64,000 bases of DNA. Source: Henckelia pumila. Lineage: Eukaryota > Streptophyta > Magnoliopsida > Lamiales > Gesneriaceae. The position numbers and the translations under genes were made by a program. Positions 1 to 64,000 of the stretch are shown piece by piece (positions within the stretch are counted from its first letter, which is position 1; every line of letters starts with the position of its first letter). The notes below the pieces were generated by a model that did not search any database, had not been told where the DNA came from, and saw nothing but the letters and a program-made list of their open reading frames with translations. The stretch is taken from positions 91,778,151 to 91,842,150 of the forward strand of contig NC_133120.1 in NCBI RefSeq assembly GCF_033568475.1, in the 5' to 3' direction.

Positions 1-477
1 TATTTTAAACCCTTGTTATGTTAGCATGTTGGGCCTCTAGGCTAACTACACTGGTATGGTGCAGGTGCGTACGTAGAGGAGGATGTGGTACCCACCGGTG
101 GCGAGGACATATGAGCGGACATGCAGTGACCCCGTGACCGTGATAGTCGTCTGAGTCTTTATGCATGTGTTGAATATTTTAGCATGTTATACATTTATTT
201 ATTTATATTCAGTGGTTGACAGTATGGGATATTTTACTTAAATATTTTCAGTGCATGCAATTTTTATTTGTTTTTGCTTATGTCAATATTTTATTAAATG
301 ATTGACTCAGATATTCAATTTATTAAAGGTTGCATTTTTATTTAGTTTATTATTTTTAAGTCTATTTATTCTGTGCATATATGTATGGTCATGTATGTAC
401 ATATTTTTACTTAGTAGGTATATAAAAAAAAAAAATTTCCGCATATTTATTTATATTAGAGAGTTAGGGGCGTTTCA
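1..477 (+). repeat. 5' LTR of element A (right-hand part only)
   Basis: Nearly identical to 7381-7855. It ends in TTTCA, immediately before the primer-binding site, so the CA terminus is at 477. The start of this LTR lies outside the window. Confidence 0.95.
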
Positions 478-479
478 GT

Positions 480-491
480 TGGTATCAGAGC
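480..491 (+). other. Primer-binding site of element A
   Basis: TGGTATCAGAGC, the complement of the 3' end of initiator methionine tRNA used by most plant LTR retrotransposons, lies two bases after the LTR end. Confidence 0.9.
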
Positions 492-649
492 ACGGTTCTT
501 GGAGAGGTCATTACTGCTATGCGAGCTCAGAAATCCACGCTACCGGTCTGTAAGTTTTAAGTGTTTATAGCATGATTTACTTTTAAAAAATTAAGTTAGC
601 ATTAATGTTAAAACACTTAGTTATGCATGGCGATTTACGTAAAGAAATA

Positions 650-1700
650 TGTGGTGGTGCACAATGCCTCCCAGACCGATGAACAGACGTGGGGAATCTA
701 CACCTACACCTCCACCTCCACCTCCACCTCCGCAGAACCCACTTGCAGCATTGGAGCAGGCCAATGCTACTTTGATGGCAGGGGTTACTGCTCTGTTAGA
801 GCAGCAGGCTTCACGTCCTAGAATGTCCCATGAGGAGGACGTAGCTGAGCGGTTCCATAAGAAGGGGCCGAAGGAGTTCATTGGACCATCGATCCTTTGT
901 TGGCTGAGGGGTGGATTCGTTCTTTGGAGTCCATCTTTGCATATATGGGGATCACAGATGCGGACAGGGTGAACTGTGCGACGTATATGTTGAGGGGAGA
1001 CGCAGCTCTTTGGTGGGAGGGTGCTGCCAGGGGAGTACACCTTCCTACACTGTCTTGGGCAGAGTTTGGGCGTATCTTCTACGCCAAGTATTTCATGGAG
1101 GATGTGAGGAGTCGCATGATCCGGGAGTTTATGAGTCTCCGGCAGGGGGACAGGTCAGTGGTTGAGTATGTGAGCCAGTTCGAGAGAGGCTGTCATTTTG
1201 TGCCTCTGATTTCAGACAGTCCACCGGAGAAGATGAGGCAGTTTGTGGAGGGACTGAGAGCGGATATCAAGCACGACGTACGTATGATGGACGTCTCTAC
1301 ATACGAGGCGGCAGTTAGTAGAGCACTGAGGTCAGAGGAGGGTAGGAGAGAGATACAGCGAGAGCAGCAGGGGAAGAGACAGATTCAGTCGGGGTATCAG
1401 CGACCATCTTCGCAGCCTCCTGCAAAGAAGCAGTTTACTGGGCCATCTAAGGGCCCGAATCCGCAGCAGAGGCCACAGCAGTTGAGGGGCGGGGCCCCTA
1501 ATGCTATAGGTTTTCCTACTTGTCCGAAGTGTCAGAAGATGCATTCGGGACCTTGTCTGTTGGGAGCAGGAGTTTGTTTCCACTGTAGGGAGCCAGGGCA
1601 TCAGATAGCTAACTGACCGAGGAAGAAGAACACCGCTGGTAGAGTGTTCGTCATGCAGGCAGAGGAGGCAGATCCAGACACCTCCTTGATCACTGGTATA
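650..1700 (+). pseudogene. gag region of element A (fossil)
   Basis: Capsid-type gag with a proline-rich start, the WW-containing capsid segment typical of plant gypsy gag ('DAALWWEGAARG'), and a C-terminal zinc knuckle (C-x2-C-x4-H-x4-C type around 1570-1610). It is a broken fossil copy. An AT-rich spacer of about 200 bp follows before the protease region. Confidence 0.85.
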
Positions 1701-1931
1701 TCTTACCTCTAGTATTTTATAATTTCTTCCTTTGGTTAAAAATTTCGTTTTCTGTGGAATTGTTGTTATTTGGATTATCTATTTTCATGTTAGAATAAGA
1801 AGAATGTTTTACTTGTGATTAGAATTAAGGGTTTTAGCGACTCTTTGGGGAAAGTTTAGTAGTGGTATGAAATTGTTGGGATTCTTCTGCGTGCAGGGAG
1901 AATTCTAGTTGGAGGCAACTCCACGTTTGCG

Positions 1932-4900
1932 TTGCTAGATTCAGGGGCTACGCATTCGTTTATCTCCCTGGAGTTTATCAGATGGATAGGCATCACACCC
2001 GAGATTGTTGACAGTGGTTATGATGTCACTATGCCGTCAGGACAGATTATTTCTACCTCTAGTGTCATTCGAGAACTGGAGTTGGAGCTTCAGGGGCACT
2101 CCATTCGCGCAGATGTGGTGGTTTTGCCATTGAGTGGATTTGATTTGATATTGGGTATGGACTGGTTGACAGTCAATGGAGCTTCGATTGATTTTCGTCG
2201 GAGGACAGTGTCAGTGAAACCGTCGGGAGGCGACCCGTTTACTTTTCATGTATCTCAGAGCAGTGATATTCCTCAGGTGATATCTCTTATTCAGGCGAGG
2301 AAGTTGTTGAAACGGGGTTGCCAAGGTTTTTTAGCAAGTATTGTCACGGCCACAGAATCACCTAGCAGATCATTATCAGAGATAGAGGTGGTTCGTGACT
2401 TTTCGGACGTCTTCCCGGAGGATGTTGCAGGAATTCCATCAGTGAGAGATATGGAGTTCAGCATCGACTTAGTGCCAGACACCGTGCCTATCTCTAAGGC
2501 ACCATACAGACTTGCTCCTATCGAGATGAAAGAGTTGAAGGAGAAGATACAGGAATTATTAGAGAAAGGCTTTGTTCGTCCTAGCTTTTCTCTATGGGGA
2601 GCTCCAGTGTTATTTGTGAAGAAGAAGGATGGCAGTATGAGACTGTGCATCGATTATCGAGAGCTCAATAGGGTCACAGTGAAGAATAAGTACCCACTGC
2701 CGAGGATAGAGGACTTATTTGATCAGTTGCAGGGAGCTTCGGTGTTCTCCAAGATCGACCTGCGATCTGGTTACCATCAGCTGCGAGTTAGAGAGGCAGA
2801 TGTGTCCAAGACTGCTTTTCGGACATGTTATGGGCATTACGAGTTCTTAGTGATGCCATTTGGGATGACCAATGCTCCAGCGGTTTTCATGGATCTCATG
2901 AACCGGGTATTTCAGCCGTATCTTGATCAGTTCATCATAGTCTTCATTGATGATATCTTGATCTACTCTAGGAGCATTGAGAAGCATAGGCAGCATCTAC
3001 AGACAGCCTTGCAGACTTTGAGGGAGCATCGTTTGTATGCCAAGTTCAGCAAGTGTGAGTTTTGGCTCGAGCAGGTGGCATTTCTTGGCCACATTATTTC
3101 GAGAGATGGGATTGCAGTGGATCAGTCGAAGGTTGAGGCAGTGCAGAAATGGGGTATTCCGAAGAATGCTTCAGAGATTCGCAGTTTCTTGGGTTTGGCA
3201 GGATACTATAGGAAGTTCATCAAGGGTTTTTCCTCTATTGCAGTACCCTTGACTTTCTTAACCAAGAAGAACGCGAAGTTTATTTGGAGTTCAGACTGTC
3301 AGAGGAGCTTCGATCAGCTGAAGAAAGCACTCACTACTGCACCTGTTTTAGCGATGACAGTACCACACGAAGAGTTAGTGGTGTACACCGACGCGTCTAA
3401 GCTAGGTTTAGGCGCAGTACTTATGCAGTGTGGTAAGGTTATTGCTTATGCGTCGAGGCAGTTGAAGATTCATGAGCAGAACTACCCGACGCATAACTTG
3501 GAGTTAGCGGCAGTGGTTTTTGCTTTGAAAATCTGGAGGCACTATCTGTATGGCGAGAAGTGCAAGATTTTCACTGATCATAAGAGCCTCAAGTACTTCT
3601 TCACTCAGAAGGAGTTGAACATGAGGCAACGGAGATGGTTGGAGTTGGTGAAGGATTACGACTGTGACATTAGCTACCATCCGGGTAAAGCTAATGTAGT
3701 GGCCGATGCTTTGAGTCAGAAGTCGTCAGTGGTATCGTGTTTGTCAGTGCAGCTACCACTGCAGAGTGAGATTCAGAGGTTTGATTTGGAGTTTTACTCG
3801 AGTGGTCATGCACCGAGCTTGTCAGTGTTGACGGTGCAGCCAGTTCTGCGAGATCGGATCAGGGATGGACAGTCTACTGATGAGGAGTTGCAGCGATGGA
3901 GACAGAGAGATGAGGCCAAGGGTAATCTTCTGTATACAGTTATGGATGGCATTGTTCAGTACCGTGGTAGGATGTGGGTACCGAACGTCGATCAGTTGAG
4001 AGCTGAGATCTTAGCAGAGGCTCACACATCTCCGTACTCCATTCACCCCGGAAGTACGAAGATGTATCGAGATTTGCAGTTATTGTATTGGTGGCCCGGG
4101 ATGAAGGGAGACATCGGGAGAGTTGTGTCAGAGTGCTTGACTTGTCAGCAGGTCAAGGCAGAGCATCAGCGTCCAGCAGGACTTCTTAGACCTCTTCCTA
4201 TTCCGGAATGGAAATGGGAGAATATTATGATGGACTTTGTAGTTGGCTTACTGAGGAGTGCCAGAGGTTGCACAGCTATTTGGGTGATCGTGGATAGACT
4301 CACCAAGTCAGCTCATTTCTTACCGGTGAGGACTACTTACTCCTTGACACAGTATGCAGAGCTTTACATCAAGGAGATTATTAGACTGCATGGCATACCA
4401 GTGTCGATAGTATCAGACAGAGATCCGAGATTTACGTCTGCATTTTGGAGGAGTTTGCACACTGCATTGGGGACTAGACTTTTGTTCAGTACAGCGTTCC
4501 ATCCCCAGACAGATGGTCAGTCTGAGAGAGTGATTCAGGTTCTCGAGGATCTACTGAGAGCTTGTGTCATCGACTTTCAGGGCTCGTGGGAGACTAGACT
4601 GACATTAGTGGAGTTTACCTATAACAACAGTTTTCAGTCGTCTATAGGTATGGCTCATTATGCAGCATTGTACGGGATGAGGTGCAGATCTCCTGTGCAT
4701 TGGGATGAGGTCGGTGAGAGGATTTTACTTGGACCTGAGATTGTGCAGCAGACAGCTGATATTGTGACACAGATTCGGGATAGCATGAGGACTGCTCAGA
4801 GTCGTCAGAAGAGTTATGCAGATACTTGACGACGAGATTTGGAGTTCGCTGTAGGTGATCACGTATTCCTGAAGGTGTCACCTATGAAGGGAGTAGTACG

Positions 4901-5270
4901 ATTTGGTCGGAGAGGCAAGCTTAATCCGAGATATATAGGGTCATTCGAGATCTTGGAGAGAGTTGGCACGTTGGCCTACCATTTAGCTCTACAACCAGGG
5001 CTAGCGGCAGTGCACAATGTATTCCATGTATCCATGCTTCGGAGATACATCTCGAACCCGTCACATGTGTTGGATTTTGAGCCTCTTCAGTTGACACCGG
5101 AGTTAGCATTTGAGGAGAGGCCTATACGGATCTTGGCTAGGGAGGAGCGCAGATTGAGGACACGGGTTATACCGATGGTCAGAGTCCAGTGGCTGAATCA
5201 CTCGGAGGAGGAAGCTACTTGGGAGACCGAAGCAGATATGAGAACTCGCTACCCGGAGTTGTTCGGGTAA
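1932..5270 (+). pseudogene. pol region of element A (protease, RT, RNase H, integrase, chromodomain)
   Basis: Domains in order: aspartic protease (LDSGATHSF, near 1935), reverse transcriptase with the FIDDIL active-site box (near 2945), RNase H (VYTDAS, near 3380), zinc-binding integrase N-terminus (near 4030-4150) and integrase core (SDRDPRF, near 4410), then a chromodomain-like C-terminus ending in TWE...YPELF (near 5215-5268). Integrase following RNase H places it in Ty3/gypsy rather than Ty1/copia. Fossil copy with few disruptions. Confidence 0.92.
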
Positions 5271-5301
5271 GTACTTTAATTTCGAGGACGAAATCCAATT
5301 T

Positions 5302-5314
5302 AAGGGGGGGAGAA
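5302..5314 (+). other. Polypurine tract of element A
   Basis: A run of purines containing seven G lies directly before the TG that opens the 3' LTR. This is the expected site for plus-strand priming. Confidence 0.85.
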
Positions 5315-5315
5315 T

Positions 5316-7855
5316 TGTAACACCCGGTATTTTTAAATACGTAAATTCGCATGCATAATTAGGAAATTTATTTATTTAAAATTTTAGATTTATGGGTTAA
5401 ATAATTATGTGAAATTTTTTGTGCATGTTCTAAGTTATTTTTAAGCATTTAACCCATAATTAGTGATTTTCACGATTTATGGAAATTAATTGTTTTTGAT
5501 CGCGTAGACGGGACCGTGGACGGACGAGATGACAACTTTCTATCCAAATTATTTTATGAGTCTTTTTAGAGCCCAAAAATATTATTTTGAGTTTTATTTC
5601 CTCAATATTTTTAGTATTTAATTTTATATAATTTTAGGATTCTGTTTTTATTCAAAATAAGCCAAAATAATGACTTTTTAGTATTTTTAAAATTCTCTTA
5701 ATTAATATTTCGGGATTTTAATTTTAGTTATCAGATTTTACTTCTTATTTAGAGTTTTTAAGTTATATATTTTATATTTAAAAATCCCTATTAATATTTT
5801 ATTATCCTAAAAACCTATTTTTAAAATTTAAAACCTTACCCTAAACCTACCCAACCCTCACGCCTCCAAGCCCTCAGCCGACATCTCCCCCTCTCCTTCA
5901 TATTCTTCATCGATCATAAATCTCCAAGGCTCCATAGCCGATTTTTCTTCGAAGTTTCAAGGTTGCTCGTCGTCCCGTCGTCCCGGATTCGTTCTACACG
6001 CTCCTACCTCTTCTTTTATCGGTGCAAGGCATGTTTCCTTTTGTTTTATTGTACTATATCAGGGTTCATGTGTGTGTGTGTGTGTGTGTGTGTGTATACA
6101 TCAGTTTATTTAAGGACTTTCAGAAAATAATCGAAATTGGTTTGATGTATGCGCTTTATTCATGTTTTGTGGAATCATGCTCACGATTTTAAGCCATGGG
6201 TGCGTCTAACTGCTGGCCAAGGATTCCTAGGTGGTGTGAGGGTGGTCGGAACTCGAGTGGCTCGAGTGGTTCGAGCCAAAAGAGCCCAGGAAGCAAGCTA
6301 GGTCGATCGGGTTCCAGGAGTGCGCAGGTTTAGGGTTTTGGAGAAGGAGGTTCGGTGATGGGGGTCCAGGCTGCATGGGGCTGGGGGCTGGTACAGGTTA
6401 GGTCCGCCCAGACGTGGGCTACGTCTGGGCTGCGGCGCTCTAGCCAGGGCGGCCGGAGCAGGCCGGCAGCAGCCAAGGAGTGGTTGCTGCTCACGGCCAC
6501 AGCCGAGACGGGAATAGGGCGACGGGTCCTAGGGTTTCAGGTGGGTTCCGGGTCGGGTTAGTGGTCCGGGTCAAGTCCGTGGGTCACGGGTTAAGTTAGT
6601 TGGGTCCGGGTCCGGGTTAAGTTAATTGGGCTCGGGTATTTTTAATTTTAAGTTAATTATTAAATTTAAGTATTTTATTGGGCTAATTAGATTAATTAAA
6701 TTAATGGGCTACATTTAAGTTTGTTAATGGGCTTTAATTAATTAAGTGGGCTTGGAATAATTAATTATTGGGCTTAAGTATGTTAATGGGCCAGTCTCAG
6801 TGATAGTGGGCCAGAATTTAAGAAAATGGGCCTGAGTGTTAGGACCAGCAGTTCAGTACAAACCATGAGAAATTGCATGTGTCCTAAATATATATTTAAT
6901 TATTTTATGCATGAATGTTATTTTAGTATTTATATGTTAGTATAAAAATTAAATTAAATATATATGAAGGACACACATTTTATTTAAGTACATGCATTCA
7001 TGAAATAATTTTTATGCATGATTTAATGTTTAAAGTTGAGCAAAAGAAAAATAATTTTTATGTTGGAAGTTGAAGTAGTGTGACAATTTGAGGGGGATTC
7101 GTCCCCATATGTGAACTATTGAAGGACAGTTTACTGCCAATTTAAGAGGTGATTCGTCACCGCCACGTACGTTGGTTTCCATGCTGATCAGTATTTAATG
7201 TATGATTTAAGGTTACACTATGGATACAACCATGCGATGTTAGAAAATAATTTGCTCAACAATGTTTATGTATTATGTATGATTATGATATTTAAGTTAA
7301 TTTAAGTTATGTTATGTCATGATATTTTTAAGCATGCTCATTCATGTATATGAATGTATTAGTATTAAAGTGATTTAAATTATTTTAAATCCTTGTTATG
7401 TTAGCATGTTGGGCCTCTAGGCTCACTACACTGGTATGGTGCAGGTGAGTACGTAGAGGAGGATGTGGTACCCACCGGCGGCGAGGACATATGAGCGGAC
7501 ATGCAGTGACCCCGTGACCGTGATAGTCGTCTGAGTCTTTATGCATGTGTTGAATATTTTAGCATGTTATACATTTATTTATTTATATTCAGTGGTTGAC
7601 AGTATGGGATATTTTACTTAAATATTTTCAGTGCATGCAATTTTTATTTGTTTTTGCTTATGTCAATATTTTATTAAATGATTGACTCAGATATTCAATT
7701 TATTAAAGGTTACATTTTTATTTAGTTTATTATTTTTAAGTCTATTTATTCTGTGCATATATGTATGGGCATGTATGTACATATTTTTACTTAGTAGGTA
7801 TATAAAAAAAAAATTTCCGCATATTTATTTGTATTAGAGAGTTAGGGGCGTTTCA
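5316..7855 (+). repeat. 3' LTR of element A, 2540 bp
   Basis: Starts TGTAACACCCGG after the polypurine tract and ends in TTTCA. Its last 475 bp match the window start. It contains a (TG)13 microsatellite and a more GC-rich block around 6180-6620. It is followed by CAGTG, which also sits at the matching place in the intact 3' LTR of element B (13736-13740), so CAGTG is the predicted 5-bp target duplication; the left copy is out of view. Confidence 0.93.
6069..6094 (+). repeat. (TG)13 microsatellite inside the 3' LTR of element A
   Basis: An uninterrupted TG dinucleotide run. The matching part of the 5' LTR is outside the window, so it cannot be compared. Confidence 0.9.
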
Positions 7856-8078
7856 CAGTGGTTGGTCAGCTGGAGCTTCGCCTAGGTTTTATTCTGTTGT
7901 TATTGGATTGATACAACTATTCGATTTGGTTGTATTATATTTGGGTATTTACAGATTCCTTTACTTGGGATTGTATAATGTCTATGGTTTCCGCAGCTTA
8001 ATTCTGATTATTGTTTTGATTAAGTTAATTGCATGCCTAAGTTCTGTTTAGTAGGTGATCCGAGTAAGGGTCACTACA
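7856..8078 (+). repeat. 5' LTR of element B (last 223 bp)
   Basis: Aligns end to end with 13736-13958 and ends in CACTACA just before the primer-binding site. The upstream part was displaced by the insertion of element A. Confidence 0.95.
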
Positions 8079-8082
8079 TTTA

Positions 8083-8094
8083 TGGTATCAGAGC
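8083..8094 (+). other. Primer-binding site of element B
   Basis: TGGTATCAGAGC (initiator methionine tRNA type), four bases after the LTR end. Confidence 0.9.
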
Positions 8095-8154
8095 ATGCAA
8101 AGTATTCTTGGGATTTAGATTCTCCATAAGATAACCGTTAGGTTAATTTTGTAG

Positions 8155-9137
8155 ATGGCAGATCGTGATGACCAGAGTTCTCATGGCAGTATTGGTGGGC
8201 GTTGGGGTGATGCCGACCGGGAGCCTCGTCGGGAACGCCGCCATCGTCATCGAGATGAGGACCGTTTCAGTGTACGTCGATTCTTGCAGATGGGGCCTAA
8301 GCCCTTGGGCGGAGGCGAGTCTTCGGAAGAGGCGGAGAACTGGTTAGACCGCATGGAGACGACTTTTCGAACGTTTCACTGCACCGAGGACCAGAAGATG
8401 GAGACACTGGGTTATCTTCTGGATGGACGTGCGCGTAGGTGGTGGAGGTTTACTTCTGCACCTTTTGTTGCGGCGAGAGGAGTGGCCACTGGGCCGAATT
8501 CCGTACAGCTTTCCACAAGCTATATTTTCCTCCTGCACTCCGACAGACGAAGGCAGGTGAGCTTCTGAGCTTGCGGCAGGGAGCTTTGTCTATTGATGAG
8601 TACCAGCAGAAGTTCTTTGATCTGTTAGCCTATTGCCCGGAGATTGCCGACAGCTCCGAGATGAAGTATAATATGTTCCTTCAGGGCCTTAACCCTGAGA
8701 TCCATGACCATGTGGCGGTTGGTGACGACATGTCCTACAAGGGTTTGGTGAGCCGTTGTCACCAGGCGGAGGACAGCATTCGACTGAACAGGTCTTTCTC
8801 TCAGTCGAGACCTGCTAGTTCTTTGGGTTCCCGTGCCCAATCTTTCAAGAAGTCTGGATCTACTTCTTCTTCCTCTGGCTCTGCTGGTGTTGTCCGTTTT
8901 GGAAAGAAGGACAAGTGTGATCACTGTGGGAAGAACCATCCATCCGACAAGTGCCGTAAAGCTTCTGGAGCTTGTTTTTGTTACGGTGAGATGGGTCATA
9001 TCCGAAGGGATTGTCCACTATCTGGGGGAGGCGCTTCTGGTTCTGGTTCAGGATCTGGTTCTCAGGCCACCGTTCAGCAGAGGTCGCAGGGACAGCCTGC
9101 TGGGAGTTCTCATTTGAGGCCACAAGCTTCTGGCTAG
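8155..9137 (+). pseudogene. gag region of element B (fossil)
   Basis: Gag-like coding remains with an arginine-rich start, the 'EEAENWLDRME' capsid segment, a WW capsid motif and a CCHC zinc knuckle near 8960-9020 followed by a serine/glycine-rich tail. Broken fossil. Confidence 0.85.
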
Positions 9138-12100
9138 GTGTTTGCCCTGAGACATGATCAGGCAGTGGAGGAGAATGAGAAAGTCATCGCAGGTACATTT
9201 CTGCTTTATGGTATACCTGATCTTGTACTTATTGACACTGGTGCATCTCATTCCTTCATTTCTGCACGTTTTGTTAAGAGGCATAAGTTACCATGCATTG
9301 CACTAGACGTAGTGATGACTGTTTTTACTCCGACGGGCCAATCTGCTTTGGCTAAGCGTCTAGTTATGGGTTGCCCTTTAGAGTTCAAGGGAAACACTCT
9401 GTTAGCGAATCTCATGGTTCTTGCGATGGATGACTTCGATTGTATTCTGGGGATAGACATGCTGACTACCTATCGAGCTTCAGTGGACTGCTATCAGAGA
9501 TTAGTACGCTTTCATCCGGAAGGGAGTGAGAGCTGGTTTTTCTATGGTAAGGGAGAGCGACCCCCGATGCCACTGGTATCTGCTTTAAGAGTCTATCGAG
9601 CTCTAGAGTCTGGCGGGGAAGGTTACCTTATCTATGCAGTTGATTTGTCCGCTGAGAGCGTTGGGATAGAGAGCATTCCGGTCGTGGATAAATTTCCTGA
9701 TGAGATTCCGGGTTTTCCTCCTGTTAGGGAAGTCGAGTTTGGCATAGAGTTGATGCCGGGTACTTTGCCTATTTCTCGAGCACCGTATCGTCTGGCTCCG
9801 TCAGAGATGCGTGAGTTGAAAAATCAGCTACAGGATCTTTTGGACAAGGGGTACATTCATCCTAGTGTATCTCCTTGGGGAGCTCCTGTTCTTTTTATAA
9901 AGAAGAAGGATGGGTCTATGCGGCTATGCATTGACTATCGTCAGTTGAACCGAGTTACTGTGAAGAACAAGTATCCTTTGCCTCGTATTGATGACTTGTT
10001 TGATCAGCTGCAGGGAACTTCAGTTTACTCCAAGATTGACTTGAGATCTGGGTATCATCAGTTGAGAGTCTGAGATCAAGACGTAGCCCAGACTGCATTC
10101 CGTACTCGCTATGGGCATTACGAGTTTCTAGTGATGCCATTTGGTTTGACTAATGCGCCGGCTATATTCATGGACCTGATGAACCATGTCTTCAGGGAGT
10201 ATTTGGACAAGTTTGTCGTGGTCTTCATTGACGACATCTTGGTGTATTCGCGTAATACGGAAGAGCATGTTTCTCACTTGCGGTTGGTACTGCAGACTTT
10301 TCGGGATGAGCAGTTGTACGCCAAGCTTAGAAAGTGTGAGTTTTAAATGGATCGAGTGGTCTTTCTTGGCCATATCATATCCAGGAAGGGGATTTCTGTT
10401 GATCCAAGCAAGATTGAGGCGGTGCTTAATTGGTCGCGACCGACGACGGTTGCTGAGATCCGTAGCTTTCTGGGTCTAGCAGGATATTATCGTCGCTTCA
10501 TTTTGAATTTCTCTCAGCTAGCTCGACCTTTGACGCAGCTTACCCGCAAGGGTGTGGATTTCGAGTGGTCCTCCGAATGTGAGGAGAACTTCTGTGAGCT
10601 TCGACGACGGTTGACTTATGCGCCGGTGTTGGCATTACCGTCAGGATCTGGAGGGTATGTGGTGTACACTGATGCTTCTCTTCAGGGGTTAGGTTGTGTC
10701 CTGACTCAGAATGGGCATGTGATTGCATACGCTTCTAGACAGCTGAAGCTTCACGAGGACAACTACCCAGTCCATGATTTGGAATTGGCAGCCATTGTGT
10801 TCGCTTTGAAGTTCTGGCCTCATTATCTGTATGGCGAGAAATTTGAGATCTTCACCGACCATAAGAGTCTCAATTATTTGTTCACTCAGGCAGAGCTGAA
10901 CATGAGGCAGAGACGTTGGATGGACTTGCTTAAGGACTATGATTGCGAGATTAAGTACCATCCGGGAGCTGCTAATCTCACCGATGATGCATTGAGTCGC
11001 AAGGTGCGACTATCCGCACTTCAGTCTTGTTCGATGTCTAGTGCGATCAGTGACTGTTGTACTTCAGGATATACTTTCAAGCATAAGAAAGGTATGCAGA
11101 GTATCCAGATGTTTGCGATATTATCTGAGCCAGCTTTGTATTCACGGATTCGAGATGCTCAGATGTCTGATTCGAAAAACCAGCATTTAGCTCGTCTAGC
11201 TAACGAGGGTAGCTCGTCTGGATTTCATTATCAGTCAGATGGTTTTCTGTGTTTGTCTGGTAGGCTTGTGATTCCGCAGGATGTAGAGTTGCGAGAGGAG
11301 ATTTTGTCTCAGGTGCATCGCACTAAGTTGAGTATTCATCCTGGGAGCAACAAGATGTACAATGATCTACGTACTCGTTTCTGGTGGAAGGGAATGAAAC
11401 GCAGTGTTTATCAGTTTGTTTTGAGATGTTTGGTGTGTCAACAGGTCAAGGCAGAGCACCGACGACCTGGAGGATTACTTCACAGTCTGCCTATTCCTGA
11501 ATGGAAATGGGAGTTTATCACAATAGACTTTGTGACCCATTTGCCGGTATCCCCGAGGAACTGTGATGCTATCTGGGTTGTGGTGGACCGACTCACCAAG
11601 TCAGCGCATTTCATTTCCTATAGCCGGGAGTACAATGTGGATCGTATGGCTCGGTTGTACATTCAGGAGATCGTTCGACTTCATGGAGTGCCTGTGAGCA
11701 TTGTCAGCGATCGGGACCCCAGGTTTACTTCTAGATTCTGGGGGAATGTTCAGCGTGCGATGGGTACTACTCTCAGTTTGAGTACTGCCTATCATCCGGA
11801 GACTGATGGTCAGTCAGAGCGCACTATCCGTACTTTGGAGGATATTCTTAGAGCGTGCGTCATGGATTTTGACTCAGCCTGGCAGGATCATTTGTCATTG
11901 ATCGAGTTCGCGTACAACAACAGCTATCATACTAGCATTGGGATGGCACCTTTTGAGGCGTTGTACGGACGATGTTATCGTACTCCACTTTTCTGGGAAG
12001 AAGTGGGGGAGAGACAGGCTGAGGGGCCAGAGTTAATCCAGCAAGCTACAGACATTGTTGATCAGATCAAGAAACGGATTAAAATTGCACAAGATCGTCA

Positions 12101-12560
12101 GGCCAGCTATGCTAACACTAAGCGTAGGCCTTTGCAATTCGATGTCGGGGAGAGGGTGTTTTTGAGAGTGTTACCTTTCTGCAGGATTCTCAGATTTGGC
12201 CTTAAGGGCAAGTTGTCTCTCAGATTTATCGGTCCGTTTGAGATCTTGTAAAGCATTGGCGATTTGTCTTATCGTCTGGCTTTACCACCGTATCTGTCCA
12301 GTATTCACGACGTGTTCCACGTATCTCTGTTGCGATGGTATGTGGCGGATGAGTCCCATATTCTGCAGCCATCCAAAGTTAAAGTAGATAAGGATTTGAC
12401 CTATGTTGAGAAACCTATTCGTATCCTGGATCATAAGGATAAGGTCTTGCGAAACAAAGTCATTCATTTGGTTTTAGTTCAGTGGCAGCGCCGAGGCACT
12501 TAAAAAGCTACTTGGGAGCTTGAGAACAGGATACGTGAAGACCATCCTGAGTTGTTTTGA
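9138..12560 (+). pseudogene. pol region of element B (protease, RT, RNase H, integrase, chromodomain)
   Basis: Protease (IDTGASHSF, near 9230), reverse transcriptase with FIDDIL (near 10230), RNase H (VYTDAS, near 10665), integrase zinc finger and core (SDRDPRF, near 11708) and a chromodomain-like end (near 12480-12560). It is clearly related to element A's pol but belongs to a different lineage of copies. Broken, with several disruptions. Confidence 0.9.
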
Positions 12561-12683
12561 TTTCATTCTTAAGTTGTATTCAGTTGCAAACTCTGTAAAC
12601 GTTTGATTTGAATAAAGAATGTTTATGTACCTTGTGTTACATTCAGTACTTAAGATCTGTTTCGAGGACGAAACATCTTAAGT

Positions 12684-12692
12684 GGGGGAGAA
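12684..12692 (+). other. Polypurine tract of element B
   Basis: GGGGGAGAA immediately before the TG that opens the 3' LTR. Confidence 0.85.
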
Positions 12693-13958
12693 TGTAGTAG
12701 CCCGTACCCGAAATCAGTGATTAAGGAATTAATCAACGCTAATTAAACAAATTGGGTATCGAACATATCGGAAGCTCCGATGAGCGATCGGAAGCTCCGA
12801 TCGAATTACGTCAGGCATGACGTATGGCAGGATCGGAAGCTCCGATCACCCTATCCGAAGTCAACCAGTGATATTTTGACATGTGGTAGATAACGATGTT
12901 CGGAAGCTCCGATGGCAGGATCGGACGTTCCGATCGAGGATCGGAGGTTCCGATCATGGTCTATAAATAAAAGGCCGAGGCTTCATTCTGATTTGCCAAT
13001 TCAGAGATTTCCCTCTCCATTCTAGTCTTATTTGCTTAGTTCTAGTATTTTTAGGCTTGATCCGGGGGCCGGCAAGGCGTTCGGTAGTCGCAGCGGAGTT
13101 GTGCCCAAGTTTTGGAGGCATCGACATCAAAGGGCTAACGATAGACGAAGGTATAGCTTTTGCTTCCTAAAAATATTTAGGAGTATGCAATAGCTTAGTT
13201 AAGGCTTTTAGAGCACTTTAATGATAGTAGTATCATTTGGCAGTGTAGAGCAGACTATAGGCGTGGATCTAGAATTGGTAGAGCTTGCACTGATTTGAGG
13301 TACGAAAGTACTGTTCGAGATATCCTGACTGAGTATGCATGTATTATGTGACTGCATGGTTTATATGTCATTGATTTATGCTGCATTCATTTGCATACTG
13401 AGCTATCTCCATCGAAATGTCTATTAGTAGGGTTGTACCCTATCCTGTTAGTGGATGGACTTCCATGGCTTTGGGTCCGGTAAATCCATTGGTATTATGG
13501 TATGGGAGCCACCTCCTGAAGCGACGGCACAGCGTGCTACATACCAGGGCCCGGTCTGTCTTTGTATCTGATCCTTGACCTCGAGTTATAGGGAGTTCAC
13601 TTTGCATGCATGTATACTCATACTCTCGTACTGAGCGTTTTATGCTCACGTCTCGTACTTTGTGTTTCTGGACACCCTATTTTCATGGGACAGGTTTGCG
13701 ATTGGACGAGGCGGGTGGATCCAAGAGGGGCTAGGCAGTGGTTGGTCAGCTGGAGATTCGCCTAGGTTTTATTCTGTTGTTATTGGATTTATACAACTAT
13801 TCGATTTGGTTGTATTATATTTGGGTATTTACAGATTCCTTTACTTGGGATTGTATAATGTCTATGGTTTCCGCAGCTTAATTCTGATTACTATTTTGAT
13901 TAAGTTAATTGCATGCCTAAGTTTTGTTTAGTAGGTGATCCGAGTAAGGGTCACTACA
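12693..13958 (+). repeat. 3' LTR of element B, 1266 bp
   Basis: Starts TGTAGTAGCCCG after the polypurine tract and ends CACTACA. It holds a cluster of short inverted repeats (12770-12957) followed by a TATA box (12962-12970). The right flank begins TATCA, the predicted 5-bp target duplication; the left copy is outside the window. Confidence 0.93.
12765..12970 (+). promoter_or_regulatory. Inverted-repeat cluster and TATA box in the element B LTR
   Basis: About six copies of a 15-bp unit with arms ATCGGA and TCCGAT around a 3-bp centre, plus a mirrored pair of TGACG-type half sites (ACGTCAGGCATGACGT, 12808-12823). All lie in the 200 bp before CTATAAATA. The position fits the promoter/enhancer part (U3) of an LTR. 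Confidence 0.6.
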
Positions 13959-14377
13959 TATCATGTTTTCCACGCAAGGGTATTTTCATAATACTTTAAG
14001 AAACATGAAATATTATTCACAAAATTCTGGTAAAATGGTCTCACGGGTTAATTTGTAAAATAATCTCTTGTTCAACCGGACTCGTGAAAAAATATTATTT
14101 TAATTTTAAGCCAAACATTTAAGGTAACTGAAGTTTTCTTTGATTTTGTCAAAGTATAGGGCATTCTGTTTCTGTCAATAAGAAATTAATTTGACATGCA
14201 TATGGGTAATATATTTGTTGTTTACAAAAGATTTCATTGATTTTGTGTGGTGAAAAATTTATGAGTCGGCTGTGAGTATTGATAAACGAGGACCCTTAGA
14301 TCTATCATGCGGATAGTACTTGTAAAGGTAGGTTGAAATAAACACATTTATAGAATGTGGTGTGTTAAAGTGTTAAC
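13959..14377. other. Spacer, no gene seen
   Basis: AT-rich sequence to the right of element B. A short stretch around 14030-14095 (GTCTCACGGGTTAA) faintly resembles the GTGAGACGG repeat family seen at 26361. Nothing else can be supported. Confidence 0.6.
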
Positions 14378-14605
14378 AGATATTTAAGTTGCCCACAAGG
14401 GGATGTCCAAGTTGGTGGAGTAGGTAAACTCCTGACCAGAGGTCAGAAGTTCGATTTCCCCTGTCAACACTTTTTTGGACTAGTCTGTCGCACAGGGTTT
14501 GCCCGTTGCAAGTTATTGCGTTAGTTCAAGGGTTTACCCATTGCGCACCAAAAAATAGCGATTACGGATTCTCACATCACGGAAAGAAAAAAAGATATTT
14601 AAGTT
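14378..14605 (+). mobile_element. Au-type tRNA-derived SINE with 13-bp target-site duplication
   Basis: The body (14391-14592) begins with a tRNA-like head carrying pol III A-box (GTCCAAGTTGGTGGAG) and B-box (AGTTCGATTTCCC) sequences. It continues with the TCGCACAGGGTTTGCCC and GGTTTACCCATTGCGCACC blocks that I recognise from the Au SINE family of angiosperms, and ends in an A-rich tail. Perfect 13-bp direct repeats AGATATTTAAGTT flank it at 14378-14390 and 14593-14605, the mark of LINE-assisted insertion. Family assignment is from memory of the consensus. Confidence 0.85.
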
Positions 14606-15462
14606 TTGACACGCTTTTTGTACCCCTCCTCTATTTACGGAGACGATATAGGTTTCAGAAGAATGATCTCATGATATTTATTTATATAAAACAACTACTA
14701 TTTATTTTCAATTGTGGTTTTTTTTTTTTTTTGAAAAAAAAAATTGAACTTCATTGAATTGTTTTTGAGTTTTAATGAAATTAATTTTGTTTTTGTTTTG
14801 TCTTATTGGAAAAAAAAAAAAGTTTTCCTGTTTTTTTTTAAATAAAAAAAAACTAGTGGCCTTATGCTAAATAGTATGCATATATATAATTCAAAAAAAT
14901 GAAACTTAAATTATGTTTTTTTTAGCTGGATGGATTATTATAAGCTAGTTGATTCAAATTTAAGAATTTGATGTTAAATGAGCTACAATTCTTTGTTTCA
15001 TCGACAAATTATGTTAAAACTTAACACGTAAAAGGTGGGAAAAAATTCCACATTTTTTGGGTTTTAAATTATAATAATTGGTTGAAACTTGAACGACCTT
15101 TCCCATTACAAGGACTCTATTTTCAGTTAGACACCAAAATTTTCAACAAAAAATGTGGACGGTTTCTGCTCAATTATAACTTAATTAATTAAATTTCGAA
15201 TATATATGATCAGTTTTTGTTGATTACAACGCGTCACCCGATCTTAAATTCATATATAACTATAAGATTAGTAAGGCATATTAATTAATTGATTAATTAG
15301 TTAATTTAACATATAAGAGTTGTATGTTGGAAATGTAACTATTATAATGCATCAATAAATACGAAAAAGAAATTTGTATCAACTAAAATTGATTATAATT
15401 TATATCACAAGTGCTTTCCATCCCATGTATTTAGTATGTTTATTTTTATGTGTTTTTCACAC

Positions 15463-15493
<31 letters not shown>

Positions 15494-15946
15494 GAACCAA
15501 ATCATAATTTTATTCCTGTTTAATTATTGTTTTATGATATAAGAACTTGTTGGAATAATGTATTTAATGAATAGAGATAGATTGATAACAAAATATGAAA
15601 AATAATATTAAAATAGATATTAGACTATATTTGGGATGTCGGAAATAATCAACAATTTAATATTTGTCAACTGAAATTTAAATTAAAGTTTTACTACTTA
15701 TAAGTTATAACAAGTTCGCTATCCAAACATTTTCCAGAAAATAGAAAATAGTTTGCGAGGAATTAACTATTTAAAATCATTGATGTCAAGAGTCTACCAT
15801 TGTTAATATATTATTGCACGTATGTCGATGATTATTATTTTCGAATGTATATACTTTAACATAAAAATATATTACAATAAAGATTTTTTTTGCCTAAAAT
15901 AAAAATAGTGTGAGAGGCACTTGAAGGAGATCGTGCCACAAGCTGT
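14606..15946. other. AT-rich spacer, no gene seen
   Basis: Strongly AT-rich, with homopolymer runs (about 27 A near 15467-15493, several A/T runs near 14720-14860). No convincing exon, RNA or repeat with clear ends. Confidence 0.6.
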
Positions 15947-16582
15947 ATCACAATCAATGTTTTCATAACCGGACCGGTAATTGAACCGATCTACCTTAAA
16001 AAAACGGTCCAACTGGTTCAACCGTTTTAACCGGACGGTCGGACCGGAAAACCGTTTATATTATATAATATAATATAATTAATAATATCTTTTAAATTTT
16101 ATAAATCTAAAAGATGTATATAAATAAACAAAAATATATTTATCATAGTTTAAAAAATAAATAACTATATAAATATATTCAAAATATTAATTATAGTTAT
16201 ATATACTATATTTTTATAAATAAATTAATTAATTAAAAAAATATAATAATAGAAAAATAATATTTTTAACGAAGTACAAATTTCAAATAATCATGTGTAT
16301 ATATATATAATAAAATATTAAATTAAGATTTTAAAATTAAAAAAAACAATTTTTAAAAAGAATTAAAAAAAATTCGAAAACCGATTCAACCGGTTTTTTG
16401 GCCGGTTCTTGGGACCGGTTCTTAGCCGGTTCTTGGCCGGTTCGACCGGTTTTGACCGGTTCTGAGCGGTTGAACCGTAAAAACGATTTTTAGGGGTATT
16501 TCGGACCGGACCAGCGACCGGTTCCCGGTCGAACCGGTCGAACCGGCCGGTCCGGTTCGGTTTTTAAAACACTGATCACAAT
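15947..16582. mobile_element. hAT-type MITE, 620 bp, 8-bp target-site duplication
   Basis: A non-autonomous DNA element at 15955-16574. The left end is CAATGTTTTCATAACCGG and the right end reads, in reverse complement, CAGTGTTTTAAAAACCG; both are hAT-type CA(G/A)TG termini. Perfect 8-bp direct repeats ATCACAAT lie at 15947-15954 and 16575-16582. Both subterminal regions are packed with ACCGGTT/GACCGGTT motifs in alternating orientation, and the middle is AT-rich with no coding capacity. Confidence 0.88.
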
Positions 16583-17119
16583 ATACAATAAATTACCCTA
16601 ACAAAATACAAAAGAGAATTTAATTTACGATAAATTAGATGGTACTTCTTGAATTCGTACCAATACTTCAAACAATTTTATAGATGTTTCCCAAGTATTT
16701 GGTATCGAAATCAAGAATAGTTAATGTGAATGATTACCTTTACATAAATATATTTGAATAAATAACCTCAACGTAACAAAAACATACTAATTCCAATTGG
16801 GGAAGAAAAATAATGAAAGCAATAAATTAACAATTGTATAAGTTGGGTTATACAATTAACACTTGAAGTGAACAGTTCAAACAAATTTCGTGCAAAACAG
16901 ATGCACCGTATCAAAATATACTTGTTTTCAGTAGATGTGCATAATGCATACCAAACTGCCCAGAAATACCCGTTTTCGAATTCATGTTCGTAGCAAGGTT
17001 GTATTAGTGCTCAATAACTGGATAGCATATATGTTAAACATGGTTGCCAAGTAGCAACTATCTGTATTTTGGAGCTGTACTGATATCAAAAACGAAAGGA
17101 ATTGTATGCATCGACAAAT
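16583..17119. other. Spacer and likely 3' region of the kinase gene
   Basis: AT-rich, no gene. The last 100-300 bases before 17120 should contain the 3' UTR of the minus-strand kinase; no single polyadenylation signal stands out. Confidence 0.5.
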
Positions 17120-20100
17120 TTAACTCATGAAGTTGACCTGTGCATTTTCAGTTTTGTATTTTTGGAGCTCTTCTTGGGCACAAATGAGCCTACACAAAAA
17201 GAAAACGAGTTTCTTTATTGCAAGTTGGTTAAGCAATAAGTTCTTAGTATGTGAAGTCAAGAATCAATTTTTAGGTTCTGTTTCATACATTCCCCTTTTT
17301 TGGTTGCTTTATTTATATCCAGACGAGCGAATCGTGTTCTTGTAAGAATTTCATATATGATCTTTTAAACTTGTCAAATATCTGTATTCAATGGACTTGT
17401 AAGGAAGCACGGATCATAAAACATGAGATTTTCTGTGGTTAAAAATACCTCAATTGCAAATCAGATATCTCGCGGAGTAATTCTTTTTCCCTGTCATGAG
17501 CTGCCTCTGACTGCAAAAACAGAATCCCATTAATGGCATCTGGGCATAAGTAGCTACTTGAGACGAATAGAACTATCTTCACACTCAAGTTTTTTGTCAC
17601 CCCCAAAGGAAAAGACATGTTTAAAGTTTAAGAGGATATAGTGAATTCATATAAACTCTGTACTTATGCATACCGGCAAAGATTTATCTGTCACAGTTGT
17701 ATTCGTTGGCATGCTGCCTGCATCTACAGAGGCAAGTCAAATGATGTACTTAGAATAGAGATACATAGAATATGTTATTTCAAGATTCATGAATCTGATT
17801 ACCCGTAGAATCAGCAACAGCTACTTGCTTCATAAGATTAAGAATGCAATCCTATCAAGGAAAAACACAAAAATACTTGAATAAAATTTTTTAGAAGAAC
17901 ACCCCAATATAGTTCTTTTTCAGAAGCATATTACCCTTTGAGAAATATTCGACTGTAGAACAGACTGCAACATCGGAAAAATGGCATGACCAAGAGGATT
18001 TGACAGTGTAGCGTCGGAAGGAAATAGTAAAGGACCAGGAGGATGTTGAGTGATCACCTAAAAATCGACACAAGTAGAAATGTGAGTTATACTACACGAC
18101 ATCACAACTAGAAATCATTCTGTACTTACTAGATAAAGAAAATAACAGACAACTCTCGTGTAAATACACGACAGAAGAAAAGTTAGTAACTTCAAGTTGA
18201 GGATTCTAGATTTAGTTTTTAAACCCATTGAGTAGACAACACCATCACAAATGTTGACAAACAAATCTAAACCTGAAGTAATATCCAGCCGAGACTTGCA
18301 GGCCAACACGCAGCAAGGAAGAATTGCCATCTTTGCTATTAGAGAAGAAAATATTATCACGTGGAACTCTAGTTACACACATCAGGTTTTCAAGCAAAGA
18401 ACTCAATATGTTATTTTAACACCTGCAGAAATTTTTCAACTTTAATATGCCGAGGTGCAATAATTGTCCACACTAAGAAAGCGATCGAAACTTATCATTT
18501 GGCTACAATACGGTTTAAAAGATTTGAATTACAGTGTCACCAACAATTATAATTTTTGGTAAAACGGTAAACATTTGATCCTGCAATTGGTATCAGAGTC
18601 AATATCACATTTTTATTCCAACATATTTCAAGGAACATAATTATTAGGATGTGACTGTTGAGGTGCAATAAAGATAGCGATTTTAACGTGCCGTTTGTCT
18701 GTTGTTTACCACCAGTTATAGCGTTTGATGAAACGGCAAACACATGATCCTAATCCATCTAAACATTAGCATTTTTTAATCCATTCAATGTTTTAGGTTA
18801 GGTTTAACAGAGATAGAAGTTATTTCTGCTTGATTAGAGAATTTATTCAACATCAAATAAGTAATATTGGCATATTTAATTTGAAGTGTCAAAAAAGTTG
18901 CTTTGACACTTTGTAAAAAGATCTAAAGAAATATCAAGTAAATAGCTTGAAAGACAATTTTTTTTGTAACCAACCTGCATACTGTAGCTTTTCTGTAGTG
19001 TTGGAGATGGAACCACCTATGGAACAAGTTGATTAATCTAAAGCAAATTTTCCATATACAAATTACAACAGGACCAGAATAACAACCTTTTCCATATCAA
19101 CATTTTCTGATGTGACCTTAAATCGTCCTTTCTGCTGAACAACTGCACATTTCGCCTTCTCGTCAAGGTCATCAACACTAGCTGCAATCAAAATCCTCAG
19201 TCAAGCAAGAATACGTATAGTTTTAAATACATGCAAAGCTCATTTCTGTCATAATGAGAAGCTCTGAACTAGGGCACCTCTTACTTGATGTTTTTAAGCC
19301 TTTGGATATAATTTCCGAATGCCCATTATCCATTGTTTGCTGACTGGAAGCTCCACCAGTTGATGAAACTTGTGATTGGTTTTGGGCTTTATCTCTAAGA
19401 AGAATAGTTATACAAAAATGTCAAGGTTATGAGGGAAACATTGAAAACAGGCAATAAGAGACTATTTGTGTGATTAGGTCATCGAATGGGAACAACTGTA
19501 ACTTTTTGAACCAGATGGTAGGAATTTACATTCAAGGAAATTAAAAATTCCTCTAGTCGTATTTTAACTTTTAAAAAAAAACTGTCTACTTCAAAAGTAA
19601 AGCACTGAATCCTTGAAGCATATAGAGAGAACAAAAGAATGATATGATGTATATAGGACAGTATTGGTGGTTCAGGATGAGTGAATCACAAACAAAAACG
19701 TACCCTATATGAGAACTTGTAGGAGCTGCATCTGATAAAGGCCTATTTATATTGGACAAAAGTTTTTCTGACAGCTTTTCATTTTCATGAGATGCACTTG
19801 ATTTTAACTGCTGGGTCATTGAACTTGGGATGTTCAGATCGTCATCAGCCTTTTCACATTTGACTCTGAGGGGAAAAAATGATTTTCATAAGCACATGCA
19901 ACCATATTCATTTTCAAGACAAGAATTGCTAGAACAACAAAGAATTACCCAATAACAGATAAACGCTAGATAAGAGCGTAAATCGACAAATTGATGCAGT
20001 TGCAATATTGTGAGCTTTATGCAATGGGATGGGAGAGACATTGTATGCAGGACTATGTATATTCTTGGCACAATACAACATGAAAGATACGCACTATCCA

Positions 20101-23100
20101 ATATTTGAATATTACAAAGCCAAAAAAATTAGTTGAATATTAGAAAATGATAAGGCAAATAAGCCGTACGAAAATAATTCATGCTGCTATGCTATACTGT
20201 ATAAACATGATATAAAGGAAAAGGGTTATCATATCATGATAATGAAGACATACCCGTCAGATGTGGAGTCAACTATTGAAAGAGAAGCATGAACATTATC
20301 GTCCTGCAAAAAGCTATGAACTTAGAACCTTGATGCCAAAAAGATATCCAGGAGCAACTTTTTTCAAAACCACGTTATGGCATAAACATACTGAATCTGC
20401 AGCATCAGAATATCCACTTGAAAAGGATGACTGGTGTTGAAGTTGTGAAACTTGTTTAGACAAAGACGACTGATGTTGAAGTTGTGAAGCTTGCTTAGGC
20501 AGAGACATCTGATGCTGAAGTTGTTTGCTTTGCATATCTTCATCTTTGTCTGCAACAACATCATCCTCCTGAATCTGAAAGCAGGATATATTATATTGTA
20601 TATGTATTCATCCGGAAACTAATTATATCGATTTAATCATACTAGTAAAAAAATTTGAAAATAATGAATACCAATGAGGCTTGTGCCTTCATATCTTCAA
20701 GGTTGAAGTTCCAACCACTAATCCCACGTTTATATTCATTCTGCAGATGTTTGTGAACAAATTAAAGAAAAACTTGCAACAAACACCAAGTACAAAAAAG
20801 TTAAATTCCCACAATATAACTTTTAACAAGTCAAGGGCCGGATTTTCTTCAAATGAAAACCCTTGCATACACTTGTCAAGGAATTACATCCATTTAATAA
20901 AACTATGGGGAAATTTAAAATCAACCTCGCGCATCAAAGTTATAAAAAATCTTATATCAGGAGTAAGGTATTGATTGTAACCTATTTGATTGGAAAGCAA
21001 TGTGTGTTGTTTGCAAAAAGACAGAGGAGAAATAGTTGAGGCGCAAAAGTAAACATCATTTCAAAAAAGCTGATTGCTAGAAGGAAATATTATAAGCTAA
21101 GTATATATTTGTATGGAGTCTTGTTGCTTCAAAGTATGAAGTTAAGTTCAGTTATATACATGTACATGAGCTGCAATAAATATAAATTTATAATCAGTTG
21201 ACACTGGGTTCGTCAAAATGCCATTGTTACTGAGGGGCGAAGACGTGGAATCAAACCTGTGATATTTCTTCTTTCTGCCCATCTGGAATTTTCTTTTGTG
21301 CAAGCATGTCTTCCTCCTTTCTCTAAACATATCACACTTTTTTTTCCATTTAGAATATGATCACATTGAAAAATGTAATGATGATAACAACTAAGAAGTA
21401 TTATTTTGGTATGACGTTGTAAAATAACAGACCTTTAATGCCTGAAGACGATCACCAAGAGTTGGCAACCCTTCTATAAGAGTTCTAGAAATATAGTCAT
21501 TAGATCTTGCTTGCTTGAAAAAAGAATGCCTCATCAACTTTTTTGCAGAAGGCCTTTTTGAAGGATCTTTTACCAAACAACTTGCAATCATCTGCTTAAA
21601 GGACTGGAAATGCAAATATAGACGCATAGAAGATGTAAAATATGTTTCATTGGTAAATAATCAGACATGGTTTTCACTAATATACCTTTGAGAATTTTTT
21701 GTCGCTCTCATAATCAAGACCTGGGGGTGCATTTTGCAAGGTCATGAGCAATACCTATAAAAACAAACCATATGTGAACATTCTTGAATCAGAAGATAAC
21801 CTGGTTACTAGAGAGATCCCCATGTAAGAAAACCCTTCTTAAATCAATAAAGACCTTCATTGGAGGGTATTTTGAGAAAGGGGCATGACCATGGGCAAGC
21901 TCCAAAGCGGTTATGCCAAAAGACCAAATATCAGCTCTGTAAAAAATTTACCCTTTAAGAAAAATTTCCATATCTTAGGTTATTATAGAAACTGTAGAAG
22001 CACGCAAAACTTATCCACTGACTTGAAGTCATAACCATGCAACTGCTCCATGACTTCTGGAGCCATCCTACACAAGTACAAAATTCACTTTCATAATACA
22101 GAGTACAGACACAAAAATGACAAATGACAAATGGTGAAAGTTCAAGCTCAAACTGAACTCTATGATGAGCAACAGCATTCAAACAATGTAAATTTCATCA
22201 ACTCAAGATTATCCATCAGTTTGGCCAGGCAGCAGACAATACAGTGACATTCCCACCGACAATTGCACGAGTATAGTGGAATGGTGTCAAATGTTAGAAT
22301 TGAGTAAGTTTTGTTTTCCCCATACGTGCATACTGTCAAATATTATCCTATCAATTTATGTGTTGCCAATCTTATCTGATGCAAATGACATTCAGATGCC
22401 AGGCCAAAATTAAAAATACATTACCAAGAGTCCTAGTAACAGGAAAATGTAAAGAACGCCAAATCATTTTACTCATACCAGCAAGGAGTGCCCACAAATG
22501 TATTTCTCATACGTTGCCTATCACCAGAATCAAACAAGCAGGCAGAAACACCAAAATCCCCAAGTTTGATACCACCACGCACATCAATCAGAATATTACC
22601 AGCCTGAGAGAATGGAATCAAATAAAGTAATGCATAATATTCACATGATAAATAGATGTAGAATATTGTGAGCTTTCCTAACGACCATATCCATAGCTTG
22701 GTGCTAATTTATTGTGATGGTATCTATCATGGATGCTCATGATAACAAAGGCTCTCAGCTCGAAAGAACTCTTATTCGCATGTTATATTAACTTTTTGAA
22801 ATTTTGAACTAGAAAATGCTACTTCTTATTACACACATCGGGAGTTTTTCGTGACACCTTATTAAAGAAAAAAATCCTTCCTCTGTATATCCTCAGAATA
22901 ACTTGAAAGGAACCTGGTTTGGACAATGATGGGATCCATAGGGTTGAAAACCAGCTGGGACATGCCTTGACATTTTTTGTGGAGAAACTCGTTCTTGACA
23001 GAAAACCGAGACAATAAATTTTAAAACTTAAGGAACAGACTGAATTAAGAACACAAGTTTTTTCCTAAAAACCTTTAAATGTTGCACTCATACGATAGTA

Positions 23101-24327
23101 TTATTATCATTAACAAAAAGAAATAACTTGACTTGGAAGGAAAAAATAAGACTAAAAAATGGCTAGTCGGCTAGTCCTCAATATTTTCATATCCTTGCCC
23201 TTGGTGAAACAGAAAAATAATGGCTCACTTTCTCATTTCACTAGAACCTATGCAACAACCACCTATCCAAACATGGAAGCCACTGAGCACTATGTTAGTC
23301 CAGTCCCTAGAGATACAAGACATGATCCACTGTCTCTGAGATATCTTATAATGCGCTGGAAGTATCCTTTTTATTAAAGCTTTTTTGAAGAAAAAAAATC
23401 GTAAATAAATGGCAAGGATCTCATATTGAATGACAGTTAAAAGTTTAAGCTATTTGAGAGATTAGACATTTGAAGTTCTTCTTTCCAACTGCACAAATGG
23501 ACAATTAAAGTAGATTGTGTTTGACACGATTAAACAAAACATCTACTCACCTTGACATCACGGTGAATGTGGCCATGTTGATGAAGATATTCCAAGCCCT
23601 TCAACACCTCACGTAAAATTGTAGCAATAACTGCCTCCTCAAAACCATTTGGATGTGCAGCCTTCAATATGTGAAGGCAAGAACCTCCAGCCATGTAAGG
23701 CATAACAACCCACAGGGTGTGATCAATTACAAAAGAGCAGTGTGATTTAAGAACATTGGGGTGATCAACTAGGACCATTGTCTGTGCTTCCCGTGAAACA
23801 TTATTCTGGATGTAAATGCCAGAACTGAATAAGAAAATTCATTTTGCTAAAGTTTCAGTATAAAGGATCACAATCATCATTCATTTAGAATGATAAGTTT
23901 AAGCAGATAAGAACATATTCAGTGATGTCTTATATGTAACAAAGTGAAATTGCTTCTAATAGAACTGATAAAGTTGATAAGATTAGCTCTTGGTGAAAGC
24001 ACTATAGCATAAATAAAAATAGAACTTCCATTTTTTAACAAAACATTCTTTAAAATCACAAGGCAAACACCTTAAACTGGTATCACAAACAATTCAAATT
24101 CACGAGTCTTCATCCATAGGAATAATAGATAGTAATCGTAATTTGGCAAAGAGATGAATTACCAGATCGCAATTAGCCCGTTCAAAGTCCAGAATTTTGA
24201 TGGCAACTATCTCATTTAGTGGAATGCACAGAGCCCTATGAACCGAGGCACTGACACCATTCCCAATCTCCTCAAACAGAGTATAATGATCTGCTCCAAC
24301 TGGATATTTCTTCTTCTCCTTCTCCAT
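17120..24327 (-). CDS. STE20/FRAY (germinal-centre kinase VI) type serine/threonine kinase, 20 exons, 680 aa
   Basis: Exons: 24163-24327, 23551-23805, 22479-22603, 22023-22067, 21855-21936, 21686-21754, 21433-21603, 21257-21322, 20672-20740, 20392-20574, 20254-20303, 19704-19865, 19285-19394, 19087-19181, 18975-19016, 17935-18057, 17803-17851, 17674-17723, 17449-17510, 17120-17189 (2043 nt, all GT-AG). The kinase domain (about residues 16-276) looks active: glycine loop [13 protein letters not shown] Lys44, HRDVKAGN (Asp138), DFG (Asp156), APE after GTPCWM. The tail carries the conserved [11 protein letters not shown] motif, a repeated QLQHQ segment and a terminal coiled coil (about 635-675). 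Closest in my knowledge to plant OSR1/FRAY-like kinases such as At1g79640 and At5g14720, relatives of BLUS1; target unknown. The start is the first ATG (MEKEKKK). A 5' UTR intron appears to span 24345-24939. Confidence 0.93.
18448..18757 (+). mobile_element. Possible TRIM-like miniature LTR element in a kinase intron
   Basis: Two related blocks, 18448-18585 and 18656-18757, both begin TG(CC/TT)GAGGTGCAATAA and both end near GATCCT. The first is followed by ATTGGTATCAGAG, a tRNA-iMet type primer site, at 18586-18598. Size and layout fit a terminal-repeat retrotransposon in miniature. The repeats are diverged and no clear target duplication was found, so it would be old. Confidence 0.35.
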
Positions 24328-25080
24328 TGAACTCAAACCTCAATCTACAATCAAAACACTCACGTAAATACAAACCAACCCCAAAGCACAACCTCGAAGC
24401 TCCATATATGCATAATTATGCCTAGCGGGTCGTCCTAGAATCCCAAATTCATCGAGAAATAAACCTGATTTTAGACCCACACTAACAGACACGTAGGAAT
24501 TCAAGCTTTCTTAGAGAATTTCCTCATCGATCGTCAGTTGCGTGGATGAATAAACCCAGAACCATCGTACATTCGAAACTTCAACAACAAAAAAACCCAA
24601 ATCGAAAAACCCCAAAAACAAGCATGCGTAGACATGTTGAATTCAATCTTTCTTCGTGATTTTGCTCCTTTTCATCTGTTGCATGCGATATCAACCAAGA
24701 GTGTGAATAAATGCAGAATCATCCAAGAATCCGAAATTCATCTACAAATGAAACCGATTCCAAAAACCCAGAACAGAATAACGTAAAAACTCAAACTTTA
24801 TTCGAGATTTTTTTACTCTTCATCCTTTGCATGTGATGCCAACAGGCAATAGTACATTAATAAATGCAGGAAAAGAATCACGGGGAATGATGACTCAATA
24901 AATAAAAAAGAAAACTTGAAAACAAAGAGTAGAAGAAACCTGGGATCGAGGGAGTCCAAGGTCGTGGATATAAAGATATATACGTATCTACAGAGAGAGA
25001 AGGAGAGATCAATAGCATCGCCGGTGAAAATGGGAGGGAGAGTTTACGAAGCATAAATCCCGCCACCTGTTACGTTGGTA
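24328..25080 (-). other. 5' leader of the kinase gene, with a UTR intron holding degenerate repeats
   Basis: A donor (CCCAG|GTTTCT, intron start 24939) and an acceptor (TTGTAG|ATTGAG, intron end 24345) define a likely 595-bp UTR intron. Within it three imperfect copies of a 120-165 bp unit start near 24450, 24571 and 24737, each containing a TTC(A/G)-rich start, an AAACC..A block and a TTCAA(G/T)CTTTCTT-like segment. Upstream, an AG/GA-rich tract (24970-25010) fits a plant 5' UTR. Confidence 0.55.
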
Positions 25081-25967
25081 CTCACCATTTTACACCTCTT
25101 AGGTTATATTTGTTATTTTACGTACGCATGTATTTAGGTAGATTTTTATATTATATATCAAAAAGATATTTTTCGTATTATGTATATTATTATAATATAT
25201 ATTCAGCCGTCGCGACTCGCGACAAATATGATACATGTGTAAGTGTAACATTATAAATAAAAGTTTCTTAAATAAAAAAAATTAGGCACAAATAAATAAA
25301 TATGTAAAACGAAAAGAAGTTGATAAGCGTTTAATATAATTTTAAACTGGAGATAACTCACATAATTAATAATAAATTCTATCATATAGTGCATGTGATA
25401 TAATTTTGATTTCGACATGTTTACTTTTTATTTAATTTAATTTAATTCAACAATAGAAATAAATCATGAGTATTGTTATAGGCTATATATATATAATGTG
25501 ATGTTGTTGTCACATTTATGGACCAAATCAGTTAATATTGAGGTTTTTTCATAAAATATTTGCAAGATCTGTGTATACTAGTGCAAAATGGACATGCTTT
25601 GCATGCGTAAAATAAATGATTTTTTATGTAATTTTTTTTTAAAACCAAAAAATAGATTGAGAGGGAGGTTTATTGAGATAGTGGATAAGAAGGGTTAATT
25701 ATAAAATAAAAAATTTTGATGTTTTCAAAGTTAGTTACTATAATATGCTCAACTTTTATATAATAGTATAGATATATGTACACTCTGAAAGTGTTTTCCT
25801 AATAAAAACATATATTGTTTGTAAATTACACTTGAATAAAATTAAGGAAAAAATGTAGACACATAAATTTTACTTTATGTTTGGACAAAATGTTTATTCT
25901 ATATCATTTTTTTCAATAATTAATTAAAACACTAAAAAAAATGTATCTCAACTATTTTCCAAAAAAG
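25081..25967. other. AT-rich spacer, no gene seen
   Basis: Probable upstream region of the minus-strand kinase. No coding or repeat structure with defined ends could be supported. Confidence 0.55.
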
Positions 25968-26310
25968 CAAGGTTCTAAAAGGCGTGAAGCGTAGAGGTCA
26001 AGCTTAAGCGAGCTTGAAATAAGCTTAAGCGGAAAAAAACGTTTTCAATTTTTACTATAACTTTAATTATTTTAAGACAAATATTAAATAAAATTAACCA
26101 TAAATATAAGATTTAATAGATAATTCAAATTCTAAACTATAAATATACATATTTATAAAAATGTTTTTATTTTAAAAAATAAATGAAATTTTTCGTTCTA
26201 AAAAGCGGTCGCTTAATCGAGCTTAAGCGTAATAAAGTTTAAGAGAGATTAAGCTCACTTAAGCGAGATTAAGCTCACTTAAACGAGCTTTTTAGAACAC
26301 TGCTAAAAAG
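25960..26310. mobile_element. hAT-type MITE, 335 bp
   Basis: Element at 25968-26302. The left end CAAGGTTCTAAAAGGCG and the right end in reverse complement CAGTGTTCTAAAAAGCTC form imperfect terminal inverted repeats. The flanking 8-mers CAAAAAAG (25960-25967) and CTAAAAAG (26303-26310) match at 7 of 8 bases. CTTAAGCGAGCTTAAGC-like motifs recur near both ends around an AT-rich core. Confidence 0.75.
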
Positions 26311-26360
26311 TAATTGAAGAATACCTTTTTAAAAATATTTAAAAACAACAATAATTGGTC

Positions 26361-26488
26361 TTTTGTGAGACAATCTCGCGGATTTTTATCGGTGAGACGG
26401 ATCAACTCTGCTCATATTTATAATAAAAATAATATATTTTATAAATGACTTAAATAAAAAATTCGTCTCATAGGAGTTTTTGTGTGAC
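26361..26488. mobile_element. Degenerate MITE of the GTGAGACGGTCTCACGG family
   Basis: It begins TTTTGTGAGACAATCTCGCGG, then GGTGAGACGGATCAAC, an AT-rich core and TTCGTCTCATAGG...TTTTTGTGTGAC. I recognise this arrangement from a short inverted-repeat family common in asterid genomes. The copy is diverged and no target duplication is clear. Confidence 0.5.
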
Positions 26489-28229
26489 AATTAATTACAA
26501 GAATATGAAATGATCGTTTCAAATATATTTTTTAATAACTCAACGTAATATACTTTTTGATCCTATCTATATTTCTATACTATATATGATAATACATAAT
26601 TCTCTTAAAATAACCATGGATAGACAAGAAAGCTACTCTTTTTATATTTTTCAATAAATTTATTATTTAGCACTTATAACTATCATCTTTTAATTTTATT
26701 TTTTCAATTTAAAATATAAAAAATTTTAATTTATTTTTAAATATAACACTAATTATTCTTGCGTGCGTGAATTATGAAATTAAATATAATTATAGGGATA
26801 CGATACGCGTCCACCAACTAAATATCGCAAAAAAATAACTATTATTTCCAATTAGTAACTGAATGAAAGCGTTAATTTACACTTATATAGTTATATTATA
26901 TTAATTATTAAATATCATTGCAAGTCAAAGCCTACAAAACAAATAAGATTTATTCGGGGGTGGTTATAACTGGAATGTTAAATCGCCCAGTATAGTGTTC
27001 TTTTTATTAAAAAAAATGTTATTTTGAAACATTCAGACCAAAATATTTGATTGTTCAGAAAATATTATGTTGATAACATTTCGTTGTGATGTGTAATTAA
27101 TCTGATACCAATATTCAAAATTTGGGACAAAATATCGGTTCGAAACCAATTATAACAATCTTCGTCCTTTTACTGAAAAAATAACATTTTTGTTGAAATT
27201 TTTATTACAACATGACCCAAAATCATATAAGTAAGTATGAGGTTTTAGATTTGATATTCAATTATAAGAAGCTTTTCAGATCTCACCCGACTCAATATAT
27301 ATATATATATATATATGATAAGACGCTTGAAGTAATTATTACGTATTTTATAATAATATTATAATAATCAGTCAAGAAAAACTATAAAATCTCAATTTAC
27401 GTAATGATTTTAATCAACAAATAATGCATTCAAGCGCAACAGGACTTTTTTTTTTTTTTTTTTTTTTTGACGGAACAACAGGACTATTGTTAATCACGTA
27501 TCCGGAATTCTTTACAACAAATGGGTTCAGTCATGAATATTTTTTTTCATAACCACGTTCTTAATTATGACCAGCGAAAGGGGCATATTCTTTACAACAC
27601 ATTTATATTTTATTTTAAAAGTAAAGCGTTTTAGATATTCATTCAAGATATAGTAAAATTACCAAAGTGAATTTAATCTGATGTAACAATATCAAATCAA
27701 CACGTTTTATATAAGAAGCTTAAATTTAATCAACAGAATAACAGTATAGATAGCTAAACTTTGAATAAAAGTGTGCTAAATGCCGCGTTGACCCAAAGGG
27801 CTTAGGCAATAGTTACTTCACATTGGAGGATCTGTTCCATGTTTACTTGTATGGGTGCATCAATGATTCTCGTTTCCGCCACTTAATATTCAATCATTTT
27901 AGTACTGTGATGAATACTTTATCAAAGAAAATGGAGCCACTTTTCCGGAACAAAGTAGTACAAGAAGGTTTGTAATATATACGATCGCAAAAATCTGAGG
28001 CAAACACAGCTGTTTAAAAACAACAGAAAGAAAAAAAAAAAAAAAAAAAAAAAAAAGAATTTCCAAAAGCACAGCAAGCTGTAAAGGGTGAGGAGGTCCA
28101 CAGTGCACACACCAACATAGTGAAAAGTACGAGCATCTGATCTGGAATTCAAACTCCATGGTGCTAAATTGTTTGACTATGGAAAGATCAAAATTCTTGT
28201 AAATAAACAGTAATTTATAAAGCCAAATT
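26489..28229. other. AT-rich spacer between the KPR-like gene and the upstream kinase region
   Basis: No gene. Contains an (AT)11 tract at 27295-27316, a run of about 22 T near 27448 and poly-A near 28031-28056. The last few hundred bases include the 3' UTR of the minus-strand gene that ends at 28230. Confidence 0.55.
27295..27316. repeat. (AT)11 microsatellite
   Basis: An uninterrupted AT dinucleotide run in spacer DNA. Confidence 0.9.
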
Positions 28230-31115
28230 CTACACAATCTTAAGTTCTTGGAGCCATGTGGTATGCAATGGGCACGGATCCTGTTTTCCTTCTGCAATTG
28301 CTTTCTCTGAGAGCGAATAAAACCAACCATTCCGCCATTTGAACTGCAAACACAGCATTTACCAATATTTGAGAAGTGTGACAATTTAGTTTCATGAAAC
28401 GAGATATCCATGTTCTTTACCTCCTTCACTGCAGTGGGGAAGTGTGCAACCGCACGTGAGTAAGCACATAATCTGTCTTCCATTGCTTCTTCAAAGACTA
28501 AACCTTTCTCTTCAGCAGCTGTGGCTGCCAACTCAGATATGAGAGCAGACACCTGATGTTGAAAGTTTTAGATTAGCCTAGTTGCTAGCATTTACATACA
28601 ACATTCTTTCAGACTTTAACAATTTAACCTTCTAAAGTAGCTGATCGTTCGATATATGTTGGCATCAAATGATCCTCATTATAAACAAGAGATGATTTTT
28701 AAAATAAAGTGAATGAAATTACCCTGAAAAATTCCGAAGTTTCAAATTATTGTCAGTAAGCTGAAATGGACACATCTACCTCAGAACGATGTTCCTTCTC
28801 CACAGCACCAACCGTAGCGCCAGGATGACGGGCTCCAACAAGCATGAAAGCACATATCCAAATAAGCTTCTCAAGCATTTGCTTCTGAAATGCATCTTTG
28901 TCAAGCACCTATTGTTTTAAAACAAAATCATCTTTCAAGAAAGTAAACTATTTCAAAGAGAAAATAAAATATTGCAAAAAAAAAAAAAAAAAAAAAAAAA
29001 AAGGAAAATGTTAGGTTGATCAGCGAGATGAAAATTCGAACCAAACCATATTTCATCGGTTAAAAATTCAATCCAAACCATGAATAATTTATTACCAAAC
29101 TAAAAATTTCAGTTTGATATGATTTGATGATCAATTTTAAGTTTCGAGTTTCACAGTAAATTAGTACATGAGTTATTGTCATTTGGAGAAAAAAATAGCA
29201 ATTGACAATTGATAGAAGTTGTGTTACCTTTTATTTTATTGTGAACTAGAATTATTATAATTAAAATATCATAAAATAAAATCCTTGTGCAAGTTACAGA
29301 ATTTTGAAACTTATAAAAAAACCTAAATTCTTGTCATTGTGTTTATGTTTATTTGGTCTAAAGTCTGCAATAAATAAATTCACAATGTAATGATACAAAC
29401 TCACTAACAACAGAACACAAACTAAAAATAAAATAAAATATTTCCATGTTCAAGAAAAATCCCAATATAAAATATTTTTTATGTTAACAGGATCCGGTAT
29501 CATAAGTCATATCGTTTCGACTTTTTCGGGAAAACCGGTTTTCGGGTATCTAGGCATGTCATTCTTTACCTTTCCGCCCTAAGCCTTCGATCTAAATGCA
29601 GGAGTCTCGGTTGTATTCTGTTCTTCAAGAATCGTTTTGATTCGAATTATCGTATTTTAAATGACCGATCGGTCCGGTTTACTTTTTTCACCAAAAGCGA
29701 GGGGGCATGAGAGCCCAAGAGAGAGAGGGGCGTAGGGATCTGATATTTCTCTTTTTCTTTGCTTTGGCCTAGGCTTTTATCATGTATCCGCATAGGAGTT
29801 GATTACGATTCTATAGGCTTCTGCGCCCAATAAAAGAATTCTCTCTCTTTACTTTACAAACACATAACCAGTTCGGATCGGTTTGGTTTGGTTTGGTTCA
29901 TTTTATTCAAAACTTGAACCAAACCAATTTATTCGTTTTGGTTTGGTTTTACAGTTTGGTTAGGTTGCGTTCAGTTTTTTTAACACCCCAGGCGAGAGCA
30001 ACAATTGGCAATATAAGGTGTGAGCATCTATCTGGTGTGCAATAACCAAAACATCTAGCTAAATCTGTTGTGTGGTGACTGGTGCGAGGTAAGTGCTTCC
30101 ACGGACGGGTGATTTCTGACTTCTGTCGCATTATAAAGACCAAAGAAAAGTACATGGCTTGCCTTAGGATGAAAATGAAAATATTTGAACATAATTCTTC
30201 CTCACAACTACAATTTTTGCTCATTCCAAAAGACTATCTTACAGTCATTCATTAGTCATTGTCAAATTGTTCCCTTGAAGAAAGCAAGAATCCAGGTCGC
30301 AATATAATCAATTGATCACCGAGTTGATTTAGCGAGAGAAATAGAGCAAAAAGCAGACTTTACCTTGCAAGACAGGCCCCCAGCCTTCAATCTTGCAGCA
30401 ACTGCGGATGCCCACTTCCCATACGCAGCAGTTAACCCCTCAGGATTGGTGTCGGTTATGCCATCAATGGGAGGTTCACCCAGCTTTGAGACAGCAAAAT
30501 AGGCCAAAACTTGATCGGCATTACCCAGTCCCTTACTTTCAAACCATGGCTCCATCATTCCATTCTGGAAAAACACCAAATCTGCTATATTTTAAGATTC
30601 AGCATCTTTTAAACTTCGAAACACCTAGTTTTGGCGAATAAATACGTGAACTCAAACCATGATTTTGTGGACAAATTTATCGAAGATAGATATTAAAATG
30701 TAATGCATTTCAAACTAAAAAATATAAAATATACTATTTCCCATTTAGAAACTTCATTTTAGCAATAATAAACATAAAGTGCACCAGACACAATCATACC
30801 GCTCCAGCGCGATTTCGGAGTAGAATCAAGGACGGCTTCGAGATCATCATTCCTTGTACACACTAAAATTGGACCCTTGAAATCAACGGGAACAGATTCC
30901 CCTCTCTTAACCAAAACATCTTCTCCGCCACCCATATCTTGAAGAGCTCTGCCCACGCGTCCTCCACCTATTATAATGGCGGGAGCCACCGCTTTCTCGA
31001 CGGCCATGGTGGCAGAAATGGAAAAGTATGCTGCAGCTGGTGAGACTTTGGAGGTGAAATTCAAGCGGGAGGGACGAAGGGAGGAGCTATAGGCGGAGAG
31101 CATGGTGGCGGCCAT
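28230..31115 (-). CDS. Ketopantoate-reductase-like Rossmann-fold protein of unknown function, probably plastid, 302 aa
   Basis: Five exons: 30800-31115, 30364-30581, 28780-28908, 28421-28552, 28230-28343 (909 nt). Residues 1-37 are rich in Ser, Arg and Ala with few acids, like a chloroplast transit peptide. A dinucleotide-binding start follows ([15 protein letters not shown], about 46-59). The middle (VLVKRGE...CTRNDDL, then [10 protein letters not shown]) and the all-helical C-terminal part ([33 protein letters not shown]) match a conserved plant family distantly related to ketopantoate reductase and the 6-phosphogluconate dehydrogenase fold. Bacterial-type pantothenate function is not shown and the substrate is unknown. 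It lies head-to-head with the TLP8-like gene, 925 bp between start codons. Intron 2 is unusually long (1455 bp) and contains a foreign-looking island. Confidence 0.88.
29500..29880. other. GC-richer island inside intron 2 of the KPR-like gene
   Basis: By eye about 44% GC against roughly 27% in the flanking intron, with blocks such as GAGGGGGCATGAGAGCCC and CTTCTGCGCCCAATAAAAG. It has no open frame and no clear ends. Organellar DNA or an old element are both possible. Bordering AT-rich sequence contains repeated GGTTTGGTTTGG/CCAAACCAA motifs in both orientations. Confidence 0.35.
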
Positions 31116-32040
31116 AGGTGGGGCTCAGAGAGTGAGGAGAAGAAGCCATGAGTCGATGAATAATTTTGATGCTGCACTCGCCAGCCACTCGTTTTCCAGA
31201 ACCATATCCGACCGGTTCTTTTATAAAAATAAAAACCGGATTCGATTTAGAAAAATTATTATTATTATTTGAGTGTTTCTTTGGGCCTCCCAATGATAAT
31301 GGATCATGACTTTTTCCTGTTTAAATTTTTTGGCGCTTGCTCTTCTTCCACAGACTAAATGAAGGGGGCCCATACATTTACACAGAGTCAAGACTCGAAA
31401 TCAAATAATCATTCAATACTGCTGGTCATTTACATTTTTCTCCTCTCTTATACACAACTCCTTCCCCAAGTAGAAACTTTTATTAGAATCTTAAAAGTCT
31501 TTTGTAGTCGATGAACTTATACCTAGATTTCAATTTAGCATATGAGTGATACCCCAACAATATATAATTAATTACGTCTATGTGTAAAAATACTTATCGT
31601 TGAATACATGATGGTTTGAGTATTACACATATGCTAGAATTTCATCTAATGATGTAAAGGTCCAAGTGTGAAACGAAACTTGCAGCTCGAAACCAAAAAG
31701 AAAAAGAAAGATAAGATCTAATGATGTAAAGGTCCAAGTGTAAAACGAAACTTGCAACTGGAAACAAAAAAAAAAAAAAAAATAAGAAACCAAAACACTG
31801 GCTGCAACTTTTGTCAAGCTGAAATAAATTACCCCATTCTTGCATAGTTCCAAGTACAGATTTCACAACACACAACCTAAAACACTTCCTTGTTCAAAAT
31901 TTCAAATTCAAATAGCCGTTGGTTTCATCTGTAGCACCAAAAAAGGCACACTAGTACATAAATATATGATTACCACGCAAACCAGATCTTCCTCCAAGAT
32001 TCACAATCTCTACTTCCTTCAAAATCCCATCTTTTGAACC
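31116..32040. promoter_or_regulatory. Shared upstream region of two divergent genes, with a 72-bp tandem duplication
   Basis: 925 bp between the start codons of the minus-strand KPR-like gene and the plus-strand TLP8-like gene. A unit starting ATCTAATGATGTAAAGG at 31644 recurs at 31716 (period 72 bp; copies of about 72 and 55 bp, few differences). This region must hold the promoters of both genes. Confidence 0.7.
31644..31770. repeat. 72-bp tandem duplication
   Basis: Two direct copies, 31644-31715 and 31716-31770. Both contain ATGTAAAGGTCCAAGTGT and AAACGAAACTTGCA; the second runs into a poly-A tract. Confidence 0.85.
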
Positions 32041-34629
32041 ATGGCTTGTTGCAAAGAAACCACGATTTCTCGCCAATCTTCGTGCGGCTCTTCCCTGTAT
32101 CGGAACCCCCTTATCGAAAGGAAACATGGCCGTAGCTCCAGCGAAGGCGAGTGGAACGGCGTCTCACTTGCTGTGAGAATGCGCCGTAATTCAGCTTTTG
32201 TTAATGATGATGATAAGGAGAATTCGGTACCAAATATTAGACATGAGAAAATTAATGGGAAAGAAAACATGGTTATTGAAAATGGGAAAAAAGACAGTAG
32301 TTTCTTGAGAGAGTCTTCAAATAGGAAAGAGAATTTGTTGAAGCCATCTTCTTTGCAGCTGTGCATGAAGAGGCAAGAGCCCGATTCCAACATTGGATTG
32401 AAGATTTGGGATAATTTTGGTTCAGATAACACGGATTCGGTCAATGTTTGGGACCATTCTGATTCGGAAGCTGCACCGGTTTCTTCATGGTCGACTTTGC
32501 CGAATAGGTTGGTACTACTCAGATGAATTTTATTCAATATTTTGGCTTAAATTAATGACACTAAGGGGAAGAAAACAAGTTTTGTTTTTTTAAGAAGGAT
32601 CATAATCTTTGGATAATACTGGCTTTGGATTTAATCAATGGAGGTGGCTGAGTTCTTGGTGATTGTGCTTTGCAGGTCCTTGTTGTGTAGGCCTTTGCCG
32701 GTTGATGTAGGGAGATGCACGTGTATTATAGTGAAAGAAAGGTCGCCCGATGGATTCGACGGAGGCTCATTGTACACACTTTATACAAACGTAAGACCAA
32801 TTTCAAGTTTGTGGAATTGGTTTTTGCCTTGATGTAAATATCACATGAAAAATTTGGCTTGATGCTCAAGACTTGTAAATGTTGCTTGTGTCACATGATA
32901 GGAGGGTCAGGGGCGACAAAATCGCAAACTTGCGGTGGCTCATCACAGGAGATGCAAAGGAAGATCAGAGTTCACAATATCTCAAAATCCAAGGGCCAAA
33001 AATGTTGGCTTAGATGACAACTTAATTGGCATTGTAACTGCTAACATAATGGGATCAAAATACCATATATGGGATCAGGTAAGCATAGAGGATCCTTTAT
33101 TTAGCTATATGCATGCTTCACGCCCATATGGGTGCATATGACTGATATGAATACACTTTATTCAATATGTTCTTTTATATTTGAGCTTGAGAAGCTTAAA
33201 GAAGCATTTTTTATGTACTCATACAATGATCTGATCAAGTCATAGAATTAGAATTAGAAAGTGAAATTGATTCCCATGTTCAAGCCACAATGAGCCTTGT
33301 GATAAATTGACTTAGTCAATTTAAAGTTGTCTTGAGTTTTGAAAATTTTGAATGTAAACTAAGCAGATTATTGCCAAAGACTCATGAGTTAGCTTCATCT
33401 GCATGAGTAAAATCATTTTATATTCTTTTAACATTATTTTTCGGTACGTAACAGGGGCAAAGCCAGAATATGTCGAATAGAAACCCCAAATTATTGGCTG
33501 CTGTAAAGTAAGTTGGATTTTTAGAATCATTTTACAGGTTTTCCATGATGATGTTATGAAAGCACGACTTTGGATTTTGCAGATTTGTGCCTACTATATC
33601 TACCTGGACTGGAAGTTACCGAAGCATGAAGGCATGGATTCCAAAGCACTTCTCTATGCAGCTGAAGAATACTAATCAGGTAAGCTTGATGCACGATTCA
33701 TTTTCACTGGTTGGGCTCCTAGTTTTGAGGAAAATAAATAGGAGAATTGTCAATAGAAATCAAAAAGCTTTTTTTATGCAATACATAAGAATATATATTT
33801 CGAGGAAAATTGAGAAGGAAAGAAGGGGACGGCTTCCCCTGTCATATATTTCTTGTCGTGCAGCCAGAAGATTTGGATATGGCTGATGCTCACCATCAGT
33901 TTTCAGCAGTTGTTGTAGATTGTTAGTTTCTAAGTATCTAAGTTGGTTTGAGAAAATTTGAAGATCATCGATATAGTTAATCAATAGTTTCATTGATCTT
34001 TTCGAAGAAATGTGAGTCCATAATTATATCGAGTAGCTTTTCATGTGTTAGGTACAACATATTAATGGATTACCCACAGAATGGGAGGCGAACAAAGATA
34101 AAGTTCATCAGCTGTTCTCAAAAGTTCCTCGTTACAATAAGGTGTGTATAGCGAATTTCGTCTGAGCACACTTCATTCTCTTACCAAACTTAAGATACTC
34201 CATTATTTCGCTTAGATCTCAAAGCAATACGAGCTGGATTTCAGAGACAGAGGAGGAAAGGCGGCAGGTCTTAAAATTCGAAGTTCGATGAAGAACTTCC
34301 AGTTAACTTTGGAGGTAATCATTCATCACAAATTTTGTTTTGAGCAACCGAAATTTTCGAAGAGACTGATCAATATCGTATTGTGCTTAACATTAGAGGA
34401 ATGGAAAGCAAACAATCCTTCAACTTGGAAGAGTGGCAAAGTCTAAATATGAAATGGATTATAGGTAGGTGATCAAATACAAATGTCATCTACTCTGGTG
34501 TTATTTTCTGTGATCGATCAATTACTGAGAATCAGGAAAAATTTATATTGCAGATATCCATTAACTGGATACCAAGCCTTCTGCATATGCTTGGCTTCCA
34601 TTGATTCAAAGCTCTGCTGCACCGTATGA
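32041..34629 (+). CDS. TLP8: Tubby-like protein, TLP8 type without F-box, 413 aa
   Basis: Nine exons: 32041-32507, 32676-32790, 32902-33078, 33455-33507, 33583-33679, 34052-34141, 34216-34314, 34397-34464, 34554-34629 (1242 nt). The N-terminal 155 residues are low-complexity, charged and serine-rich (contains DDKENSVPN) with no F-box. From about residue 157 the tubby domain runs to the end: RPLPVDVGRCTCIIVKER, YTLYTN, GRSEFTISQNP, VGLDDNLIGIVTANIMGSKY, the FRDRGGKAAGLKIRSSMKNF strand and the family's closing CICLASIDSKLCC with a Val end. Tubby domains bind phosphoinositides and tether the protein at membranes; plant TLP8 lacks the SKP1-binding F-box, so it is probably not an SCF adaptor. Length is close to Arabidopsis TLP8 (about 397). 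The start is the ATG opening the long first exon. Confidence 0.93.
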
Positions 34630-35179
34630 TTGAATCAAAATTCTAATCTAAGGATCAAACATGACATATATATAAAGAAAACAAAAACAAAAAGAATGGT
34701 CATGTCATGTTTGATCCTTTCATTCGAATTTTGATTCATCGAGAAAAGTGGGTGTTTACAGCCAGCCTACTGGGTCTCAAACTCGAGACCTGTCATGCAT
34801 GAGCTTGTTTTGAAGCTAAAGAACCATGAATATTTGACAATTTTTGGGGCATTGCCGTGTATTATTATGGAAGTTCAGTTTAGAATGTTCTTATGTTTAT
34901 TCGGCAGCTTCTCGTCTCGTGTTAAAACTGTTTACATTTAATAGTTTGTCTTCAAACTCAGGTTTTAAAAAAATTAGTAAAATATTTTTTTTTTTAATTT
35001 GATCATAAAATTTATAGACAAATTGAATATGGTTGGCAGAGCCAGGAACTTTTAATCTAGTGGGAAAAAATGCATTTCAATATTATACATGCATATAAAC
35101 ATAAAAAAAACAAATATATGGTGCATTAGATTATTAGGAAAAAAAAACTAAAATATATTAGAATCATGAATGTAAAAGG
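34630..35179. other. 3' region of the TLP8-like gene and spacer
   Basis: No coding sequence. An AT-rich 3' UTR is likely in the first 300 bases. GATCAAACATGACATATA at 34655 and CATGTCATGTTTGATCC at 34701 form a diverged inverted pair that could fold in the transcript. Confidence 0.45.
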
Positions 35180-35362
35180 AGTAAAAAAAAATAATTTTAA
35201 ACGATTTGACCGGAACATCAACACAAACAAAAACGATGTCAGTAAAAAAAAATAATTTTAAACGATTTGACCGGAACATCAACACAAACAAAAACGATGT
35301 CAGTAAAAAAAAATAATTTTAAACGATTTGACCGGAACATCAACACAAACAAAAACGATGTC
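35180..35362. repeat. Three perfect copies of a 61-bp tandem repeat
   Basis: Copies at 35180-35240, 35241-35301 and 35302-35362 are identical, including a run of nine A. The unit contains ACGATTTGACCGGAACATC. Perfect identity suggests a very recent expansion, or an assembly effect. Confidence 0.95.
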
Positions 35363-36827
35363 TAATCATAACGGTATAAGGAAATTAACAAAGAAACATA
35401 TAATCAATAAAATAAACAGGAAATGCAAAAGGGCTGAAATTAATTTACATAATTTAAAAAGTAAAATATTGATATTAAATTATATGAAGTTTTAAAAAAT
35501 GAATACGTAATCATGAAATTTCATTTGTATTTAGTTTTCATAATATTTCATGCGTTATTGAGGCTTGGACATTAATACAAGAAATGGGCTGGGCTCTTAG
35601 AAAACAATTTGGACAAACAATCTGGCGGGTAGATGCCAATTTTAGGCCACGAGGAAGTTGGTTCCAGGAATATGAGAAGGAAAACGTTACAAGCGTTATA
35701 AATTGAGTTACAAAATATATTTGAAATTATAAATTTATTGTTATATTTTATTTGGAAATAAAATCATTTAAAAGTGTATTTTGGATATTTTTGTAATTTC
35801 GTATATACATAAGCTAATGTGTAATCTTATTTGCATGTGGAGGAGGATCCATATGGAAAAACTAAACAGAAAACTGCAAGTTATTTTATATAACTCTCAT
35901 TTTTTAATACTCCCGTAAAATAATAGTGATACACTGTAATATGAACACGTTAGAAATTGAATTAACAAATAAAATATGAATACAGTACTGATGAGTATGC
36001 CAACATTGCTAGGAACAACTGTTTTGCAAGTTCCAAGGACATGGCCTTTTTTTGCAATTTTTTAAAAATAAATTTTTTTTAAATGATATAAAAAAAATGG
36101 AAATATCTTACCATATATGAACACATAAGATAATATTTTTTGCAATGCATTATCGGCTTGTTTTCTCAGATAATAAATGTACGTATTGTCTTTGTAAATA
36201 TTTGATTTTTTCTGCAAATTTTAAATGTCGGGTAAAACAAATGCTCGAATAAGGACACGATTACAAAAGTAACAATCATATCATATCACAAAAATCTTGT
36301 ACAATTAAAGTTATATTTTCACTATTTTTCCATTAATTCTCAGGGCATTAAATATTTTTTGTGTTAGATTTTCATGAAAGCAACTTTTTTAACAAATCAA
36401 ATATCACAATAAATTGGTAGAACAAAGTCACAAACAATTCCGACACATGCATTGCATTATCAACAACCGTTACCTTAAAAACTAAAGAATATTGTACCAT
36501 GGAAAAACCAATCACGTTATATAACAAAGATTGCCCAAAATAGAACTTCAATCAAATTCCTTTGAAAGAAAACCATCTATTAATAATGAAATGTGATGGA
36601 GAAATAAACATGATATCTACACATTGATTAATTAATTATCAAATAGAGGGGGGAAAACTCTCATTTCTAGTAGATCGAAGCATACATTACTATTCAAAAC
36701 CTAGCTCTTTTGCATGTATGCTCCAAGTGTCAATCTGCCTTAGAATATTGTTGGCTTCAAAAAAAAGAATCAGTTCAACTTAGTCACTTATAATTAAGTT
36801 ATATATAAGAAATAATAATGTCACTTT
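35363..36827. other. AT-rich spacer, no gene seen
   Basis: Lies between the tail-to-tail TLP8-like and WRI4-like genes. The right end should include the WRI4-like 3' UTR. No exon or clear repeat found. Confidence 0.55.
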
Positions 36828-39800
36828 TTATTGCTGATCATCAAGCTCGTACATTGGCAACGCAAAGGAATCATAGTCCCCGAAAATAATGTCATGCTCC
36901 TCAGTGAACCTGCCCGAGTCTTGAAAATCGAACGAGGTTTGTATGTCATCAGGGAAGCAACTTCTCGGCTGGACTTCGCGTTCAGAGAGGCTCAAAGGGC
37001 TGTCACAGCTCGCCGTTTGCTCCAACATTTCTTTGAACTTGGAGGATTGTTGCAATATTCCTAGGGCCGACGTCATGGCAGTGGTACTGGAGGAGCCACC
37101 GAGCTGATACGGTGGCGTTTCGGTGGTGGTCTCAGCCGAGCTCGAGCTTTGGTCGTGGTAGTTGAGGTAGTCCAATCCTGGTTCTTGACTAGGGTTGTGG
37201 ACCTTGTTGATGTCAACTTTGTCATTAGGGTTTGAATTAGTGTCGTTTGCGATAGGTTGCGACAAGTTGATATAACGACTTAGGTCGAAATTAGTGACAG
37301 CATTGAGCCCTCGATATTCTATTGCCGCCATGTCGTATGCAGTGGCAGCTTCTTCTTGTGTAGCTGTGCACAAAAATCAAAATATAATTAAGAACCAAAA
37401 TGGAAATATTATCCAAGGGTGATTTTGGAAACTCGGTTGCTTTAAATCCATAAATATGTATAATAAATTCAAGAATTCAAATTGCATGAAAAATTTGGTT
37501 GGCAAGTGTTGAAAGTTTAATTATATTGCATGTACAGTAGCAGATCTAGCAAGCTGTTGAGGGTTGGTGATCTACACAATATAATTAGCCAACCATATAT
37601 GTTTGCTTTCAGCTTACTAACTATTTGCCATTATGTTCTTTGACCCTATATGCCTTTCATTTTCCCTATAATATTTATATAATATCTTAACTATATATTA
37701 TTCCGTATTAGATGATCATCTGCTACTATAACCTAATGCTTGTTGTTAACATGTGTTAACGTTGGTTCAATATTTGATTAGTTACTCCCCAAAAACTATA
37801 ATAACTAATAGAAATATACAAATTTCAGTATAAGTCCGATATATCTTTTTCAAAAAAATTTATAAGTCGTTTTTCTGACATGTGCAACGTGTGTATGACT
37901 AAAATCAGAAAATGTACTAATGAAATTGAAATTTGATAATATAGAAGATTAAACCGGAAAAAATATTTTTTAAGAAAATAAAAGTAGATAAAAGAAATGC
38001 ATTAATTGGAGTATAAATATAAAGCTTTTAAAGTAAAAGATAATAGAAACTAACATAAATGCACCCAATTGTCATGATTAAGAGTACCAAAAATTATTCG
38101 AAAGACTCTTCTCATCTAACGACATGTGGCACATGTATTGAAGCTTGTTTAATGCAATTTAAGAGTCATTTTATTGTTAGCGATTGGGATATTGTTTATG
38201 TTTGGTTGTTAGTTTGTAGGTAAAACAACAAAGATTTTGGTTTATTCTTCAGGAAGTATTCTTAGCAGTGTATTTTTTTTTATTAGGGTTACATATCTGT
38301 GGATGGTCCTTTTCAAGTTCATCAGATCCATGATTTAATATAATAATGATAATGAAATAATAAATTTAAAAGCTAGCTCGAGCATTATAACTAAGCAAAT
38401 ATATAGTATATTTATATTATGGCGTACCATATGTCCCAAGGTAAAGATATTTGTTGCCGAAGACTCTTCCTATGCGAGCTTCCCATCTTCCATTGTGATG
38501 ATGTCTAAGCAAAAATAAAAAATAAAATAAAATTTAATGCTCGAAAATCTTGAAACCATGGAACACATCGTAGCAATTACGCCTACTATTTTCCCATATC
38601 TAGAGCCAATTTTTAGTCATAATTGTCATTAGTAGGGATGGACAAGAAATCGATCGGGTACTGCAGATTTTGTAGGGTAATTTGCATTCACCTCCCCTAC
38701 ATTTTTTGCTTTTGACATTCACGTACCACCTCGTTTCCATGCTATAATTTTTACACTTGATAAGAGAGGTGAGTGTCAAATGCATATAGTGTAGGGGATG
38801 TGAATACAAATGACGCAGATTTTATATACACAAGAGATTGCCTCTAAACTAGACATTTATCATTCAAAATTTAGAGATTAATATCATAAAGTTGGCAATA
38901 ATCGGCAAAAAATTTGAACCTTTGATGCGTGGGATCGTTAAATGCAATAAAATAAAAGGTCCGGCTTGGTAATAAGTGCTGTGAATTCAAATTTTGGTAT
39001 AGGACCCTATTGTATTTATGAAACACATCAAATTATTTTAGTTGGGAGCTAGATTGTGAACTTTTTCAAAGCCATTAATTATTTCCTTCTATGTGAGTCT
39101 TTGTCATATGTTTTGTCACGAATTGGGACATTCAGAAAAGATAAAAAAGGAGAGAAGTAGAAAATATTTGTGGAGGGTAAAAACGTTAAAAAAAATAAGA
39201 AAACAATATAATTTTTTGAATGAGATTAAATGAATTTCAATATATATAGACTACGTACCTTGCCACTCCTCTATACTTGGACACGCCTCTAGAAAACCCA
39301 CTGCTTTTCCTGCCATTGAAGTTCATGAAAAAAAATTTCAAGATTCGTTGATCAGTAATTGATAACCTAAAATTTAACAAGAATTTTGACCAAAATGAAA
39401 TATTTGAATTTTAATATAAAATCTAATTAAAAATAAGGGCGAGGAATTAAGGGGCCCGGCAAAAATTAATTTTTAATGATTTCACATAAAATCGGATTTA
39501 TTAATTTATTTGACTCTTGCAACGAGTAGTATAACTTAATTGGGCACACAATACATATTGGTTCTGATTATTTTGTACCTTCTCAATGAACCAATATATT
39601 CTTCCTTTGATTGGCCTCCCATTTCCTTGAACTCTTGTAGATAAGTGGAAAGCTACAATCATAAAAATAACTCAAGCTTATTAAATAAATCGTTAAATTG
39701 TAACGAATTCGATCGATAATTATCGATAAAATATCAAAATTGTTTGGAGTTAGAAATTACTGGAAAATTGAGGATGGTGTCTTGTCCCCAATACTTCAAT

Positions 39801-40596
39801 GCAGCCAAGTCATATGCATGTGCAGCTGCTTCTTCGTCATCGTAGGCCCCTAAAAACACAATTTTAAAATCATAATATGAGATAAGATCCAGTGAAAAAA
39901 GCCAAATCGTGATCAAATCAACAAGCTTTTTCATCACTAAAAAAAAAAGTGTTTTTTTTAATTCCCATTTGTTTTAAATTTGTAAAGAAGGATTCTTTTT
40001 TAATTTTTTATTATTATTATTTGGCTTTTTGTTTGAATATATAATTAAAAGTTAAATGATGAAATTATGGTCAATATACTTACCAAGATACACTGCATTT
40101 TTGTAGGATCCCATCAACCACCATTGAAAAACCAATGCAAATTAACCAACAAAGAGCAAAAATGGTAAATCACATTAGCTAGTGATGCCATATTTTTTAT
40201 TTATTATGAATAAAAATAAAAAAAATTAAATTAAATTGAATTACATACCTTGCCTCCCTTTCTTGTTCTGTGATTCGTTCCAGCAATTCTTATCCCACAA
40301 ATGAGCTTCATATCGACCCGTCCACCGGTGTCTGAAATATTATTTCACCATCAATAATATATATATATATATTTTTTAATCATGAAATTAAACTCAGTAA
40401 TAAATCTGACAAATCCAACATGCATATATAATTAATGAATTAATTACCTGGTGACCCCTCGATAAACAGAGCTACGTTGCTGAGGAGACTCTCTGGGAAC
40501 ACTTTTACGTGTCCGTTTGGCCTTTGGAGAAGCCTTATTACTACTCTTGGCAGCAGTACTGTTTTTATTAAGGTTTTGCTTTGAGGTTTTCGCCAT
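36828..40596 (-). CDS. WRI4: AP2-like transcription factor, WRINKLED4-like, 355 aa
   Basis: Eight exons: 40448-40596, 40249-40331, 40084-40092, 39761-39849, 39579-39652, 39259-39309, 38428-38504, 36828-37363 (1068 nt). Two AP2 DNA-binding domains: about residues 43-110 ([20 protein letters not shown], then [20 protein letters not shown]) and 145-205 ([39 protein letters not shown]), joined by the WRI-type linker [18 protein letters not shown]. Exon 3 is the 9-nt microexon coding VYL that is typical of WRI genes. A basic N-terminus ([12 protein letters not shown]) fits a nuclear signal. The C-terminal FPDDIQT...FQDSG and EEHDIIF blocks match Arabidopsis WRI4 (At1g79700), which promotes fatty-acid supply for cuticular wax, rather than WRI1. 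Role by homology only. MULE-type MITE in intron 7. Confidence 0.92.
38663..38823. mobile_element. Mutator-type MITE, 143 bp, in intron 7 of the WRI4-like gene
   Basis: Element at 38672-38814, flanked by perfect 9-bp repeats GCAGATTTT (38663-38671 and 38815-38823), the target length of Mutator elements. Its 21-bp inverted arms (38681-38701 and 38790-38810) differ at 2 positions and contain ATTCACCTCCCCTACA. Confidence 0.75.
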
Positions 40597-43500
40597 GAAA
40601 GAGTAGTACTTCAGTGGAGGGGAAAGAATTAAGCCCCTCAAAAATCCACACGTAATTTTAAAAATGCAAGAAAAAAGAAGTGAAAGAAGAAGAAGAATAG
40701 AGTACGGGGTTTGATGAGATTTGTTAACCAAAAAAGAAGACTAATTCCTCCAATGAAAATGGAAACAAAGAGGGTTGTTTAATTTAATTTGTAGGCATTT
40801 AGCGGCCGTCTGAAAACGGCTGAGTTTTCTTTTCTTGTATGTTTTTGTCTCGATTTGATGTGATGTGGGCTTTTCGGGTTCTTCATTTATATATAATGCT
40901 TTTGGCCAATTAACCTTTTTCAGTTGGAGATTTAATTCGTAGCTGCAGTTTCTGCTCAATATCATATTTTAGTCAATCGCATTTTGCCCCCTTATTTCCT
41001 AAGCCAAAATATATAGGAGACATTAATTAATTAAACTAACTAGTAATTACTAATTATCCATGTGATCAAGAATGAGTTGGTAAACCCACAAATTATACTC
41101 AAATCGAGTGATTTTATATTTTTTTTCTTTAGGGTTGTGGTTTTTCTTTTTTTTACTATTCTTTGGGATCGAATCAATAATGTTACTCCGTTATTGAGAA
41201 AGATTTATGTCACTGTTGTTGGTGTATTAATTTGTGTCGGTTGGCTAAATAATCTGGGAGCTCTTTATATAAACAAGGGCAATCCTCACCTCTTGATCTA
41301 GCTTTTGAGGTGAGTTAGGTCCAAGTCAATTCTTAACAACTGCATGCGATAGAATATCAATTCGAAATTAGAATTGAGAAAGTTATAATTTATAAAGAGT
41401 TGGGATTCGCATAGTTAATTAAAACCAAATAATCTTGAAATTTGAAATTATACACATCTCGTTGTCATCAAAAGTCCATTTATAGGTGGGACAATTTGGG
41501 TAGTTACTGAGTGGCGCTGACATTGATTCATGATAAATGATATTACTACATGAAAGCTTTTGGCAGCCTAGCAAGATCTATTCATATATTTTATACTTTA
41601 TTTATCATTATAATTTATATCTCATGTAAGTTTTGAATCGCGTACGTGTTTATCGATCATATTTACGAACTGAAATATTTGGCTAACCATAGGATAATTT
41701 ATATATCAGAAGGTGGGATTTTTTAATCCTATTGAGAGAGTTTTATGGGATTTTTTTTTACATTTAAATGTGAAACTAGAACACATACTTATATGATTCT
41801 CAAAGAAAATGTGGATGATCGGATTCCAATCTTAATTATAGGAACCGATTTCATTTTTTTGACAAAGTTCCTTTTCAATTATAAGCTATTTTGACCGGTT
41901 CGCTGGATACATACATTAATAACTAACAGATACGACCTGGTTTAATGGAATCATTTTGGAAAATATATTTTTATTCGTCCACATTAAATTAAAATAAATA
42001 AATACGTTTTTGGAAATTCTATTTGTTGGACGTATAATTAAATTAAATTGTTTTAATTTTGAAATTTAATTTGATTGGATACCAAAATAAACCAGATAAA
42101 TAATTTAATATATATTTTATTGTTGCATCTGTAATGGAGACAATTTAATCGGACAAGATTAACCATTTCATATTTCAGCCAATATTAAAATATAAAATCT
42201 ATGTTACATATAATACTGTTGAGCCCACAACACTAATTGATATTATCTGACCATATGCTTAACTATAAAACTCTTAGAACAATTTTTTAATTAATAAATT
42301 AAAACAATACAGTCGGCTTGATGCAAAACTAATTAATATTCAAAAATGACATGCATGCTCAGGTAACATTGTAATGGGGTTATAATACTATTTAGAGTTA
42401 ATTGCTTACATTAAATCTTTCTCTTGATGACATTATCATCAAGAAATTAAATGAGAGGTTTAGAATTCAATAGAAGAAGAAGGCCGCCAGAAGAATTTCG
42501 AAGTACTGCCACTTGTGAAACTATTATAAGTTGAGATTAAATATCTGGTAATTAAGATACTCATACAATGACGTCATATAGTGAAAATATAAATCCTAGG
42601 CGCTTTGAAACGATATATAGCGCCTTGTCTTTTTCCCTTCTCCAAGATTTTGAGAACCCAGCTAGGTAGTGTTATCCCTAGCTAGTTAATTATCAACAAG
42701 TATAGTACTTGTCCATATCAACTAGAATACGGTGATTTTTGGGAGTTGTAAAATATATGTCGTTAAATATTAAGTTTTTGATAGTTGTATATATGAATTT
42801 AAACAATTAATCTTCTCGATCGTCTTAGCTAGATTTTCGGGTGGAGTTTCAATGTTAACGACATATATACGATGATGAGCATTAATAATTTTTCTCCCTT
42901 TTTAAGTTTTATATTTGATATCTTAGTAAAATAATATCGTTGCTCCAAATTTACATGTATTTGTGTGTGTTTTTTTTTTTTTTGGTAAAGGGCATGTATT
43001 AATTAGTATTTAGTACATTACATATACTACTTGATTTATTTAAAAAAAACTATAAATCATTTTTTATTAAAATTTATTTGATTGGAGAGAATATTAGAGG
43101 GTGTTTGAATTTTTGACGTCAAGTCCAGCCACGCCGCCCACGCGCAGTGACCTAGCCGATCGCGTAGTAATTGCAGAGAACATATTACATACGTGTAGAA
43201 AATACGTGTATATATATATATATATATAATAAAATTAAAAAAAAATATGAAAAAATATGGAGAAAAAAAAAACTACACCGTTCAGTCAAATTATTTTCCT
43301 ACGAAAACGGCCAGATTGGTTAAAATTATACTTATTTAGTTTGTTTAATTAGCATCCACAAAACAAATGAAGTTGACCGCGTTGGTAGAAGAATTCAAAC
43401 TTCAGAAAGGAAGAAGGAAGTTGAATCTTATATGGTCTTACAATCAACGTGCATACAGGTCGTGTATAATTTTCCCTATCATGCATTAGTTATTTGAAAA

Positions 43501-43782
43501 TTGCCTGGTATGGTTTATCAATATTTTATTTTATATAAATTATTATTGCCCTAGACTATAAAAAGACACCAACTATATATATGATATATCTATTCAAATT
43601 CGTATATGAAATTATGAATAATGATCTCTAATTAAAAGTCGTGGGGATTATTTAATTATATGACGAATGTACATTTTCCGATAGACCGTGTGTTAAAAAA
43701 GAATGATAAAAATAACAACGTTCAATTCAAACCATTGCACAATTATTTCCTTTGAAAACGAACACAACCATTAAATCAAAGT
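40597..43782. other. Long spacer upstream of the WRI4-like gene and the small-peptide gene
   Basis: About 3.2 kb separates the divergent start codons. Mostly AT-rich, with a (TA)10 tract at 43209-43228 and a more GC-balanced patch at 43116-43170. A single TTGACC W-box core lies near 43373. No other gene is supported; open frames here are short and lack splice or homology support. Confidence 0.55.
43209..43228. repeat. (TA)10 microsatellite
   Basis: An uninterrupted TA run about 610 bp upstream of the small-peptide start codon. Confidence 0.9.
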
Positions 43783-43790
43783 CTATATAT
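43783..43790 (+). promoter_or_regulatory. TATA box of the small-peptide gene
   Basis: CTATATATAA 54 bp before the ATG at 43837. Spacing fits a plant core promoter with a short 5' UTR. Confidence 0.5.
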
Positions 43791-43836
43791 AATTGAGCCA
43801 AGCGATCTTGCATATTACGATTTACGCATACACACA

Positions 43837-44681
43837 ATGGAGGCCTTGAAGAAGATTTTGCTCTTATTTTTAATATTTCTTGCTTATTCAAGAGTTGAAG
43901 GGAGATCGTTCATCTTCCCAGGTATGCAATATATTAATATAAGGTTATTTTATGTGTCAACTAATGTATTAAATTAAGAGTAATTGCTTGGTTTTATCCC
44001 GGATTCTAAAGAAGTTTAGTTCAAATTTCAAGCTTTTCAAGTCGCGTAAAAAAAATAAACAATTGTATAATCGAGTTTAAGCATTAAGTGTGGCTTAAGC
44101 ATGCAAGATTTTTAGAACTTTGATTCTAGCGCATAGCTAGGTAGCCACATACCCAAAAAAATTAAAATATTTATATTATGGGGAGTGGAATTCATTTTAA
44201 TCCCTATGCCATTTATATAAAAAAAAATTCCGGGAAAAAAAAAGGTAGAGAAGGAGAAGGTTGATATGTAGTGCCTACTGATCCCATGATCTCCAAATTC
44301 CACTCGTTCGAATTGATCTTAAATTTGAGTTAATTTTAAAAGTTTTTGCAATTTTAACCATCCCTTCATAGGTTTCTTTTTCTTTTTTTTTTTTTTACTT
44401 AATGAAAGTTTGTATAATTTCTCAACACCACGAACTCCCCACAAACGATCATAATCGTTATATTATTAGTACTATATAAATTTTTTTTATGTAAGCTATG
44501 TGATTGTTATAATATGAATTCGAATTATATTGTATTGCTTAAATATTAAATAAATAATGCAGATTATGTCCTCGTGGCCAATAGTATTGCAAGGATGCCG
44601 GATCCATCGCCAGTCGCCACCGCCGCCATACTTAAGCATCGCGCCAACCCCGTAAAGGAGTGTTTTGTGTGGGCTTTGTGA
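43837..44681 (+). CDS. Small secreted-peptide precursor candidate, 67 aa, family not recognised
   Basis: Two exons, 43837-43921 and 44563-44681 (204 nt, GT-AG intron of 641 bp). The first exon codes an almost ideal signal peptide (MEALKKILLLFLIFLAYSRV, cleavage probably near EG|RS). The rest is a mature segment of about 45 residues: RSFIFPDYVLVANSIARM, then PDPSPVATAAILKHRANP, then VKECFVWAL, with one cysteine. The exon joint preserves frame and falls just after the signal peptide, as in several plant hormone precursors. A TATA box 54 bp upstream and AATAAA about 30 bp after the stop (44712) support a real gene. The proline-rich MPDPSP and dibasic-like KHR resemble processed signalling peptides, but I match it to no named family (CLE, CEP, IDA, PSK, RGF, CIF and PIP considered). 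It could also be a lineage-specific or non-functional transcript. Confidence 0.6.
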
Positions 44682-44711
44682 ATTTGCATTTCAATTTATT
44701 ATGGATTCAAT

Positions 44712-44717
44712 AATAAA
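44712..44717 (+). terminator. Polyadenylation signal after the small-peptide gene
   Basis: AATAAA 31 bases after the stop codon. It supports transcription in this direction. Confidence 0.4.
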
Positions 44718-46024
44718 TTTAAAATGTATAGATTTCAAATCTTGGAATTTATTAATCTTTTTTTGAGCTTTTGAACTTCAGTCTTAAACTTTGTATTTAC
44801 GATGGATGTGGCATTTCAAGTATTGACTAATGGAGCATTTGATTCACGAAGTGACGAAATTTAAAGATTCCAGTAAATAAAAATTTGAAAGAGATTATTT
44901 TTGTTGAACAATAGTTTAACAAATGGGATTTAAATCTACTATATGGTTTTGTAAATTTTAGAAAATTGAGTTGAGCACATTTATATTGAAAATAGAATAT
45001 TTAAATCAGTTGAAGCTTTCCATCAAAACCGGACCTAAAACCCTCGGATAAAAATTCTGGTATCTTAATGGGGATTCTATCAATAGATCAAGAGATTGTC
45101 TTAATCTAAGCGTGCCATACACATGAAGCGATATATTTAGATCAACATTTTCACTATATCTTAATATAATCCAACTATTTTAATATAATATCCTCAAAAT
45201 AAAAATATACAAGACTCATGATCGACTGAATATATTATATTAATATATATGATCATGCAACTCCAGATATAGCATAAAATCAACGGAAACATCGAACTAT
45301 ACACTCTAAAATTTTCTTTGCAGTCCTCCATAATTCATTGAACTTGTTAATTTTTACATCAATATATTTATATACGCTCTTATCGTACCCAAATCTGAGC
45401 GTAAAACACACATTTCCCTGGTTGATAACATTAAAAACAATTTTTTTATGCTAACTCACAAATACTGTCATCAATGGATGAAAATATCCCTGAAGCGTTG
45501 TCTCATTTAATGTTACAACTCCAATGTTATGCATATCGTGAATCTGAAGAAGTTCATAGGATGTAAAATAGAATCGTTGGCTTTCCATAAGTCATGAAAG
45601 AGCACCAATTCTAGAATAAAATAAAGTAAAATTTGGTTTTACACACACAAACCATATTATGATAAGGAACCCGCTACTGCACCAACAGTATATAAGAAAT
45701 AAAGAGGTTGCTTTAGAAGGGCAACAGTGTCCAAAAAATGGAAAACAAAATAACTTTTTTTTTTGAAACCGGAAAACAAAATAACTTGTGCCTGAGTTTA
45801 TGAAGCATGATTTAAGGGATTGGAATGAATGATTCTTTGGTTTAAACATTGCACAACATAGATGCCACATTCAGGTAGCTGATACGAATTAGTTGCAGAG
45901 CAAGGCTCGAAACTAAAACAAACATACAAAATTACATGTTTAAAATGTATCCAGCCAAATTTGAACCAAATAAAACTGAAAAACACTTAGCAAATGCAAA
46001 CACAGTTCATGACTTGATCATATC
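44718..46024. other. Spacer between the small-peptide gene and PBG1
   Basis: AT-rich, no coding sequence supported. The right part (about 45560-46024) is less AT-rich and probably contains the 3' UTR of the minus-strand proteasome gene. Confidence 0.5.
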
Positions 46025-48878
46025 CTACCATGAACCCTCGGCACCGACAGTTGGATTCTGGAAAGCAGAGAAATTCCAATAAGTCTTCAACGAATATGGG
46101 GGAAAAGTTGTAACTCCTTCCTCTGTGATCTTTAATATCTGTGGAGTAATATCAATTGTCACTGAAAGTATAGTGGCTAAAATCTCGAACAACCAAAAAA
46201 GTGTAATCCATGCATTCCAATCCAGCAATAGTTAATGTGGGGATAGATTCAGCTATTTGGGACTGGATGACCATTATACATACAGTAAATAAAAGGACAA
46301 CAGGTATGCACAAAATAACCGACAACTCTTTCCATTGAAATGAAATTTGCTCAGAATATATAGATTAGCATACACATCAGGGCACTACAAAATATGGGTT
46401 CTTCTATGATCCACCGGGTGAATTTCACCCGGTGGATCTGGGCCATTCATTGGCCCGGCCCCACACACAGATTGTGTGGGGCCCGGGCCAATGAATGGTG
46501 GATGCTGCACCGGGTGAATGGCCCACAAAATATAGACCTCCAGTCCTCCACAAGTATTTATCATGCAAGATCCACATATGATTGCGCAAGTTAGACAAAC
46601 CATCTACAAAATTCTGATAAATAACACGATCTCGACAATAGTACTTGGTGCTTCATTTCAAGCAACAAGTACTAGCCCCCAGAAAGAAAAAAATAAAGGA
46701 AGGTCAAGACTTGAGAGAGTATCAAAATATATTAAATAACTAATTTAAGTAGTTTCTGGAATATTTCACGCCAGATAAATCGAACCTGAATCTTGTTAAC
46801 AGCTGATCGGTCACGATACAGTAGCACACGCATACATTTCTCCAGTAACTTTACGCCCTCTTCGAAAGTCAAATTCTCGTGCCATTCATCACGCAAAAGA
46901 GGGCGTGCTAGGTGATTACCAAATCCAGTAGCAACATGGTTGTCCTCATAATGTACACCTATCATACTGACCTGAATGCATTCAAAAGATAATGAACCTG
47001 TGTGCTCGACATGACAAAAAGAAAAACTACCGTTAAAAATATCAAAAAAAGAAAAACTACCGTTCCAAGATACTTCTGCCCGTTTTTAACACCGCCAAGC
47101 ACAAGCGAATTCCACAATGGATTGAACTTATTACGGCGATTGTACATAACTCTGGTTAGATAATTATGCACCTCTTTAGGGCCCAAGGAGTTCCCATCAT
47201 CCCACATGTTATCATACAAGCTGCATTTGCAGATCAAGCAAAAGAAAGAGTTAATTAATGTACCTTAACACACTAATAATTGTCTTGGAAAAAATCAGCC
47301 ACGTGAAATATCATACAGACTTACATAAGCTCGTCAAGATAGCGCATTATCTCCTGAAAATCGCTGATCTCACCACTAGCTCCTATAATAGAATGTTTCC
47401 CAACTGGCTTCAATCGCTCCACGCCTTTGTACCGGAGTGTAGATCCGTAGGAACCTATTGATGAAGGTGTTAGGAGCCTAGCATAACTAAATCATAATAG
47501 AAATGAATACGAGGCATCAATGTGTTAAAAAATCATGCATTCAACAAACTAGCGAAGCTATTTCGAGATCAAAAGGCAATGTCCCCATGAAATCAGTACA
47601 TAGTGAACACAGCATTTGCAACTAATACTAGTACTAAGAAGTCCATTAGTAATAAATGGCAACTGTCTGAGATCAAAATTTTCAGACACAACGGTGTCCC
47701 AGTCAATCAATCCTCACCACCAGGTTAAAGAGAAGTAGCAATCATGCAGAAAACAAATATTAATAACAAATAATAATCCATGCTCATACATTTACAAACA
47801 ATGCATACCCTTCAACAACAGCTAGCAAGAAAAAATGTCAGTCGCTCAGTCTTAAATCTCGTGTAGGAACACTGCAACCCAAAATGAGGACAGTGGTGAA
47901 AAATTGCAACAGTATTAGTTTTCAGAGCAAATATGCAACAGGAGTTCGAATGTTCAATGCAACAGATGGCAGACCTAAAAGAAATACTCAAAGAAGGATA
48001 GAACTAGGTTACATGTCAAGTATACATCTACAAAGATACTTGATTGAAGGCTTGAGCCATTGCTCATTTTGACATCCAACATTTAAACCTTAGGCATCTC
48101 TCATTCAAGTATTAGAACCCTAGTAAATACTGTAGGGAAGAATTTTAGCTTGGAAATCTCTACAAAAAAAGGCAGACGTAGGTAAAATTAGCACCAAGCT
48201 TCACCTAGTAACTCATTAACTACTGCCTACTGGACACATATTTTTTAGATGTTGATAGAATATAAGAAAAGATGCAGATTCAGGATCCAACCTCCCATGT
48301 CAGCGGCCAAAAGAATACCATCTTTGTACTTGAGACCAACCACTGAAGTCCCCGTCACATATGGATACCTACGCCAAAAAACCCGATTTAGACACATATA
48401 TGTGAAAACCGATCACTCTTATTTTATCGTTTACAGTAAAAAAAAATTTAGTAAACAATTAATTTCTGAGCTAAATTCGAGCATATAACTCTATACTCTG
48501 GGCCTCTAGCAGCAGAGAGCTAGGATTCCATTTGCTTTTCAAAAGACCTTATCTTGCTATCATTGTATCATCCATAAAATATTAAAGACAACAGACAAGA
48601 AAATTTTATACTATATAGTTCAAATTCAAAAACCAAAGAACTAAGATAATAAGAAACTTAATGAATTCCAGAAATTTTTTTACCAAGAACCTTGGGAAAA
48701 CGAAGTTAAAAACGATAAAAGTTCGACCAAACAGCACTGGCAGCCAAAACCCTAGATTCTTAACCATTAATCAAAATGAACGGATCACAGGCTCAAAAGT
48801 AAATCCGATGTATGAAAAGATGCAGAAATCATACAGTGTTCTCTGAGAATCACTTTCTGAACCGACCAAACTGTTCAT
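46025..48878 (-). CDS. PBG1: 20S proteasome subunit beta type-7 (PBG1, PSMB4/Pre4 orthologue), 236 aa
   Basis: Six exons: 48835-48878, 48292-48368, 47325-47454, 47061-47220, 46786-46971, 46025-46138 (711 nt). A structural, non-proteolytic beta subunit of the 20S core in nucleus and cytosol. Diagnostic segments: YPYVTGTSVV, ADMGGSYGSTLRYKGVERLK, IIGASGEISDFQEIMRYLDE, DNMWDDGNSLGPKEVHNYL, NHLARPLLRDEWHEN, RVLLYRDRSAVNK and the C-terminal NPTVGAEGSW. The N-terminus MNSLVGSESDSQRTL matches the SQRT-YPYVTG pattern of plant orthologues, which fixes the start at 48878. A short 5' UTR exon ending at GTGAGT (near 48999) seems to be joined to CAG|TTGG near 48903. That leader exon contains an ATG that is not the coding start. 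Intron 5 contains strong foldbacks, and the exon 4 donor is duplicated. Confidence 0.95.
46405..46515. repeat. Two stacked hairpins in intron 5 of PBG1 (foldback or MITE)
   Basis: The first hairpin has 15-bp perfect arms GATCCACCGGGTGAA at 46408-46422 and 46424-46438 with a 1-nt centre. The second has arms of about 24 bp, 46443-46466 and 46474-46498, with one bulge. The motif CACCGGGTGAAT recurs at 46509-46520. GC content is far above the surrounding intron. No target duplication found. Confidence 0.7.
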
Positions 48879-50524
48879 TGCTGGGGCTGAATCGACCAAC
48901 TGAAATCATTAAACCCCAAAAAAGAAATCTTTACACGAAATGCAAAATCGCATAAACCGAATTGAACTCATTAATACGGAATACAAAACGAACTCACATG
49001 GGTTGCCATGATTTGCGCTGCGATCTTGATGCAATGAACGGAATACAGTATAAAAATGTCGAATTTTAGCTTAGGTTTGTTTATCGCAGTCGATCCTTAC
49101 TTGAACATCGGGTTTCCCTTCACACAAGAAAACGTTATTGGGCCTCTTTTGGATTTAGGGCTGATTGAACACTTTGGACTGGACCCATTTGGTTGTTATC
49201 CGATTCTAGTTCTATTTTCAATATTACCCACGGGGTTCAGAAAGATATCCCATTGGATTTAGGGCTATTGAAGACTGAGATATAAACCGATGATTGTATA
49301 TTGGGCCCGATCCATAAGATTTGAGCCCAACACTTGTCATTAGCGTGAGAAGTATCGTTATATATATATGTTAACAAAATAGGAGATTAATAATGCAAAT
49401 TCGAAATAATTAATAATGATAATGGAAAAATATCACATAACGTAAAATGTTTGAAAATGACCAATTTCAAATAAATAATCATTGTGTAATTGGGTATGTA
49501 AGGTTGTGTTTAACTTATACGATATCGAAAATGCGTACGTGTATTGACCGTATTTCTTTGAAAAAACATTAACCTAGAAACATGCCTTTATTACAAGGAA
49601 TAAATTAACAAGAGAGGTACAACTATGCTATCATTAGGTGTGTAATTGTATTCATCCTTTCAAAGCTCGTAACTAACTTTTAATTAAGTTGACCAATTTT
49701 CCAGCTATGAGTTGCGTATTATATATATTATATCACATACATTCTGATTCGTTCACATTCGAATATATATATAAATTTTAAAAAAACACCATGTTTATAT
49801 ATCATTTGATAAATAATATTATATGGGATGAATTATTTATGGATTTTAGTATTTTATTTATTATACTGAGCCTACTATACTATTTGTTTGATTTAAAATG
49901 TGAATAAATATTGGAGCATGAATATATTAATTACTCCATAACGTGTAAGATATCCTCCATAAATATTAAATTATTTGAAAGTTTCTGCCCAAGCAAGTCG
50001 TCTCGAAGCTTCTAGCTGTGTACGTATTTACTGCACATTCGGCTGAATTTCCAGGTCTCGTATGTTAATGTTTACATTTATTTTATATACTCAATTGAAA
50101 TTCGAACTTCTAGATAATTAATTAAAAGGCTAGCAGATTTTTGTGTACGAATAAAAAACGACAAGTTACGCAAAAGTAAAAATGTACAAAAAAAAAAGGA
50201 AATTTAATTTAAATGAAAGTATGCAGTGTTTTCTAATTATGTAGATCTAAAACCCCAAAAAAATATTTTTATTAAAAAGTATGCGACTGTGGGGACTAGG
50301 GAGATGGTCAAAATTATCAGGCATTTAGTTATGTACTATGGTATGTATTAGGTTGAAATCTACCATTTTAAATATATACGAGCCATTAATATCATAATAA
50401 ATTTTTTCCACGCGATTACGAAAAGAAATAAATTGATCGGGCTATACCAAGTCAACACGTTGATCTTGATTAATCTTAAATCTAGAGCAATAAAATATCG
50501 AACTGGGAAATTTGATGATTAATA
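48879..50524. other. PBG1 upstream region and AT-rich spacer
   Basis: The first 150 bases hold the PBG1 leader and its short intron. 49060-49320 is a less AT-rich stretch with several TTGGGCC/GGGCCC-type motifs (49138, 49302), like the TGGGCC elements of plant housekeeping promoters. The rest shows no gene. Confidence 0.5.
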
Positions 50525-50985
50525 GTTGAGCCTAGGGTGACAACCGTACTGTACCGTATCGAAAATGCATATCGTATACCGTATCGAAAATTACGATATA
50601 AAAAATTAAATTTTATATCGATACCGTATCGAAAATTTTGGTATATCGATTTTCGATATACCGAAAATTTTGGTATCTATAACTAGTATATCGATTATAT
50701 CGAAATTTTACGGTATACCGAGATTTCAGTACATATCATATTATACCGAAAAACAACCTTATATTTTTTAAATTTTACAAATTTATTGTTTAAAAATATT
50801 ATATTTAAATTTTTATATAATTTTTCGGTATATCGGTATATCGGTATATATCGAAATTTTCAAATTTCTTACTGTTATCATACCGAAATCTTCGATATAC
50901 CAGAAATTCGATAAATTCGATATTTTTTCGGTACGATAATCTTGGTATACCGAAAATTAGATATTTTTTACACCCTAGTTGAGCC
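50525..50985. mobile_element. hAT-type MITE, 445 bp, perfect 8-bp target-site duplication
   Basis: Element at 50533-50977. Termini TAGGGTG...CACCCTA, flanked by GTTGAGCC at 50525-50532 and 50978-50985. The body is packed with CGATAT/ATATCG and GGTATACC-like motifs in both orientations, so the whole element can fold back. No coding capacity. Confidence 0.88.
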
Positions 50986-52814
50986 GTAATCCCTATATAT
51001 TGACCAATGACCATTCATCCGTCGATATATGTGTGTGTATGCAAACTTTTCATGTCTAATGTTTTAAATTAATATATTTTTCTTTAATTTTCTTTTTAAA
51101 TTTCTAATATTGTATGTATATCGTATAAGATGTGAACTGATCAGAATTCAGATGGATCAAATCGACCGAGTTAATTTAAAATTATTATTCAATATGTTCA
51201 ACTCTTATATTTTGATTTTATTAAACTAATAGATTGTGAAATATTCATATATTTTTTTAATGAGAAATGAAGATGGATTATTAAAGAAAAAAGTATGCCG
51301 ATAGAGTTTTAATGGGTTGATTGAGTCATAAAAAGTTGTTATTATATGCATAATAATATTTTATGGTTTCTTTTCTGAGGTGAAAATAGATAATTATAAT
51401 TAGATCTCAAATCGGAAGCTTAATTCAGATATGTACAGGTCAGCGATGATATTTTATTATTTTTGGGGTTATAAAAGATCTAGATTGCATATTTTTTATG
51501 TCCTTATCTCATCATTATTAAAAATGTGTGATATTTTAACGGGAAAAAAAGACATACAAAAACGTATGTTCTAATCCACGGAAGGTGGCTATTGAAGTTT
51601 GAACAAGTGAATAACATTTAAAAAAAGGGTCAAACAAGGTGTCATTTCTTGTATCAAACGTACATGACAAGTTTTACTTGTTTTCATTATTGTATTATAC
51701 TTATATAATCTAAATCTAAACATATTAAAAGAGCACGAATAAAAGGGAAAAAATGTGTTCGTTTTCTCACTGTCTCGGGTGAATTTTTTTTTTTTTTTTT
51801 AAGTATATTTTGGAATTACAATCTTGATCTATTTTCTGAGTTTTAAAATAAAATGCGTAAATTGTCTTTGAACTCTAGAGAAAATATATTTAACTTATTT
51901 TAATGTGTAATGCTGTTTACTTGGTTGTAATTTACGTGCCTTCATTTTATCTTAATATCTTAATTTCCTCAAACAAAATTAACCCCTGCAGCTGCTTTAA
52001 AATATACGGATTTTTAAAATTTCTAATAATTGGGATTTTTTTTATTTTTTGGCTTTTCGTTTTAAAAAATTAAACACGTGCTGAACATGCGAATCAGTGT
52101 GTGCAAGTTGTTCTCAATATACAGAACAAAACAATAGGGTAGATAAATCAACACTCCATTTATTTATCATTGATAATAACTTCCTTTCAAAAAAAATCAT
52201 TGATAATAATTTTGACCATGAAATAATTTCTTCGGTCGTGGTGTTTTTTTGAAACTACGATCCGATCCCCCTCGTTGCAAAAAATGCAGCGCACTACAAA
52301 GTTCAAACATGCAACATAATTATGATGATAACTCCGATTCGGTTTAGACGTGTATTTTAAATTTATTTTTGATGTTTTATGAGTTGAAAAAACTTAATTT
52401 TTATGTTAATTTGGACGAGAATTTTGCATAATCGTTTTGAAATACTATTTTTCAAAAATATCTTTAATATATTTTTAAAAAACAATTGACTCATTTTTGT
52501 GCTCAACAACCTTTAACAATGAGAATTCTCTTCCCAAAACTCGCATATTTCATGGTTTCATGGAATATGCGAGCTCAGGGGGCCACCTATTTGTTTACGT
52601 ACATATGGTTTATTTTATTTTATTTTTAAAAAAAAAATCACTGTCACGTTTCAAATGTAAAGTTCATTCAGTCATTCTCATTTTTATCTAATTTTTTTTA
52701 TACCAGTAGTTGTACTATCATAGTTTTGTTTAATGTATTAAATCGATTTTTAAAAAAAATAAATAATTAATTTGATATATAAACTGATGATGGTTTATCA
52801 AACCGGGGCCCGAT
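50986..52814. other. AT-rich spacer, no gene seen
   Basis: Strongly AT-rich with homopolymer runs (about 20 T near 51786). TCATTGATAATAA recurs at 52168 and 52198. No exon, RNA gene or element with clear ends. Confidence 0.55.
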
Positions 52815-53306
52815 TGTCAGGGTAGTTAAGTGGACCTGACGTGATGGTTGGGCTAATAGGTGTAAAATGTGATTTGTCCCTCTGGGATCAGGATGATCTG
52901 CACACAAGGGAAAGGAATGAAAGCACGTTAGTGGGGCGCCAGAAGGTTTTCTGACGGGGCCACTCCGATGCTTAAGTCAGACTTAGAAATAGAGTGGACT
53001 TTTAGGAAAAAATGAGTATAGTGCTTTGGAATTTTAGATGAACATACCTCTACAAATGTCTGTGGCCAGGTATTTATAGGCCTTGAAGTGAGAGAGTCAC
53101 TCCGCATTTCCAGGGTAGTGGCCACGACCTGGATCGTGGGTGCAGGAGTTACCCACGTTTACCTGTGACGCACGATGGAGCCGGAAGGCTCGGGATTATG
53201 GCAATCGTGGGGATCATGCCCTTGAGATATGGGCTTTGTCTAAGTCATGAAGATCTGATCTCCCGAAATCCTGAAGCTCCTAGCCTGCTTTAATACAGCC
53301 CTGACA
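52815..53306 (-). mobile_element. Possible solitary LTR or LTR fragment, minus orientation
   Basis: A GC-rich block (about 50% by eye) in AT-rich spacer. The ends read TGTCAGGG...CCCTGACA. On the minus strand a TATA box (CTATAAATACC, near 53076) is followed by CTTAAGCATCGGAGTGGCC, a phrase I associate with Tat/Ogre-type gypsy LTRs. No coding part and no convincing 5-bp target duplication, so this is an old fossil or fragment. Confidence 0.4.
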
Positions 53307-54130
53307 CCCCTGGCCTTTCATGACCCTGCCACCCCTGGCTTACTAGAATATCATAAACTATTAGTTAAATTTCTAATTGGTACACAAATTTTTATTAATG
53401 ATTTAGTTGGCATATCTCCATCGGATTCCGATCAATTTGTGTAAAAACAACACTATAATTAGATTATACGTAATAAGTGCAAGAAGAAATAATTACATAA
53501 AAGATAACCTTCTATATATAAATATCAGTAGATTTAAAATATTCAACTACAATTAAAAGCAAGAAATAAATCGTTCCCTTTGAAAAGCGGATAAGAACGT
53601 CAACGCCGAGCCGCTTATCCTGTATATAATAATATATATATCACCACAAAAAAATACGTTCAAAATCGGACATACACGTAGCCCCAAATCCTACGCGGAT
53701 ACTTGGTCACAAATTCGTAATATTATAATAATAAATAATTTCCATATGATATAATATATGATTCGTGGTAAAAACAAATTTAACCTCGAGAGATTTACGG
53801 TGCCACGCAACCCAAAGGAGGATTGGATAAGGACGCTTTTTCACCCACACACTTGTATATATTCCCCCCCAACCAACCCTTTACATTCTCCATACACAAA
53901 CACAAGCCTTCTATTTAATTCTACTTTTCCTTTTTTTCCCTCTTTCAATTCAATTATTAACGCGCAGACGCCATTATTTTTTTGTTGTTCTTGTTCATAT
54001 ATTTAATCTAACCTATATAAATCATTGAAGAATCTTGATATTTCTTTCAACTACGCTCTGTTAGTTCTTGAGATTTTGGGATTTGTGAATATTGGGATCA
54101 TCTTCTTTCTGGTGTTCGAGAAATAATTTA
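53307..54130. other. Upstream region of the J8 gene
   Basis: AT-rich spacer to about 53750, then a pyrimidine-rich leader (53860-54000) of the type seen in plant 5' UTRs. TATAT near 53856-53862 may be the TATA element. No separate gene. Confidence 0.5.
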
Positions 54131-55290
54131 ATGGCCGCTACTGTGGGTTGTGGTTCTACTTCTAATTCGTGGGGTCAATTGAAGGATTCTAATTCATCGC
54201 TGAGAAATTTGAGGAATAGTAATAAGAATAATCACAAGAAAAAATCCCGGGTTTCGTGCGTTTATTCCTCGCCTGCTGTCGGCGATCCGTACAAGACGCT
54301 GCGAATCGACCCCGGCGCTTCTGAATCGGAGGTTAAGAAGGCATTCAGGCGCCTCGCTCTTCAGGTGATTCGTTTGATCTTTTGACTTTGACTCCACATA
54401 AAAATGGCTTATGTTTTTTTTTTGGCTTACTGAAGATTCGGTTTTTGGGAGAAGATCTGTAGATGCTAATGCATTTTTTGATAGAAGTCAAGAATTGGGA
54501 ATTAAATTAGTGATTTTTTGAAAGGATTATCTTTTACAGCTTTGTTTGTTTTGGTTATTATTATTAAAATTAAATGCACTGATGACAGTAATGCTTTTAT
54601 TGGTGGAAAGCAAATTAAGTGAACTGAAATCTTTTTGTTCCAATTTACCTTTCAATTATCCGAAACAAAAATGGATTTCCATTTGCTAATATTCTAATCC
54701 ACTGGTGTTTTATATGATTGCAGTATCATCCCGATGTTTGCCGAGAAAACAACGCCGGAGTCCAGTTTCACCAGATTAACGAGGCATATGATGTCAGTAT
54801 TTTATCATCATCCAATAATGCCCTTTTTTATTTTTGTTATTTTTAGCTCACTTTTCATGGATTAGTATATATTTTAAACTATATATCAAAATACTAATGT
54901 GCGCATCTCGTGAGGCTAAATGGTATCAAAATAAATTAAAGTTTTGACCCGACGTGTGACATGACTTGAGTGGACCCTTCTTTTGTACAAATGATTGATT
55001 TCGATGGCATTTTGCTAGTGATATGATGTGATGTGTTTTCTTATTATTATTACAAGGAAATAATTGATCATAAGAAACGAAAATACAAAAACTGTGGCTG
55101 ACCCATTGATTAATGTTGTATTATGAAACAGGCTGTGATGAGAAATTTGAGAGAGCCAGAGGTGGAGACGTACGATTTGGAGGTGGACGAGGGGATGGTG
55201 GATCAAGAATGGGATCTGTGGGAAGAGTGGATGGGATGGGAAGGAGCTGGGATTCGGGACTATTCATCCCACATCAATCCTTACATCTGA
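54131..55290 (+). CDS. J8: Chloroplast DnaJ-type co-chaperone, J8-like, 153 aa
   Basis: Three exons: 54131-54364, 54724-54792, 55132-55290 (462 nt). Residues 1-45 are Ser/Asn/Lys-rich, few acids, like a plastid transit peptide ending near RVSCVYSS. The J domain (about 52-105) has [20 protein letters not shown], the HPD tripeptide at 80-82 that triggers Hsp70 ATPase, and INEAYD. The C-terminus [15 protein letters not shown] and NPY is the signature of the J8 class (Arabidopsis At1g80920), which works with stromal Hsp70 and affects Calvin-cycle enzyme stability. There is no G/F or zinc-finger region, so it is a type III J protein. The first in-frame ATG (MAATVG) gives a length close to J8 (about 163). 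Confidence 0.92.
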
Positions 55291-57023
55291 TTGCATCGTA
55301 TAAACAATTAAACATCGCGTAAATGTTCTGACTGAGAAATCAAATCCTACAGCCCACATCTTTGCAGTATTCTGAGCAAGGGAAGATGGTTGAGGTGTTT
55401 GTACAGAATTAATGTTCAGATTTATTTTCATTTTATATGCACATATTTTGGTTCTGTTTTGTGGATTTAAGTTCGTGTTGTTTGACTTTGATCTGTTCAA
55501 TTTATGATTATTATCGGAATTTCTCAACTTTCACATAAATCGTGAACCTATACTAATAGTATATATAGTATATCTGGGATAATTGCATCCACATCTCCTG
55601 TGAAATGTTTAAAAAGTATAAAAACACTATGTGTAAAATTAATAGCATGTTAGATCCTATGTTTTAAAAAAAATTAGCATAAAAACCCCTCTGAGAAGTG
55701 ATAAATGTGATCGAGTTTGTATAACATAGGTGTGAAATGTGCTATATTTTAAAAAACTGAGGGATACATTAGTCTATTAATATTTTTTAGAAGGTTTTAT
55801 GATTTTTAGACTTTTCAAGATTAATGCAATTAGTCCGGTATATCTTTTATCAATTAAATTGATAAAAACAAGATGTAAACTTGTGCTAAGATAGAACTGG
55901 CGATCAGATATGATGACCCAAAACAGTTTACTCAATTTTGATTGGCGGCAACAAACCAAAATTAAAGCAGCAGTGGAGTGGAACCTCGGCCTAATATATT
56001 ATAATTATAATTATAATAATTAGTGAGATATTAGAGAAGGAAAAATTAAGGCTTTTACCTAAACCTTGTCTGTCGTTGACGTTTTAGCTTGAATTCAAAA
56101 TTGCACTCATAAAGACTATGCATCTGTGAGCCTTTGTACGCAGATTCATTACTTGGGGGAGGTAATGCGACATTTTAATTTGGTCCAGAGACAATAATTT
56201 TCAACGTATGAAGAAGTATTTTTTAATATTAAAAATATTTCTTTTTCATTGTAAATTATAAATTGGATAGTTTAACAAATAAGTTTCATCCTCGTGCCCA
56301 CATACTCCTCGCTTTATTATTTTATTTTCCCTTTTTGTTTTGAGGCCAAACCAAATCAACTTTCATTTATGATTTAACCAAAGTAGTTACTGCAATGACG
56401 TAAAATATTAGAAGTAAAACCACAAGCATCATAAAGGTCAAAGGACACAATGGCAATCATAAGAATCGATCGCTCGAGTAGTGTATGAACGTCGTAAAGG
56501 ACTAGCTTACTCTGTTGCGTTTTTGGATGCAAAAAACATGAATCGTAACGGTGTATTAGTCTTTTTTTTTTTTTTTTTGTATCGTATGGATATCCATGAT
56601 TACTTGTATTTTATATTTAGTTTTAAAATCTCTGGCCTCATACGAAAATTTTAAAATTGCATCACCATAAAAGTTTGTTTTAGAAACAAAGAAAAATAAA
56701 GAAACTATATGGGTATTTGAACCATATATGAAGCCAGACGGAGTAAAATTGAATTTTTAATATTTTTGTGTCACAAATTAGGGGTAAAAAAAATTTATGG
56801 ACCATGGGCTACCACAATACGGGTAAGGCGTATGGACGATGGGCTTCTTTTTTACTTCAAAAGCTCTAGTGTTATGGACCAGATATTAAAATTTTAACTG
56901 GGTTGGGCTTCCATTATATTGTATTTTGGGCCGTTTGTCCCCAGCGGACAAGCTTCCTCATGGCGGGAGATTTCAGCAAGCAAAGCTAAGTGCAAATCCA
57001 AATAACGATGAGTTTCAAAGAAC
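55291..57023. other. Spacer between J8 and the PPR gene
   Basis: J8 3' UTR, then AT-rich sequence. 55580-55760 has repeat-like blocks (AGATCCTATGTTTT and ATAACATAGGTGTG) of uncertain type. A run of about 17 T lies near 56562. A GGGTTGGGCTTCC/GGGCCG motif area near 56900-56940 lies just before the PPR start. No gene supported. Confidence 0.5.
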
Positions 57024-59150
57024 ATGAAATCGCTCTCATTAATACACAGAATCACTCATCGTCTCGCGTTATCAAAATCACGCCCTCATTTCACAACCTT
57101 TGCTCCTGAATCGATCCATCACAATCTTGAAGTTCATCCACCACTGTCTTCTATCGAGTCATTCTCGAAAAATCCATTCTTTTGTCTGTTAAATCTGTGC
57201 AGAAGCCTCTCTTCTCTCAGAAAAATTCACGCTCTTTTGATTGTCAGCGGAGAAGCGTATGACCCTTTACTAAAAACCAAGTTGCTCGGTCTCTACGGTT
57301 TGTTTGGGCATGTTAAGAACGCCCGCCATTTGTTTGATGAAATACCGGACCCAGATTTTGTATCTTGTAAAGCGATGATGCGGTGGTATTTTATCAATGA
57401 TATGTACGATGAGATTATTGGGTTTTATAGATTTATAAGAAGAAGGTTTTTGGTGGTTGATGACATCGTTTTTTCTATTGTCTTGAAAGCGTGTAGGGAA
57501 TTGAGGGATTTCACCGAAGGGAGGAAGTTGCATGGTTATATTATTCAGATGGGGAGCCCTGATAGCTTTGTGTTGACTGGTCTTGTTGATATGTATGCTA
57601 AGTGTGGTCAAATTGACATTGCTTGCAAGGTTTTTGAAAGAATTTGGGATAGGAATGTGGTCTGTTGGACATCGATGATTGTAGGGTATGTGCAGAACAA
57701 TTGTGCTAATGAAGGGCTTCTTTTGTTTAATCGTATGAGGAATCACCTCGTTGAAGGAAATGGTTACACTTTAGGTAGTGTAGTGACGGCATGTGCGAAA
57801 TTGGGGGCGTTGCATCAGGGAAAGTGGGTCCACGGATTTGTCATAAAGAACTGTATCGAACTGAGTTCCTGCTTGGTAACTTCTCTCCTACATATGTATG
57901 TCAGATGCGGGGCAGTTAGTGACGCTCGTTTGATTTTTGATGAATGTTCTACTATCGATCTTGTTGCATGGACGGCAATGATAGTAGGTTATGCTCAAAC
58001 TGGCTATGCTCACGAAGCATTGGTGTTGTTCACAAACAAGAAATGGCTGGACATGTCTCCCAGTTCATTCACATTGGCTAGCGTTCTTTCAGCTTGTGGA
58101 CAGTTGGGCAATTTTAATTTGGGTTCATCAGTTCATGGTCTAGGGATTAAGATGGGGATGGATGATGTTAATGTGATGAATGCTCTAGCTGACATGTATG
58201 CCAAGTGTTGTAGGATGCAAGAAGCCGTTTATCTATTTAACTCTATGGTAGACAAGGACGTCGTTTCTTGGAACTCGATTATTGGTGGATACTCCACAAA
58301 TAACTATGGTTATGAAGCTCTGAGATTATTTAATAGAATGAGATCCACTGCCCTTCAGCCTGATCCCATGACCATAGTCGCTGTCCTCTCTGCCTGTCCT
58401 TCTTTAGGACACATTAGATTTGGTTCTTCACTCCATGCTTACTCCATCAAACAAGGGATTTTGGCATCTAATAATGTTTATGTTGGCACCGCTCTTCTTG
58501 AGTTGTATGCCAAATCCGGTGATGCAAAATTAGCACAACATGTTTTTGACGAGATGACAATCAAGAATGCGGTAACATGGGGTGCGATGATTGGGGGTTA
58601 CGGAAAACAGGGGGACTTGAATAAGTGTATTGAACTTTTCGGTGATATGACAAAACATTTGGAGCCAACAGGAGTAATTTTCACCACAATGTTATCCGCT
58701 TGTAGCCACTCGGGCATGATTAGAGAGGGGTGGAGATGTTTTGACTCAATGTGTCGGGTATACAATTTCACACCCTCGATGGAACACTATGTATCCATGG
58801 TTGACCTATTAGCTCGTTCTGGAAGGCTTGAGGAAGCCTTGGAATTCATCGAGAAGATGCCAATCCAGCCCGATACCACTGTTTTTGGGGCCTTCCTTCA
58901 TGGATGCAGTGTTCACTCCAGATTCGACTTGGGAGATTTGGCTGTAAAGAATATGCTGAAAATGAATCCTCGTGATGCACCTCATCACGTGCTTTTGTCT
59001 AACTTATATGCTTCTAAAGGAAGATGGAGCGAGGCTAGTCAACTTAGAAGTTCAATGAAGAAAAGGGGTTTGAGGAAGTCACCTGGATATAGTCAGGTGG
59101 GCTTGCATATCGATGAAATATATTCTCAAAAGATGGCTTCATTTGGTTAA
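57024..59150 (+). CDS. PLS-class pentatricopeptide repeat protein, At2g03380-like, 708 aa
   Basis: A single intronless open frame, typical of plant PPR genes. A basic, Ser/Leu-rich N-terminus (MKSLSLIHRITHRLALSKSR) fits organelle import. From about residue 70 to 600 it is tandem 31-36-residue repeats with PLS hallmarks such as LVDMYAKCGQIDIACKVFE, NVVCWTSMIVGYVQN and DVVSWNSIIGGYSTN. The end carries an E-type extension (AFLHGCSVHSRFDLGDLA, HHVLLSNLYASKGRWSEAS) and stops before any DYW deaminase. PPR-E proteins bind specific RNA in mitochondria or plastids, often for C-to-U editing, with a partner supplying the deaminase. Order and wording of motifs match my memory of Arabidopsis At2g03380 (predicted mitochondrial). 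The start is the first ATG of the frame; the target RNA is unknown. Confidence 0.9.
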   Translation: MKSLSLIHRITHRLALSKSRPHFTTFAPESIHHNLEVHPPLSSIESFSKNPFFCLLNLCRSLSSLRKIHALLIVSGEAYDPLLKTKLLGLYGLFGHVKNARHLFDEIPDPDFVSCKAMMRWYFINDMYDEIIGFYRFIRRRFLVVDDIVFSIVLKACRELRDFTEGRKLHGYIIQMGSPDSFVLTGLVDMYAKCGQIDIACKVFERIWDRNVVCWTSMIVGYVQNNCANEGLLLFNRMRNHLVEGNGYTLGSVVTACAKLGALHQGKWVHGFVIKNCIELSSCLVTSLLHMYVRCGAVSDARLIFDECSTIDLVAWTAMIVGYAQTGYAHEALVLFTNKKWLDMSPSSFTLASVLSACGQLGNFNLGSSVHGLGIKMGMDDVNVMNALADMYAKCCRMQEAVYLFNSMVDKDVVSWNSIIGGYSTNNYGYEALRLFNRMRSTALQPDPMTIVAVLSACPSLGHIRFGSSLHAYSIKQGILASNNVYVGTALLELYAKSGDAKLAQHVFDEMTIKNAVTWGAMIGGYGKQGDLNKCIELFGDMTKHLEPTGVIFTTMLSACSHSGMIREGWRCFDSMCRVYNFTPSMEHYVSMVDLLARSGRLEEALEFIEKMPIQPDTTVFGAFLHGCSVHSRFDLGDLAVKNMLKMNPRDAPHHVLLSNLYASKGRWSEASQLRSSMKKRGLRKSPGYSQVGLHIDEIYSQKMASFG

Positions 59151-60311
59151 AAGCGCAACGCATTATGCAAGCATTGGTTTTTGCCTTGTTGCATGTAACG
59201 ACTGTCACGCTTACTTCTGCGACTAAAATGCTCGAGGTGGCAGTAGCGAGGAGATCTTTTTGGTGCTGATACGAATGCAAGTACCATGTGGAGGAGCCGA
59301 TGGTATATTGAGTATTTGAAGTGGACGGAATCTTGTTCTTGGAATCACTGCCAGATGACTTGTATGCAGAATCATGGAGGCCGTAGCTGAAGGTGCTTTA
59401 ATATGGTGAACTGAAATACAGGTGAAAACATAGTTAAAATTTGAAGAATTGAATTGTTGGGATATATATATCCTTGAAAGTGATATCTTGAAGTAAGTAC
59501 ACACCAAACCATTATCATTTACTGTACAAGTGGTACACAAAATGTAGATACTTTTGGTAAACTTTGTTATTGTTCCAAAGAGGCAACCGAGAAACTACCA
59601 TTTCTTGTTGGAATGCGTTATGCTGATACAGTGTGTCCGAACGAATGACCATGAAAAGTTGTAAATTACTTGGATTTTTTAAACTTTATATTATCAAATC
59701 TACATCTTCCACATAAATTGGACTCTTTTAATAATAATTTGGGGATCTCGTTGAAATAACCAGCCCTTTAACGTCAAAGTCAAAAAAAGAAGAGAAAAAA
59801 GGTGACGAATGGGATGCCCCACGCACGTGATTGAGGTGGGGCTTTCGACACGCGTGAGTTGACATTGATATTTGCTGGCCATTACCCCAAATACAATCCA
59901 ATTGCGATCCAGATCTCCCTCTCTTTCTTTTTTTCTTCTTTCTTTTTTTTCCTTTCTATTTTAATTTATTGCGTCAATGCTTTAACACCAACTACACATG
60001 GACAAATTGCGTACGAATAAACTTCGAGTTAACGATAACTTTGTAAGTTGTAACACACATAATTATATATTATTATAAGAAAGGAAATAAATCTTTGCAT
60101 AAGACAGCATGCTTAAAAGTAGAAATTTGAAATATTAAAATAACATAGCATTTGTATTTAAAAAAAAGGAAAGCAATGGGGGGGATATTTATGGCGAACT
60201 TTAACAACTTTCTTGGATCTGTTGAAATAACTGTTAATTCGAATATCGATCTGAACAAATCGAACCCCTAGCCTATCCATTTGGCCACACCCACAAAACA
60301 AAATAATAGTA
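59151..60311. other. Spacer between the PPR gene and the phytocyanin-like gene
   Basis: The first 400-500 bases after the PPR stop are less AT-rich and likely 3' UTR. A CT-rich tract (59910-59955) lies upstream of the next gene. No further gene seen. Confidence 0.5.
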
Positions 60312-60926
60312 ATGGCCACCTCATCTTCCCTTATCCTCCAGCTCGCCGCCGCCTTGCTCTGCCTCCTCCAGCTCCTCCCTTCCGCCGCAGCAACGGACCA
60401 CATCGTCGGCGCCAACAAGGGCTGGAACCCTGGCGTCAACTATACTCTTTGGGCAGACAACCAAACGTTCTACGTTGGCGACCTCATTTGTAAATTAAAC
60501 ACCATTTTTATTTCTCTCTCTCTCGATGATTTTGAGCTATCTGAAGAATTTTGAACTCATTTCTAGCTGTGTTCCTCTGTAGCATTTAGGTACCAGAAAA
60601 CTCAGTACAATGTGTTTGAAGTGAACCAGACAGGGTACGACAACTGCACCATCGACAGCGCGACGGGGAACTGGAGCAGCGGGAAGGACTTCATCCTTCT
60701 CGACGAGGCGAAGAGGTACTATTTCATTTGCGGGACTGGGGGATGCTTCAGCGGCATGAAGGTCACCGTGCTCGTCCAAGCGCTTCCGCCGCCTCCGACA
60801 GCTGCCTTGGCTGGTGGCCCTAAGGGTTCTTCTGCTCCGGCGACGGCGCTTGTTGGTGGATGGGACTTGATTTCAGCTGTTTTGAGTGCTCTGTTCACGG
60901 CATGGTTTGGATTTGGGCTGTTCTAG
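60312..60926 (+). CDS. Early nodulin-like / lamin-like phytocyanin, GPI-anchor type, 173 aa
   Basis: Two exons, 60312-60489 and 60583-60926 (522 nt; intron 93 bp at the position typical of phytocyanins). Signal peptide about 1-27 (LILQLAAALLCLLQLLPSAA), plastocyanin-like domain 28-126 (DHIVGANKGWNPGVNYTLW, FYVGDLISFRYQ, NVFEVNQTGYDNC, GKDFILLD, RYYFICGTGGCFSGMKVTV), a Pro/Ala-rich linker, and a hydrophobic C-terminus (WDLISAVLSALFTAWFGFGL) fitting a GPI signal. So it is probably on the outer face of the plasma membrane. The copper histidines are absent: Tyr68 stands where the first His is expected and the GHC motif is GGC. Cys81 and Cys114 can form the structural disulfide. This marks it as ENODL17/18-like rather than a blue copper protein. 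Confidence 0.9.
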
Positions 60927-61197
60927 CTAGCGGTGCTCCGGCGGTGGCGGATCGGAGGCTGATCGAGTGATTGCTTTTAAATATTCTTTTCTTTTCTTTC
61001 TTTTTTTCCATTAGTTTTTTCGTTTCTGTTTTTCAAGTTTACAAGTCTGCTTCATTTTCTCACTTCATTCATTGTTTAAATTTAAGATACGTTTTTATTT
61101 AAAAATTTTATTCGTACAAATAGCTCTATTCACTCGGAACTCGAGTCACGTTGTTGAAATTTTCACTTAATATATCGTAATCTTAATACAATTTAAA
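60927..61197. other. 3' region of the phytocyanin-like gene
   Basis: CT/T-rich 3' UTR-like sequence (60985-61030), then AT-rich spacer. Nothing else seen. Confidence 0.45.
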
Positions 61198-61636
61198 GGC
61201 ATAGTTTGGTAATATGATAAGATAGTGATTAATAAATTATCTTATTTTATTTCATGCTTGGTATATTTTTAAAAAATTCATGATAAGTCAATGGGCCCTT
61301 GATAAATGCTTGGTACATTTTTTAAAAACTCATAAATGCTTTGACAAGGGGACTATGTATTCCTTTCATTTGGTGTGATAAATTTAATACAACTAAAAAA
61401 ATACTACAAGACATGTACCCTCCACATATAAAAACATCTAAACTCTAAACACGCCTCATTCTCCTCCACATTACGGTAGGGTTAATTTTGTCATTAAAAT
61501 CGAATATATAAATTTAATCACTCTTATTAAAATCATACCAAACATTCACTATGGTATCCTATCATTTTACTTATCCTTAATTTATTCTTATATTATATAT
61601 CATATACTTATCATATCCTATGTATCAAACTATGCC
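61198..61636. mobile_element. MITE-like element with GGCATAGTTTGGTA termini
   Basis: The left end GGCATAGTTTGGTAATATGATA and the right end in reverse complement GGCATAGTTTGATACATAGG form inverted repeats about 439 bp apart. The interior has paired TATGATA/TATCATA motifs. The terminus resembles Tourist/PIF-Harbinger MITEs, but no 3-bp target duplication could be assigned, so the superfamily is uncertain. Confidence 0.6.
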
Positions 61637-62445
61637 CCAGTTTATAGATTGAAATCCATAAAATTATAATTAATTTATTTGAGAGCCACCGTCTCCACTT
61701 AATCTATTGTTTATGTTACTATCTTATTAATTTGCAGCAAACGAAAAATATAAAAAAAGAGACTATTTTAAAGCATTAAGTTATATTTTATCCATCTATA
61801 TGGCTGGATTGCATATATTACTTGTAGATTTGAATTTTGACTTATATTATGCGTAGGTATTCGGTGTGGGTGATGTTGGATGATAGATAATATTATAGCT
61901 GGAGAGCATGTTATTTTTTGTGTTGGCTGCATATTGGAAGAATAATGAAATGCGATATTAAGACTATAAATTATAATATTTAGATTATAGGACAAAATGG
62001 ATGTTAGGTCATACAATTGCCAAATTTTAGTGAAGATGTGATAAATAAGAAAGAAAGTTCAAACAAAATGTTGAAAATTTTCGAACCATTTTCGAGGATT
62101 TGGGTATAGTACAACGTTATAATAGTTAGAAAACTAACGATAGTACTTAAAATAATTAAACATCAAATAGTCAAAACAAGATTATTACTAGTTGTTAACA
62201 ATTTTATAAAATAATCATTTCCACAAGTTCTTAATTTCAATACAAGTTTTCGATAATTTATGTATTAACTGATCTAACTCCCAAAAATATCATCTAAAAG
62301 AACAAAATACAGCAAAAAATATTGACAATTGCAATGCAGTAGCTGTACAAGCACATAGAATATGTACAAGACTGCTAGCTTTTATAAAACTACATCATAT
62401 ATATTTAACTCACATAATTATATTTTAGCGTTACACTTTCAATAG
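61637..62445. other. 3' region of the receptor-kinase gene and spacer
   Basis: AT-rich, no gene. The 200-300 bases left of 62446 should be the 3' UTR of the minus-strand kinase. Confidence 0.5.
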
Positions 62446-64000
62446 CTAATATTCTTGATTTCCCTTTTGTTTCTTCCTTGATCTGCTAAAAGACTTGGAA
62501 GGAGGAGAAGGTGAGAACGCAAAGGGGAGCAATGGTAGTTCCATCTCCCCTTTCAATATCTTGACGAGGTCCCCAATATCCGGTCTCAACTCGGGCATTT
62601 TCTGCAAACAAGCAAGTGCCAAGTTGATGCACAACCTTGCTTGATTCTTATCATATTCATCTCTCATTCTTTCATCCACGAGCTCTAGCACATTCCCACT
62701 GTGAGCTAAATGCCTGCACCAACTTATTAGGTTTGCTTTCTCGAGCTTCATAGGCGATGGAAGCACGTGCAAAGGCCTTCTACCAGATATCACAACAAGG
62801 ATCAGGACGCCTAAGCTGTAAATATCTGCCTTTTCCATCAAGTATCCACATCCACCATACTCCGGTGCTACATAGCACAATGTACCTCTCATGCTCGTCG
62901 TGCTGCTTAACTCCCGACTAAAAAGGTCTCCGCTCCACATGTCACTCCGAACAGAAGGGGAATTCGTCTTTCTCCAACCCTTTCTGAAGCTAAACTCCTT
63001 TTTCGATTCATAAGTATTGTTGTTGTTTTGGTGAAACTTTCTCTTTCTGAATTGTATGTGTTTTGCCAAACCGAAATGAGGTACTTTGAACGTTTTCTTG
63101 ATCAGATCAAGCTTCTTTGATTTGTCACTCTTCTTCCTGAGTTCATCCAAGTGCTCTTCTCTCCACCATTCGTGCATCTTTCGGTGCTTCTTGATGCGCA
63201 CTTTCCACCTTTTCGACCCCTCCCTGTCAACGACACCATTAAGAGATTCAAGCCTATGTTCTCGGACCTCAGTCTCCTTCACTCCCTCACATGTATCCAA
63301 CTTTGTAGAGTTATCCAAGTTGATTTTCTCTCCGTCACCTCCCTTTTCTTCATCCCAACCGGTATTAGTCGAGTGACATATTTGACTCCCTATCCACTCC
63401 ATCACATAATCTTTACTACACAATTCACCATCCCCATCCTGCCTCCACCACCAGTCCTTTCCCCATTGTTTGACACCCTCGTTACTGCAATTATTATCAT
63501 CATCAACCAAAGCAACACTCAAATTCAACTCCTTACTATGATCAATACTACTCAATTCATCATCATAAGGCCCGAACATATTCCAATCATCCCCACCGTT
63601 TTCTAAATTTGACAACCCCTTCCCCTTCAAATTTCCACACTTGTCATCAATCCCATCACCAAGATTACAGTTAAAATTTAAAGAGTTAATTGTCAATCCT
63701 AATCCCATCACATTATGATAAACTTTACAAGTATTTTTAGAAGAAGTAGATGCTTGTAAGGCTAAAGCAAAATCTACCTCATCGTTTTCATGGCTTTCCA
63801 CTGGTGTCCCAATGGCTCCACCTACTCCACTGGCATTCGAGTTAACCGAAAATTCTTGACTCTTCCACAATTCTTGGCTTCTCCCCAAGTCTTGGCTAAA
63901 CAAATCAACCCCAAATTTAGCCTCAAGCTTCAGTCTTGAAAGCCCGAAATCCGAAATCTTGGCTCTAAACTCCGAATCAAGCAGTACATTGCTTGGCTTC
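62446..64000 (-). CDS. Receptor-like protein kinase, At1g80870-like (C-terminal part; 5' end beyond the window)
   Basis: Open on the minus strand from the right edge of the window to a stop at 62446. At the edge it reads KPSNVLLDSEFRAKISDFGL, i.e. kinase subdomains VIb-VII, so the gene continues beyond 64000 and the ATG at 63903 is internal. After the DFG motif comes an unusual stretch of about 345 residues before GTLCYVAPEY, where about 25 are normal. It is acidic and Asn/Asp-rich at first, then contains basic RWKVRIKKHRKMHEWWREEH. Subdomains VIII-XI follow (DIYSLGVLILVVISGRRPL, ARLCINLALACLQKMPELRP) and a Ser/Lys-rich tail. This architecture matches putative receptor kinase At1g80870 as I remember it. 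No intron in the visible part. Ligand and role unknown. Confidence 0.88.
   Translation of the reverse strand, partial: KPSNVLLDSEFRAKISDFGLSRLKLEAKFGVDLFSQDLGRSQELWKSQEFSVNSNASGVGGAIGTPVESHENDEVDFALALQASTSSKNTCKVYHNVMGLGLTINSLNFNCNLGDGIDDKCGNLKGKGLSNLENGGDDWNMFGPYDDELSSIDHSKELNLSVALVDDDNNCSNEGVKQWGKDWWWRQDGDGELCSKDYVMEWIGSQICHSTNTGWDEEKGGDGEKINLDNSTKLDTCEGVKETEVREHRLESLNGVVDREGSKRWKVRIKKHRKMHEWWREEHLDELRKKSDKSKKLDLIKKTFKVPHFGLAKHIQFRKRKFHQNNNNTYESKKEFSFRKGWRKTNSPSVRSDMWSGDLFSRELSSTTSMRGTLCYVAPEYGGCGYLMEKADIYSLGVLILVVISGRRPLHVLPSPMKLEKANLISWCRHLAHSGNVLELVDERMRDEYDKNQARLCINLALACLQKMPELRPDIGDLVKILKGEMELPLLPFAFSPSPPSKSFSRSRKKQKGNQEY

Follow-up and report, generated by a model that had tools for sequence, protein, structure and literature searches.

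Among the secreted peptides of plants, the cysteine-rich ones (defensins, EPF and others) carry four or more cysteines in their mature part. Mature sulfated peptides, GLV9 excepted, start with Asp-Tyr and are sulfated by TPST, as the sources cited here describe them (PMC11756074, PMC7913133, PMC11534595). The motif of one such group, PSY, is given as DYXXXX[AP]NXXHXP (PMC11641228, PMC7913133); it begins with Asp-Tyr and is placed in the second half of a precursor of 60–200 residues (PMC7913133). PROSCOOP genes are described as having two or three exons, with Arabidopsis precursors of 72–117 residues (PMC6382344), while CTNIP/SCREW peptides are reported to derive from a short signal-peptide precursor with two conserved C-terminal cysteines and a CTNIP motif (PMC9191895). 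A survey of tomato arrives at 1,050 putative small secreted peptides and places 557 in 38 known families; beyond these it reports 61,306 small frames that have features of secreted peptides, many of which, in its authors’ words, might be false (PMC10515272).

Here we describe a probably single-copy candidate of this kind in a window of 64,000 nucleotides (the whole stretch of DNA analysed) from Henckelia pumila. A small secreted-peptide gene appears to be the best reading of the locus. We consider it likely that the gene is real and codes for a secreted peptide outside the families tested, its expression and secretion being predictions. The candidate is ordinary in kind, since by the figures of the tomato survey about half of the 1,050 candidates also lie outside known families (PMC10515272). 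Like other small secreted peptides that plant surveys place outside families, it is a small protein with a signal-peptide-like start, and nothing so far distinguishes it from them. The coordinates of its features are collected in Table 1.

Table 1 Features of the candidate peptide gene and its flanks.
Feature	Position	Strand	Description
TATA-like site	43784..43792	+	sites at 43784 and 43786, about 50 bases 5′ of the ATG; weak
Exon 1	43837..43921	+	start codon, signal-peptide-like segment MEALKKILLLFLIFLAYSRVEG, then RSFIFP (translation, hydropathy rule); G+C 0.365
Intron	43922..44562	+	phase 1, GT...AG, 641 bases; G+C 0.276
Repeat fragment in intron	44285..44481	.	one matching place (78% identity) on each of contigs C2 and C3
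Exon 2	44563..44681	+	DYVLVANSIARMPDPSPVATAAILKHRANPVKECFVWAL and stop (translation); first base of the Asp codon in exon 1; G+C island 44568–44674
AATAAA, possible poly-A signal	44712..44717	+	31 bases 3′ of the stop; weak

The spliced frame is open and can be read directly from the sequence. An ATG is present at 43837 in a favourable context (A at −3, G at +4), and the stop codon of exon 2 ends at 44681. The donor (43921|43922, CCCAG|GTATGC) and the acceptor (44562|44563, AATGCAG|ATTATG) are GT-AG sites near consensus, which counts in favour of a gene. Of 30 combinations of splice positions tried near the donor and acceptor, the one bordered by GT...AG yields a protein of 67 residues, MEALKKILLLFLIFLAYSRVEGRSFIFPDYVLVANSIARMPDPSPVATAAILKHRANPVKECFVWAL, as the translation of exon 1 joined to exon 2, with the codon for Asp29 split by the intron. 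The open frame of exon 2 extends from 44550 to 44681 and is closed by a stop codon just 5′ of the acceptor; the peptide therefore requires splicing. The two-exon, 67-residue precursor put forward in an earlier note on this DNA is thus borne out, with all of its borders present and a phase 1 splice that gives the frame.

The case for a gene rests most firmly on a sharp island of high G+C that coincides with exon 2. The G+C content of this exon is 0.538; the intron and the 819 bases downstream each have 0.276, so that the composition is exon-shaped. A maximal-scoring-segment test that takes no account of reading frames, run over positions 43922–45900, places the best segment at 44568–44674, inside exon 2, 5 bases from the acceptor and 7 from the stop, and its score is reached by none of 2000 first-order Markov shuffles. 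From 14 kb on, the window contains 12 islands with G+C this high, the peptide exon included; several read as exons of neighbouring genes (AP2-type, 36895–37218; DnaJ, 54231–54398) and at least two as repeats (16390–16582 and 46366–46575). Exon 2 itself is unlike repeat DNA, as a DNA search of the genome, which passes over very common words, matched elsewhere only the intron fragment 44285–44481. That fragment is probably a dispersed element; its places on C2 and C3 lie within stretches of more than 2.5 kb that are 97% alike.

An island of other origin (a decayed gene, an antisense exon or a non-coding transcript) lying beside a T-rich ATG frame could mimic such a gene by chance, an explanation that we regard as unlikely. 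Its appeal is that signal-like starts do arise by chance and that no relative of the peptide was found in its own genome; the fit of the island to the exon, with its ends just inside the acceptor and the stop, argues the other way. We gauged the conjunction of features with two scans, whose rules were fixed after the candidate had been seen, so that none of the figures that follow is a clean probability. The strict scan covered 50 kb on both strands and called for A or G at −3, a signal-peptide-like start, AG|GT[AG], 50–120 residues and an exon 2 of at least 90 bases with G+C of at least 0.48; it returned one model, the candidate gene, whereas 20 third-order Markov shuffles yielded no model. 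A relaxed scan of the window gave 57 two-exon models with 25 distinct ends, a yield that suits the chance explanation, and six of these exceed the candidate in exon-2 G+C. The six map to 58.3–60.5 kb, 60.7–62.8 kb and 16.5–18.6 kb, and by our own reading, with 25 of the 57 models listed, they sit on other genes’ exons, their antisense or repeats, which speaks against a chance origin. Among the shuffles, one of 20 contained models at exon-2 G+C of at least 0.53 under the relaxed rules (two models). The conjunction of features is therefore beyond chance under the strict rules, and the relaxed scan is less exclusive.

An antisense frame of 64 codons (44496–44690) is open across all of exon 2, and its codon score is near that of the sense frame; this counts against the gene and in favour of a chance resemblance. 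For exon 2 the codon score is 11.89 in the true frame and 10.53 in the best antisense frame; exon 1 scores 3.25 in frame, below the 3.91 of another frame. Codon usage thus mildly favours the true frame of exon 2, leaves the strand unsettled and does not discriminate in exon 1.

The N-terminus of the precursor is signal-peptide-like by a hydropathy rule of our own (not SignalP), with KK followed by ILLLFLIFL and a possible cleavage after Gly22. Under the same rule, the real 50 kb contains one signal-like start and shuffled sequence an average of 1.9; such a start therefore carries no weight when taken alone. For the TATA box and poly-A signal reported in the earlier note, the motifs exist, and at the densities found in 38000–46000 (5.1 per kb for TATA-like sites and 3.0 per kb for AATAAA) they are too common to be informative and therefore lend the gene almost no support. 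We infer that the locus would be transcribed and the precursor secreted and cleaved.

The plant’s 885-Mb genome, in which the window lies on contig C1, was searched at the protein level using two queries, the precursor and exon 2 by itself. Both searches, which scored first-look candidates only (two for the precursor and one for exon 2), recovered the gene itself and no second copy at E up to 10. As a rough control, an AP2-type neighbour used as query found 15 places including itself, at identities down to 39% over long stretches, although the 39-residue exon-2 query is harder to match than this one. The proteasome and DnaJ neighbours found no second place in the genome when used as queries. 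The AP2-type neighbour, so labelled by eye (a Pfam scan of its exon returned nothing), has a paralogue on C3 that is 51% identical, and the 40 kb around that paralogue contains no credible copy of the peptide; the best two matches there, 11 residues long at E 0.14 and 26 residues long at E 0.52, continue or end, when read in context, in ways that the peptide does not. The failure to find a second copy, in the genome or in these 40 kb, counts against a functional signal gene. The precursor matches no Pfam family at E 10, which fits the reading favoured below, and has no significant match in the PDB, where two RNase HII entries (E 0.16 and 0.22, residues 7–45) were dismissed as chance likenesses. 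Rfam returned nothing at gathering scores over 43500–45000, and seven peptide words of six or seven residues each were not found in the literature searched. The lack of a family says nothing about conservation in relatives.

The earlier note had stated that the peptide fits no known plant peptide-hormone family, and this agrees with our finding that the precursor matches none of 14 plant hormone motifs. With SCOOP it shares a few-exon gene and a small precursor, as far as the source describes these (PMC6382344), but it has a cysteine, no second copy was found, and Ser-X-Ser is absent even as a loose pattern; an alignment to SCOOP12 is matched by 1019 of 3000 shuffles. The resemblance to CTNIP/SCREW, as described, lies in a short precursor with a signal-peptide-like start (PMC9191895), whereas the candidate has one cysteine rather than two and lacks the CTNIP pattern. 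Core motifs of CLE, CEP, IDA, PIP, RGF, CIF, PEP and systemin, and those of PSK, RALF and HypSys, all loosely written, likewise do not occur in it. When 12 hormone peptides were aligned with the precursor, the best was CLV3, with 248 of 3000 shuffles as good, a figure uncorrected for the 12 comparisons. Its single cysteine and the lack of a Pfam match also set the precursor apart from the cysteine-rich class.

We lean towards a functional two-exon gene that would encode a 67-residue secreted precursor, the source of a signal belonging to no known family. The signal peptide would be removed near Gly22 to leave about 45 residues, probably without a stable fold, with a calculated pI of 9.2 and one cysteine. 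Either this propeptide or a piece released from it by proteases of the apoplast would most likely act on a cell-surface receptor as a short linear signal, by analogy with other small plant peptides that are not cysteine-rich and act in this way. The signalling role and the receptor are guesses on our part, and the “new signalling or defence peptide” of the earlier note remains one. Exon 2 modelled alone from its single sequence gives a low-confidence helical model (mean pLDDT 60.7, pTM 0.23), which is compatible with a flexible peptide and no proof of it. Two arginines that could border cleavage sites are all that supports the mature segment proposed earlier (MPDPSP...RANP).

The gene might also be real and its product secreted and yet not be a signal, the product being instead an apoplastic or wall-associated peptide, or a precursor that stays in the membrane through a signal anchor that is not cleaved. 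We think this improbable. The size, signal-like start and few cysteines of the candidate resemble those of processed peptide precursors as described for other families (PMC6382344, PMC7913133), although the failure of every hormone motif tried fits a non-signal product, as do the 45 post-signal residues, which are fairly hydrophobic (GRAVY +0.36) and may, at low confidence, be helical. If the gene proved to be expressed, with conservation in relatives, the many plant secreted peptides that have no assignment would gain one more family, and there would be a ligand to try on orphan receptor kinases; for now the gene is one among many such plant candidates.

Exon 2 begins with Asp-Tyr (Asp29-Tyr30), like the mature sulfated peptides. 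As in PSY, there is a small precursor, here with a signal-peptide-like start, whose length falls within 60–200 residues, with Asp-Tyr at a plausible mature N-terminus. The two differ in that Ala-Asn here comes one residue early, Arg replaces His, and Asp-Tyr lies at residue 29 of 67, outside the second half. The full motif is absent from the precursor, and 1505 of 3000 shuffles align to PSY1 as well as it does, which puts the similarity at shuffle level. On these grounds of motif, position and similarity, we reject membership in PSY, and we assign the peptide to none of the other families either. It is very improbable that the peptide founds a lineage-restricted family of tyrosine-sulfated hormones with a receptor of its own and a mature part that starts at Asp29-Tyr30, where exon 2 starts. 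That the peptide belongs, in strongly diverged form, to a known tyrosine-sulfated family such as PSY, with the mature peptide again beginning at Asp29-Tyr30, is likewise very improbable: besides Asp-Tyr at the start of exon 2, this reading can call on an Ala-Asn pair one residue off the PSY spacing, a Pro at that spacing and a near-miss pattern found in 3.5e-5 of 200,000 shuffles, but that pattern was built to fit, and the absent motif, the early Asp-Tyr and the shuffle-level alignment all weigh against it.

Several other features were noted in the window and on C3. A compact G+C-rich nest of hairpins at 46408–46498, which lies between the peptide and proteasome genes and has 15-nt arms that are 100% and 20-nt arms that are 95% complementary, resembles a small inverted-repeat element. 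On C3, the 10 kb that precede and run into the AP2-type paralogue contain frames that appear by eye to be Copia-type, and the repeat at 15952–16571 has two copies on that contig (73% identity), about 34 kb apart, one on each side of the paralogue. At the start of the window, positions 1–13900 hold long reverse-transcriptase/integrase-like frames (for example 1863–4829, 988 codons), which by eye belong to Ty3-type retrotransposons.
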